64,000 nucleotides of DNA. Source: Bugula neritina (lineage: Eukaryota; Bryozoa; Gymnolaemata; Cheilostomatida; Bugulidae). Under the pieces are notes generated by a model. It searched no databases. It was not told the origin of the DNA and worked only from the letters and a program-made list of their open reading frames with translations. Made by a program: the position numbers and the translations under genes. Shown one piece after another: positions 1 through 64,000 of this stretch (position 1 is its first letter; every line of letters begins with the position of its first letter). The stretch lies in NCBI GenBank assembly GCA_964035545.1, contig OZ037772.1:1391001-1455000 (forward strand), written 5' to 3'.

Positions 1-1151
1 TTTGTGAATTTATGATTGTAACACTGAATAGCATTATCATCATTATAATTATAATAATAATTATAATTATAATTGCAAGTTTTTAAATTAATGTTACACT
101 TACTCGATTTGAATATCAGAATATCTTACCACTGGCACTAGTCAGTTATTAATGACAGTGCATAGTCATAGTGATCACTGCATGTGAGACATTGTCATAC
201 CCTGCACATTCCAATGCACTGCCCTTCTGTATTCATTGTGAATAGCATATTGAATTGGCTTATATTATTTTACTCAGCTTTGATTATACAACTAACATGT
301 AGTGCACTGCTCTAATTTATGTAACAACACTAGTTGCTGCTATCTTTACCTCTAAATTTATATCATTTAAAAAACTAACATATTTACATGATAGGTATTA
401 AAATTAAAGTTACATAATTGGAATTGACTATTCTATAGATTACTGAGAATATAAGGTTAGCCGCATTTATATGATGTTGTAGACATAAAATATGAGGTTA
501 GTGTTAATAAATCATTTGCTAGGTAAGAGTGTAGAATAAATAATTGACTAGAGATGAGTGTAGAAGCTGCCAACTCATGAAACAACTACACCTGACCTAA
601 CAGAAGCACAAACATGTTAAATTAGTTTGTTTCACACCACCATAGTTTCTATTAGATGATTAGAATAGCAAACTAGCAGTTAATGGCATGTTTCCTGACA
701 GATGGAAGGGTGACTCTAAGTAACATATTAAATCATGCATCACTAACACTGCAGAAATGTTAAAATGAGTTTTGTCATGTAGATTATCAAGGAAACAAAG
801 AATTTCCAACACCCAGCACAAAATATTTCATAGAACTATGTTTTCTCACACTGCTATGTTCCCCCTGTTAGTTTCTCACTCATGCTATACACTCCTTGCT
901 ATGGAATAGTTCAAAGTACACCCTGGGAAGGAACAAAGTCTATCCTATGCTCAGGTGTAGACTCTGTCCCAGTAGTGTGTCAAAATACTCAGTTAGAAAC
1001 ACATTATTATTGGGAGTTCATGAAGTCTCCAGCTTATATATGAGCAGCTGAGTCAAATTCTGCTGTTTGTTCATAAAATTATTACATAACTCACTGGTAT
1101 TCATGTTTCACTTCTACTCTACATTTTGATGGTCTGGTTATGACTTAGAAC
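1..1151. other. Non-coding AT-rich flank
   Basis: No exon or ORF with recognisable coding character was found on either strand. The sequence is AT-rich, with a short run of TAATAATTATAAT repeats near its start. Confidence 0.6.
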
Positions 1152-1928
1152 TTAAAGGATTGCTCTATCTTAGTTTATTACAATCACATTATATTTATAA
1201 ACTATAATCTAATGTGTATGCAAACAATTGTGACTTTGCAAAGGGATATATGCCTAGAAAACAGCTTTTCAAAATTCCAATTTTGAGGGAGGTAAAATTT
1301 TCAGCCATGAAAAAGAATAGCCTAATACGTGACGTGTGAACGCCAGTAACTATGCTGCACGTGCTAACTATAACTCTAGTATTCAAGGTTGCTGGGCGCA
1401 ACATCAACCAATTACGCTCAAGCAGTGACAGTGCGCTATATAGGTCAGCTTTGGTGTGCCCGTAATATTGCACGATCTGACTTAGTTTAGATCGATCGCA
1501 AGCATTCATCCTAAAGAATGCATGCTTTTGCAAGGCTTTTTTCTAATGTTTACAAGCAAAATATAGCCTAATGTTTTCACATACATGTTATTTAAAATGT
1601 CAAAAAACTATAGATTGAGATAATTCACATTTGCACTTCTATAAATATACAAATTGCAAGCTAACAGATTACATCTCACAGTCATATTTCTATAGTTATT
1701 CATTTGTATAGTCACGTGACCAGCAGGAATGCTGGCGCTGTTACGTCACACTTCCCAGCTCATTTCAAAATCGGCGTTTTGGCTGTTACCAATCTACACC
1801 CTCAACTTCAACTAACTTTTTCTACCTTTGGTCAAATGCTTTTTGTCAATGCATGCTTAGAAAAACACAATATTATATGTGTTTGACCTAAATGGCCATT
1901 TATTAGACAAGATAGAGCAATCCTTTAA
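1152..1928. mobile_element. TTAA-flanked MITE (Kolobok/piggyBac-like nonautonomous element)
   Basis: A perfect 16-bp terminal inverted repeat, AGGATTGCTCTATCTT at 1156-1171 and its complement at 1909-1924, is flanked on both sides by TTAA (1152-1155 and 1925-1928). TTAA duplications are typical of piggyBac and Kolobok transposons. The AGG terminus fits Kolobok better, because piggyBac ends usually begin CCC. No transposase is encoded; the 112-codon minus-strand frame inside has no recognisable domain and starts on TTG. The element lies just upstream of the TRIM-like gene and may carry its upstream sequences. Confidence 0.7.
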
Positions 1929-2028
1929 TAGGCCAGTCTTTGGTTGGGAAACCTTCACAGATGTAGTGTAAAATATTATGCTAAGAGTATGTGTATCTTT
2001 TACAGGATTTCCTTATCATATAACCAAG

Positions 2029-5000
2029 ATGGCAGAATCCAGAGTTGTGAAAAAGAGACTAAACAATTCGTATCGCTGTGGGTACTGCTCGCAGTACTTC
2101 AACAAACTTGAAGATCCCAGAACTCTGCCCTGTCTGCATGTGTACTGCATGAGATGTTTGAAGACTGACATCGGTGGTAGGAAGGATCATATCAGATGTG
2201 CTTATTGTAGGTGAGTTACAGTACATAACACAATATATCATGTCGTAGGCTTGCGTATGATTTTCTCACTATCATCTAGGAGTTGTCTGATCTGTGTCTA
2301 TGAAAAGCAAACAATACTGTATATTCTATGTAAACTCTGGTTACTAACTTGTGGAGTGTGTGGATATCTTTTCATTAGGTAGAGAAAGTAACTGATATAT
2401 AGATTGCACCATCAGCTGTCCTCTCTTGTTGAATTGTGGTATACTGTTGGATGTCATGGGATTGGGGTTGTCTCCTCATTATATTATTTTGTTCTCATAC
2501 AGTACAAGATTTGTTAGACCAACCTTTTTCATATCATCCCCACTTTCATAAATGTTTATTATTAATTATCCCCCCTTTATAAAACGAAAAAATTTATGAC
2601 TGACATAATGATAATATAGATTACTATGCAATATTTTTTCTATTACATTTGAATATAATATAATTATTTCTGATAATTATATTATGCATGTATAAAACAC
2701 AGAGCAGTTCAATTATTAATATTATGGCTGCAGCTGATGGCATTGTACCAGCTTGCTTTCAAACCTCCCACCCCAACCCTTAAACCCCAACCCCAATATT
2801 GTAATTAAAACACATTTATGTAGAAGTAGACTGAGATGGCAGAACTGGTTAAATGGATAAGCTAAGATGAATGCTTATAGATATACATGTACATGTAACT
2901 TGCAAGAGCTCAAAAGTCTTTACAAACTGCTTGAAATTTTTTAATCGAAATCTCAGCTCCCCCTAAAAAGCCCAAATTCCCTCTTATAGGGGGATTCTCC
3001 CAGGTTGGGAACCACTGTGTTGAATTGACTTGTGTTTACTATCTCCTTTCCTGTGATTATAAACATGTATGATGTTGTCATGACAACAGAGTTGCTGTGG
3101 CACAAAGTACAGTTTACTAGTATGTAGTGATTGTGTAGTGAGAGTGGAGTGTCTGGTTATTGTCCATGGTTATGTGTAATCTGTAAGGAGTAGAATTATA
3201 TTATTTTAATATAATGTTGAGAGAGGTACTTTTATAATGGCAGTTTGCTCAATAGCTTTAGTTCTTATGCGATAGACTCATAGCTCTGGAGTCTAGCAGC
3301 TGCTACTAATACCACTAGCTGTTCAAAATTCTGCCAACATCCGGGCTGCCGAAGTGTAATAGCCATTGACAAGGCCAAGCAGTCACTGGGAAATTATTTG
3401 ACTAAAGAGCAAGTCTTATGACAATTAGTAGTCAGTCCCTTAGACAGGAAACAGTGATTATGTGACCTATTTAGTTAAATCCAGTGCTGAAATTTTAATA
3501 GATTATTAGACAGCCATCACAATTGTATTTGGTAGTGAGTTGTACAATATATTATTATGGGGTGCCAATCAGTGTCTAATGAAGTCTGTGAATTGAGTGT
3601 CTCCTTTAGCTTTGATGAGTTGATTACCTCTTCTACCATCAGTCAGTTGTATTGAGTGTTACTTTGTATTGAGTCATGAATAGTGCTGAGGATTTGGGCC
3701 TTTATTATGCCAACCCCCCCTCTGACTTAGACTGTGACCCAACCTGCTGCACATACATAGCAGTACTACACTGAAGATAGTCAACATGTGTATATATCAT
3801 ATACATATATATATATATATAACATATATATATATATATATATATACATGCATATATCATCCTACTAGTAATGGATTACTAACTACAACTTATCCTATGA
3901 CTCACTCTTCTTATGCTAGCTGCACGAGGTAGGCAACACCCACACGTGACACGCACTCACAGTGCACTAGCTCTTGACACATTGCCAAGGATGATGAAAT
4001 GACAGTTTCGCGCCACTCCTAGCAGTTGGAGTGGCAGGGAATAGTTGTAGTATGTTGTAGTATTGGCTCCTCAGAATTCACCCTCAGTAATTAGTTGCAT
4101 TGCACAAACTTGCAACAATAGTGAATAATTATTGACAATATGACCTCCACTCAGTAGTTAACTAGTAATTTGTCTTTTAATTTTACTCTACAAGTTACAG
4201 TTGAGTCTATTTGTTGAGTAGCAGTTCTTTGTCATGAGTGACTATTTTCCAGCATATTAAGTACATAATATATAGTCAAGTGTGTTTCTGTGGTAGCCTG
4301 TGGTCTATATAATGAATGTGTGTTGATGAGTGATGAGTATTTATTTGAGTATTTGTCAAGGACATAGCTGTGTGTGTGGATGGAGTATTTCATTACTTGA
4401 GATATACTAAACACAGCTAACACAGGTAACATACTGGATGCTATATGTTGTAGGAAAGATCACTATGACATCACAGATCCCACAACACTACCAGTAGCTC
4501 AGCATGGAGACCCCTTAGAATACAAGTCTCCACCCAAACCTGCACCCATTCCCTGCGATGTGTGTAAAGGTGGAACACAAGCTGCTGTGTTTTGTCTTGA
4601 GAGTCAAAAGAAATTGTGTCAGCAGCATCAAGAAGTGAGTCTTTCTTATGTCATTTCTCAAGATTAGTTACTAAACCAGTTCTGGTTTGTATGTAGAATA
4701 TTATTGAAAAGAAATGTTGAGTCTGTGTGACGTTTTATACTAAACACACAGTTTCACAGTGCAGTGAGTCAACTATGACAGACTTGTTGGTGAAAATACA
4801 ACCAACTAAACTGTTGACCTTTATTATGCAGACTCACAGAGAGCTGATGGGAGATAGACATCAGTTTATTGACATTGAGGTCTACAGAGCTTCTCCCCAA
4901 AGATATACTATAACTGAATGTGAACATCATAAACAGGAGCAGCTGACAGAAGTGTGTTCCAAGTGTCACCAGATATTCTGTATGAGATGTGATATGAGGA

Positions 5001-8000
5001 CTGGCTGTAAGGATAAGACAGGTATTTACTTGCTGTTTCTATTTCTGTAGAAAGAAACTGAGAAATGTTACAAGAACCTGTTATTTATTATTTTATTATT
5101 AAAGTGAGTTATGTAACAGTAAAAGAGGAAGTCAGTTTGTCAGCATTAAGGTTTGTGTGAGACAGAAGTGGATAGTGCAGGAGTTGATAATCTCACTGTT
5201 ATGTTGAATATTTAGTATATTTCATCCTTCAAGTGTCTGTTTCCTTGATAAGATGGTATAGGCATAGCTTTAACTCAGTAGTGTCCCACCTTCTTCATAC
5301 CATCTCCCTTCTTATAAATGTTTTCTTTTAAGTTTCCGCCTTTTGATAAAATTGTAATTTTTATTTGTGAAGAAAATCTGAGACATGGGTTGTTTTCCTA
5401 ATAATTCATTGAGTGTAGGTAAAGGCCAGTGTGTTTGACATGGACCAGTGTCTGCCGCAACTTCAGTTCAGCTTTGAAAGCATTGATGCTGCTATTAAAA
5501 GCAGTGAGTTGATGATTATACTCATTCATTTTAGGTTCAGAGTTTTTAGTACAGCAAATATAACTACTAGGTATGCAATAAGTAGTTTATGGAGATCAGA
5601 TTGACTCACTGCAAAAACTTGCTGTTAGTTTTTACTTTCAAGAAACTTTTTAACCTCCATTCATAGTATAGGAGGGGTAGCAGCTAGAGTAGAAAAGGAA
5701 AAGGCACTTTGTGTTTGACATGGATCAGTGTCTGTCACAACTTCAGTTTAGTTATAGTTATACATATACATGTAACCTGGAAAACAAGGCAAGAGCTCAA
5801 AGAGCTAGTAAAATGTGTGAACTTTTGAGAAATGAAACCCCTGGAAAGCCCAAATTCCCTGCAAGGGGAATCCCCCAAGGTTGGGAGTCACTGCTCTAAC
5901 ATTTTCAATTATATTATTCCAAGTGCAGTGATTAATGAGCTAACCTGTGAAATATTTAAAGTCCAACCAACTGTCTACTTATTACATAGTATGTGTGTAG
6001 TGATACATCATCTACCTGTAGGTACAGGTAGTAGGTGTAGGATAAGTACTATATCATATCTATAACAATGTTTTTATAAATAGTGTGATTTTATGTATAC
6101 AGAGGAGACATTAGCATTCCATGACTTGGCATCTTTGAGTGATTTGTCTTGTGAGTTACGAGAAAGTCTGACTGGTGGAATAGAGACTCTGTCTGAGAAA
6201 GTTGCAGAGTTGAATGACATCTCAAAGGATGCCTGGAAAGAACTGAGTAAAATAGAAGATGAAGTGAAGAAGATGGTTGCCAGAGTAAACGCTGTAGCTG
6301 ACGCTCAGGTATGCTGACATGGTGATGTCATCTAATATTATTTCTGTTTGTCTGAAATTGGAATTTGCATTTGGTCTTTGAGTTGTAATCAGAAATGAAT
6401 TTCATTTGCCACTAGAATTAACTGGCCATTAAAGTATTATCATTCTGTGTACAAGTAGCAGTAGTCATTCATCACATGTTACTCAGTGCAGAGGAACCTG
6501 TCAATACAGATGACTCACTCATCCTTCTGCAACTGTCAATCACTCACACACAGAGGTTGACTGTCTGAGTGATTGACAGGTGTCAGGAGGAGGAGACTAG
6601 TCACGTGATGTACTAGCTCTCTGCTGTGTATAGAGTGTCACGTGACTGAGTCATTGTCCACTCAGTGGGTGATCTGTCACTTTCATTTTAAGTGCAGAGG
6701 TTGTGAGGTGCAGATGTGGTTACACTGTGTTACTATTTATTAGATAGAAGAGATTAGAAAGAGAGCTACAAACCTGAGGCTAGAAATATATGGATATTTG
6801 AAGAGCTGCACACAGATAGTGGATAATTATAGAATAGAGCTGGCCTTGAGTAAGACAATGGGCAGACAGTCTCTGCTGGACACAGTACAACATGCAGTTG
6901 ATCAGTTCAATGATGCAGGGATTGTGAGAGACTACAAAGAGACGAGTGAGAAGGTGGAAAAGGCTACAGATATTGGTGTAATAGAGAAGTGTGTACTTCC
7001 AGACAGCATCTTGGTACCAACATGTAGGTGGAGTCTATAAATAGTAACACTAACTATAAATAACTTTCTGCTTGTAATCATGTGAGTTGCTTTCACTGAA
7101 TATTTTAATAGTAAAATAAGTGGATAGAGTTTGTTTATTAGAGAATTGAGTTTTGTTCTACTCTCACATTATGAGACTTTTCTGCAGTGTTTCAGAGTTT
7201 ATGATGTATAAGTGAGCTGCTAAACTGTGTTATGCTGACTACCTGCTGTCAGTATTAACAAGATATTCTCACTTAGACCTGTGCATCACGTAGCAACTTG
7301 TAGTAACTACAGACTGCTTGTATTTAAAACATCTTTTAATTTTAAGTTTGAAAAGCTGTTCCCACCTCCTCAGGTGATGAGATTCTCAAGTTATAGAATT
7401 GTTATTTTGTTGTTGCAGACAGTGAAGACAGTCTGGGACTGAAGCTGCTGCAGCCACCATCTTCTCTACAGTCTGATGGACTTTTTGTACGTGACTGGTG
7501 TCACACAGTAAACATCTCAACTGATGGACATGTGATGTGTCGGACACGAGAAGCTGTAGAAGTAATAAATAGAGACACTCTGGATACTATCAGCTCAGTG
7601 AAACACACCAACACTACAGGGTGGGGGGAGATAATCCAACCTGAAGGGGTGATGGTTGGCTGCTGGTATAACGGAGAGGAGAGAACAGCTGGAGTCTCAC
7701 TTCTTGATCCGAACTCCTTTGAGAAGACTCGCTCTCTCTACACGCATTCAGTAGATAAACCCACTTACTTTGGAATAGCTCAGCATGATTCACTGCTCTG
7801 TATTGTAGACATGAGAGAGAAACAGCTGGTAGTCTGCAACCTAGTTGACAATAAAATACAGAAGTTCCCACTTCCTGAGATGAAGATCCCTCTACCTGTA
7901 TGCATCCTCCCAGACTCAACTCTCCTCATAGGAGACTTCACTGAAGATGGTGCAGTGAGAAGATATAAAGTGGAGAACACAACTCTCACTCTAATGTGGG

Positions 8001-9244
8001 AGTTTCTTCACATCTCGGAACCAACTGGTATTTCCTTTGATCCAACATCTGAACTGATTCACATCTGTACAGAGGAAGGACCTCTCCTCATCCTCTCACT
8101 TGAAGGTAAATACTCTGTTTATTATAGTAAGTTTACTTATTTTATATATAATTATGTTGTAGTATATGATATATTTAATAATCAACAGTAAACAACTTCC
8201 ACTCATAAGATATATTATGATATTGTTAGTCTTTATCAAGTCACTGATATTATTTTCAGCTAAAAGTTATGTAATAAAGACTGTAACATGCTGATAGTAG
8301 ATGTTATATTCTTCATCACATGACTTGTAGCTAATAATAATATTAGTGAATAATACTGCCTCCCTGCAATAAGTTTATTTCCAGCTGCAGTAACATGCAG
8401 GATGTAAGCACAGGTAGAAGTGCATATTATACTGTATAGGTTTAAGGTGTACTATGTGTAGTGTGCAGTGAGCTCTTAGTAAACTCTCTATTCAGTCTTC
8501 CTTTCCAGGGGTTCACCTGGTAGAGTGGAGGATAGGGACTCCACACTGCTGAGTGAGTTGGTGCTGCAAGGGGTTCAAACCCACCTATCAGCGTGTCTAG
8601 TTAGTATACTATGCAAGTGTTTTACAGTAATTTTAGAGGTGCTCAGTCTAACAACTGTACAGACTGCCAGCTACACATGAGTTATGAGTTGTAGTTTGAC
8701 TTCAGTCTAGTGCTGCTGTTGTTTTGGTCATCAGATAATTTAATTATAAATAATTTGATACTTTTTGACTGCCATTGCTGAGACTATTGTAATTTGATGA
8801 TGGCTGGTAGAGCAGTGTTTGCTGGTGAGACTCAGGTGGCTGTGGTTGGTTCTTGTCAAGTATTTTATATGTGATAATGTTGGAGTAGCTGCAGTGGTAT
8901 TAGAAGTAGACATGTGGTTGTGTTCTCGCTCAGAGCCACAGGCTAAGTTTGTGGGTCAAGGTCAATACAGTTGTATAAGGAGGCACTATTTTTTGCTCTG
9001 TTAGAATATTTACTTCATGCATATAACCTGCTTAGTTCCATCTTTAAAGGCAGTCTGTCTGTTTCTCTCAATACACACCGACTGATACACTATGATGCTA
9101 TTATTTACAGGTCAACTGGTGCTTACTGTTCCCAGAGAAAGTCTTGGTGTGAGTGACTGGGTGCATGACATTGCTGTGTATAACAGAGACACAGTGTTTC
9201 TGGCATGTGGAGATGGTCTGAGGAGATACACAATAAAATACTAA
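2029..9244 (+). CDS. TRIM-like RING/B-box/coiled-coil protein with C-terminal beta-propeller
   Basis: Seven coding exons can be joined with GT-AG sites and consistent phases: 2029-2210, 4454-4634, 4832-5021, 6103-6308, 6744-7023, 7419-8105 and 9111-9244, giving about 619 aa. Exon 1 holds a C3HC4 RING finger (CGYC, CLHVYCMRC, CAYC). Exon 2 holds a first B-box (CDVC...CQQH). Exon 3 holds a second B-box (CEHH...CSKCHQIFCMRC). Exons 4 and 5 are helical coiled coil. Exons 6 and 7 look like NHL/YWTD-type propeller blades and end in RRYTIKY-stop. The family predicts a cytoplasmic E3 ubiquitin ligase that uses the propeller to bind its target or RNA. The ATG is preceded by a likely 5'-UTR intron acceptor (TTTTACAG at about 2005). 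An AATAAA follows at 9422. No disruption is seen, and the substrate is unknown. Confidence 0.8.
2501..3021. mobile_element. hAT-like MITE copy in TRIM intron 1
   Basis: The segment ends in GGTTGGGAACCACTG, a terminus common in hAT-derived nonautonomous elements, and starts with a degraded counterpart (CCAACCTTTTTCAT). A second copy with the same two ends lies at 5277-5897. It has no coding capacity. Confidence 0.5.
3785..3846. repeat. AT microsatellite
   Basis: Broken (AT)n tracts within TRIM intron 1. Confidence 0.8.
5277..5897. mobile_element. Second hAT-like MITE copy, carrying two exon-like segments
   Basis: The left end (CCACCTTCTTCATACCATC...) and right end (GGGAATCCCCCAAGGTTGGGA) match the copy at 2501-3021. 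The interior differs: it holds two copies (about 5430-5503 and 5709-5752) of a segment resembling a TRIM coiled-coil exon (reading VFDMDQCLPQLQFSFES in one frame). Neither can be spliced in phase between exons 3 and 4 of the host gene, so they look like exon relics. Confidence 0.4.
8505..8640 (+). repeat. tRNA-derived SINE-like sequence
   Basis: It contains a pol III A-box-like TGGTAGAGTGG and, about 50 bp on, a B-box-like GGTTCAAACCC, inside the last intron of the TRIM-like gene. A full cloverleaf is not obvious, so a SINE is more likely than a functional tRNA. Confidence 0.4.
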
Positions 9245-9421
9245 ACTTATCAGCTACAGTTGACTAATAATCAGCTCAGTGAGGTCCTGAGAGATAAACT
9301 AGATAATATTTGTCATCAACATAGTTGGATTCATTACAATTCATCATTACACACACTCTGTATTTATAGTTAGATATGAGATGTTTTACTGTATCAAATA
9401 TATGTTGCCATTTTACTATCC

Positions 9422-9427
9422 AATAAA
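9422..9427 (+). promoter_or_regulatory. Polyadenylation signal of the TRIM-like gene
   Basis: AATAAA lies 178 bp after the stop codon and is followed by a T-rich stretch. Confidence 0.6.
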
Positions 9428-9439
9428 GTTTATTTGCTA

Positions 9440-11580
9440 GCGAAAATATAGTCTGTTTTCATGCCTCATTAGCTTTAGTTCAAGTTGAGTTCACTTACTA
9501 AAAAATAATTTTTACTGGAGCAGTAACTGTAAATGACTTGTCTGCGGGAGAATTTATTCACTGAATTGACATGCAGGTGCAAGTAACTCCAACATGACTA
9601 AGTAAATTTATTCCAACCATTCACAATGTTATACATTCCATTGCTGTGCAAACAATAGCATTGAGTAGCCAATCAAATTGTTTCTTGTCATGCATTCAGG
9701 AATCTGATAAATAATATATGAGGCAATCAACTAGATATAAACACTGTATTACTCTACACATAAGCTGTCTGTGATGCAGCTGCTTTGTGAAATGTGTGTA
9801 ATTTGATGAGTTTAGTTCAATTGGTTGCAGTTTAATTATGACATGTTCACCATTATGTAATATTAGAGGACAACTCCTATCCAGTGTGCAGTGGTAGTAT
9901 ACTATTAGTCAAAGGGAGTGCTCCGTATAATATAAATAGCTGACCACTCCTACACCAACACTCCTGAACACCAGCTAGACGACAAGAACTCTTGAACACC
10001 ACTCAGGTTAAGGGACTCCAAGCACCCAGGCACCCCTAAACACCATCCAAGGCAGACGTGTTCTGGATCATAGTCTTAACTCCTCACAGACTAAGACAGG
10101 AGCTGGAGTCATCCTCACAGCCAAGCAACCCATGCCAATATACCAACCCTAGCTGACCTGAATACTACAACTTATATATTATAGTATTCAGAATAACTCC
10201 AAAGTAGCATATTTCTGTTAAAATAACATTAATAATAAACAGATAAATTATATATTTACTGATTCAATCACTATTTGAGTTTTCAAATTAAAATTCAATA
10301 AGAGACATCAGCAAGTAATAATCATATGTTATGTAATAATACATGCAACAAAAAGGCATCACTCTAAAATTTAACAAAATGTATTAGCAGTTATCTATAC
10401 TGAGATTATAATGTAATACTAATGTTGTATAAAGTATTAAACTATCAACCCCTCTCTCATATTATTTAACCTTTGACCTACAAACAATGATTAAATCATT
10501 TTCTTGTTGCTATACTGTCTTTTTTTTAGTTGGCTCACAGAAACAGTTTCAATCTAACAATGTAGTGTTGATACAAATCAGAGTATATAAGCTCAACAAC
10601 AAAACAGAAAGAAATAATTATCCTCAATATCCTAAGGAATATTCCAGAGAAAACTGCAGGCTGAGCTAAGATATTTTACATCTACATGCAGTTGACATAT
10701 CTACATGAATTGTGGACCATTTTGGTGTTTCTGTGTGCACAGACAAGTTGTAATGACTCTAACAGAAACTTTCTCAGTAGGTTTCAGTTCATCTTGAATA
10801 TAGTACAGCTTGTTGTCATTTGGCCTCAATATTATTGATGATACACTACCTTGTTTGGCCTCAATAGTATTAATGGTACACTACCTTGTTTGGCCTCAAC
10901 AGTATTAATGGTACACTACCTTGTTTGGCCTCATTAGCCTTGCTAATATAAAATTAAGAGCACAACTTGCAAGATTTAACTAATTTAACTTGGTTCATAT
11001 TATGATGTTAATATGTTGACATTTATTACCTCTGATATATTTCTATGTTTATAACCTATCAATATGCTCTGATCTACAGTCTTTATTGTCATTCAAGGTG
11101 TTGCTCACTGCTGGTCAACCCCATTAACCCCAAACTTACTGTCTACATAGAAAACTGTCTACTCTCCCTCCATGGCACATAGCTCATACAATGTGTATAA
11201 TTATTTGCTTTTGCACATTCATTACATAAAACACCAGCCATTGTGTTAAAAGTAGAGTTTTGTTGTAGTCTCACATATTGGAACATGGCCTTAAGATTTG
11301 TAGTTTCTGAGGCTTTTGTTAAGCTATTGCTGGAGAAAATTGCTAAGAATTTACTGCAGTGAATCTTTTTATATACATTACTTATGAAATGCATATCTGT
11401 GGAATATTTGATTTACTCTGTATCATGTAAACTAACTTACACACAAGTTATATACAGCTACTACTTGATAAGGAAGTAATAGTAACAGAGTTATTGACAT
11501 GAAAAAGTAAATAATATTTAAATTGTGATGACTAAGTAAGTGGATGAGTCATAAACCAGTAAAAAAATAATTTCTACAAA
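9440..11580. other. Intergenic AT-rich sequence
   Basis: No supported gene. A TATAAATA preceded by GGGAGTGCTCC at about 9905-9950 could be an isolated core promoter, but no transcript can be assigned to it. The tandem repeat at 10819-10935 lies inside this stretch. Confidence 0.5.
10819..10935. repeat. 35-bp tandem repeat, about 3.4 copies
   Basis: The unit TTGTTTGGCCTCAATAGTAT plus TAATGGTACACTACC repeats with few mismatches. Confidence 0.85.
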
Positions 11581-11589
11581 CAAACTTTA

Positions 11590-12545
11590 TTGAGTAAATG
11601 TGACTACAGAGTCTTGACAGCATAGCAGAGTAAATATGTTACATAATCATTACTAATCAACATCAAATACTGCATATAAGCAGTGTAAGTCCTGTGGAAT
11701 ATATAATATTATACTGTGAGTAGAACACAATATATTATATTTGACATGTACTATTGATGACCTCACTGACCTGATTATTAGTAAACTGTAGCTGATAAGT
11801 TTAGTATTTTATTGTGTATCTCCTCAGTCCACCTCCACCTGCTAGAAACACTGTGTCTCTGTTATACACAGCAATGTCCCCCACCCAGCCACTAACACCA
11901 AGACTTTCTTTGGGAATTGTTACCATCAGTTGACCTTTAAAAAATATAATGTCAGATTGAATCAGTTTGAGACAAACAGACAGACTACAGTGACATCACA
12001 ACAGCTGACACCACTACAAGCAAGTTTCTACTTTCTAGTATAATATAGTAACTGAAATATATTCGATAATAATACAATAAATTTCAAATATATTTCTCAC
12101 TCAGAAAGACTTCCTTTAAAGATGCAACTAAGCAGATTATGTTGAAGATAATAAAGTTCTACCAGTCAGTATTGAATAATTCAATGAGCTGCTCTACTGT
12201 TTACTTCATAATAAATGACAACATGGAGAAACTAAACATAGAAATTTACCTCCTCAGCAAATATGATTATACAGGAGAGAAGATATATAATATAAGTATT
12301 ACATACATGAAGTAAATATTCTAACAGAAAATAGTGTCTCATTATACAACTGTATTGACCTTGACCCACAAACTTAGCCTGTGGTTCTTATATAGAACAC
12401 ACCCACATATCTACTTCTAATAATACTGCTACTGCAGCTACTCCAACATTATCACATATTAAATACATGACAAGAACCAACCACGGCCACCTGAGTCCCA
12501 CCAGCAAACACTGCTCTACCAGCCATCATCAAATTACACTAGTCT
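11590..12545 (-). pseudogene. Inverted partial duplicate of the TRIM-like gene 3' end
   Basis: On the minus strand, 11934-11801 reproduces the last exon of the gene at 9111-9244. It has the same length (134 nt), an intact acceptor AG, no internal stop and the same end (RRYTIKY-stop); near the end it reads GGGG where the parent reads CGDG. About 12350-12535 copies the preceding intron (parent 8790-8985), including the ACTCAGGTGGC stretch, and sequence below 11801 matches the parent 3' flank. The copy ends near 12545 at a minisatellite, so all upstream exons are missing. It is a truncated inverted duplication, not an independent gene. Confidence 0.75.
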
Positions 12546-12546
12546 C

Positions 12547-12870
12547 AGCAATAATTACATAATATAAGATATATTACATGATATAAGATATATTACATAA
12601 TATATGATATATTACATAATATAAGATATATTACATAATATAGGATATATTACATAATATAGGATATATTACATAATATAAGATATATTACATAATATAA
12701 GATATATTACATAATATAAGATATATTACATAATATAAGATATATCACACAATATAAGATATATTACATGATATAAGATATATTACATAATATAAGATAT
12801 ATTACATAATATAAGATATATTACATAATATAAGATATATTACATGATATAAGATATATTACATAATATT
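12547..12870. repeat. 19-bp minisatellite (ATAATATAAGATATATTAC)
   Basis: About 17 near-perfect tandem units mark the edge of the inverted TRIM duplication. Confidence 0.95.
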
Positions 12871-13094
12871 TATATACTCTTTCTATAATGTATAATCTTG
12901 CATACACATACAGCCATTAAAACCTCTTGCCATTTAGTTTAAGTTTATCAATTTAGACACAGAATGCATTTGATCTTCAGTCCCATGACTGTCAAAACAA
13001 CACATTTCACATTCATTGGTTATACAAGAGATTGTTTCCCCAATAATAGCAGCGTTACTCTAAATTGAAAAAAAGCTATAAAGTTATCAGCTAA

Positions 13095-13735
13095 TTAAAC
13101 AGAGTCATCTAAAGGGTATAGATATAGAATAAGTATATTGAATAGAGTCATCTAAAGGATATAGATATAGAATAAGTATATTGAATAGAATCATCTAAAG
13201 GGTATAGATATAGAATAAGTATATTGAACAGAGTCATCTAAAGGGTATAGATATAGAATAAGTATATTGAATAGAATCATCTAAAGGGTATAGATATAGA
13301 ATAAGTATATTGAATAGAATCATCTAAAGGGTATAGATATAGAATAAGTATATTGAACAGAGTCATCTAAAGGGTATAGATATAGAATAAGTATATTGAA
13401 TAGAGTCATCTAAAGGATATAGATATAGAATAAGTATATTGAATAGAGTCATCTAAAGGGTATAGATATAGAATAAGTATATTGAATAGAGTCATCTAAA
13501 GGGTATAGATATAGAATAAGTATATTGAATAGAGTCATCTAAAGGGTATAGATATAGAATAAGTATATTGAATAGAGTCATCTAAAGGATATAGATATAG
13601 AATAAGTATATTGAATAGAGTCATCTAAAGGATATAGATATAGAATAAGTATATTGAATAGAGTCATCTAAAGGGTATAGATATAGAATAAGTTAATTAA
13701 ACAGAGTCATCTAAAGGGTATAGATATAGAATGGT
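13095..13735. repeat. 43-bp minisatellite, about 15 units
   Basis: The unit contains ATCTAAAGGGTATAGATATA and GAATAAGTATATTGAATAGA. Variants alternate between AGGG/AGGA and GAGTC/GAATC. It lies immediately downstream of the last surviving valyl-tRNA synthetase exon. Confidence 0.95.
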
Positions 13736-14159
13736 AACCACAGACATCAGAAGAAGCAGAAGACACTTTCTACCATCAGACGTACCTCTTTGAAGGGAAG
13801 CTCCCCGAGTAGGAATTGTCCCATCATGACCATGCGGGCCACCCAGAAGAAGAGGATATCCAGTCCAGTCTCTAGCAGAGTACCCAGGTAGTAGGCTTGC
13901 AGGTCGGGGGTGTTATCTAGCCACCCCATAGTCTAGAAAGGAAATATTCCGGAACTAAACCAAGTGTCCAGCACATTTTCATCTGTATAACAGGCAGGAA
14001 ATGGAACATTGTTTGGAGTTGTCTTCTCTGACAAACTGAAACTGGGGTTAATTTAATCAAAGGAAATGTCTACTCCGTGAACAAAAGAAAGTAAATTATC
14101 AATAAGTAGTTAGAGAAATGTAGCTCGCTGCTTTACTATAAATGAGAAGAGAGAGTTGG

Positions 14160-14306
14160 AGGTGTTTACATACTCAATACATACTCAATACATACTCAAT
14201 ATATACTCAATACATACTCAATATATACTCAATACATACTCAATATATACTCAATACATACTCAATACATACTCAATACATACTCAATATATACTCAATA
14301 CATACT
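14160..14306. repeat. 11-bp minisatellite (TACTCAATACA)
   Basis: About 13 tandem units with C/T alternation inside a VARS intron. Confidence 0.9.
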
Positions 14307-14514
14307 TGAGCTCTCAGATGAAAGAGACTTACCCTGGCTAAGACTGATGACATCTGGATGTACGTTAAACTTCATTGCTGCCTTTGACAGCGCTTCGTGA
14401 TAGGATCTGCCAGTCACCCAGTAGTTGTTGTCACTAGACTATGTAAAATATATAGAGGTTAAGAGGTCACTAGACTATGTAAAATATATAGAGGTCAGAA
14501 GGTCACTAGACATG

Positions 14515-15302
14515 CACCGGCTTTCCATGTACCGATCTCAGATCGATCTCAGGCAGATCGATCCATGGAAAGACGCCAAAGATCGATCTCAGTCGTTCTG
14601 AGCTGGTCGGTCTGTAGAGCTCGAACTCAGATCGATCTCAAGGCAATAAGACAATGGAAAGATGAAAGATCGATCTGAGAAGTAGAAAAATGACTGCTCG
14701 CTAAAATGTTGTCTGCTGATAAAAATGATAACTTATTGTTAATTACTAAGCAAAGTACTTAATAATTAAGATAGCCACCTTTTCAAGTGGCAAAACTTTG
14801 ACTTTCAGTAAAATGATTAGGAAAACTTAATTATGTAAAATTATGGACGGTAGAAGATACAAAAAGTGAGAGTATTTAAATTGAATTTAAATGACTAGTA
14901 TAACGCACTGTCATTAGTTATTTGCTGCGTAATTTTAAGCCTAATAGTCCCGTAAGTTTATGAATAAGCTGCACAACAGCTATTAGTTTTATATAAGCTG
15001 TCAAGCTAAAATATTAAAATTAATTATCTTAAATTAGCCAAATTACTCCATACTAAAAGCTTTACTGCTTAGAGTTTATAGCTGACGGTAAATTTTAGAC
15101 TATGAAAATTTTGTTTTTCAACAGCAGTAGCTTTTTCACTCAGGTGGGTGAAAAAATTATGCTATTAAAGTAGTCTTTACCTAAGAGGAGGCAACTCCGA
15201 GAGATCGATCTGACACTCTCATGGAAAAACGATCGATCTGAGCACATGTCTCAGATCAATCTCAGTGAGATCGATCTGAGATCGGTACATGGAAAGCCCG
15301 TG
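14515..15302. mobile_element. GATC-rich MITE, longest copy
   Basis: Ends are CACCGGCTTTCCATGTACCG and CGGTACATGGAAAGCCCGTG, followed inward by repeated AGATCGATCT motifs. The interior is AT-rich and non-coding. It interrupts the local intron sequence ACTAGACTATGTAAAATATA, which reappears on both sides. Superfamily not assigned. Confidence 0.75.
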
Positions 15303-15341
15303 TATGTAAAATATATAGAGGTCAAGAGGTCACTGGACTAT

Positions 15342-15783
15342 CACGGGCTTTCCATGTATCAATCTTAGATTGATCTCACTGAGATCGATCTAAGAAATGT
15401 GCTCAGAGTGTCATATCGATCTCACGGAGTTACCTCCTCTCAAGTGAAAGATACTTTAATAGTATAATTTGCTCACCAATCTGACTGATTAAAGCTACTG
15501 CTGTCAAAAACAAGATTGTTGCAGTCTAAATTTAATGCCAGCTATAAACTATACTATAATTTTATATAATCGAGTTTTCTTAATCATCGCACTGGAAGTC
15601 AAAGTTTGGCATCTGAAAATATGACTATCATAATTAATAAGTAATTTGCTTAGTAATTATCAATAACTTATCATTTTTATTAGCAGACAGCATTTTAGCG
15701 AACATTTATTTTTCTACTTCTCAGATCATCTTTCGTCTTTCCATGGTCTTATTGCCTTGAGATCGATCCATGGAAAGCCGGTG
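15342..15783. mobile_element. GATC-rich MITE, second copy, opposite orientation
   Basis: It starts CACGGGCTTTCCATGTATC and ends GATCGATCCATGGAAAGCCGGTG. Its interior is the reverse complement of part of the copy at 14515-15302, with internal deletion. Confidence 0.75.
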
Positions 15784-15908
15784 TACGTACAAGATGTAGA
15801 GGTAAAGAGGTCACCAGACTATGTACAAAATATAAAGGTCAAGAGACTATGTAAAATATACAGATGTCAAGAGGTCGCTGAGCTATGATGAACAATGTAC
15901 AATATAAT

Positions 15909-16006
15909 CACAGGCTTTCCATGGACGACTGAGATCGATCTTTGATGTCTTTTCATGGAGCGATCTCACCAATATAGATCTGAGATCGATCCATGGAAAG
16001 CCAGTG
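15909..16006. mobile_element. GATC-rich MITE, minimal copy
   Basis: Only about 98 bp: the two ends CACAGGCTTTCCATGG and CCATGGAAAGCCAGTG enclose a few GATCGATC motifs. Confidence 0.7.
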
Positions 16007-16010
16007 AAAG

Positions 16011-16182
16011 GGTCACACCCACTCCAGAAATGGCCACACCCACTCCGGAAAGGCCACACCTACTCCAGAAAGGGCCACACCCACTCTAGAAAGGCCACAC
16101 CCACTCCAGAAATGGCCACACCCACTCCGGAAAGAGCCACACCCACTCTAGAAAGGCCACACCTACTCCAGAAAGGGCCACA
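16011..16182. repeat. 20-bp minisatellite (GGCCACACCCACTCCAGAAA)
   Basis: Eight to nine GC-richer tandem units in a VARS intron. Confidence 0.9.
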
Positions 16183-16468
16183 TTAAAGGGAATTCATAGT
16201 TTATCAATATAAACATAGTCTGTGGTAAATATTAGGTCTGTGCTAAACCCACTTGCTTTCTGTAAATAACACAAGACAAGATGAAGAATGAGTCATACCT
16301 CAGCCTTAGGTTGCCTCTGGATCTGCACAAAGTAGGCTGGTATTCTGTGTCCCCACCATAGCTGTCTGGAGATACACCAGTCCCTGGAGTTCCTCAGCCA
16401 TTTGTACCAAGTGACTGCGTGATAGTCTGGTATTATCTTTAGCTTGCCTGATTCTACTACCTGCAGTA

Positions 16469-16735
16469 TACATACTATACTATAGATATACTATGCTATA
16501 GATATACTATGCTATAGATATACTATGCTATAGATATACTATGCTATAGGTATACTATACTATAGATATACTATACTATAGATATACCATGCTATAGATA
16601 TACTATGCTATAGATATACTATGCTATAGATATACTATGCTATAGATATACTATACTATAGATATACTATGCTATAGATATACTATACTATAGATATACT
16701 ATGCTATAGATATACTATACTATAGATATACTATG
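16469..16735. repeat. 16-bp minisatellite left of the Polinton (TATAGATATACTATGC)
   Basis: About 16 units. The same array resumes at 31095 on the other side of the Polinton, so the element inserted into it. Confidence 0.95.
16730..16735. repeat. Target-site duplication, left (ACTATG)
   Basis: ACTATG directly precedes the Polinton and is repeated at 31095-31100. A 6-bp duplication is the Maverick/Polinton norm. The flank is itself repetitive, so chance agreement is possible. Confidence 0.7.
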
Positions 16736-16894
16736 AGTAGTAGGTGGATGGTCCTAGGACAACCCTTCCCCCGTCGAGTCTTTGACTCTCCGGTGTCAGG
16801 GATTGTCCTAGGACGCATCCACCTACTACTACTTCATTAGTTTTTTTATTAATTTTTAGAAATTATACGTTTTAGGACAGTTTATTATTTTATT
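16736..16894 (+). repeat. Polinton left terminal inverted repeat
   Basis: It matches the complement of 30933-31094 with few differences (the right end has one extra AGT). The outer 97 bp contains an internal palindrome: the arm at 16736-16762 pairs with 16803-16830 apart from one bulged base. The roughly 40-nt loop has its own GAGTC-TTT-GACTC stem and flanking CCC/GGG and CCG/CGG pairings. Confidence 0.95.
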
Positions 16895-17030
16895 GAGTTT
16901 ATTGTCCTAAAATTGTACGTTTTTTAGGGTAAACATTAACTTTTATTTTAGAATGCATTTACTTGTTACTATTAGTAATAGAAATAAATTATTATATTCT
17001 TAACGTATAATAATTTATTATCAATAGCGT

Positions 17031-17927
17031 TTAAACGTTATAACTTGAAAATACTGGTAAAGATTCAGTAGATTCTGTTATATCTCCATCACTCGTTGAT
17101 AATACTAATTTATTACCCGTTGCTCCTTGTAATTTAGGAATAGCGTGATTATTTATATTATTTATTGTAATAATATCGGTAATATTTATACCGGTTTCTA
17201 CGATATTACCATCACTCGAAAGCATTAATAATTTACCTCCGATTGACGGTTGTATTTTATTCATAGCAAAATTATTTATATTACTAGTCGTAACGACATC
17301 GCTAACGCTTAAGCTACTATCCACAACATTACCCGAAGTAGTTGAAACGATTAATTTTTCATTCGCGGGTTGTATTTTATTTATAGCGAAATTATTTATA
17401 TTACTAGTCGTAACGACATCGCTAACGCTTAAATTACTATCAATAATATTACCCGTATTAGTTGATACGGTTAATTTTTCAGTTGGGTCTCGTATAAGAG
17501 GTACGGCGTAATTAGATATATTAGTTTTTGTAACGACATCATCAACTTTTAAATTACTATCTATAACGCGTCCATCATCAGTTGATATAGTTAATTGGTT
17601 AATAGGGTTTTGTATAAGAGGTACTGCGTAATTAAATATATTAGTTTTTGTAACAACATCATCAACTTTTAAATCGCTATCTATAACGCCTCCATTATTA
17701 GTTGATATAGTTAATTGATTAATAGGGTTCTGTATTTTAGGCATACTCGTATTATCAACGTATTTTTTTGTAGCCGCGTCTTGATCGTCAGCCGGATCAA
17801 TGACTCTAGATATTTTATTTTCCCCCATATCTAGCGTACCCGTAAGAGTACTACTACCGTTTATTAAAACGAATTTTTTCGTATTTATTTCCGTTTTTCC
17901 ACTTCCTCCGAATTTATAAACACTCAT
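17031..17927 (-). CDS. Fibre-like repeat protein of the Polinton
   Basis: 298 aa. The N-terminus has a module common in phage tail fibres and in animal Polinton proteins (LTGTLDMGENKI, then DQDAATKKYVDN). Six tandem repeats of about 38-40 aa follow, each with the pattern I/L-Q-x(5)-L-x-(I/V)-S-(T/S)-x-x-G-x-(I/V), and each ending in a N-I-x-N-x-A-(V/I/M)-P/N step. Such repeats usually form an elongated trimeric beta-structure, so a receptor-binding spike or fibre is inferred. The ATG is 3 bp beyond the stop of the upstream ATPase gene, which suggests one leftward transcript. Unlike most genes here it lacks a TATAAATG start; the nearest TATA lies about 15 bp upstream. Confidence 0.65.
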   Translation of the reverse strand: MSVYKFGGSGKTEINTKKFVLINGSSTLTGTLDMGENKISRVIDPADDQDAATKKYVDNTSMPKIQNPINQLTISTNNGGVIDSDLKVDDVVTKTNIFNYAVPLIQNPINQLTISTDDGRVIDSNLKVDDVVTKTNISNYAVPLIRDPTEKLTVSTNTGNIIDSNLSVSDVVTTSNINNFAINKIQPANEKLIVSTTSGNVVDSSLSVSDVVTTSNINNFAMNKIQPSIGGKLLMLSSDGNIVETGINITDIITINNINNHAIPKLQGATGNKLVLSTSDGDITESTESLPVFSSYNV

Positions 17928-17930
17928 TTC

Positions 17931-18689
17931 TTACGGTATATAAAATTCGGCTAAGCTATGCCTATACCTTCCATTATTTTTTGAGGAAGAAAGATCTAAA
18001 GTAATAAAGCCGTGAGGTTTTTGCCATCCTTTATAACAAAAGTTTTTAAATTCGTTTAATGTTAAATCTCCGTTTACGTGATCTTGATATATATGATTTA
18101 AATTTTTTCCGTCTTGAGGAAATAAGCAAATAAAATTAGCGTTTTCCCGAATAGTGTTTCTAGGCAGCTTAAAATAATTTTGCGATAAATAAAAGCAATC
18201 GACGTTATTGTGTCGTCCTCTTACGTAATAACTTTCGCAAGTTTTTTGTTTTTCCAACATTAAATCATCGAATATTATTAAATTTTTATTACTAGCGTCT
18301 AATTCGCTAGGGTCATAAACGTCGTCACTAGATTCAATAAATTCGGCGTCTATATTACCGTTACCCTTACTATTTTTTAAAACACGAGTTACATTTATAC
18401 CCGAATTTATTATCGCGTCACTATTTTTAAAAAAATTTAAAATTTCTTCTTTAGTTAATTTACGTTCGAAAGCCTTCCTCATATTTATATATTCGGGTTG
18501 AGAAAGGCTTTTACCGTAAATCATAAGTTTATCGTAATCGAGCCAATTAGGTTGTAATAGTAAGTTACAAAGTAATGTAGTTTTACCGCATCCAGATTTT
18601 CCAACGATAAGACCTCTTATGCTTTTAGGAAGTAAAGGATTATTATTACGATTAATTTCGTTTTTCCACGAAAGATTTTCTATTTCCAT
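17931..18689 (-). CDS. A32/FtsK-HerA-type DNA packaging ATPase
   Basis: 252 aa. Walker A GKSGCGKT is at residues 30-37 and Walker B LIIFDDL at about 137-143. A sensor-like block FYLSQNYFKLPRNTIRENAN at about 166-185 is typical of A32-like genome-packaging ATPases of Polintons and large DNA viruses. The role is ATP-driven pumping of the genome into the capsid. Length is normal for the family. It starts in a TATAATAAATG motif and shares a 12-bp palindromic spacer with the divergent integrase gene. Confidence 0.92.
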   Translation of the reverse strand: MEIENLSWKNEINRNNNPLLPKSIRGLIVGKSGCGKTTLLCNLLLQPNWLDYDKLMIYGKSLSQPEYINMRKAFERKLTKEEILNFFKNSDAIINSGINVTRVLKNSKGNGNIDAEFIESSDDVYDPSELDASNKNLIIFDDLMLEKQKTCESYYVRGRHNNVDCFYLSQNYFKLPRNTIRENANFICLFPQDGKNLNHIYQDHVNGDLTLNEFKNFCYKGWQKPHGFITLDLSSSKNNGRYRHSLAEFYIP

Positions 18690-18701
18690 TTATTATAATA
18701 A
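18690..18701. promoter_or_regulatory. 12-bp palindromic divergent promoter
   Basis: TTATTATAATAA is its own reverse complement. With the two flanking start codons it gives each gene the same TATAATAAATG start context. Nothing else separates the ATPase and integrase genes. Confidence 0.6.
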
Positions 18702-20066
18702 ATGTATTGTTGTAAGTGTAAAACTAAAACGAGAACTCTTAATTATGAAAAGAAAGTATGTAAAAATAATAGACTAATGGGTTACGGTAATTGCGGTCAA
18801 TGCGGATGTAAAAAGACTACATTCGTTGGGTCGGGTTTAGCGAATAATTTAATAAATAATTTACCTTTTGAATTGCATTATCCAGGCCATAATTTTTTAG
18901 GACCCGGTACTAAATTAAATAAGCGTCTTAATGACGACATGACTCCTAAAGAATGGAGTAAACCGGTAGATCGAGACGACGCTATAGCCATGAGACACGA
19001 CGTGTGTTACGCGCTTAATAAAGATACTAAGACTAGAAACGAAATATGTGATAAAAATATGTTAGACGAACTGAAAGCTATACCTAATCCTACGCCCGCC
19101 GAACAGCGACACAGTCGTTTTGCTTCAGCAATAATAGGAGCGAAAAAGCGTTTAGGATGGGGGTGGACGAACGAGTTAGCCGAAGAATTACATAAATCTG
19201 TACAAAAAAAATTTCGTAAAAGACGAGTTTGGGTATCGGGTATTGATAATATTTGGGCGGCTGACTTGGTTGATATGACTGAATTTGCTAAATTTAATAA
19301 CGGTTATAAATATTTATTAACGGTAATAGACGTGTTTTCAAAATACGGTTGGATAATACCTTTAAAAAATAAAACCGGTAAAGCGACGGCTTTAGCTTTA
19401 AAAACAATTTTAACTCGTCGTAAACCTCAACATTTATGGGTTGACAAGGGAAAAGAGTTTTATAATAAAGACGTAAAGTCCTTAATAGACTTATATTCTA
19501 CGGAAAATGAAGAAAAGTCTAGCGTAGTAGAGAGGTGGAATAGAACAATGAAAGAGCGAATGTTTAAATATTTTTCAGCGAATAATACTTATAAATATAT
19601 AGACGTATTAAAAGATTTAGTAAAACGATATAACGAGACTAAACATTCGTCTATTGGAATGACACCGATTGAAGCTAGTGATCCTTTTAATGAAAATAAA
19701 GTACGCGTGAAATTATATCCAAACTTACCCGCGCCTTCTAAACCTAAATTTGTTATAGGCGATAGAGTACGTATACCGCGTAAAAAACGAACGTTTGAAA
19801 AAGGTTATACCGTTAGATGGACGGAGGAGGTGTTTACTATAAATAAAATATTATATACTAATCCAACGACTTATAAATTAACCGACTCGGGAGGAGAAGA
19901 AATTCAAGGATCTTTTTACGAACGGGAATTACAAAAGACGAAGCAAGAAATGTATAGAATAGAGCGCGTAATTAAAAAGAAAGGTAAAAAGGCTTTAGTA
20001 AAATGGTTGGGTTATCCCGATTCTCAAAACTCTTGGGTAAATTTAAACGTTTTAGAACGATTATAG
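18702..20066 (+). CDS. Zinc ribbon - phospholipase A2 - integrase - chromodomain fusion
   Basis: 454 aa. Residues 1-45: zinc-ribbon-like (CCKC near the start, CGQCGC at 31-36). Residues about 54-125: parvovirus-type PLA2, with the calcium loop YPGHNFLGPGT (60-70) and catalytic RHDVCY (His99-Asp100, Tyr103). Residues about 175-340: rve integrase with D188 (WAADLVD), D248 (LWVDKGKEFY) and E277 (SSVVERWNRTMK). Residues about 415-454: chromodomain (ALVKWLGYPDSQNSWV). In parvoviruses the PLA2 breaches endosomal membrane; integrase inserts the element, and a chromodomain may steer it to marked chromatin. The D-to-E gap is 28 residues, about five fewer than usual. A single frame joins the parts with no ATG in a TATAAATG context between them, so processing by the viral protease is possible. 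Starts in TATAATAAATG. Confidence 0.88.
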   Translation: MYCCKCKTKTRTLNYEKKVCKNNRLMGYGNCGQCGCKKTTFVGSGLANNLINNLPFELHYPGHNFLGPGTKLNKRLNDDMTPKEWSKPVDRDDAIAMRHDVCYALNKDTKTRNEICDKNMLDELKAIPNPTPAEQRHSRFASAIIGAKKRLGWGWTNELAEELHKSVQKKFRKRRVWVSGIDNIWAADLVDMTEFAKFNNGYKYLLTVIDVFSKYGWIIPLKNKTGKATALALKTILTRRKPQHLWVDKGKEFYNKDVKSLIDLYSTENEEKSSVVERWNRTMKERMFKYFSANNTYKYIDVLKDLVKRYNETKHSSIGMTPIEASDPFNENKVRVKLYPNLPAPSKPKFVIGDRVRIPRKKRTFEKGYTVRWTEEVFTINKILYTNPTTYKLTDSGGEEIQGSFYERELQKTKQEMYRIERVIKKKGKKALVKWLGYPDSQNSWVNLNVLERL

Positions 20067-20185
20067 TGGACACAAATGTGAAAATTAGACACAAAAGTGG
20101 ACATAAATGTGGACACTAGACACAAATGTGGACACAAAAGTGAATATTAGACACAAAAGTGGACACAAATGTAGACACAAATTTG
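20067..20185. repeat. Array of eight 14-bp iterons
   Basis: Degenerate direct copies of T(G/A)GACACAAA(T/A)GTG fill the gap between the integrase ORF and the next gene, some separated by AAAT or AATAT. It is one of the few non-coding gaps in the element. Iterons of this kind bind replication initiators or transcription factors elsewhere; the function here is inferred only. Confidence 0.8.
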
Positions 20186-20196
20186 TGTTTATATAA

Positions 20197-21003
20197 ATGA
20201 GTTACTTAAAGATTCACGACCCTATAAAAAGAGATAAAACCGTACAAGATTTTATTTCTCAAAAGAATAAATTAAAAGAAAATTTTAAACGAGAACGCGA
20301 GCGAGAATTAAATGCGGCTATAGCTCAAGAAAAATATTTTGAACCCGTAATTACTTCTCAAGCTCAAACGACTGACGCGTTAAAACAATTGCTTACATTA
20401 CCCAATTATAATGTTCAACCGGCTATAACGGATGGAATTATAAATTTAGACGAATTTACTCAAAATGCTTTAGCTGGCTTAGAACTTGGCGCTTATAACG
20501 TAAAGTGGGATGGTAATAGACACGTTATTGGTACGAAACCTATAAGCTTTAACGATGGTAAAATAATGTTTGATAACGAAGAATATCCGGCGACTAGAGG
20601 ACTTTTAAGTCTTTTAACGCGTAAAACGCCTATAGGATATGATGATAATGATTTAGCGAATTACGCTAATATACTCGATAATAGCGGCGCTATATATCAA
20701 AGTAAACACGGTCCTATAGATAAAAATAGTGACAAGTGGAGACGTATTGTTAGACCTATTTGGGAACAATTATATCCTCAGAGAGCGAAACTCGCCGATA
20801 GTAAAAAAGCTAAAAGACAAGTCGGTGATGGAGTAGTATATTTATCGTCTGATCCTAACGCTTTAGTAGAACGACTCGAACTTTTAATTTCTAGCGCTAA
20901 AGCCGGAAATACGGGAGTACGAAACGAAATTGTGTCTATATTAGACGAATTACTTAGAATGAAAATTATTACTCGTGACTATTATAAAAGTATTCTCGTA
21001 TAA
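20197..21003 (+). CDS. Conserved Polinton protein of unknown function
   Basis: 268 aa. The N-terminal half is highly charged and helical (KLKENFKRERERELNAAIAQ). The second half has a compact block, EEYPATRGLLSLLTRKTPIG, followed by YDDNDLANYANIL and WRRIVRPIWEQLYP, an arrangement I associate with proteins of cnidarian and other invertebrate Polintons. Its position between integrase and capsid genes suggests a virion or assembly protein. No catalytic motif or membrane segment is seen. Starts in TATATAAATG. Confidence 0.7.
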   Translation: MSYLKIHDPIKRDKTVQDFISQKNKLKENFKRERERELNAAIAQEKYFEPVITSQAQTTDALKQLLTLPNYNVQPAITDGIINLDEFTQNALAGLELGAYNVKWDGNRHVIGTKPISFNDGKIMFDNEEYPATRGLLSLLTRKTPIGYDDNDLANYANILDNSGAIYQSKHGPIDKNSDKWRRIVRPIWEQLYPQRAKLADSKKAKRQVGDGVVYLSSDPNALVERLELLISSAKAGNTGVRNEIVSILDELLRMKIITRDYYKSILV

Positions 21004-21006
21004 TAA

Positions 21007-21318
21007 ATGTATGTTTACGATAAAAGACAACGATTACAAAGACATTACGCCGGTGGTGGAATATTCGATACCATTAGGAATGTAGTAACTAAAATAGCTA
21101 GTAATTCTAGCGTAAGAGAATTAGGTAAAAAGGCTATAACTAAAGCGGGTACCGCGGCCGGTGAAAAAATTGTTAACGCGATTAAAAAAAGAAGGCAAAA
21201 AAAGTTGAATGCTAAAAGTCAAGCTATATTACAAAAACTTAATTTAGCTAAAAATATATTAAATAATAATAATATAAGCAATATTTTAGAAGGTTCTGGA
21301 CAAGCTATAGCTTATTAA
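21007..21318 (+). CDS. Small basic protein, possible virion core or minor capsid protein
   Basis: 103 aa, strongly basic (KKRRQKKLNAK near residue 62). A glycine-led amphipathic segment GGGIFDTIRNVVTKIAS lies at about 16-32. This combination recalls the core (pX/pVII) and membrane-lytic (pVI) proteins of adenoviruses and the small virion proteins of Polintons. The start is 3 bp beyond the preceding stop, in TATAATAAATG. Assignment rests on composition and place in the capsid cluster. Confidence 0.6.
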   Translation: MYVYDKRQRLQRHYAGGGIFDTIRNVVTKIASNSSVRELGKKAITKAGTAAGEKIVNAIKKRRQKKLNAKSQAILQKLNLAKNILNNNNISNILEGSGQAIAY

Positions 21319-21339
21319 GAAATTATTTTACTATAATAA

Positions 21340-22614
21340 ATGGACTCTCTAAACATTACACAAAAAATTGTACTCGATACGAGCGTAGAGCGCGATCAGG
21401 TACACGAATATGAACCCGTAACGGGAACGAATTTAAATTACCCCGGTGAAATTAGAATAGTTATTAATCAGCAAGATTTGTACGTTCAACCGAGTAAAAG
21501 TTATTTAATTATTGAAGGTCGTTTAACTAAAGCCGACGGAACCGCATACGCCGACGCCGACTTAGTAACGTTAACGAATAACGGTATGGCTTATTTGTTT
21601 AAAAGTATTAGATATCAACTCGACGGACACGACTTGGAATATATAAATAATCCCGGACACGCTTCTACTATAATGGGTTTACTAACTTACCCCGACGACT
21701 ACGGCAAGTCGAGAGGTCTTAATCAGTTGTGGTCAAAAGATACTACCGCAGCCGCAGCCGCCGCTAATTTAGGTTTTAACGCGCGTCAAATTTATATTAT
21801 ACAAAAGCCAGATCCTAAAGGTACTTTTAGTATTAAAGTGGATCTTAGACATTTGTTTGGGTTTGCTGACGATTACGAAAAAGTTTTGTACGGTATAAAA
21901 CATCAACTCACTCTCGTACGCGATACTAATGATAATGCTATATTTAGAGCAAACGGTGTAGACGCCGGTAAAATAACGTTGGATAAAGTATCGTGGTGGA
22001 TGCCTCATATAACACCCAACTTTGAAATGAAACATAAGCTTTATAAAATTATAGAGAGTAAAACGCAGCTTCCCATAATTTATAGGTCTAGGTGGTGTGA
22101 TAGTATCGCGGTGCCGCAAACTACTAACTTTACGTGGCGTTTGGGTTCTAGAGGAGATACCGAAAAACCTAAATATATTATTGTAGGTTTTCAAACGGAT
22201 AAGGCTGAAAGTCAAACGACTAATCCGGCAGTATTCGATCACGTTAATGTTAAAAGTATATACGCGATGTTAAATAGCGAGCGATATCCCGAAGTTGATT
22301 ACGATATAGATTTCGCTAAAATGAAGTTTAGTAGAGTGTACGGAGACGCTTCGAAATTTTGTGGAGAATATTACGGTATAAACGAGCTAATCGCTTATTC
22401 AAACGTATTACCTTCGGAATATAAAGATCTTTACGCTTTGTTCGTAATAGACGTTAGTAAGCAAAGCGAGGCTCTTAAAAGTAGCGTAGCCGATATTCAA
22501 TTAAGAGTTCAATTTAGTCAAAACGTGCCGGCTAATACTCAGGCGTACGCATTAATTCTATCGGATAAAACTATGTCTCTTAGTTCCGATGGAAACAATT
22601 TAAAAGTTATATAA
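21340..22614 (+). CDS. Double-jelly-roll major capsid protein
   Basis: 424 aa. It begins with the layout seen in Polinton and adintovirus hexons: an N-terminal strand (GEIRIVINQQDLYVQPSKSY) followed by LIIEGRLTK and a NNGMAYLFKSIRYQLDGHDL block, then mixed beta-rich sequence without enzymatic motifs. It is somewhat short for a Polinton capsid protein. It sits directly upstream of the minor capsid gene (stop and start adjacent), as usual for the group. Predicted to trimerise into pseudo-hexameric capsomers. Starts in TATAATAAATG. Confidence 0.82.
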   Translation: MDSLNITQKIVLDTSVERDQVHEYEPVTGTNLNYPGEIRIVINQQDLYVQPSKSYLIIEGRLTKADGTAYADADLVTLTNNGMAYLFKSIRYQLDGHDLEYINNPGHASTIMGLLTYPDDYGKSRGLNQLWSKDTTAAAAAANLGFNARQIYIIQKPDPKGTFSIKVDLRHLFGFADDYEKVLYGIKHQLTLVRDTNDNAIFRANGVDAGKITLDKVSWWMPHITPNFEMKHKLYKIIESKTQLPIIYRSRWCDSIAVPQTTNFTWRLGSRGDTEKPKYIIVGFQTDKAESQTTNPAVFDHVNVKSIYAMLNSERYPEVDYDIDFAKMKFSRVYGDASKFCGEYYGINELIAYSNVLPSEYKDLYALFVIDVSKQSEALKSSVADIQLRVQFSQNVPANTQAYALILSDKTMSLSSDGNNLKVI

Positions 22615-23373
22615 ATGGATAATAGAATTTTAAGAGAAATTGCTGATAATACGGCCTCTAAACAAACGATGACTATAGGAGTTACCGATACTAAAACGAG
22701 AATAATTACTCAAATTAATCCGCCTATAGAATTAAATAAAAATAAAAAATACGAAATGTGTCTTATTAGTTTGGATACGTTTTATTCTTTTCCAAACATT
22801 AGTACCGATAGAAATTCCTATAGATGGTCTAAAGACAGTGGTACTACGTGGTATTCAGTTTCGCTACCAATCGGAGTGTACGAATTAGATCAACTAGAAG
22901 AAGCTATTCAAGACGAAATAGTAAAAGAGGGGGGTAATAGAAACGGTATTACTTTGCAAGCTAATAAAGTAACTTTTAGAATTATACTTAAATTAAAACC
23001 TAATTATCGAATAGATTTTAACGTTGAAAATTCTCTAAGAGACGTTTTAGGTTTTGACGCGGCGATATATGATCAACCTTATATTGAAGCTACGAACATA
23101 GTAAATATTTTAAATATAAACGCTATACACGTACAAGTTGATTGTATTAATGGAAGTTATATCGATGGTACTTATAAACCCGTTATTTATTCATTTTTTC
23201 CAAGCGTTAGTCCGGGATATAAAATAATAGAAAAACCTCATAATTTAATATACTTGCCCGTTCACGTTAAATATATTAAGACGTTAACCGTTACAGTAAC
23301 CGATCAAAAGGGTAATTTATTAGATCTTAGCGGTGAACAACTTTCAATAAGATTTCATTTAAGAGAAGTTTAA
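22615..23373 (+). CDS. Minor capsid (penton-like, single jelly-roll) protein
   Basis: 252 aa, beta-rich. A central block has the form of Polinton penton proteins: YEMCLISLDTFYSFPNI, then LPIGVYELDQLEEAIQDEI, FRIILKLKPNYRIDF and LRDVLGF, and a C-terminal LSIRFHLREV. It abuts the major capsid gene with no gap (TATATAAATG, where TAA is the capsid stop). Predicted to occupy capsid five-fold vertices. Confidence 0.8.
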   Translation: MDNRILREIADNTASKQTMTIGVTDTKTRIITQINPPIELNKNKKYEMCLISLDTFYSFPNISTDRNSYRWSKDSGTTWYSVSLPIGVYELDQLEEAIQDEIVKEGGNRNGITLQANKVTFRIILKLKPNYRIDFNVENSLRDVLGFDAAIYDQPYIEATNIVNILNINAIHVQVDCINGSYIDGTYKPVIYSFFPSVSPGYKIIEKPHNLIYLPVHVKYIKTLTVTVTDQKGNLLDLSGEQLSIRFHLREV

Positions 23374-23385
23374 CGTATTATATAA

Positions 23386-23955
23386 ATGGGTTATTGCGAA
23401 ATTATAGGAAATGTGCCACAGGCGCAAAAACAAAAAATAATGAACGCTTATAGAAGCGGTAAGGGTTGCGTTATTAAATTGCCTCTCGAAAGCGGAAACG
23501 ATAAACTACTCGTTACAAAAACGCAAAATGATAATATTTTAAAAGCGTTAAACGCGAATAAAAAAAATATAACGCTCGAAATGTCTCCGTCATTAGTAAA
23601 AACTAACGCGTCAATGAGCGGAGGATTTTTAGGAGCTCTATTGGGTATAGCTACGAGAGTAATACCTACGCTATTAAAAACTATTATACCGGGTGTACTT
23701 TCAGGAGCCGCTAGCGCCGGAGTCGAAAGAGCTATTAAAGGTAAAGGTCTTTATTTAAAAAGAGGCGGGTGCGTATGTTCCGTAGAACCTAATTCAAACG
23801 GTTCTATTACTTTAAAACCAGTCGCGTCGTCTAATTTAATGAAGGGTAATGGTTTATATTTAAAACAAGGTTCTAGTTATATAAAAGGCGAAGGTTTAAT
23901 TTTAGGTCCAAATAGTCCGTTTAAAAACATTCCTCTTTTAGGTATGCTGTTATAG
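23386..23955 (+). CDS. pVI/X-like virion protein
   Basis: 189 aa. A hydrophobic, glycine/alanine-rich segment (GGFLGALLGIATRVIPTLL) is at about 79-97. It is followed by three copies of a GxGLxL motif: GKGLYLKRGG, GNGLYLKQGS and GEGLILGPNS. The end is NSPFKNIPLLGMLL. This form is found in invertebrate Polintons and resembles adenovirus pX/pVI in having a membrane-active helix with a possible protease-trimmed tail. Starts in TATATAAATG 12 bp after the preceding stop. Confidence 0.72.
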   Translation: MGYCEIIGNVPQAQKQKIMNAYRSGKGCVIKLPLESGNDKLLVTKTQNDNILKALNANKKNITLEMSPSLVKTNASMSGGFLGALLGIATRVIPTLLKTIIPGVLSGAASAGVERAIKGKGLYLKRGGCVCSVEPNSNGSITLKPVASSNLMKGNGLYLKQGSSYIKGEGLILGPNSPFKNIPLLGMLL

Positions 23956-23974
23956 TTTAAGAAAATATATATAA

Positions 23975-24369
23975 ATGTTAACAGTAATTACTTATAAGCA
24001 CCTCAATTACCGAAACGATATATAAAAATAATGATTGTAAAAAACGAGTATACGAAGGAAAGAAAGAATTATATATAAAAAATTTAATATATTAAACGAC
24101 GTCTAACGAGTGCGAATTACTTATAATAATAAAAAGAAATTATTTATAAAGAAAATGATGGAAAATTAAAAATAAAAATTATTTACAAAAGTAAAGAAAT
24201 AATTCAAGAACTTAACGTAGGTTTAATGACGGCTAAAATACCGTCATTCTTTATTAAACTAAAATACGCCGAAGACGAAATAACGCTTTATATTAAAATA
24301 AAATATATTATAGTTAAAGAAAACATATATAAATGTGTGTATAATACGGCACACGTAATTCGCTCTTAG
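23975..24369 (+). pseudogene. Decayed Polinton gene
   Basis: It opens with the element's normal start motif (ATATATAAATG at 23967-23977), but the frame stops after 16 codons. Coding-like sequence resumes in other frames (for example RVYEGKKELYIKNLIY at about 24045-24093) and a 70-codon open stretch runs to TAG at 24367-24369 (for example KIPSFFIKLKYAEDEITLYI). At least two frameshifts and several stops separate the pieces. A second TATATAAATG at 24326-24335 lies in the middle of the last piece. Lysine- and isoleucine-rich; original function unknown. Confidence 0.55.
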
Positions 24370-24429
24370 GACCGATTATTACGCGCTATTAGCAGCCTAT
24401 ACGGATATTTTTGTATTAAACTCCCTTTT

Positions 24430-24458
24430 TTAATTAATTATAATATATAATTAATTAA
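24430..24458. terminator. AT palindrome between convergent genes
   Basis: TTAATTAATTATA and TATAATTAATTAA form a 13-bp stem with a 3-nt loop, at the stop codon of the two-TM gene and after the decayed gene. A transcription end or processing hairpin is plausible but unproven. Confidence 0.4.
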
Positions 24459-24934
24459 CAAACGTTGTTACGAGCGACTATTATGTCACTTTTTTTATCC
24501 GATATTACGCTATTAATATTTTTATATTTTTCGGTTATAGCGTCGTACTCTCCTTCGTCTATATGAGAGTCGCTTAAAAATTTTGATAACATAGAATTAA
24601 TTTCTAATTTTGAATCTTTTATAAACGTATATATATCTAAATACATTAACGTAGATTTAATTAATTTAGTATCTTGAGAAGAAATAGAAGTAGTAATTAC
24701 ACTCATTATACTTACAATTATAGATAATGGTAATAACGTTTGTTTAGTAACGTTAGCGTTTAATAACGCCGTAATAATAACACCGCATATTAAATTCGTT
24801 GTACCGCATAATCCCGAAATTATTTTTAACGATTTTGATAACCAATTAAAACGATTAAGTTTTTGTTCGTATTCACGTTCTAATTTAATAATTTCATCGT
24901 TTAAAAGTTCTAATTTTTCTCGTCGAAACTCCAT
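24455..24934 (-). CDS. Two-transmembrane coiled-coil protein
   Basis: 159 aa. Residues 1-30 are a charged coiled coil. Two hydrophobic helices lie at about 35-58 and 66-84, and a helical tail contains SDKKSDIIVARN. The layout (coiled coil, two TMs, coiled coil) is reminiscent of SLATT-type two-TM effector proteins, but no signature residue allows assignment. It could be a virion membrane or host-interaction protein. It is transcribed against its neighbours and starts in TATATAAATG. Confidence 0.6.
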   Translation of the reverse strand: MEFRREKLELLNDEIIKLEREYEQKLNRFNWLSKSLKIISGLCGTTNLICGVIITALLNANVTKQTLLPLSIIVSIMSVITTSISSQDTKLIKSTLMYLDIYTFIKDSKLEINSMLSKFLSDSHIDEGEYDAITEKYKNINSVISDKKSDIIVARNNVC

Positions 24935-24976
24935 TTATATAAAAAATTGATTTTTATTATTTTATTATTTTATAAT

Positions 24977-25213
24977 ATGGAGTTTACTATTGAATTACTC
25001 GATAAACTAATCGTTCAAGCTAAACAAAAAAAATATATACCTCTTCCCGAACATACATTTATGCGATTAACCGATTATTCTACCTTAAATATTAATTCCA
25101 TGTCGAATGAAGATCGAGATAAATTATTTAAACATTTTAATAAAAATTTAACATCGCGGCGTAAAGTAACTAAACTTAAAGCGCAAATAAAAAAAATTCT
25201 CGAAGACGTATAA
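24977..25213 (+). CDS. Small Polinton protein of unknown function
   Basis: 78 aa from the ATG at 24977, which follows TATAAT. An upstream in-frame TTG at 24947 is unlikely to be used. It is charged and helical, with a basic C-terminus (LTSRRKVTKLKAQIKKILED). It begins MEFTIELLDKL, much like the polymerase (MEFNTKITVKVL), which may reflect a shared upstream sequence. No domain recognised. Confidence 0.55.
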   Translation: MEFTIELLDKLIVQAKQKKYIPLPEHTFMRLTDYSTLNINSMSNEDRDKLFKHFNKNLTSRRKVTKLKAQIKKILEDV

Positions 25214-25270
25214 AACCTATTTTTTATTAAAAAATTGATTTTATAGTTTAAAGATTTTTTTACTATATAA

Positions 25271-28200
25271 ATGGAGTTTAATACAAAAATTACCGTAAAA
25301 GTTTTAAAGGCTTTAGCTAAAGAAAGAGGATTGAAACGATATTCTCAATTAAAAAAAGCCGAACTTATACGGCTATTATCGCCTATGGACGAACCCGTTC
25401 CGAATATAGGACAAGCCCCGTTAATACCTACACCCGTAAAAAAAATTATGCGAGAAATATTTACGCAAACTACGCGTAATATAAAAAAATGGGTTAAGGG
25501 TATTGTAAAGCCAATTGGAAAAATTGTAAATCCAATTAAGGATAAAATTATGGCTTTATATAATCAGCCTAAGCTTAAAGAACAAGCCGCTAAAGGTTGG
25601 TTTCAAACTTATGAAATTAAGGGTTTACCCAAATACGATATAAATTCATTTAGTAAATTAGTAAAATTAAATGTAATAAAATTATTAAAACCTACTATAA
25701 AAGTTAAAATATTTATGTATTGCGAAATGGAAAAAATTAATGTACGTACCGGAGAAACTATTGTAGAAATTATGCCATTTACATCAAATATTGAAACTAT
25801 ATTAGAGTCTACGAATATTAATGAAATATACGATGAAATAATTGAACGTATAAAAGAAAATTTTGCTTCGTTAAACGCAAAAGGAAGTAGCTGGATGTTT
25901 AAAGCCATTAAAAAAATGGAAATTAATATTAATAAATATCAACCTCTTAACGGATCATCGTGGATTGATCTTCCAAAAGAAATTAAATTAAAAAAAGCCG
26001 TAATAAATCCTAAAAATGAGGATAATAAGTGCTTTATGTGGGCCATTTTAATGAGTGTTCATACGCCTAAAAACCACCCCGAAAGAATTAGTAATTATAA
26101 AGAACACGTTAATAAATTTTCATGGGAAGGAGTAGAATTTCCCGCTACTAAAAAATCTATTGACGCTTTTGAAGAGGTTAATTCCGATTTTGGAATTAAT
26201 GTATTTCCGTGGGACGGCAAAACAATAAATTTATGGAAAAAAACTAAAAATCAGGGTAAAATTATAAATTTATTTTATATAAGCGACGACAAAAAGAGTC
26301 ATTACGCTTATATTAAAAATTTAAATAAATTACTCGGTTCGCAAATAAATAAACGCGTTAGCGCTAAACATATTTGCGTAAATTGTATGAATTCGTTTCG
26401 ATCTAACGAATCTTTAAAAAAGCACCAAGATTGGTGTTTAACGAATGACGGTGTAACTACGGTCTTTCCGAAAATAGAAAATAAAATAAAATTTCAGTCT
26501 AGTCATTATTGCCGTAGTATGAGAGTGCCATTTACGATATACGCGGACTTTGAGTGTTTTACTAAACCAATATACGGTTGTAAACCTAATTTTAAAGAAA
26601 GTTATACTAATCAATATCAGCAACACGAACCATCAGGCTTTGGATATTATATAGTAAGCATTACCGGCGAGTGTAATTATAGAAGTTATACCAAAGAAAC
26701 CGAAGACGAAGATATTGGCGAACAATTTATAAGATTATTAGAGTTTGACATTAAAAACTTGTATAAGAAACATAAGTTTGCTAAACGAATGAGAATTACG
26801 AATAGTGAGCAAGAGTCTTTCCAATTAGCCGAAAATTGTTATATATGCGAAGAAAAATTAGGCGATGACAGAGTGAGAGATCACTGCCACTTAACCAGAG
26901 ACTATAGAGGAGCGGCTCATAATAATTGTAATTTAAATTATAAAATTCCAAAATTTTATCCAATATTTATTCATAACTTGTCGGGTTATGACGCCCACTT
27001 ATTTATTAAAAATTTAGGCGGTGAACCTTCGTGTATACCTAATACCGAAGAAAAATATATATCTTTTAGTAAAAAATTATTAGTAGACGAATTTATCAAT
27101 AATAAAGGTGAAAAAATTAAAGTTACGCGTGAAATTCGCTTTTTAGACTCGTATAAATTTATGAGTTCTAGTTTAGCGAGTTTAGTAGCGAATTTAAAAC
27201 GCGATGACTTTAAACATTTGCAAAAACAATTAGACTGTTACGCGGAAAAACAATTAGACTTATTGTTAAGAAAAGGAGTATTTCCGTATGACTATTTTAA
27301 TAGCGTAAACGTATTAAATGAAAAATATTTACCGCCTAAAAAAGAATTTTACTCGAGTCTAACCGAGAGTAATATATCGGACGAGGATTACGAGCACGCT
27401 CAAAAAGTTTGGCAAGAATTTAATATGAAAACGTTTAAAGATTATCACGATTTATATATGAAAGTCGATGTATTACAGCTAGCCGACGTTTTTGAAAATT
27501 TTAGAAACGTATGTTTAAAACATTACAAGTTAGATCCCGCTTGGTATTATACGGCTCCGGGTTTAAGTTGGGACGCTATGCTTAAAACCACTAAATTAGA
27601 ACTAGACCCAATTACCGATGTTGACCAATTACTCTTCTTTGAAAAAGCTATTAGAGGCGGTGTAAGTATGATCAGTCATAGATACGCTAAAGCCAATAAT
27701 AAGTATATGGAAAATTATAACGCTAGCGAACCTAGCAGTTATATTACTTATTTAGACGCTAATAACTTATACGGTTGGGCTATGTCCAAAAATTTACCTA
27801 CGAGTAATTTTAAGTGGATGACTGAAAAGCGATGTAAAGACTTGGAAAAAAGTTTAAATTTTCCACCTAGCTTTTTAGAAGTAGATTTAGAATATTCTAA
27901 AGAGCTACACGACTCGCATAAAGATTATCCATTTTGCCCCGAAAGAATAATAATTAACAAAGTAGAAAAGTTGGTGCCAAACTTAAATAATAAAAAGAAT
28001 TACGTTATACATTATAAAGCGTTAGAACAATGCCTTATGTACGGCTTAAAATTAACGAAGATTCATAGAGGTATAACCTTTAACGAATCAAATAAGTTAG
28101 AAAAATATATAAAATTAAATACCAAATTAAGAACTTTAGCTAAGAGCGATTTTGAAAAAGATTTCTTTAAGCTGATGAATAATTCCGTGTTCGGTAAAAC

Positions 28201-28939
28201 GATGGAAAATATACGAAATAGAGTTAACATTAAGTTAGTTACTAGCGAAAGCGAAGCTAAAAAGCTAACTAATCAGCCTAACTTTAAAAACTTTACTATA
28301 TTTTCTGAAAATTTAATAGCCGTTCATATGAATGTAGTAAAATTAAAATTTGACAAGCCTATATATTTAGGTGCGGCTATATTAGACATTAGTAAAACTC
28401 TAATATATAACTTTCATTACGGTTATATTAAACCAAAATATAATAAAAATGCGCAATTATTATTTACGGACACGGACAGTCTAATGTATCACGTAAAAAC
28501 GAAAAATTTTTATGAGGATATATTACCAGACATTACTAGAATATTTGATACGAGTAATTATCCTAATAATCACTTATTACCAACGGGTATAAATAAAAAA
28601 GTAATAGGTATGTTTAAAGACGAAGCCGGCGGTAAACAAATTACCGAATTTGTAGGCCTAAGAGCTAAGTTATACTCTTACAAGATGGATAATATAGAAG
28701 AAAAAAAGTGTAAGGGTATTAATAAGACTACTCGTAATAATCGCATAACATTTGACGATTATAAAGAGTGTTTATTAACGCGACAAGATCAGCTTAGAAC
28801 GATGAACGTTCTAAGAAGTCATAAGCATACGATGTACGCTGAAACAATAAATAAGGTGGCGTTATCATCCGAAGACGATAAAAGAATTATATTAGAAGAC
28901 GGTATAATGACAGTCCCTTACGGTTATATAAATGATTAA
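25271..28939 (+). CDS. Protein-primed family B DNA polymerase
   Basis: 1222 aa, the full length expected in Polintons. A SAP-like helical pair is at residues 8-36. A C2H2-type finger (CVNCMNSFRSNESLKKH) lies at about 368-384. Exonuclease motifs: YADFECF (about 423), HNLSGYDAH (about 568) and YHDLYMKVD (about 725). An endonuclease VII-like zinc loop, with CYICEEKLG followed by DHCHLTRDYRGAAHNNCN, sits between the first two. Polymerase motifs: LDANNLYGWAM (A), KLMNNSVFGKTMEN (B) and LFTDTDSLMY (C). All key residues look intact. It replicates the linear genome from terminal-protein-primed ends; the N-terminal 350 residues may include the terminal protein. Starts in TATATAAATG. The last 8 bp overlap the protease gene. 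Confidence 0.97.
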   Translation: MEFNTKITVKVLKALAKERGLKRYSQLKKAELIRLLSPMDEPVPNIGQAPLIPTPVKKIMREIFTQTTRNIKKWVKGIVKPIGKIVNPIKDKIMALYNQPKLKEQAAKGWFQTYEIKGLPKYDINSFSKLVKLNVIKLLKPTIKVKIFMYCEMEKINVRTGETIVEIMPFTSNIETILESTNINEIYDEIIERIKENFASLNAKGSSWMFKAIKKMEININKYQPLNGSSWIDLPKEIKLKKAVINPKNEDNKCFMWAILMSVHTPKNHPERISNYKEHVNKFSWEGVEFPATKKSIDAFEEVNSDFGINVFPWDGKTINLWKKTKNQGKIINLFYISDDKKSHYAYIKNLNKLLGSQINKRVSAKHICVNCMNSFRSNESLKKHQDWCLTNDGVTTVFPKIENKIKFQSSHYCRSMRVPFTIYADFECFTKPIYGCKPNFKESYTNQYQQHEPSGFGYYIVSITGECNYRSYTKETEDEDIGEQFIRLLEFDIKNLYKKHKFAKRMRITNSEQESFQLAENCYICEEKLGDDRVRDHCHLTRDYRGAAHNNCNLNYKIPKFYPIFIHNLSGYDAHLFIKNLGGEPSCIPNTEEKYISFSKKLLVDEFINNKGEKIKVTREIRFLDSYKFMSSSLASLVANLKRDDFKHLQKQLDCYAEKQLDLLLRKGVFPYDYFNSVNVLNEKYLPPKKEFYSSLTESNISDEDYEHAQKVWQEFNMKTFKDYHDLYMKVDVLQLADVFENFRNVCLKHYKLDPAWYYTAPGLSWDAMLKTTKLELDPITDVDQLLFFEKAIRGGVSMISHRYAKANNKYMENYNASEPSSYITYLDANNLYGWAMSKNLPTSNFKWMTEKRCKDLEKSLNFPPSFLEVDLEYSKELHDSHKDYPFCPERIIINKVEKLVPNLNNKKNYVIHYKALEQCLMYGLKLTKIHRGITFNESNKLEKYIKLNTKLRTLAKSDFEKDFFKLMNNSVFGKTMENIRNRVNIKLVTSESEAKKLTNQPNFKNFTIFSENLIAVHMNVVKLKFDKPIYLGAAILDISKTLIYNFHYGYIKPKYNKNAQLLFTDTDSLMYHVKTKNFYEDILPDITRIFDTSNYPNNHLLPTGINKKVIGMFKDEAGGKQITEFVGLRAKLYSYKMDNIEEKKCKGINKTTRNNRITFDDYKECLLTRQDQLRTMNVLRSHKHTMYAETINKVALSSEDDKRIILEDGIMTVPYGYIND

Positions 28940-29345
28940 AATAAAAAATATGAAATTACCAAATAAAGCTCTTTCAAATATCGAATTAGAGTTCGCAATT
29001 AAAAAATTAAAAATACCATTTTTTAAAGGAGTATTTTCAAGAAACGATTTACCCAATAAACCGCGTAAAAAAGAGTGCGGTATATTAAATTTAGACAATT
29101 TAATGGGTAACGGTACTCATTGGGTAGCTTGGTATAAAAACGGAAATAAAAAATATTATTTCGATAGTTTTGGATTACATCCACCGCTAGAAATAATAAA
29201 ATATTTAAAACCGCCTATATTTTATAACACGGAACGAGTACAAGAATTTGGTACCGTTATATGCGGACACTTGTGTTTATATTGGCTTAAAGAAATGTCT
29301 AAACACGAGTCGCCTCAATTAATTATAAATAAATTACTTATATAA
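28932..29345 (+). CDS. Adenain-like cysteine protease
   Basis: 137 aa. Catalytic residues of the C5/Ulp1 fold are in order: His63 (GTHWVAWY), Asp78 (YYFDSFG), Gln104 (VQEFGT) and Cys111 (ICGHLCLYWL). In adenoviruses the homologue matures capsid and core proteins; here the capsid proteins, pVI/X-like protein and perhaps the PLA2-integrase fusion are candidate substrates. The start lies inside the polymerase end in TATATAAATG, which favours this ATG over the later one at codon 7. Length is short but normal for Polinton proteases. Confidence 0.92.
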   Translation: MIKIKNMKLPNKALSNIELEFAIKKLKIPFFKGVFSRNDLPNKPRKKECGILNLDNLMGNGTHWVAWYKNGNKKYYFDSFGLHPPLEIIKYLKPPIFYNTERVQEFGTVICGHLCLYWLKEMSKHESPQLIINKLLI

Positions 29346-29858
29346 ATGACTTCAGTTTATATTTTTGGAAATTCGGCTAATATAATAAATGAACAACCGT
29401 ATATTACGAATATTATAATTCCGTCAGAATTTACGTATTATTTAGGAGGATTTACTACTACATTAATTAAAGATTTTTTAGTCGATGAACCGATTGAAAT
29501 AACGGATATATTAGTACAATTTTACGGTGAACAAGCTCATAATACTAAAAAACTTTATTGGACTGATAAGCGAATAGGCTTACATATTAGAAATAGTACT
29601 GAATTATTTAATCCATCCAATGAAAATACTTTTTATGATATAAGCGGTAATGAACACAATCTTCCGTTTAGCGAAATAAACGCTAATAAAATTATTGAAG
29701 CTAATAAAAACTTTAAATTAACAATAGCGTTATCAAAAAATTATCCTAGTCATAAACCCAGTGACATAGTTTTAATCGACACTCCCGCTAGCGAAATAAC
29801 CGATGCGGCATTACCCTTTCATTACGTATTAGTAAAACTTTATTATAACTATAAATGA
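29346..29858 (+). CDS. Tandem paralogue 1 (right-end family), unknown
   Basis: 170 aa. Beta-rich, with no catalytic motif or TM segment. Family hallmarks: F-x-N-S-A at the start, ITNIIIPSEF, F-x-(V/D)-(D/E)-(E/K)-P-I-(E/K)-IT, a LYWTDK core, the stretch YDISGNEHNLPFSEINANK and the tail ALPFHYVLVKLYY. It follows the protease gene directly (TATATAAATG). Position next to the terminal repeat and variation between copies suggest a surface or host-interaction protein, but this is inference. Confidence 0.65.
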   Translation: MTSVYIFGNSANIINEQPYITNIIIPSEFTYYLGGFTTTLIKDFLVDEPIEITDILVQFYGEQAHNTKKLYWTDKRIGLHIRNSTELFNPSNENTFYDISGNEHNLPFSEINANKIIEANKNFKLTIALSKNYPSHKPSDIVLIDTPASEITDAALPFHYVLVKLYYNYK

Positions 29859-30382
29859 ATTCGATATATATTTTTGGAAATTCGGCTAAAGCCAATATAA
29901 TAAATGAAAAACCGTATATTACAAATATTATAATTCCGTCAGAATTTATATATCTCGGTGAAGAATTCGGCTTTTACGCAGAATTAATTAGAGATTTTTT
30001 AGTCGATGAACCGATTGAAATAACAAATATATTAGTACAATTTTATGGTGAACAAGCTCATAATACTAAAAAACTTTATTGGACTGATAAACAAGTAGGC
30101 TTATCCGTTATAAATAGTGGTGAATTACTTACTAGAAATAATATTGAAAATACTCATTATGATATAAGCGGTGCTGAGCATAATGTTCCGTTTAACGAAA
30201 TAAACGCTAATAAAACTATTGAAGCTAATAAAAATTTTATATTATCAATAACATTATCAAAAAATTATCCTAGTCATAAACCTAGCAATATAATTTTAAC
30301 CGATACTCCCGCTAGCGAAATAACCGATGCGGCATTACCTTTTCATTACATATTAGTAAAACTTTATTATAACTATAAATGA
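29855..30382 (+). CDS. Tandem paralogue 2 (right-end family), unknown
   Basis: 175 aa and clearly the closest relative of paralogue 1: nearly identical through LVQFYGEQAHNTKKLYWTDK and the final 40 residues, differing mainly around the indels at about 35-50 and 95-110. The ATG overlaps the previous stop as ATGA. It starts in CTATAAATG. Confidence 0.65.
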   Translation: MNSIYIFGNSAKANIINEKPYITNIIIPSEFIYLGEEFGFYAELIRDFLVDEPIEITNILVQFYGEQAHNTKKLYWTDKQVGLSVINSGELLTRNNIENTHYDISGAEHNVPFNEINANKTIEANKNFILSITLSKNYPSHKPSNIILTDTPASEITDAALPFHYILVKLYYNYK

Positions 30383-30903
30383 ATCTTTATAAATTTAGTA
30401 AAGTCGATATAACGACTAATAAAGCGTTTATTTCGAGTTTAATACTTTACAGTAAATTTTATTATTATAAAAATATTAATAGTTTTACAATAGATTTAAT
30501 TAACGATTATTTAGTAGATAAACCAATTAAAATAACACACGCGTTAATACAATTTCATAATGAAAATTTATCTCGGAATAAAACAAAAGCATTATATTGG
30601 ACTGATAAAAAAATAGGTTTACATATTCGTAATAGCGTAAATCCATTTGATGAATCTAAAGAAAATTTATTTTATACTATTAGCGGTGCCGAACATAATG
30701 TTCCGTATAGTAAAATAAATATTAATAAAATTATTAACGCTAATAATAATTTTTCATTTACAATAGCTCTTTCGAGTGATTATACTAGTCATAAACCCAA
30801 TGACGTAATTTTAACCGATACTCCTAATGAGGAATATCCTGAAGTAGCATTACCTTTTAATTACGTATATTTTAAACTTTACTTTAATAACATTAACGAA
30901 TAA
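30379..30903 (+). CDS. Tandem paralogue 3 (right-end family), unknown
   Basis: 174 aa, more divergent. It keeps ALYWTDKKIGLHIRNS, TISGAEHNVPYSKIN and the ALPFNYVYFKLYF tail. The ATG again overlaps the previous stop (ATGA) in CTATAAATG. It ends 30 bp before the right terminal inverted repeat. Confidence 0.65.
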   Translation: MNLYKFSKVDITTNKAFISSLILYSKFYYYKNINSFTIDLINDYLVDKPIKITHALIQFHNENLSRNKTKALYWTDKKIGLHIRNSVNPFDESKENLFYTISGAEHNVPYSKININKIINANNNFSFTIALSSDYTSHKPNDVILTDTPNEEYPEVALPFNYVYFKLYFNNINE

Positions 30904-30932
30904 TATCGCTTTGTTTATTCTAAATTAACAAT

Positions 30933-31094
30933 AATAAAATAATAAATTATCCTAAAACGTATAATTTCTAAAAATTAATAAAAAAACTAATAAAGTAGTA
31001 GTAGGTGGATGCGTCCTAGGACAATCCCTGACACCGGAGAGTCAAAGACTCGACGGGGGAAGGGTTGTCCTAGGACCATCCACCTACTACTACT
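30933..31094 (-). repeat. Polinton right terminal inverted repeat
   Basis: Complement of the left repeat, including the 27-bp outer stem, the internal GAGTC-AAA-GACTC loop and CCTAGG palindromes. It ends CCACCTACTACTACT. Confidence 0.95.
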
Positions 31095-31626
31095 ACTATG
31101 CTATAGATATACTATGCTATAGATATACTATACTATAGATATACTATGCTATAGATATACTATACTATAGATATACTATGCTATAGATATACTATGCTAT
31201 AGATATACTATGCTATAGATATACTATACTATATATATACTATGCTATAGATATACTATGCTATAGATATACTATACTATAGATATACTATGCTATAGAT
31301 ATAATATGCTATAGATATACTATGCTATAGATATACTATACTATAGATATACTATGCTATAGATATACTATACTATAGATATACTATGCTATAGATATAC
31401 TATGCTATAGATATACTATGCTATAGATATACTATGCTATAGATATACTATGCTATAGATATACTATACTATAGATATACTATGCTATAGATATACTATA
31501 CTATAGATATACTATGCTATAGATATACTATGCTATAGATATACTATGCTATAGATATACTATGCTATAGATATACTATGCTATAGATATACTATGCTCT
31601 AGATATACTATGCTATAGATATACTA
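31095..31626. repeat. 16-bp minisatellite right of the Polinton (starts with target duplication ACTATG)
   Basis: About 33 units of TATAGATATACTATGC and variants continue the array interrupted at 16735. ACTATG at 31095-31100 is the right target duplication. Confidence 0.95.
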
Positions 31627-31835
31627 TACAGTCCGAATATATATACTATACAGTACTAACATATATACTATACACAGTACTAAAATATTATATACTATAC
31701 AATACTAATATATATACTATACAGTACTAATATATTATATACTATACAGTACTAATATATATTATACTATACAGTACTAATATATTATATACTATACAGT
31801 ACTAATATAATAAATATACTATACACAATATATAA
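31627..31835. repeat. Degenerate TATACTATACAGTACTAATA repeats
   Basis: About eight imperfect units between the 16-bp minisatellite and VARS exon 11. Confidence 0.85.
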
Positions 31836-32090
31836 TACAAGTACCTCTACAGCCTTGGCTGCCATATCGTCACACGCCACATACCACTGTGGTTTGGGTA
31901 TCGGCTCAATGATATCTTTAGATCGACTATAACACAAGAGAACACAGTGTGGAGGTCATTGTTAACAGACAGACACACATAGTAACAGTTCAACTCAACA
32001 GCATTGTAAAATATAGTGGATATGTTAATGGAGCTAATCTTTAAAAGAACAAGAGAGGACAACTTCTATTACATTGAGATCTGTAACTAT

Positions 32091-32270
32091 GAGCCATTTT
32101 ACTTGATTTAGCACACAGAGCCATATGCCTCTAGTTTTTAGCTATTGTTCACAGTTGAGCTGCTAATTCAACATTTTAATGTAAGAAACTATACACATTA
32201 GCAGCTAAACTGTGAAAAATAGCCAAGAACCAGAGATATATGGTGTGTACTAAACTAAGTAAAATGACTC
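32091..32270. mobile_element. Fold-back MITE
   Basis: A 180-bp imperfect palindrome. The left arm GAGCCATTTTACTTGATTTA pairs with TAAACTAAGTAAAATGACTC, and the arms continue to CAGTTGAGCTGCTAAT/ATTAGCAGCTAAACTG. Non-coding. Confidence 0.7.
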
Positions 32271-32834
32271 ACAAGTAAACATGACTAGAAAAAGTTCTAA
32301 CTGGACGTGTATGAAGAGGATGTAATGGAACTTGTAGAAATCTAACAAGTTGGGATAAGATTGTAAAGAGAAGACGACTCACCTACATACAGGAACTACC
32401 ATAGAGTTGTCTTCCTTTCCTTTGTATAGCCCCAAGTCTTCCAACCTTCTCTGAACAGCTTTACGGGCATCAAACCTGCGCATGAAACTTACATGGAGTA
32501 TAAATTGCTAATAGACTCACACCTGTCACCTGCTCACACCTGTCACCTGTACACAAATGATATTAAACCACTAAAACCTATGTAGATCAATATTATCTTG
32601 CTATCAAGTTGACTAATTGTGAAACAGCCAAAATAGGAAAATAAGACCTTGTAGTGCAGTGAGCAAGGCAAGTTCAAGCCATACAACTTTAACATGTTGC
32701 ATTACAGAAGAAAGACCTGCTTCATTTTGGTAAATAACTATAAGTAATATTGGGAGTTACGCCACCTTTGAGTAACAACATGGAGTTGTGTTTCTTTTCA
32801 TAAACGCAAAAAGGTAAAAATTACTTGTTTCTTC

Positions 32835-32969
32835 GAGGTAGCACAACTCCTGATTGTGCGACATATTTCTAAGTTGATATGGTTTTTTCTTGCATTATAT
32901 ATTATATAATGCAAGGAAAAACCATATCAACTTAGAAATATGTCACACAATTAGGAGTTATGCCACCTC
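32835..32969. mobile_element. Fold-back MITE with near-perfect arms
   Basis: GAGGTAGCACAACTCCTGAT pairs with ATTAGGAGTTATGCCACCTC. The arms meet at TTGCATTATATATTATATAATGCAA, forming a hairpin of about 65 bp per arm. Confidence 0.75.
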
Positions 32970-33182
32970 TTTGTCAAAAACACGGAATACTAGATTCACA
33001 CACCAAAAAGTACTCGTTGCTATATGAATAGAGTCCAATTTAGTTCTCCCTCCGTATCTCAGTAAGCTGAGGGACCTGACACCTCAATTCATGACACAGT
33101 AGAATTCTTACCTTAGCAGAATACTATATTTAACTCACGGATCTGTTAAATTATTTTGTCCCTACACACAAAAGGCTTTGAA

Positions 33183-33885
33183 ATATGAATATACAGGACA
33201 ACAGGCTATGAATATACAGGACAACAGGCTATGAATATACAGGACAACAGGCTATGAATATACAGGACAACAGACTACGAATATACAGGACAACAGGCTA
33301 CGAATATACAGGACAACAGGCTATGAATATACAGGACAACAGGCTATGAATATACAGGACAACAGGCTATGAATATACAGGACAACGGGCTATAAATATA
33401 CAGGACAACAGGCTATGAATATACAGGACAACAGGCTATGAATATACAGGACAACAGGCTATGAATATACAGGACAACGGGCTATGAATATACAGGACAA
33501 CAGGCTATGAATATACAGGACAACGGGCTATGAATATACAGGACAACAGGCTATGAATATACAGGACAACAGGCTATGAATATACAGGACAACGGGCTAT
33601 AAATATACAGGACAACAGGCTATGAATATACAGGACAACAGGCTATGAATATACAGGAAAACAGGCTATGAATATACAGGACAACAGGCTATGAATATAC
33701 AGGACAACAGGCTATGAATATACAGGACAACAGGCTATGAATATACGGGACAACAGGCTATGAATATACAGGACAACAGGCTATGAATATACAGGACAAC
33801 AGGCTATGACTATACAGGACAACAGGCTATGAATATACAGGACAACAGGCTATGAATATACAGGACAACAGGCTATGAATATACA
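33183..33885. repeat. 23-bp minisatellite (CTATGAATATACAGGACAACAGG)
   Basis: About 30 highly uniform units lie immediately downstream of VARS exon 9, where the next exon is missing. Confidence 0.95.
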
Positions 33886-35895
33886 GGAAACAGAGCACCT
33901 GTCCCAAACTCCATCTCCACAAAGTCGTCAGCCACAATAGGTATTCTCCTGTCAGCAAAAGGATGTCTCACGAATTTCCCGTGTAAGTGTTCGTATCGGC
34001 CGTCTTCAGGGTGGACAGCCACGGCAGTGTCACCTGCAATAGTTACCAGACTTTATAGTCTCTCACAGTATTGAGTATTGATATACAATTATATATTTAC
34101 TGAGTGTTTACCAGATCCAACTTCACAGTCACTATACTCAGAGTACACAACTCCCAGTAAGTTAGTATTAAGCTAATTAACCACTAACCTCCCTATTCAC
34201 GCTTACCGTATCGTATCGTAACAGCAAATATCAGCCATTTTTACAAATGTCTGAGCTTCCTGTACGGTGTTGTGGTACGGTAGGATCAAGCACTGCTTGA
34301 TTCAAATAAGTTGCGGCGGACTCCTATTGGACAGAAAAACTTTTGCGTTTATTCATTGGATATAAATGTCCAATGTAGCGTCATAGATCGTACCTAATAG
34401 CGGACGTTGAAAACTTCAACCCGCACCTTAAACCAAAATGGAATAATAAAATTAAAGAACTTAGGCTATCTCAAGTTCTCCACTACTGCTCCTAAGTGAG
34501 AAAGTGAGAATAGTTAGAGAGATCTACTGGAGTCACTTCAACTGGCAGCAAGAGTCAGCTATTATTACGTTGCTAAGCAACAAAGCTATTAGTGACATTG
34601 ATGTCTACTAACCCAACATAGTTTCTAATCTAGTTGTGGCCACAAAGATCTCTTCGTCAGAATCTTCCACTTTATATGCAAAGGAAAGGAGAACTCCGAA
34701 CTCCACCTTCTCCTTGTAGCCCGGCACAGAGAGCATAGTCCTTCCTGTCAACTCTACTTTGTCTACCTGCAATCAGTGATACAACTCTCTCAGACTATAC
34801 AGGTCAAAGGTTAAACTGTAGTGTGTGCTTCTGAGTCACTGCGTTCCCATTCTCTTCCAATAGTTCATATAATGTATATGAATGCTCGTACAAATGAATA
34901 TGTGGCTGTGGTCTCATTGATGTATTCATTCGAAGATAGTCATAATGTAATATATCAGGCTGTGTCTGAATACTACTATTAGGTTAGTTACCACCAACAC
35001 ACAAGTCTCGCAGTGAATAAACAGTTGACGTACACACAGCCGGGAGTCAGACTGATACTGTACGATATACCTCAATATCAGAGACGGCAGAGTTGAGAGT
35101 ACAGGACCAGTTGATCAGTCGGTTAGCTCTGTAGATCACACCTTTCTCGTGCATTCTGATAAACGCTTCGTTCACCGCTTTCAAAGATTTCTAATAAACA
35201 ATTATATATGAGTCATGTGTCAAGTGTGAACTGATTGGAGACCAGGCCTCATGATTAACCAATCATAGAGAGGATAACACGCTGAGTCAGTAAACAGCCG
35301 ACACGGCATATAGACTCCACTACTCAAACATAATATATGTATAGAGAGGATAACTCCTCACCTCATCCATAGTGAACGTAGTTCTGTCCCAGTCATAAGA
35401 CCCGCCCACTTTCCTCAACTGATGGTAGATTCTGCCTCCTTTTCTATAGAAATTTTATAATAACACTGACCAATCGTTGTGCTGCAAAACTTAGTTATAT
35501 TAGCAATTTAAATAATGAGACCAATGATAGAGTGTGATGAAGTAAACCTATATTTAACTTTTCGTATATTCAATTATATATAAGAATTTTATCATATTAA
35601 CGCTATTATATTATCTTATATCAAACTGTAGCAACTGCACACCAATAAGATAAAATAAAAACTCAAACCCAAATACTAAGTCGCTATGAAATGCATTTTC
35701 AAGATAAAATATTCCCTTACTGGTTCTTCCAGTCCCACACTCGTCTCACAAACTCATCTCGTCCCAAATCGTGTCAAGTTTTATTCTCTTCTCTAGTGCG
35801 TTTTTTCTCGACGACAACTTGAGTGGCTATTCCTGCGTGGTCACATCCGGGTACAAACAGTGTCACCTTCCCATTCATCCGGTGCCTGACAATAC

Positions 35896-35985
35896 AACAG
35901 AACTGACACCTGCAGACACCTGACAACACAATCATATCAGACACCTGCAGACACCTGACAACGCGAGCATATCAGACACCTGTAG
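35896..35985. repeat. 42-bp tandem repeat, about 2 copies
   Basis: ACACCTGCAGACACCTGACA plus ACACAATCATATCAG repeats upstream of VARS exon 5. Confidence 0.7.
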
Positions 35986-36702
35986 ATATTCTGGAAAGGT
36001 GCTGAGAGAAATATCTGTGGTTGAAACAACATCAATATAATAGATGAATGACTTATGCCAACCGGTACTTAACACAAATTTTCTCAGCATTCAAAAAAGA
36101 ATTAACAGGGGGATGTTCATAGCCTGTCTGTGGAATATGTCAGAGTGACTTGGCAAGATGCCGAAATGTCATGTAGTCACCACCAGAGGAATGGTGTCTA
36201 CTGTTACCTGCTATAAGCTACGTACACCACCAGTTTAGTGACTAGGTAAGTACGGAGTTGTCTCATCTATATGAATGAACATCTCACCACCAAACTATCG
36301 CATCCTCAACCGCCCCCGTGAGGGCATGTCCTAGGTGAAGAGTCCCGGTCACATTAGGGGGAGGGATCATGATGATAAACTTCTCTTCAGGTGTGAGTTT
36401 CAGCACATCTCTACCTGTTACAAAGCAACCAATCACATCTCTCTCGGTTACAAAGTAAAAAGCAACCAATCACAGTACCTGTTACAACAGAGTAACAAAT
36501 CACACCTCTACGTGTTAGAAGTAACCAATCATATTATAGACTTTACTATGATGAGAAGTGTACCTTTGAGATTATACTCAGGTTTGAAGAATCCTTCCTT
36601 CTCCCACCAAGAGTACCAGGCAGCTTCCACATAGGACGGGGAGTAAGAATCAGGCATGGGACACGTCGTGTCTAGAATAATAGAAAACTATACAGTATAG
36701 GG

Positions 36703-36880
36703 GAGCAGCTGTGGTCTAGGGGTTAGAGCGTTTGTCTAGTGAACATGAAGCCATTGTTTGACAAAGGCCATTGGTGACGTTAGGAAGAGCATCCAGTCAT
36801 AATTGCTCCTCTGCCACATCTAAATAAGTCCTTGGCCCTTTCTAACAAAATCCCTTTCCACCAGGAGTCTCTCATAAGGA
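36703..36880 (+). repeat. tRNA-derived SINE
   Basis: It has a tRNA-like head (GCTGTGGTCTAGGGGTTAGA as A-box region), and the body motif GACGTTAGGAAGAGCATCCA resembles the conserved GTTAGGAAGGGCATCC segment of metazoan SINEs. The B-box is degraded. Confidence 0.55.
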
Positions 36881-38305
36881 TGGTGACTATACACTGATAT
36901 CTAGATATACTAAGTTGAGACTTGTCTTCTACTGGTCCATACAGTTCAAATGTGATAAACACATGTATAAATACAATAATCTATTCATAGCCCATAGTCT
37001 AACCACCAACAAGGACGAATAAATAAGACGGTGGCCTGACACTACTACTACAACTTATATAACTTATACACAGCAGACTGTTAGGAGTATTTGAATCTGA
37101 GGCTATCCAATGTATGAGTAGGGCAGCCCTAAATGTAGGATATTGGAATACGATGTCTTATTACTTCAGTCTAAAGCAGTTCTTATACCTTCACGATGTT
37201 CAGTCAGAAATTCAATTTTGATGAGTTGTATTTCATTGTAAAAGCCAATCATAAAAATTTTTGCTTTGTGCATGCTTAATCAAATAATTTTAGAGTAACA
37301 ATCAAAGGGAATGATAACTCCTTTAGATATGGGGTATTCATGTTTATAATTACATCGGCTGTCTTTTTCAATTATCACTTTTATGCTGTCAACTTAATTT
37401 ATTACGTTTTCAAAGGGCATCAAATAGTGATTAAGCGAGTTATATTTGAGTATTGCAGAGTGAGCTTCCTTATTAATATGATTTCAACAATTTTAAGTAA
37501 GACTATAGAGGGGCGGGAAACACTGAACTCCTTTAAGTAAAGATAGAAACGCAACTTCAGTTTAAACTGCTTACACACATAACTGTGTGTTCACTACCGA
37601 GCAGTGTACACTGATAAATCAGTGCTTCAACTGAAACTTGTAAGTAAAGGAATGAAGAGCTCAATTGAGTATAAAATGTAGAGAATAATTGAACTGAACC
37701 TTTTTTATGGCCAACTGGTGTGTCCACGTTATACGTTACTACAGCCTTCTCCTTTTTCTCTTTCACTTTTTTCTAGAAAAAAAATCAAATTTGAAGAAAA
37801 TAAAATGGAAATTGTTAGCTACAGATAGACAACTTCCAGGTAAAAGTACAGCCATACAGTCGCAATACGAATATGTAATTCAAGTAACACTTTCATGTAG
37901 AAGTACAACCATAAATATGAATAGAAAGTAACACAAGTATATACATTTAGGAGCAGTAGTGTAGAAATCGAGATAGCCTAGGTTCTTAAATCTTATTATC
38001 AAATTTTGGTTTAGGCTTTGGGTTGAAATTCTCACAAGAACATAACTTCTTATGCTACATTTCTAATCTAGAACACAGGCTTTCTCAATTTCTCCATTAC
38101 TGCACCTACCTCAGTATATATAGAACCTGTAACTAACTAAACAGACAACTCAGTAGTCAGTCGTGGCAGACTCTGCCTTCTATTTAGCCTGCTTAGCTTG
38201 AAACTTGGCTAGCTTAGCAGCTTTAGCAACTTCTTTCTTCAACTCTTTCTCAGATTTCACCTTGACCTCGCCAGTTGGCGCATCACCAAGGTTCACTTCC
38301 GACAT

Positions 38306-39320
38306 GTTCGTTTATTGTGAGACTTTCCTTAAAACACAATCAGCCGGCATGGAACTAATAGATATCTCAATACTAAACATACAAACTACTGACCCAGTAT
38401 AGTAATAGACAGATATCTTAATACTAATAATATAAACTAATGGCTCAATATTGCGTTAGTTATGCGTGGGGGTTCACTGATAAACGCCTATAAACCACAC
38501 GGTCCAATAATGAAAGACTGTGACTTTTCACGAACAGACATCTCATCTCTGATTCTGATGAAAAATCACGAAATTTTCAGACAATCGATACTGCATTTCA
38601 CATAATAATAATAATCATATTGTCATTTGAAAGATTCTGCTAAAATCAAAGTGCCGATGTTAATCACAAGGTCAACCATAAATGACTCAGTCTGATGACT
38701 GACGGTTATGCTTAATGATTAATTAGTAATATGAATAGATTGCAAGTGATCAGCATGATGATGATGATTATTGCTTCTCACCATCAAAGGTCAAACTTTG
38801 TAATTGCAGCTTGAAATGTAAAATTAAATAATATTACTTTTATTTAATCATACAAGTATAACTTACTATCATAACAACATTCAACTTTATGTAGTCATTA
38901 TGAACATGATAGCGGTTTACCTTTTACTTTAGGTGATAATTATACCATTCACGATTATCATTATGTCTACCATTATGATTATCTCAACTTTAACTTATCA
39001 ATTACGATAATTAACCATTTATTTTTAATGATGAAAATTTAAATCATTGAATTACCATTAAAAATGATTTAATTTCACACTTTTATTATCATAACTATGA
39101 AATTATTATTAATAGGCATATTTGATTTTTAGATTACAATAATAATTATCAAATCATGGTATAGAATTAAATAATTATTATAGTTAATATTATTATAAAT
39201 ATAATTAATATAATTGTATTTATTGAAACTAAAATAATAAGGTAAACTAAATGAATTATCGACATGAGTATGAGTATGAGTAGGCCACAACTAGAAGGTG
39301 CAGCAGCAATTTGAGATCCC
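38306..39320. other. AT-rich intergenic region upstream of VARS
   Basis: No coding signal. Many ATTATCATTATGATTATC-like motifs. The VARS promoter would be expected here but no clear element is visible. Confidence 0.5.
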
Positions 39321-39680
39321 CGTTTGCAATACCTCATCAAAGATATAGAACAGGTGCAAAATAATGCAATCAGATTCATTGCTAAATTGAAAGGCAGAGA
39401 CAGTATCACTGTGGCACGTGACAAACTAAACCTAGAGTCTCTCCCCGACAGACGCTTCAAGCTGAGGCACAAGTTACTGTTGCGACTTCTATCTAATGAG
39501 GGAAATCAGGCATTTCTAACATACTCCTATGAACTGATGAACAGTAAAACCTAAAATACTAGGTTTACTAAGGCATCAAGCAGGGACGATCCCCCAACCA
39601 TTTTTGCAAAATCAGCAGCCTACTACAGCAGCTTCTTTCCAAAAACAGCCCGGGAGCTTAAGTCTATGCTAAATAAGTAG
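39321..39680 (+). pseudogene. LINE (non-LTR retrotransposon) RT C-terminal fragment
   Basis: The reading frame gives the typical end of a LINE reverse transcriptase (QNNAIRFIAKLKGRDSI, then LESLPDRRFKLRHKLLLRLL). After a stop and frame change at about 39554, it continues with YYSSFFPKTARELKSMLNK before a final TAG. Only this tail survives. Confidence 0.65.
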
Positions 39681-41422
39681 TCAATACACCAGAGTTGTAT
39701 ATGTGCAACATACTGAAAATACTTGCTAGCCTGTAATCGGCAACTGTAGAGGTGTGCCTCTTGCTACATGCTCTAATGCGTGTAAGAGGTAAGAAGACTA
39801 TCAATATGACTATCAATATTAGTAGGAGTACCCAAGTACCAGTAGACATAGTAGCTGTAGAAAGTCTATCCCAATCAGTAACTGTGTCTGTAAGCCGTGA
39901 GGGCTGAGACTATAACTAGGAATATAAAAAACTATAACTTGAGTATAACTAATTGAAGGTGAGTTAACATAAATTAAAAAATAATAAATAAAATTACTAC
40001 AAAATCAAAATGAAATATGCATTATAAATATTTATATTTTTATTTTATAATAATTTTTTAATTTATTTATATCATTTTACTTAGGTTCATCACCTTTCAT
40101 TATGATTAATGAAATTCATAAATCATATTCATAACGATAATGATAATCACTTAAAAAAAATTGATAAACCCATAATGATAATCATAATGATTATATTTAT
40201 TATTATCATTTATCGCTTATCAGTGATAATCATAATCATAATGATAATCTTGATCATAATCAATATGAATATCAATATCATGTTATACTTATTCAATAAT
40301 TAAAATTGATTGATTCTTATTCATATTAATAATGAATAAAAAATTATATTAACACTATAACTTACTTAATTAGAGTATTACTATTAGTATTACTATTACT
40401 ATTAGTATTACTTACAACTTGCTTATGCAAGGGAATTAAATCTTTAAAGCGTAGCATCCTTTTCAAGCAAAATAAGGATAATAAGTTTCGTCAAATTGAG
40501 TTAAAAACTACAACTTATAAGTCACAAGTATAAAGCAACTTATGCTCAGTCATCACTAATCCTAGTGGGTACGGCAAGCATATAGCATAATTTATTTCAC
40601 AATGCGACAAGATTATCTAGACGGTGCGCTTACGCCTCTCATTGTACTTAAGCAATATCCAATTGTACGGTTTTTATGACTTTATAATCTGTTTTTGAGA
40701 AGCAAGGCTAGATAGAAGTTAATGATCGATATTGACTCGCTAAGAGTTTTCATGTAAACCCGCAAACTACAACTTTTAACTTGACCGCAAAGCTGGAAGT
40801 ACGATAAGCGTCGCCGTATTGATTTCAGGCGAATTTTAGTTGATTTCTTTCAAACTGCTGAGAAGTAATATTTGCTTCCATTTTATGTCTGTATCAGCCA
40901 TCAGGGCTATCGCGATACAATTATAAATGTTCTTAATTCAATCAATATTATGAAATAATTAATGTAGGAAATTCAATTTTGACTATATAGAATAATCTCA
41001 ATCTAAATAAGTATTATTTATTTATTGTAACACTTGCACATCGTCTTACTCTTACTCTTAGTCAGATAACATAGTACATACTCATACTGATACTCAATCC
41101 CATACTCAATCTCATACTGAGTCTGATACTCATAGTCATAGTGATGGTCTTTGCCAGATTATTGCTAGATAATTTAAGCTAGTACTTGTACTACTACTAG
41201 TAGTACTAGTACTAGTAGTACTACTACTAGTAGTAGTACTAATAATCACAGTACTAAATACTACTAATAGTAATAGTATTACTATTAGAGTAATACTAAT
41301 ACTAATAGTAATACTACCACTAGTAGTAGCAGTAGTGCTAGTAGTAGTAGGCTACATGATGATGATCATTATGATTATGATTATGAAGATGGTTATTACT
41401 ATAACTATTACGGTATGAGTAT
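39681..41422. other. AT-rich intergenic region with microsatellites
   Basis: No gene found. It contains repeated ATAATGATAATCATAATGAT runs (40130-40290) and TACTAGTAG/TAATAGTA trinucleotide-like tracts (41185-41355). Confidence 0.6.
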
Positions 41423-41704
41423 TGTAATGGGGCGTGGTTTACGCCTCATGCGTATCCCCCTGCCAATCAGAGAGTGATGGGTAATTATTGGATGAAGCCA
41501 AGCAGAACAATTTATATTAGTTAGTTAGTTAGCGTATACTTGCCGTGATGTAAAGTAACCTAGTACCAATACTTATAGAGATTTTTACGCCATTTATTAC
41601 AGTTTTATAATAAAGTCTTACACACGAAAATATCAGTGAATTGCTTGTGACTAGATGCATATTGCTCACTAGAAGCCCACACAAACATTGTGCTTCGCAC
41701 AACA
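41423..41704 (+). repeat. Candidate 5' LTR of the Ty3/Gypsy element
   Basis: Bounded by TGTAATGG...GCACAACA (TG...CA), with an AATAAA at about 41609 and a primer-binding-site candidate right after. No second copy was seen downstream, so the LTR ends are unconfirmed. Confidence 0.45.
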
Positions 41705-41705
41705 G

Positions 41706-41723
41706 TGGTGGCAGCGGTGGGAT
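41706..41723 (+). promoter_or_regulatory. Candidate tRNA primer-binding site
   Basis: TGGTGGCAGCGGTGGGAT begins with TGG, complementary to a tRNA CCA end, 1 bp after the candidate LTR. Confidence 0.5.
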
Positions 41724-41756
41724 GTTTCTAGCTGAGACAATGAAGAGACGGAGAAT

Positions 41757-42473
41757 ATGACAGAGCACACAACGAAGCACCCGGGAGGTAAGCCAGCCAA
41801 TTTCTTGCATATGGAGGAGGTGTATAGAAGTAAACTGACCGCTCCCACCTTCACGGGTGTAGAAGACATAGAGCAATTCATTGAAGAATTCCACGATGTA
41901 GCAAACGTCGCTCAATGGCCGCCACAAGTAGCCCTCGTCAAGCTGCGGGAAGTATCGACGGAGCGCGCTAGACCGTTTGGACAAGGACGGAGCGTGGCGG
42001 AAATATTCACTACACTACGGGGCCGTTTTGGCATCCCCGCTCTGGAAGCCAGAGCCCGTCTACAGGTGCTACGCCAGGCGGAAAGCACTCCGCTCCGCGA
42101 CCACGTTGCCTTAGTGAAGAGGCTGGCGCTGAGCGCTTCAAGCGACCTGCCAGAAGCACACCGACGGTACTTTACTCTCATTGACTTTATGCAATCCCTA
42201 AAGGATGTGGGCCTTTGCCATCAACTACAGGCAAAGGGAGTGACCACTCTAGAAAGTGCCCTACAAGTCGGAGAAGACTACCTCTGGGCCGAACGGTTAC
42301 ATACCGGGAAACCAGAAAGCACACAAGTCACCGCGGAGATAGCCCAATCACTCGGAGGGAAGATGGGCCAGCTGAGTACCAGGCTGAAACAGATGGCAAA
42401 GACTCTTACTAATGCCGGGCCCCCTAATCAAGGACAAAAGAGAAAGACTACCCGGAGTGAGAGCAACAACTAG
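41757..42473 (+). CDS. gag: Ty3/Gypsy Gag
   Basis: 238 aa. Helical Gag/retrotransposon capsid core (for example APTFTGVEDIEQFIEEFHDV and DFMQSLKDVGLCHQLQAKGV), with a basic C-terminus. No CCHC zinc knuckle is present. The frame ends in a single TAG (42471-42473), and the same frame stays open beyond it into the protease. GC-rich compared with the host. Confidence 0.8.
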   Translation: MTEHTTKHPGGKPANFLHMEEVYRSKLTAPTFTGVEDIEQFIEEFHDVANVAQWPPQVALVKLREVSTERARPFGQGRSVAEIFTTLRGRFGIPALEARARLQVLRQAESTPLRDHVALVKRLALSASSDLPEAHRRYFTLIDFMQSLKDVGLCHQLQAKGVTTLESALQVGEDYLWAERLHTGKPESTQVTAEIAQSLGGKMGQLSTRLKQMAKTLTNAGPPNQGQKRKTTRSESNN

Positions 42474-45400
42474 CCAGGGCCTCCCCGCTCCAGAGACCTC
42501 CAACCCAGGAAGAGAGAACAACCCCAGGTATGGCAGAAACCACGACGGACCACCCGCCCTCTTGGGCGACCGGAGCCGTTCGTGCTACCACTCACCAACC
42601 GCTTTAGCCAGCTACCGGAGACGGAGCTGGCCGGCGAGGTCCCTCGGGACATCGGAAGGGAACTAAACACCCCTCTGCCAAAAAAGCGGCGCCCGCCTAC
42701 CACCAAACGGACACCACGCCGTTTGACCGAAGCTACGCATGCTGGGGAAGTAAGGTTGCAGCCACATGGAGAAAGCTACTTCCTGCCCGGGAAGGTAGCC
42801 GGCAAGGCCGTCACGTTCTTGCTGGACTCCGGTTGCAACACAAACCTCCTCAGCAGACGAGTCTTCGATGCCCTCCCTGCCCAGGTGAGGAAGGGATTAG
42901 CTCCCTACACCGGGGAACCTGGCACCCTTGCAGACGGGTCGTGTATCCCTTTCTACGGTGTTGTAGAGCTACCTGGTCGCGTCCGCGACCAGGCCATCCA
43001 AGAGACATTTATCCTCAGCCAGCTGGAAGAGGATGCTATCCTGGGGACGCCGTTCTTGAAACGACACCAGTGCCACATAGACTTCCATAAGTCCGCCATA
43101 CTAATGGCAGGCCGGGAGCTCTCTTGTGTTGACAAGTTCGGTCGCCCCCTGGTCGGGGGCGTGCAGGTGGTCCGTAACTGTACGGTACCCGGCCGCTCCC
43201 GGGCGACCATTCACTGCAGAGTGAATGACCGCCAGCTCTCTGGACTAGGGGTTGTCGAAGGAACGCACCAGAGAATCCAACTCGCCAGCAACTTAAATCG
43301 GCTGACTGACCCGGGGGAGATCTTGGTGCAGTGCGTCAACCCCTTTTCAGAGTCGGTGACACTACCGTCTGGATCCCTATTGGGCCGTTTCCACACGGTC
43401 CAAGAAGGAGACATAGGACCGTCGCTAGGCGAAGCGACGGAGGGTCCCCCAGAGGGCCCGTCTGTACGGCGGGGGACCGTCCCAGAACACGTCCAGGAAC
43501 TATACGAATCAGCCTGCGAAGGCTGTGCGGGCAACAAGGAGCGCCAGGCTATGGCCCAGTTGCTGCGCCAGTATGGGAACGTGTTCAGCAGCGGAGACCA
43601 GGACATGGGCTTAACCAAAGCCATCTGTCACGAGATACCGCTAGCTGCCGGGACTTTGCCTATCCGCCAACCTACCCGGAGACTGGGACCAGAGAAGGAA
43701 AAGGAGGTCAGCCGACAAGTCCGGGATCTTCTGGACCGCGGCATCGTAGAGCCTGCACATAGTGCGTGGAGCTCGCCGGTCGTCCTGGTCCGGAAGAAAG
43801 ACGGCAGTTGGCGGTTCTGTGTGGATTACCGCAAACTTAACAGCGTAACCATACAGGACGCCTACCCTCTACCTCGGATCGATGAATCCCTCGACGCCTT
43901 AGCCGGCAGCAAGTACTTCAGTACTTTAGACTTGCTGAGCGGTTACTGGCAAGTCCCCCTCAGTCCCGACGCCCAGGAAAAAGCGGCGTTCATCACCAGG
44001 GACGGGCTGTGGAAGTGGAAGGTACTGCCCTTCGGGTTAACCTCTGCCCCTGCCACTTTCCAGCGGCTCATGGAACAGGTCCTCAGCGACCTCCACTGGA
44101 AGACGCTGCTCGTCTACCTCGACGACGTCATCGTGATCTCCCCAGACTTCGCGACCCACGTCAGTCGTCTGAGGGAGGTCTTCGAACGACTCCGAGGTGC
44201 CGGTCTCAAGCTTAAACCTTCCAAATGCGCTCTCTTGCAGCCGGAGGTGAAGTACCTGGGGCACGTAGTCGGCCGTAATGGCGTGGCGACGGACCCCGAT
44301 AAGGTGCGGGCTGTGGCCGACTGGGTCACCCCCAGGATTTGACCGGACTCCGGGCTTTCCTGGGGCTGGTAGGGTATCACAGACAATACATACCAGACTT
44401 TGCGGGAGTTGCACAGCCACTAAATCGGCTCACCGCAAAGGGGGTGGCCTGGCAGTGGACACCAGTCGAACAGAGGGCATTCGACAGTCTCAAGAGCCGC
44501 TTGCTAGAGGCTCCAATTCTGGCCTACCCAGACCCCGCTCTGGAATATATCCTTGACACAGACGCCAGTGACCAGAATGTTGGTGCTGTGCTGTCGCAAG
44601 TGCAAGAGGACCGTGAAGTAGTCGTAGCTTACTACAGCAAATCACTCTCACCTCCAGAGCGCAATTACTGCACCACTCGCAAAGAGTTGTTGGCAGTAAT
44701 CAAGTCAGTGAAACACTTCCGGCCTTATCTCTACGGTAAGCCGTTCCGCTTGCGGACGGACCACGCCTCCTTGATCTGGCTGTGTAAGAGGGCTGAACCG
44801 TCCAGTCAAGTCGCCCGATGGCTTGAAGTCCTAGCCGAGTTTTCATACCGGATCGAACATCGACCCGGTAGGAAGCACGGCAATGCGGATGGACTGAGTC
44901 GGCGACCGGACGAGGGGTGCAAACAGTGTCACAACATCGAGAGAAGGGATGGGAGTCCCCCAAGATCCGAGTTGGCGACACTGGACCACCCTGGAGTGAG
45001 CTACGATTGGGACCAAGGTCAACTCAAGCCAAGGAGCCCTGACCCACCAGAGGCTGTCAACAACCTCCGCGCCAATCCTGTCTTAGCTCGTAATGTCAGA
45101 GAGCTGCAGAAACTCCAGGAGGGCCTCCCTGGGGTGGTAGCCGACGTATATCGAGCTAAACGGGAAGGGCGACGACCCAGCAAGGAACAGCTGCGGCAGG
45201 GGTGCGCCGAGTTACGGTTGTACTGCCAACGCTGGGACTCCCTGCGGATCGGGCCAGATAGTCTGCTGACCATCACCTTGGCCGCCAACCAGGGACACCC
45301 TGGTCGAGAAAGGGTGATCTGCCCAACCGCCATGTGCCAGGAGCTAGTATGGGACACCCACCGACAGGCTCACGCCGGAGTTCGGAGGGTGCTTACCAAG

Positions 45401-47047
45401 CTAAGGCTCCGGTGGTATTGGCCCCAAATGGAGCGTGACGTCCGACTAAGGATCAAACAATGCGAAGTCTGCCAGGCCAGCAAGCATGGCCGTCTTCCTG
45501 GAGAGGCGGGACGGCGTAGGCTCTATGCTGGCAGGCCCTGGCAGGTGGTAGCTGTTGACTTGGTCGGACCCATGCCCCTCACCCCCAGAAGAAACAGCTG
45601 GATTCTAGTGTTGACCGACCACTTCACTAGGTGGGCAGACGCACTGGCTATCCCAGACGCGTCTACCCCGACAGTGGCCAGCGCACTAGACCAGCGTGTA
45701 TTCTGCTACTTTGGGTTGCCCGAGCAACTACACTCGGACCAGGGGTCGCAATTCCAGTCTCAACTGATGAGCGACCTCTGCCGCCTCTGGGGAGTAAACC
45801 AAAGTAGGACCACTCCGTACCACCCTCAAGGTAACGGAGATGTCGAACGCAACAACCGGATGCTGGGCGACGCACTCCGCAGTCTACTACTCGGCCGAGG
45901 CCAGGAGGAGTGGGATCTCGTGCTGCCACAGGTTATGAGGGCCTATCGCAGTATGCCCCATACCAGCACAGGCGAGACCCCCAACCTCTTGACCTTCGGT
46001 CGTGAGACACGAGTGCCCGAACACCTCGCCTATCACATTCCAGAACCAGAATACTCCCTCCACGAGTACGCTGGGGAAGTGGTAGAGCGTCTGAGAGTCG
46101 CACACGAAATACTGCGAGAGAAGCAGTGGCAGGTGCGACAGGAAGACGCTGACGAACCACCCCTCTACCAGACCGGAGACTGGGTCTGGATGATCAACTA
46201 CCGTAGGCGTCGAGGACAGGCGGCTAAATTACAGCCTAAGTTTGTAGGACCCTACGTAGTAGTTGAGGTGATGCCCAAGCACACTTACAAGTTGGAGCGG
46301 TCTGGACAGATATCTGTCCAGAATGATGCCCGCTTGAAACCTTATTGGGCTAGCCCAGGTGCGGCCGGGGGTGCCCCCCTATTGTTAGAGCCCAGGAGGC
46401 AGACAACAATGCGCGGGCGGCGGCGGCATAAACCCAATGATGAGTGGGTTGTGCCACGGACAGAAGACTTGGCAAGGCAAGAGAGGCCACCTCCCCCAAC
46501 AGGACCACACCCTCTGCCTCCAAAGCCAAGCCGTCCGACCCCAGAGCTACCACCACCACTTCCGGAAATAAGTATACTTCCGGAAGTGCAAAACCCCCAC
46601 ACGGGAGGGGCTCCGTCCAGAGAGAACAGAGGGGAAGAAAGAATAATAGCTGACGAGAGGCAGGAAGCACCACCAGTGGAGAATAACAACCCCCTGGTGA
46701 GTACACCACCTCCCTCACCAGCTACACCACCTTCCCCGGCGTCTACCACTAGTACATCTCCCCTCCTTGAAAGGGGACAACGTACTAGAAGACCCCCAGC
46801 TTATCTTCAAGATTTCGTATGCGACCGCATTACAAGCGGCAGGTATGAAAGTCCAGCTGGGCGCCGTACGGAAAGACTGGCAGCAAAGCGTGGGAGTTAT
46901 GAACACCACGGAAAAACCAAGTTTGGCAAAAACGGAATAGCGAGTGGAATTACCACTCTCCGGGCACACATTTCCGGTCTCGCAGAACAAACACGCTGCC
47001 CAGCCTTTTCCTACACCGACGCGGTCAAGAGTAGACGTACTTTCTAA
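42474..47047 (+). pseudogene. pol: Ty3/Gypsy Pol (protease, RT, RNase H, integrase), one frameshift
   Basis: The frame is open from the codon after the Gag TAG. Protease: FLLDSGCNTNLLS (about 42810-42850). RT: WRFCVDYRKLNSVT, the palm LLVYLDDVIVIS with YLDD, and VKYLGHVV. The frame ends at TGA 44340-44342; the continuation (LRAFLGLVGYHRQYI) is in the frame starting 44339, so a small indel separates RT from RNase H (DTDASDQNVGAVLSQ, CTTRKELLAVI). Integrase: HHCC region (HAGVRRVLTKLRLRWYWPQM) and a DDE core with VAVDLVGPM and SDQGSQFQS, then VERNNRMLGD. The proline-rich C-terminus ends at 47047. Domain order RT-RNaseH-IN defines Ty3/Gypsy. The element was probably active until recently. A programmed frameshift at this position would be unusual, so decay or sequence error is likelier. 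Confidence 0.85.
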
Positions 47048-47108
47048 TCCATCTGCATCCAAGCTTGAACGTCGAGTATGAGTATAAATACCGAGTTCCC
47101 AGGTAAGC

Positions 47109-48221
47109 TTGCTTAGATCTAACACTCCACTAATGGAAATAGATCTCACCTCAGTCAACGCTGATTTAATCGATCTGATTGAATCACAGTTACTGGAGAC
47201 AGAGTCACACGTGAATGACGACGAGAACAAAGTGATGGCGGATGATCTACTAGATCTGGAGCTTGATAATATGTCTCTCAGTCAGTTTACACGTTCTGAC
47301 ACAGTCTCTCGAGTGCCGTATAAAAAGATGCATGACTCTCAGACTAGTAACAGTCGATTGTCATCAGAATTATGCTGTAAAGATCAAACTCGATCTAACA
47401 ATAATTCTGCTCTTTTAGACGCCACTCGCTCTCCTGACTACGGAGATATGCCACCATTAGAACTGGCCTGGAACAGTGAGACACCTCCTACCTCCCTACC
47501 AGACGTGTTACTTCAGCAACATAGCTGGGTCGCACCAGAGACGGAAAAGCTGATTCAACTACACCGCGGCCATGACGGATGCACCACCTGCAGGCTGTGT
47601 CAGCAGCACTTCTTCACCCATCGCCGTTTGCGTGTCCACGTACCGCAGCACTTCCTAACTACTCTCTGTCCATGTGGTGAATATAGTTACCACAGGGACT
47701 ACATTCTCAGGCACCAGCGTACTATGGACTGCCATGTAGGACACTTGTACGATGTGGACAAATACAACTTCCCCACCTTTCTCAATCTAATCAAACCTTT
47801 CATTAAGGATCTCCCCCGCTTTGAACGGCTCAAACACGGATTCCCCTCACCTCGCATCATCACTCACGGACCGTGTCCAAGACCTCCCAGACATAGGAAA
47901 CCTACCAAGCCGTCTCACTCTCTTCCCGCACAGACCATACCTCGTCCATCCACCCTACCTCGAGTTCTACTTCACCGAGTTGAGATACCCCAAAAACGAC
48001 GTTCCCCCTCCCCCACTCCGATGCAGCCTTCTTCTAAACGACGATGGAGACCCTCCTCCCCGAAACGGCAGGCCCCTACAGCTCGCAACATAAAAGAAGT
48101 CGAGCTCCGTATGTATGAATTAGAAGCCGAGATTCAACGGTTGACTCCCAGAGTTGCTGCGGCCACTTCCGAAATGAAGACCCTTAAAGCTTCCGTGGCC
48201 CTCCTCAAACGGGGCGATTGA
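47109..48221 (+). CDS. Zinc-finger ORF downstream of Gypsy pol, unknown
   Basis: 370 aa, intact. An acidic N-terminus (LIDLIESQLLETES), then a Cys/His-rich centre (CTTCRLCQQHFFTHRRLRVH and CPCGEYSYHRDYILRHQRTM) resembling two C2H2 fingers, then the motif GHLYDVDKYNFPTFLNLIKP. A proline/arginine/serine-rich stretch precedes a C-terminal coiled coil (VELRMYELEAEIQRL). It starts 61 bp after pol in the same orientation, so it may be a third ORF of the element; it lacks any signal peptide or TM and is not an envelope. A captured host gene is the alternative. Confidence 0.6.
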   Translation: MLRSNTPLMEIDLTSVNADLIDLIESQLLETESHVNDDENKVMADDLLDLELDNMSLSQFTRSDTVSRVPYKKMHDSQTSNSRLSSELCCKDQTRSNNNSALLDATRSPDYGDMPPLELAWNSETPPTSLPDVLLQQHSWVAPETEKLIQLHRGHDGCTTCRLCQQHFFTHRRLRVHVPQHFLTTLCPCGEYSYHRDYILRHQRTMDCHVGHLYDVDKYNFPTFLNLIKPFIKDLPRFERLKHGFPSPRIITHGPCPRPPRHRKPTKPSHSLPAQTIPRPSTLPRVLLHRVEIPQKRRSPSPTPMQPSSKRRWRPSSPKRQAPTARNIKEVELRMYELEAEIQRLTPRVAAATSEMKTLKASVALLKRGD

Positions 48222-48485
48222 GACTGATGGCAGTTGTATCCTTCCCCTCTACTTCTCTGACTATCCACTAATCTGAACAATCACAGGCTTCTTCTTAAGC
48301 TGAGTGAGTTGTTGGTATGACTATTCCCTTTGCTGATTGTAGATGTATAAACTCAGTGACAGTACAAGATGCATGCGAAAGGAAGAATAAGTCAGTCATT
48401 TTATATACAGCTGGTGATAAAGAATTCACAGCAACAGATAGCAGGTCCCAATATTCAGTGCTGCATGATGATTGCAAGGTATCTA

Positions 48486-48606
48486 AATCTGACCTATATA
48501 CTGTAAATCTGACCTATATACTGTAAATCTGACCTATATAGTGTAAATCTTACCTATATAGTGTAAACCTAACCTATAAAGTGTAAATCTAAGCTATATA
48601 GCATAA
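48486..48606. repeat. 20-bp minisatellite (ATCTGACCTATATACTGTAA)
   Basis: Six units with increasing divergence to the right. Confidence 0.9.
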
Positions 48607-49384
48607 ATTCGACCTGCAGTTGAACATGATGGCGATAGTTGCATCTTTTTTTGTATTGATATACAATATAGCTTGCCTTTGAGGCTTTTTAACAACTACT
48701 AATGAGTTCAACCTAAAAGCCACTTTGATTTCTGTGCAAGTTTAGAATTTTGAGTTTGCCCTCTGCCATTTTGTAGTATTCCAAATACTATTAGAAGCTC
48801 TGACAGTGATTGAGATTGACACCAAGACCCCCACCCACTTGCCTATTATTGACATTGCTGCTGGTGACATCTGGACCACCCACAAAGAGTTTGGGGTTCA
48901 GCTTGGAGAAGTCTGCTTTTCATAGACTCATATCTAACAACAGTTTTATTTGTCTGATTTGTAAGACTGTCCCTGATTAGATAATTAGTGGCCAGTCAGA
49001 GGATGCAATCAATGTTGGTTGGCTGAGACCAGCAGTCTGATTCTTATACAACCTAATTTTTAACTGAAATATTTGATTACTCTAAATAAATTTATCACTT
49101 CTGAGGCACTGATGGTGATTTTTGCACATATAAATTTGAAGGAGTTTAGCTATAGAGTTTATGCTGTTTTTTAATTATTCCACCATAACCTGAGATTGGG
49201 AGTAGTAATTATAGAATGAGATAGGGAGGGTGTAAAGCCCCTCCCTATGACTTTATATATTTAGAAACTGTGGTTTGTTTAGCAATTCTGTTAGTGCGTT
49301 TAACAGACACTAGTTAGACATTCCAGCGTAGCATTACACAAATAATGTAAGTCGATAAAATGAATGAATAAATTTATTATTATA

Positions 49385-49387
<3 letters not shown>
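48607..49387. other. Intergenic sequence
   Basis: No supported gene or repeat family was recognised. A GGGAGGGTGTAAAGCCCCTCCC hairpin at about 49224-49246 is the only local structure. Confidence 0.5.

Positions 49388-49449
<62 letters not shown>
49388..49449. repeat. TA microsatellite at the 3' end of retroelement copy 1
   Basis: About 30 TA dinucleotides directly abut the 3' end of the minus-strand retroelement. Confidence 0.95.
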
Positions 49450-49451
<2 letters not shown>

Positions 49452-51011
49452 GTAGTGTGTTCAGATTGTTAATGATACATATATATTTTTTTATTTAAAA
49501 AATCTCACACGACTATATAGTTTCGTACAGTAAACTGCACTCGTCAGGTGTTAGACTAAAAATAAATAAAATCTATGAAGCATACCGATTATTCAAATTT
49601 TTACATAAAGAAAACTATCATGCTAAACACAACGTAAAACGAAATGCAAACATAGTAGTGGATTTGGTGTTATCTATTAATTAATTAAATTGCTCTTTTT
49701 CTAAAGGATTAGACTATAAAAGCTAGATGTTTGATGGAAAGGGTAATTTATAATAGGTAGTACTATGGTTGAGAATTGTTAGTATTGTTATGTGATGTTG
49801 CCCAGGTAGTGCTTACGTGCATGTCTGCATGTGGATAGAATCTCATTTCTGTTATTAAGGGAAGATTTGCTGGGCTGGTATATTATAAAATATTTTTCCC
49901 ATAGGCAGAGGTTGCACCTTTTAGTGACTTTGTTGTATGAGTTGGTCTTTTTCATAATTTTCCATGTTATGTCAAAATGGGTGTTCTTGTCTTTTAGTTT
50001 CCAGATATATTTGCTGAATTCAGTATGGTTCTTTTTTGTTTTGTTGTTAAAAGTTGATTTGTGGTTATAGAATCTGGTTTTGAATTCTGTTTCTGATGTT
50101 CCCACGTAAGACTGGGGTTGGCTGCCATCTTTGGTTGTAACTGTAGCTTGGTATATGATGCACTTTGTGAGGCATTTTCCATCTAGTGGGCACACTGTGC
50201 TGTTTCTGCAGTTACATTCTCGAGGAGGTTGGTTTGCTGGGTTAAGTAATCTTTTATTGTGGCTGTTGATTATGTTGTTTAAATTTCTGCAGCAGCTGTA
50301 ACTGAGTTTTATGTTGTTTTTGTTGAAAATTTTGTAGAGTTTGTGATCTTTGGGTATTTCTTCCTCCAGGATTTTAAAAAATTGTTTTCCCAGGTTGCTT
50401 GTTACACTTTTGGAGAATGGGGGGTTATACCATGTGATGTTTCGTCGTCTTTCTCTTTTTGGTCTGCTAGTGGTGTGTGTTGGCTGGAATGTTAGGTTAT
50501 GTGTGTATCCACTTTTACTTAGAACTTCTTGGTGTATTTTTGTTGTTTGACTGAAGACTTCTTCGTTAGATGAGAGATTGGAGAGCCTGTTGTTTATGGC
50601 ATGTGGAATGTTTCTTGTGATATGGGGTGGATGGTTGGATTTAGAGTTTACATATAGGATTTCGCTGTTAGGTTTTACATGGGGTTTGTGTGTTCTTTTG
50701 CTGATGTCAAAATTTATATCTAGATAGTTGACGACTTTTTTGTTTACTTCAATGGTGATATTTAGATTATGTTTTTGGAAAATTTTGCAGATTGATTTTT
50801 TAATTCTATCTATATTTTTTGCAGTGTCGTTGATTACTCCTAGGCCGTCATCACGGTATAGACCGAAGGTATTTCCAAACTTCTGGTTGATTTTATATAG
50901 TAAAAATATGCCGACCAGAGTGCAACATTCTGCACCGTCATAGCTGACCATTGTAATGTCAAATAATGAGCCACATTTTTTACTCCAGGGTTGGCCGGAA
51001 TCACAGCATAG
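49450..51011 (-). mobile_element. Penelope-like (GIY-YIG) retroelement, copy 1, 5'-truncated
   Basis: It comprises the coding fragment 51011-49788 plus about 340 bp of 3' UTR. The 3' UTR and the last 130 codons match the copy at 58152-58892 almost perfectly. The 5' break lies at about 51011, where a TAA interrupts the RT frame and unrelated sequence begins. Confidence 0.75.
49788..50951 (-). CDS. Reverse transcriptase C-terminus plus GIY-YIG-like endonuclease
   Basis: 387 aa from the first ATG, but conserved RT sequence continues about 20 codons upstream (LFDITMVSYDG crosses the ATG), so this is a fragment. RT palm motif YRDDGLG is at about 32-38. The thumb has SNHPPHITRNIPHAINNRLS. A Cys-rich linker follows (CNCRNSTVCPLDGKCLTKC), then the GIY-YIG-like nuclease (IIYQATVTT, SYVGTSETEFKTRFYNHKS). 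RT joined to a C-terminal GIY-YIG nuclease is the hallmark of Penelope-like elements. No stops or shifts inside; 5' truncated, so not autonomous. Confidence 0.75.
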   Translation of the reverse strand: MVSYDGAECCTLVGIFLLYKINQKFGNTFGLYRDDGLGVINDTAKNIDRIKKSICKIFQKHNLNITIEVNKKVVNYLDINFDISKRTHKPHVKPNSEILYVNSKSNHPPHITRNIPHAINNRLSNLSSNEEVFSQTTKIHQEVLSKSGYTHNLTFQPTHTTSRPKRERRRNITWYNPPFSKSVTSNLGKQFFKILEEEIPKDHKLYKIFNKNNIKLSYSCCRNLNNIINSHNKRLLNPANQPPRECNCRNSTVCPLDGKCLTKCIIYQATVTTKDGSQPQSYVGTSETEFKTRFYNHKSTFNNKTKKNHTEFSKYIWKLKDKNTHFDITWKIMKKTNSYNKVTKRCNLCLWEKYFIIYQPSKSSLNNRNEILSTCRHARKHYLGNIT

Positions 51012-52196
51012 TTAAGGTCATCCCCAGCAAAAAATTATCTCATAATCTAGTCTCAGTTCCTATATGCCAATGCTCTGTGGGCGGCATGCGTATTGCCTAC
51101 TTGTTATAATTTAGCATGAGGTTGAACAATTGCTAACAAACCAACACATTAGCTAGGGCTGCGCCTATATTTCCATTGCAACCATTATCACTATCTATTG
51201 AGCAAGCACGTGATCGTGGCACGCCTCAGCATCACATTATTATTACAACAGGCTAGTGTATGGTTCATTTCATGTACAATATACTTGATGCACAAAAACA
51301 GATGATTTTCATAACTTCTGTTCAGCGAACAATGTAAAACTGTTTCAGATTCTGGAAGCAAGCTAAATGTTTATACTTTTACTCAATATTTATCTATTTT
51401 GCTAGTCTAATGAAATAATGATTGACTATAACTTTTGAAGTGATAATGCAGATATTATTTAAATAACTTAGAATGCAGATGCAACAAATAGTTTAGAGAG
51501 ATGCTCTTTTCTCAAAACATAAAGTTTTCAGGCTAGACTATTTATATATATCTGCTCAATACTATTGACTGACTTTAAACCAATAATACCTTTATTATTA
51601 AAATCATTTTTAGTTGCATTAACTAAAAACTAAAATTGACTTCTTAGTGCTGACTCTTACTATCAGTTACAGACGGCCCAATAGCTTAGCATAGTAAAGA
51701 GACTTGTGTAGGTAAGATAGTTATGTGTGTGCGAATTTATTGGTAGCTGTAAGGGGCAGATATGCAGTATTTTGTGTGACTGCTTTGAGTTTGGGTAAAG
51801 GATTTGATTGCTGCAAGTTTCTAATAAAGCTATAGTACTTGTGTTGTCCCTTTGGTACTAGTACAAGCATTAATCAACACTCATTGAAGTGAGTTGGAAC
51901 TTATATATAAAAGGTTAGAACGTGAGCCTGTGCTATAAATATTCTATTTGCTTCCTGTTGTATACAGTCTAAACTCTGAAGAGTCCAATCAAGCCTACAT
52001 GGCTTCTAGCTGAATGTCCAAATTGACTATGAGCTATATCTTGTTGCTTACCACTGGGCTACTGGGCACTGCTGGCAACTGCTAACGCAGTGTTCACTCA
52101 AGCATGATATTATGGACTTGTATACCAACTCAGAGCTAAGATTATCAACTGTCTTATGTTTCTAAATTTAGCATCTAATAGAAAGAGCTGTGTCTA
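51012..52196. other. Non-coding sequence, partly related to the hAT-like element
   Basis: About 51015-51250 resembles 52325-52450 inside the hAT-like element (shared ATGCGTATTGCCTA-like stretch), so part of it is a diverged relic. The rest shows nothing recognisable. Confidence 0.45.
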
Positions 52197-52204
52197 GTTA
52201 GACT

Positions 52205-53957
52205 CAGGGATGTAGTGGTACCCATACGGTCCCATACGCCGTATGGCCTAGAAGAAATTAGACTGTTCTAGGCCATACGCCCGTATGGGCATAATATTTT
52301 TGAAAGATGATTAGTGCACAGGATAGTTAGGGCATCCTCACTGAGAATATCATAAATTTCGCTCACAATCTAGTTTAAGTTCTTGTTATAATGTTAATGC
52401 TATGTGGGTGGTATGCGTGTTGCCTATTTGTGATTGTTTAGCCTGAGATTACACTATGAATAGTAAGCAGTCATCAACATTCCATCTTCTTATCTCTAGG
52501 TGTTCACTGAAGCGCGAAGTGCTGTGCATTGGTGATAGCTAAGGGAAAAATATTTCATTTCAGTGTGTAAATCACTAATTTGTAGAAAATCTATGAAGGC
52601 TATTGAAAGGATAAAAAAATTTGCTATGCATAAATTTCTCAGGTTTCCGACAGTGTTTGTTCTATTCCAATACCATACTTTCCTGCTGAGATATTTGGCA
52701 GATTTTGAAAAATAAACTTTTCAGATAAAATTGGCCAAAATGGGTAGTTTTTTGTCCATAACTTTGCAAAAAAAGTATTGAAAACTCGAAAAAGCAGGTG
52801 CTCTGAGGAACAGGAAGATCTACAACATGGTTTTTAAATTTTTATTCTAGCACAATTAGGCAGTGACAGCTAGAAGGTTCACCTTATCTATTTTATGTGG
52901 ACTTGTATTTTGTCAATAAGCAATGGAATTTAAAAAAACCAACATGAAATCCAGAAATAAAATCAAAATGTCTTCAAGAAACAGTACCGGTTGTGTAGGA
53001 GAGGTTAACGGTCTACAGGTACTATGTCCACATTTTGCTCAAAAACCTAGCGTAATTACATTTTAATTATCAATGCAATGAGGTTTTGCAAACTGTACAC
53101 CACCATAAGTAACCGTTTATGTTTGATTGTACTAACATCTGGCTTTATATTTAATCATCTTCTAGGTTAACACATATTAAACCTGTCAAATTTTTTCATT
53201 TAGGGTATGTTTCCTTGACGTGTCTAGTGAAAGTTCAGGGGTTTTATTTTAAAACCAAGCTAACATACTCTTCTTGGGTGTGCTTTATTGTGTGTTAGAA
53301 GGTGTGGTGGTATCTCCTTATGGTTTAGACTAATACTCTAATAAACTCCAATTAGGTTTTTAACCGATTTCTGCTTGCCAATAAGTTATCAATTCAAATT
53401 GCTCTTTATAAATAACAAACACACATTTTCTGATTTGCAATCTGCCTCTCTTCTGATCTATTATTCTTTTTCTGGGCACGTCAGTCTATTAGTTATTGAA
53501 AAAAATCAGGTTGCATTTGGAGAGCACTTGTTACCTGCCCCTATCCTTCCATTTTTTTGAGATCTTCAGCAATTTTTCTGTATAATTTGGACTTGGTGCA
53601 TGTCAGAACAAACCTAACTGCAGTTGAGTAAGACTACATTTAAAATTACAGTCAACAAGTATGGGACAATACTGAATATTTATATAGTTTGCAGCAATGT
53701 TATAGCTGGTATGGTATGAAAATAATAGTGAGGTGCACATTTCAACACAGATTTTTTCAGAAGAATTAAAATTCACAATGGCTTTAAATTGCATAAATTT
53801 GCATCAGAAGAGCCCTGAAGGCTTCGGCGGCCGAGGCGCTGCCCCGGACCCCGCCGGGGGGGGGGGGGGGGGGGGGGGCCTGGGCGGCCCCCTGGACGAC
53901 CCCCTGGACCCCCGGCCTGAGAGTATGGCCTAGAATATTTTTGCCACTACATCCCTG
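52205..53957. mobile_element. hAT-like nonautonomous transposon
   Basis: Terminal inverted repeats CAGGGATGTAGTGG and CCACTACATCCCTG, flanked by the perfect 8-bp duplication GTTAGACT (52197-52204 and 53958-53965). Both CAGGG termini and 8-bp duplications define hAT. The 1753 bp has no transposase. Subterminally it carries CCATACGGTCCCATACGCCG with its near-palindrome. Near the right end lies a GC-rich island with a G23 run. Confidence 0.9.
53815..53935. repeat. GC island with poly-G tract in the hAT-like element
   Basis: Very GC-rich compared with its AT-rich surroundings; contains 23 consecutive G (53856-53878) and repeated CCCCTGGACGACCCCCTGGA motifs. No coding function can be supported. 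Confidence 0.8.
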
Positions 53958-53965
53958 GTTAGACT

Positions 53966-56900
53966 GACTGACACCATGCTTGCCTGAGTTAAACAGTCAA
54001 GATGAAAAGTTTTAATCTTAGCTAGGCAAGTATTGAGATTTTGAAAAGAAAGCCTCCTTAAGATAATATAAAAGATATCCATTGAGGATTCAGATTTTTT
54101 CCAGTCTGATAGGTGTCATTTAATCAGCTCAAATATTAGCGATGCATTAGCCTATCTGCCATATTTTGATACTGCAGATATAACATTCCATAAAAAGAAT
54201 TGACTTAAGAATTTAGGCATGTGTAACAAATCAACCAGATTTATTTAAACACTAAATAGCCATTACTAAAGATCACAACAAAAATCAGTGTGGATCTTAT
54301 AGCATAACATAATTATTTTATATCTGTATGATCAGGCATAGAAGTAACAAGTTCAATAAATAAATTGAACATGCAGAAGGTATAACAGCTGTGAACTATT
54401 GTGAAGGAGCACGTCAGGTCTTTTTATAGAAATACATCCTATACGTATATTACAAACATGGGGGAAATAATTGGTTAGTTTCCTAATTGTTTTTCTCTAC
54501 TGTTAAATAATGACTAATGGCTAGACTGACTTTGTAAAGAAGCAGAATCTATAGAAAATCAAGTTGCAAAAGCCTAACCAAAAGACACATTGCTAGGGTG
54601 ATTAGTCCTATCGATTATTTTAAGTTTAATTTTAGTTTTTATATCCTTTGATAAAAGTCCTATTTCCACAGGTAGAGTCTTGAGATATAGGTGTCAATTG
54701 TAGAGTATTATCTTTTTTGAATATAAAAAAAGGAGTATAGAGCGGAGTAGAGAATCTAAAGATCTATAAGAGCTGCAGCTGAAATTATAGAAAGGATGTC
54801 CTGAGAAGACATACTAGCATTTCTTTGACAAAACCTGATCATCTAGTAGTCCACTTCATCTAAAATACAAATACCAGTTTTCTCAATACATGCAAAAGTA
54901 ATTTCCAACATTTTCAATTTGAATTAACATGCTCATACACCACAGTTAGTACTATAATAGTCTATATTTTGTAACATCTACTTATACCGTAATTACATAA
55001 AAGCTGCTGGTAACTGTTTAAAAGACACAGCTCATAATTAAAATTATTAGGTTGAATGCTCCCTTAAGATTGCATTTTTCAAATAATTCCCCATTATATA
55101 TGGCCTACATGATGACTATACAATTCTTTTGAAACATATGCATTGCTTATATTTTAAGTTGGTCACTCAATGTAAATGTAATTTGGTATGCTGCAAGTAT
55201 AAGTACAATTAGAATTACTTAACAGAAACTCTTCAGTGCAAAAATATATTTTCTATGTGACTATACTCAACCACAGAACTCTAAATAATTTGAAAAAAGT
55301 TATGGCCAGTAATAAATTTGGATAATTTTCTTAAAGTTTATTACATAATTATAATAATAAACCCAACTGACAATTTTGATCTAGTTTTACATCACTATGA
55401 CTATTAGTATTACTATGCATTTATTGAACATAAAACTCAAACTTGAAGTTTAGTGATACTGCACAATGCTAATAATAATACAGTTATAATAGTAATAGTA
55501 ATACACAGTATAGGCCTACTGTAATATACTAATAGTACAACTATACAAATACTATAAAATTAAGTATAATTGTTAAATTATTGCTTGCAAGCAATAAAAA
55601 TAAAAATATGTGAATTTGCTGAAGGAGGCAGTAGTACTAGTACTCACTTACCCTTGAAGTTAAACTCCTAAAGTTAATCAAAGTACACACCTTCATCCTA
55701 GGTTCGAGAGGTAAGAGATGTTCTTCACTCAATTTTATCATGATAATCCCATCGCCAGTTGGCACGTTCACTTTGCAGATTGTAATTTAATATCGAATAT
55801 TTTATTTACTGAGCTAGCTTTTACTAGTAACATATCAATCTGGGCGAGATCAGTAACGCTTATAGCTACGTATTATATTACACAGAGCGGTTTATTTGAA
55901 GGCAGCGCACTGCAGCTGTGGAATGACTAGGGTAGCCTATCCAGGAGTGGATGTAAATTATAAAGGTTCTACGTGCTTTTTGAAAGCATTATAGTGATAG
56001 CATGCAATTTAGTCATTGATATAAAATTAAAGATATTGTTTTAAAAATAATGACTTACTTAAAAAAACAGTTATTTATTTATTTTATTATTGTTTTTAAA
56101 AAAAAAAAATAATTTGTAAAGTTTTGAACACCCCTAATAATACCACAACTATACTCCACTCCTTTAGTTGTAACCTAATTAGATTAGAAGTCACATCTTC
56201 AATACAAACAAGCTATAGGCTTAGTATTTCTGATGTCTGTATACTGCTGCATTAGCTTTAAAGTTTAAACTGTAGTGAAGCTCTTACTGAATTAGTAGAC
56301 TGAAAGTGCAAAACCTAGTAAGCTACCAACACTATAAATTGTTATAAGCGAGTAAAGGAAATGAACAGTATATGTGTACAGAAACTTGTACTCAAATACA
56401 CGAACACCATAGTTATGGTTATTTGAGATGCAGTTGTATTAAAAAAAATTGTGAATTGAATACTCATTATAGACATTACATCATGCTGAATCCGGTTACA
56501 TATTTGACTATTTAAAGCTGTTTTTATAAAATAACTTAACTAAGTTACTTATCAATGACAAGTAATATAGCATTTAAATTCAAACCATGAGCTCATTTCA
56601 GCTAAAAATAGCAGCACCTTGTCACTGCACATGAATGGCTGGCCACTGTTTGAGCCATTAGCAAAATGGCTTACAGCTATTGCAAGCCTGCTACATGAAA
56701 GAATTATGTATCAATCAGAAACTTCTCATTCAATTGCAAGCATACCAGAATTGTATTACCATGATATAAAAAGTTGCCTACATATATAGGTGCAATAGTA
56801 GAAAAGTTTAAACAGCCTAAATTTGTCAAAAGATGCTAATTTGAGAACAGGTTGAAATTCTCTCTAAACTTTTTTTGCTGCATCTCAACATAGGGTCTAA

Positions 56901-57489
56901 TTTCTCAATATCCTCATCACTACACATACATACCTCATACTTGGTATACTCATGCACCTGGTAATAAGATTACTTTTAAAATAAAGTTATGCAATTACTA
57001 CTCAATTGATTAAAAATTCCCTCCAACAATTTTTGTAGATTCTGAATTTTTTTAATATTTTGCATCAACAATACAATAAGCTTGGTTACAAATAATATAT
57101 TATTATTATAATTTAGATTGCTGTACAGAACCACAAAATAATGTGCTTTGAAATCACACACAAAAGCTATAAAACTCAGTGGCTATTACCTCTCATTAGC
57201 ATTATAAGGTGCTTGGGCTCTCATGCATGCAAGCTGTTTTGGACTAAAAATATATAGGATATAAACTATAGAGTATATGTTTGAACGCCACTAGCTTGGA
57301 AGCTCTGCTTCCTAGTTAGACTTCAGAAATTGCTTCATTTTAGTACAACTAATTAATCTAGATTCTAAGTAGATTACACATTGTATAGGGTATCAGCTGT
57401 AGGCAGTACAACAACATTGCCATCACCAAGATTCCACCTACTATAGCTACTACAATATAATAACCAGTCTCATACCGCCTAATTATTTT
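53966..57489. other. Long AT-rich intergenic region
   Basis: No gene could be supported. On the minus strand, about 55690-55760 is open and ends in a good donor (AGGATGAAG then GTGTGTAC); it could be a first exon (MIKLSEEHLLPLEPRMK), but no partner exon was found. A long A run with T-rich flanks is at about 56090-56110. Confidence 0.4.
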
Positions 57490-57985
57490 ACTGCAGAGGT
57501 GAACTTTAACCCTTTGGTTTAGCGCGCACAACATGACTCATGGGCCGCGTGAGCTCCCTGTAATCATTATGATGGCTACGATGCAGCGCAGCTCTACCGT
57601 GTTCAGCCAAGCATGCAGATTAAGTGAGAAGCAAAATTTCTAATAAAACCAGTGTATAAATTACATGTTTACACTTATTCTATTGAAGCTATGCAGAAAA
57701 TTTAAAAAGGTTCCAATAGATTAATATCTTATCATTCCATAGGTCAATTTTCACAAAGATATATCAATTAGGGATTGAATTATTTTTTGGGCACTGAGAC
57801 CATGTTTTTTTGAGCAAAAATGGGCAAAATTTGGTAGTTTTTGGGGCATAAAAGTGCAACAGATGACATAAATGAAAGTTTTAAAGAAGGTTCCAATAGA
57901 GCAGCAAGAGATATACAACATAGTTTTTGAATTTTGTTTCTAGACTCAAAATTGATTGAGTTATGAGTTGGGCACTGTTTCATAT
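57490..57985. mobile_element. Diverged fragment related to the hAT-like element
   Basis: The stretch with AAAATGGGCAAAATTTGGTA and AGATATACAACATAGTTTTT matches the interior of the hAT-like element at about 52600-52850 (CCAAAATGGGTAGTTTTTTG, GATCTACAACATGGTTTTTA). No termini seen. Confidence 0.5.
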
Positions 57986-58151
57986 ATAATTATAATGGAG
58001 CAATGAAATTACTGATTCAGTAGAAGGATGACCTTAATCAAGCTGTGATGGTATAACAACATTTTTCTGGCATGGAAAATCACGGTGCGGTCTGTGTCTG
58101 TTATGGTGGTATGCTCTGCTGCGAAATCAATTGCAGTGTGGAGTAATTTAT

Positions 58152-58892
58152 TAGATGGAAAATGCCTCACAAAGTGCATCATATACCAAGCTACAGTTAC
58201 AACCAAAGATGGCAGCCAACCCCAGTCTTACGTGGGAACATCAGAAACAGAATTCAAAACCAGATTCTATAACCACAAATCAACTTTTAACAACAAAACA
58301 AAAAAGAACCATACTGAATTCAGCAAATATATCTGGAAACTAAAAGACAAGAACACCCATTTTGACATAACATGGAAAATTATGAAAAAGACCAACTCAT
58401 ACAACAAAGTCACTAAAAGGTGCAACCTCTGCCTATGGGAAAAATATTTTATATTATACCAGCCCAGCAAATCTTCCCTTAATAACAGAAATGAGATTCT
58501 ATCCACATGCAGACATGCACGTAAGCACTACCTGGGCAACATCACATAACAATACTAACAATTCTCAACCATAGTACTACCTATTATAAATTACCCTTTC
58601 CATCAAACAGCTAGCTTTTATAGTCTAATCCTTTAGAAAAAGAGCAATTTAATTAATTAATAGATAACACCAAATCCACTACTATGTTTGCATTTCGTTT
58701 TACGTTGTGTTTAGCATGATAGTTTTCTTTATGTAAAAATTTGAATAATCGGTATGCTTCATAGATTTTATTTATTTTTAGTCTAACACCTGACGAGTGC
58801 AGTTTACTGTACGAAACTATATAGTCGTGTGAGATTTTTTAAATAAAAAAATATATATGTATCATTAACAATCTGAACACACTACATTATAT
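58152..58892 (+). mobile_element. Penelope-like (GIY-YIG) retroelement, copy 2, severely 5'-truncated
   Basis: It contains only the GIY-YIG end of the ORF (frame running to the stop at 58547-58549) and the 3' UTR. The protein portion differs from copy 1 by a single noticed residue (YFILYQPS versus YFIIYQPS). The reading frame that appears to begin at 58085 is unrelated 5' sequence fused to the fragment. Orientation is opposite to copy 1. Confidence 0.8.
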
Positions 58893-58962
58893 TAGCTCTG
58901 TCACCCGTGATATCGAGCACTTTACTTCGCTAGAACTCCAACTAGATTGACAATCAGCATAC

Positions 58963-59140
<178 letters not shown>

Positions 59141-59141
<1 letters not shown>

Positions 59142-61020
59142 CTATACAGCTATAAACATGCACGTACATAAAGAAAATAACATTCATGCAACTAGTAGTA
59201 AATACTGTTTAGTATGAGCTTTTACTAATTTCACTGTGGCATATATCTGCGTTATAATAAATAGAGATTCATTATACACCACAAAATGAATTGGTGCAGA
59301 ACCTAAAGGACTTTTTTAGTCGTTTATGCAAAGTTTTTCTTTCAGTCCAATATATGAAAGTTATAAAACACGCACTAACTGAAAGCCAATTTTTTTTCAA
59401 TAAAGTATATCATAGACCTGTTTACTTTGTTCAGGAAAGAAGAGAGAGCCACAAAGGAAGAGCCACGCCTACCATGTGTCCAATGAAAACAGACCTGTCA
59501 TATTAAGTAGCTACAGACCTGCTATACCAGATAAAAACAAACCTGCCATATTGCACAAAACTGAACCTGCAGCGCTGAGCAAAGAGCAACCAATCAAATA
59601 TTCCAAGCAAAGAGGAAACGATTCAGCATTGTGGGAAAACCTCTCCAGGCAGGATCAGCAAACTCCGACAGCTGGTCAAAGTTTTAGCTACAGAAAAGGA
59701 AGAATTGCAGAGTATTGTAATTATTCAGTGAGGAAAACCACATGCTTACCTTGTTCTGGTAACCACCACACAACTGTGAAAAGAAAGGGCTGGACAGCTA
59801 CACAGCTTTGAGAGATTTCTCATACAGACAGCTGTTCTATAAGAAGTGTTACATAAGAGTTGTGACTATTGACTATTATATACAGGGTTGTAAGAATGTG
59901 GACACAGTTTTAGGATTTCTTATTTTAGGAATCCAATACTTTAGTTATGTTATGATAGCATTAACTTAGCAGAAGCTTTGGTGGAATTTGATATAATGCT
60001 TAATTACTACTCAGAGCAGGATAGTTTAGTATTTTTTTAAAAAGAACATAATATTATATTTGTATTTTCTTATAAATAGATGTTTATTATACATGCCGAT
60101 CATAAAAGTCAATTCATTATATGGTATACTAAAATTACATCTGTAAATAAACATGTGCATGCTGCAGCTGAAGAATAAAAATAAAATGAGAAGGAAACAA
60201 AACGTATTCAACTAGATGAGTCATCAAATGACATTGCTGTATAAAATGACGGATTAGGAAAGAGAAAGCCTGTCGAAACAAAGCAACACTGAACTACAAT
60301 GTGGCTAACAAATACTAGGTCAACAGAAATAATATCAAAATCAATGAATAAAATACCAAGAGGTGTAAAATGTCAATATAAGTACACATAGAAGAAATAG
60401 GTGATATACAGAATAAAAAGCAACAGTAATATTGTTAAAGCTTTTCAATTTCACACAAATATAAAATCTTTACAAGGCATTATTGTATATATAACTATTT
60501 GTATTAGAAGAGAGAAACAATATAATTTAGTATGCTCACATGGAACTATAGAAGGAAATGTCAGCTAAAAGAGGAAGGAAATGGAGGTCAAGGCCAGCAA
60601 AACAATGTCAAGGTCAACTGGAAAAAAGTAGTTTTAGGTCACGACTTGTCATTCTCAAACATGGCGGCTAGTTTGAGCACACTTTTGGACTAGAAGAGGA
60701 AGGAGGCGAGGAGACCACAGAGCTCTCTGGGGAGGAAGGTAAAACACGCTTTAGCTACAAAGCAAGAGTTGAAAAGAGAACTAATTGGAAAAAGTTGAAA
60801 TTTTACTCAATTTGATCAAAAATGAACAGATATTAATAAAAAAATTCTACAGATTCTAACGCTGATAAGCCAGGAAAACTATAGCATATTATAATTATAT
60901 TATCACCTCCATTATATAATAATTATATTACATAATATATTATACTGTTTATATGCCATATTACCATTATATTATATTATAATCATGCTATATTATAAAT
61001 ATGGTATATTATTATATTAT
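59141..61020. other. Intergenic region
   Basis: No supported gene. Contains an AT-rich run of ATTATATTATA motifs at about 60890-61020. Confidence 0.5.
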
Positions 61021-61065
61021 ACTATCAATGTACATGACTTGCACCAAGTAGATGCCAATTGTTAC

Positions 61066-63701
61066 CTTTTCTGTGTTGGCAACTTGGGGCAGAACTCTTT
61101 TGGGTCGAATGTCTGAAATAGATGGGGAAGAGATGATTCACCGCCCCTAGCAGAGGCGTGATGTCAGGAGAAAAATCCGAGGCTAAGTTACGACAACTTC
61201 TTCTCATGGTGTTGGCGGCTTTGAGAAAGATAGCTCTGTCGTACTCCTTGCCTGAAGACAGGAAATGGGTCATTGTACTTCCATAAAGGAAACGTACATG
61301 AACTGTATCAGAAGCTCAAACTAACGTCTGTTAATAGTATTGGAAGATATAACAATCCTAATGAGAATTAAAGGCTCTATTATTAGTAATCATCAGATAT
61401 TTGAATTTGAATTGTGGGAGGCTAACGCACTCACCCTGAGTAAACATCAGTTTGAACAGAGCACTGAGGTTATCTCCAATACTGTTGAGACTAGCTATAG
61501 CCTGGGAGCACATTTCATATTGCAGGCACGGGTCTATGTCGGTAGGTTTCCTCTTTAGCGTGGCAGGGCACCTGCACAACATGAAATAACTACCACCTGC
61601 TACCCGTTGACATATGTGAGACCAGTTGCTAGTGACATCAAATGACAGGTACTTGGTTAGCAATTTTATACAAGTATGAGAGTTCTACTGTCACTTGATC
61701 AAAGCTTCCGACACTCTTCCCCTAGTGTGACTCATAAATTATATATGACTTAGGCTAGCAGGGGAGCATGAGCTCATTTTATAAGCTATGTAGCTCAAAA
61801 ATATGCAAGAATCCTACCATAAAGAGACACCCTTACACCGCACCATTAGTATGAGAGTCTTCATAAGAACTAAAGCTACACTCAAGTCCCACCAGCATGA
61901 TAGAATATGTCACAGACACTTACTATTGCACATATAGTCTATGGATGAAAAGGTTGCAGTCAGGTTCTCTGTAGATGTATGGATACATTGAGCAAGGGCA
62001 CCTTGGGCACATGCCATGGGCACATCTGTTGACAGCTGTCAAGTACATGACAGTACATATTGATGCACTGCCTTGTCTATGTTACCCAGCAGTGCCTGCA
62101 AACAAATATGGAGATATTACTTAGGAAATGAGCAGAATTATTTTTATTTCAGAGATTTTACATATTCTTACATTAACAAAGGCATAAATTTTGAACATCT
62201 ACATAAAATATTGGAGATATGTTAACTTTTTCTGCAACATCTGTAAGTTAAACAGTAAAAAACAAGTTTCTACCCAACATAAAATGTCAACCATAAGACA
62301 ATAACTTGCATGAATTGAATGATGAGCCTGGATATCTTATTGCTGAGCTGTGACATCCTCTGCACAGTGTCTGCAAGGTGCTCTGAGTCAATATCATCAC
62401 ACACACTAGAGCACAGCTGGCACTGTTCCAACAACACCTCCGATGAGGTCACCAGTTGCAGACAACACGCCTCTGTAGCTTCTTGACACTGGGAATCTTC
62501 TGGCTCTATAAGTTTGTATAATGAGGTTATATTTAATACGATGTTACGTGATTATATGGAGTTGTCATCACAATACAGAATAGTGATAGTTTTGAGCAAC
62601 AAATCTTATATTACTATATGAACTTATTGAGAAACAGCATCTTGGGAACATAGGCTTTACATTACTACATTACAATACACACACATGTATAACAGAAGTT
62701 GAACAAAATACTTTTATATTCCTATCCTAAAAATTTCAATATTTTTCAAGTCAGTTGGTTCTACACTGTTCAGTGGAATGCTTTTTTTAAACAAAGAAAG
62801 TGTTATTTACATTCATTAATTTTAGTTGCTAAGAGAGCTAAAGTTGCAGATAGTTCTTTTCCTTTCAGATAAAATGTGTTACATATGCATATGAATATGT
62901 TCAACTGATGATATCAATTAAAATACAAATACCTTGCAACATAAAATAACACAACACCTGCAAAATACTGCTTACAATAGAATTTGCAGCTCTAACTGTA
63001 ATATTGAGTCTACCCTGTAGTGTAATGGTAGCACGCTAGCGGGTGGAAATTTTTTAATTGAGTTTTGGGTTTGAAATGAAATTAGGACTCACCTGCTGAC
63101 GCTGCCTTGTAGCTCTCCAAAATGCTGCCAGCAGAGATTCTACACAACTCACACTGCTGCAGTATGCAGTCAAACACCTACCTGCTCCCTGCATTGGTTG
63201 CTATAAACAGTACAGAGCTACACGTATGAGATAAGAGTGGACTAACAGAGTAGTCTCTGAGAATATATACGAGGTATATGACCAGAGAGGAGATTATTCC
63301 AAAACAGCCGAAACTAGGTTGGTGTGAAAATAATCCGACTTAATTAATGACTTTAGAAGTAAAACTACTGCTACTGTTTCAGACACACTCAGCTCTCATG
63401 TGCCTCACAGACGTCTCAGACATAAGGTAGTGAACTGCTTTAGTAATTGAAATTTTTGTAAAAAAGGTGACAAACAATTGAGTGAAGACAAAAAACAGAA
63501 ACATAACCAGTACCTTTATTTTTTTGTAAACTGTAGGAGACGAAATCTTTGCACATGGAGAACATGGTACTGGAAGACATGAGCTTTGACCTTGACCTGC
63601 TTCTGACCTTCATAGATGGAGACTGTTGATTGGCTGAAGCAGAGTTGAAGACTAACTCCATAGAAGTGAGTTTATTCTCAGAGCTAAGGATCTCGCTCAG
63701 A
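61066..63701 (-). pseudogene. Unidentified spliced gene, alpha-helical (possibly importin-like), one in-frame stop
   Basis: Candidate exons on the minus strand: 63701-63514, 63156-63093, 62505-62306, about 62095-61920, 61571-61435 and 61251-61066, most with clear AG/GT borders. The last two join in phase (LFKLMFTQG to KEYDRAIFLK). The sequence is helical with HEAT-like spacing; RRSCRNLASDFSPDITPLLG weakly recalls the importin-13/transportin-3 class. A TGA at 62041-62039 interrupts exon 4 after QYVLSCT, where a CGA is one base away. The gene continues beyond both ends of what is visible, so it is partial. It may be a pseudogene, a gene with a sequencing error, or wrongly spliced here. Confidence 0.35.
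63000..63070 (+). repeat. tRNA-like SINE fragment
   Basis: GTAGTGTAATGGTAGCACGC resembles a tRNA A-box region and GGGTTTGAAAT a weak B-box about 35 bp on. Too degenerate for a functional tRNA. Confidence 0.3.
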
Positions 63702-64000
63702 CTGTCAATAGAGAAACAAAGAGATAGAGCTGCTCTACTCATACGTGGTGGAAGTTGATAAATGTCAAATAAATGCCAACAATATTTCACTCATTTGTAC
63801 TGGAAATTGAATGAAATCAGTAGAAAGTAAACGACATAAAATTATTTGAATTATCAAATAGCAAAGACGTTATGTTGTTGGCAATTTAATTAACTATTTT
63901 CTCAAATCAATATTATAAAGTATAAAACATAGTCCCAGAAAAACTCCACTGACAGAAATTGAACTTAAATTGGTGATCGAGCCAGTCCTAACATGTAAAC

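Follow-up and report, generated by a model that had tools for sequence, protein, structure and literature searches.

The late promoters of VACV contain TAAAT, after which there is usually a G shared with the start codon (PMC11980589), and for this poxvirus TAAAT(G) initiator (PMC11980589, PMC5294985) slippage is described in VACV (PMC7163114), as are A-leaders in vaccinia (PMC12722222). In ASFV, promoter activity requires TATATA at positions -1 to +5 (PMC5294985), and a late motif identified by MEME is present in 17 of 55 late genes, at variable spacing (PMC7163114). In virophages, sharing of promoters with a giant virus is considered to be a clue to helper use (PMC10945749, PMC8547959). The yeast plasmids pGKL1/2 are linear DNAs with very short UTRs, an A-run initiator and A-leaders (PMC6831550). 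The vertebrate Mavericks, with (AGT)2//(ACT)2 ends (PMC8097293), resemble the element described here in gene content; the available text of that article contains neither "start codon" nor "transcription" and describes no start-codon promoter. Animal Polintons may be independent nuclear viruses, transposons or satellites of larger viruses, and how they express their genes is a standing question; no report of a motif such as the one analyzed below was found in the titles and abstract openings of the open-licence literature on Polinton/Maverick promoters.

The window analyzed here, 64,000 nucleotides in length, belongs to contig C8 of a eukaryotic genome of 216 Mb and contains a 14.4 kb Polinton/Maverick element in which nearly every gene starts within one short motif, which makes the question of Polinton expression directly testable. 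The element encodes an rve integrase, an A32-like packaging ATPase and a double-jelly-roll capsid protein, all three above the Pfam cut-off, and is bounded by near-identical terminal inverted repeats of about 160 bp, the first bases of which (AGTAGTAGG) are of the AGT type reported for Mavericks in vertebrates (PMC8097293). The hexanucleotide ACTATG flanks both ends and is a candidate 6-bp target-site duplication, yet the surrounding repeat array holds ACTATG many times; a RING zinc-finger frame and a B-box frame, the latter below the cut-off, are present in the flanks and are taken to be animal-like. The C5-like protease is also below the cut-off (17.1 bits vs 21.3 bits). The long ORF at 25271-28939 yields no polymerase match in Pfam and has at least 8000 homologues, of which those with names are uncharacterized or transposon-derived; it is presumed to be a family-B DNA polymerase on the basis of its homologues, its location in the element and motifs of this family. 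Its named relatives, among the best 120 of at least 8000, are from Stylophora, Exaiptasia, Orbicella, Nematostella and the lacewing Chrysoperla; other named relatives, among the best 120 of 3287 proteins, are from Ylistrum and Watersipora. Scans of IMG/VR and GTDB contigs confirmed no relative. The gene set consists of mechanically listed ORFs of at least 80 aa, together with g78 (78 aa) as given in the original prediction; two more listed ORFs, antisense within MCP and within the polymerase, were regarded as chance frames and excluded. The features are as follows:

16736..31094 (ends approximate; 16735-31095 in the scripts), no strand: Polinton/Maverick element, inserted in a minisatellite array
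17031..17927, minus strand: repetitive ORF of 298 aa, named "fibre" in the original prediction; sole start here without a TATA/TAAATG motif
17931..18689, minus strand: A32-like packaging ATPase, start motif TATAATAAATG
18687..18704, no strand: 18-bp palindrome CATTTATTATAATAAATG, which holds both divergent start codons (ATPase and integrase), with 12 bp between the ATGs
18702..20066, plus strand: protein with DUF5679 zinc ribbon, phospholipase A2-like, rve integrase and chromodomain regions, start motif TATAATAAATG
20190..20199, plus strand: TATATAAATG, start of g268 (20197-21003); alternates with TATAATAAATG among copies
20999..21009, plus strand: TATAATAAATG, start of g103 (21007-21318)
21332..21342, plus strand: TATAATAAATG, start of the major capsid protein MCP (21340-22614, double jelly roll)
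22608..22617, plus strand: TATATAAATG, start of mCP, 252 aa (22615-23373), no Pfam match
23379..23388, plus strand: TATATAAATG, start of g189 (23386-23955)
23956..24454, plus strand: decayed gene region with two kept TATATAAATG sites, ATG at 23975 and 24333
24932..24941, minus strand: TATATAAATG, start of g159 (24455-24934)
24977..25213, plus strand: g78, variant start TATAATATG
25264..25273, plus strand: TATATAAATG, start of the presumed family-B DNA polymerase (25271-28939)
28925..28934, plus strand: TATATAAATG, start of the C5-like protease (28932-29345), within the end of the polymerase ORF
29339..29348, plus strand: TATATAAATG, start of p1 (29346-29858)
29849..29857, plus strand: CTATAAATG, start of p2 (29855-30382)
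30373..30381, plus strand: CTATAAATG, start of p3 (30379-30903)

The strict motif, defined as TATATAA, TATAATAA or CTATAA followed by ATG, is present at 13 of the 15 starts, on both strands; all 13 coordinates listed in the original prediction are start codons that carry the motif given for them, and the variant announced for 24977, the start of g78, is there as well. The motif is rare elsewhere: it is found at only 4 of the 300 other ATGs in the element (Fisher p = 6.5e-18) and at 1 of 1813 ATGs of the window outside it. Six Markov models (orders 1-3, with either the element or its noncoding part as the training sequence) predict the motif before 0.2-0.7% of ATGs, with the probability of 13 or more of 15 reaching at most 1.5e-26 over the six. 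The enrichment at start sites is far beyond chance. Two of the four non-start matches (23975 and 24333) lie in the decayed stretch, and the other two (29389 and 29904) represent one duplicated, out-of-frame, paralogous site inside the tandem duplicates p1 and p2. Given that the element is AT-rich and its copies are related, composition or shared ancestry, without any function, could be invoked to explain the motif. However, an artefact of AT composition is rejected by the non-start counts and the simulations, and with the slow evolution of the sites (see below) and the occurrence of the motif at unrelated genes also taken into account, this explanation is extremely improbable.

All 13 of these starts read TAAATG (the TATATAA class accounts for 7 of the 15 starts), a sequence that could also result from stop-start coupling, whereby the downstream genes of a polycistronic mRNA are translated by termination-reinitiation. 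Several pairs of genes indeed abut or overlap, namely MCP/mCP and protease/p1 (gap of 0), p1/p2 and p2/p3 (-4) and polymerase/protease (-8), or are closely spaced (g268/g103, 3), and the TAA in the start motif of mCP doubles as the stop codon of MCP. However, the motif is present also at uncoupled starts, namely those of the divergent ATPase and integrase genes, of g159, which has an opposite-strand neighbour, and of g268, the polymerase and MCP, which follow gaps of 130, 57 and 21 bp, respectively; moreover, coupling does not need the upstream TATA part. Coupling as the general cause is rejected by the uncoupled starts with the motif, and the explanation overall appears improbable. The gaps at 10 of the 14 gene junctions are between -8 and 21 bp and thus leave little room for other promoters.

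The starts with an opposite-strand neighbour that carry the motif include the two that are served by a single palindrome. The corresponding 18-bp pattern, CATTTANTATAATAAATG, is found at 32 places genome-wide (59 strand matches), each adjoining Polinton genes, and the reversed control pattern at none. By coordinates, 31 of these places are at integrase loci (31 of the 34 such loci identified in the same genome by a phospholipase A2 (PLA2) search) and one is about 2.3 kb from an MCP fragment. A poly(A) signal of the upstream gene was also considered and rejected: AATAAA occurs only in the TATAATAAATG class, and the divergent starts have no upstream gene on the same strand.

TATATAA is a good TATA box, and the motif could be taken for a normal Pol II TATA box, with the RNA start some 25-30 bp downstream; the late elements of ASFV, too, have been described as weakly TATA-box-like. 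However, the TATA of the motif begins only 5-8 bp upstream of the ATG, unlike in a canonical TATA promoter, and RNA initiated at the canonical distance would begin within the ORF. Such use of the motif cannot work, given that transcripts would then begin within genes, and g103, p1, p2 and p3 among them lack a second in-frame methionine; the next methionine is residue 83 in MCP and residue 124 in g268, and many MCP relatives, among the 120 listed, begin at the same place. With the TATA too near the ATG and the internal methionines absent or late, canonical Pol II use of the motif is rejected and retains a negligible probability.

Searches of the same genome yielded, in addition to the integrase loci, 44 capsid matches, some of which are fragments of one gene. 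The main count of copies employed 64 of 77 loci, with distinct 80-bp sequences counted; the 13 loci dropped are two of the window's own, 8 duplicates, one contaminant contig and two without a usable start. Among 192 distinct matches, 136 have the strict motif, 40 another TAAATG and 3 (two g78, one mCP) neither, and 13 have no ATG at the extrapolated place. TAAATG is thus present at 176 of 179 distinct start ATGs of homologues or paralogues (40 of the 179 without the strict motif) vs 255 of 5431 non-start ATGs in the same pieces (40 strict and 215 other TAAATG), some of which will be unlisted starts. An earlier count that included duplicate pieces gave 169 N-terminal matches, of which 106 are strict, 50 have another TAAATG, two have the g78 variant and 11 have no ATG. 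The near-invariant core across copies is TAAATG; the TATA front varies, and the motif class switches between copies (TATATAA to TATAATAA) with TAAATG staying in place. In view of these copy counts, the strict motif is most plausibly one of several forms taken by a TAAATG core that is preceded by AT-rich sequence. The MCP start motif TATAATAAATG is found in 28 of 28 alignable starts among 30 loci (window included). The g78 variant TATAATATG is the same in both other copies with an ATG there, and a third copy has no ATG; g159, g78 and the polymerase were sampled in 2-3 copies each. The protease has no N-terminal match in the distinct-sequence count, and a shifted start with the motif is present in three copies (L003, L036 and L042). 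In the diverged copy L071 (50-74% protein identity), the frames of which are broken, g103, MCP and g189 all start with TAAATG, as does a frame after g189, placed where the decayed gene of the window lies; the mCP start codon is lost. Old MCP fragments start with TTATATAAATG (L074) and TATAATAAATG (L075); two further pieces examined with them held no MCP start.

Purine at -3 is characteristic of a good Kozak context, and AT-rich leaders can aid translation. The motif could accordingly be only an AT-rich, leader- or Kozak-like translation context, with host Pol II promoters located inside the neighbouring genes, an explanation favored by the presence of many copies of the element in an animal-like nuclear genome, where some polymerase must act at some stage. 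However, T occupies position -3 in 13 of the 15 starts, the occurrence of TAAATG at nearly all starts is stricter than AT-richness, and a palindrome common to two genes is not explained by translation context. We therefore consider this explanation unlikely.

The original prediction singled out the fibre gene as the lone exception and maintained that the decayed gene keeps the motif. The fibre ORF of the window, starting at 17927 on the minus strand, indeed lacks it, but the exception looks private to this copy, given that all 20 distinct fibre start sequences in other copies have TAAATG (26 of 26 fibre starts in other pieces, where L024 and L041 are the same element). The decayed gene does keep the motif: L041 has an open ORF of 133 aa (7488-7889) that starts in the same way, and this stretch is 80% identical to the decayed stretch of the window over 415 aligned columns.

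Comparison of the copies with the window over positions -7 to -1 of 13 genes reveals differences at 35 of 805 aligned cells (4.3%), vs 5032 of 36166 (13.9%) at codon position 3, 642 of 4460 (14.4%) in other intergenic DNA, 182 of 2300 (7.9%) at positions -30 to -11 and 3936 of 72389 (5.4%) at codon positions 1 and 2, cells that are not independent given that some pieces overlap, copies are related and orthologous starts come from one genome. The slowly changing -30 to -11 flank is in part coding, or may be under constraint itself. Of the 35 motif differences, 16 are at g268, where the motif classes swap. Variation is higher in the motifs of the protease, p1, p2 and p3, where 14 of 77 cells differ overall (14-21% each, on 14-28 cells), and some of these alignments may be between paralogues.

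The motif is present, start-specific and conserved among copies in one genome, and the same signal occurs regardless of whether a start is divergent, isolated, tandem or overlapping, a pattern that favors a per-gene transcription signal over translational coupling. From these features, we infer that the motif directs transcription, and from its position where RNA would start: it is likely to be a per-gene core promoter or initiator that contains the start codon, giving rise to leaderless or nearly leaderless mRNA. The promoter box considered in the original prediction is partly supported, in that a start-codon-embedded promoter matching the late initiators of poxviruses and ASFV is the best fit; the leaderless RNA and the dedicated or cytoplasmic polymerase attached to it stay conjectural. 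The AT-rich TATA part might melt or bind a TBP-like factor; the intermediate and late elements of vaccinia are reportedly targeted by TBP, as the title of a study has it. RNA would then start in the A-run of TAAATG, and the transcripts would have either no leader or a short one of A residues, possibly untemplated; a start in the A-run, more so with slippage, would yield a message of the form A(n)AUG.

As in vaccinia and mpox late promoters, TAAATG lies over the start codon (13 of 15 here, 176 of 179 in other copies), with AT-rich sequence upstream and one signal per gene; the short or absent 5' UTR of those viruses would have a counterpart here. In these viruses, the polymerase and its late factors are virus-encoded, whereas Pfam identifies neither an RNA polymerase nor a late-factor domain in the ORFs of the element, in agreement with the claim that no RNA polymerase is encoded. 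A T-rich core is not clear, and neither is the T that VACV conserves ten bases 5' of TAAAT (T at -13 in 8 of 15 starts; T at -11 in 12 of 15). Capsid and replication genes have one motif in common, unlike the temporal classes of poxviruses. These observations speak against the promoter explanation. The resemblance to ASFV consists in TATATA directly at the initiation site, here a predicted one, near the ATG; the difference is that ASFV encodes its own polymerase and relatives of TBP and TFIIB. The Mavirus/EMALE virophages are, like this element, integrated and Polinton-related, with a common promoter-like motif, but their motif, TCTA, matches that of a known giant virus, CroV (PMC8547959), and no helper is known here. 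The pGKL1/2 plasmids have in common with this element the linear DNA, and the very short UTRs and A-run initiator predicted here, but encode an RNA polymerase and a capping enzyme, and rely on an ATNTGA-type element that precedes the ATG by about 30 and up to 100 bases.

Who would read the signal is a matter of competing candidates: a pox/asfarvirus-type polymerase that a co-infecting virus would provide, as for virophages, and host Pol II acting on TATA/initiator sequences in a non-canonical way are both reasonable possibilities, and another enzyme is a less probable one. More speculatively, the element might be silent nuclear cargo in the manner of a virophage, with TATATAAATG read by a cytoplasmic pox/asfarvirus-like polymerase, or else the motif might be a relic of a system ancestral to late promoters; this pair of scenarios is rather doubtful. 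Under the first, leaderless or A-headed mRNAs would be made in the cytoplasm, and under the second, large cytoplasmic DNA viruses would have derived their late promoters from that expression system. The motif may also be relevant to the links that have been suggested to connect Polintons with cytoplasmic linear plasmids and large DNA viruses. A search of the host genome for the late factor family PF04947 gave no match, which says little because 14 controls also had none. An RPB1 search of the same genome gave 11 matches, comprising three clusters (3, 3 and 4 matches), which are taken as Pol I, II and III, and contig C210; the latter reads as the largest subunit of an RNA polymerase, with the best match to RNA polymerase III, and is probably a contaminant because it uses a ciliate code.

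Two occurrences of AAAATTGATTTT are present in the Polinton element (24943 and 25231, + strand) versus about 0.08 expected, and they are located about 35-40 bp upstream of ATGs, one preceding the small ORF g78 and the other the presumed family-B DNA polymerase gene. Among the other copies in the genome, AAAATTGATTTT is found twice in L002 and once in L039, and it is absent from L035, L037 and L041, which were also checked for this motif. The sequence AAAATTGA resembles the mimivirus early motif, and given this likeness AAAATTGATTTT might be an element associated with replication genes; it could alternatively represent a duplicated promoter segment.

The ORF at 18702-20066 combines a DUF5679 zinc ribbon, a phospholipase A2-like domain, the integrase and a chromodomain. 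Between it and the next ORF, g268, lies a 130-bp gap (20067-20196) in which a GTGGACACAAATG-like unit is repeated. Within both terminal repeats, the end of the repeat recurs in inverted orientation, a hairpin-like arrangement (16736-16835 and the mirror at about 30990-31094) with GTCCTAGGAC in both arms.

Other copies encode, between the ATPase and fibre genes, a 162-aa relative of the ORFs p1-p3 that the window lacks:

L001 2209-2697, + strand, 162-aa relative of p1-p3
L041 about 759-1247, - strand, 162-aa relative of p1-p3

The capsid gene of the copy on contig C9 is interrupted by an insertion (L002, about 4588-5246) that matches window positions 52317-52860 and thus is probably a small mobile repeat. 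The window, mostly 30-40% GC, includes a high-GC island (41736-47047, up to about 60% GC) with long retroelement-like frames.

A fragment of the RNA polymerase largest subunit (G000:C210:74290-74781, L077), for which the best PDB match is RNA polymerase III, reads open only with TAA/TAG translated as Gln. The respective host assembly contig, C210, is probably a ciliate contaminant or associate.
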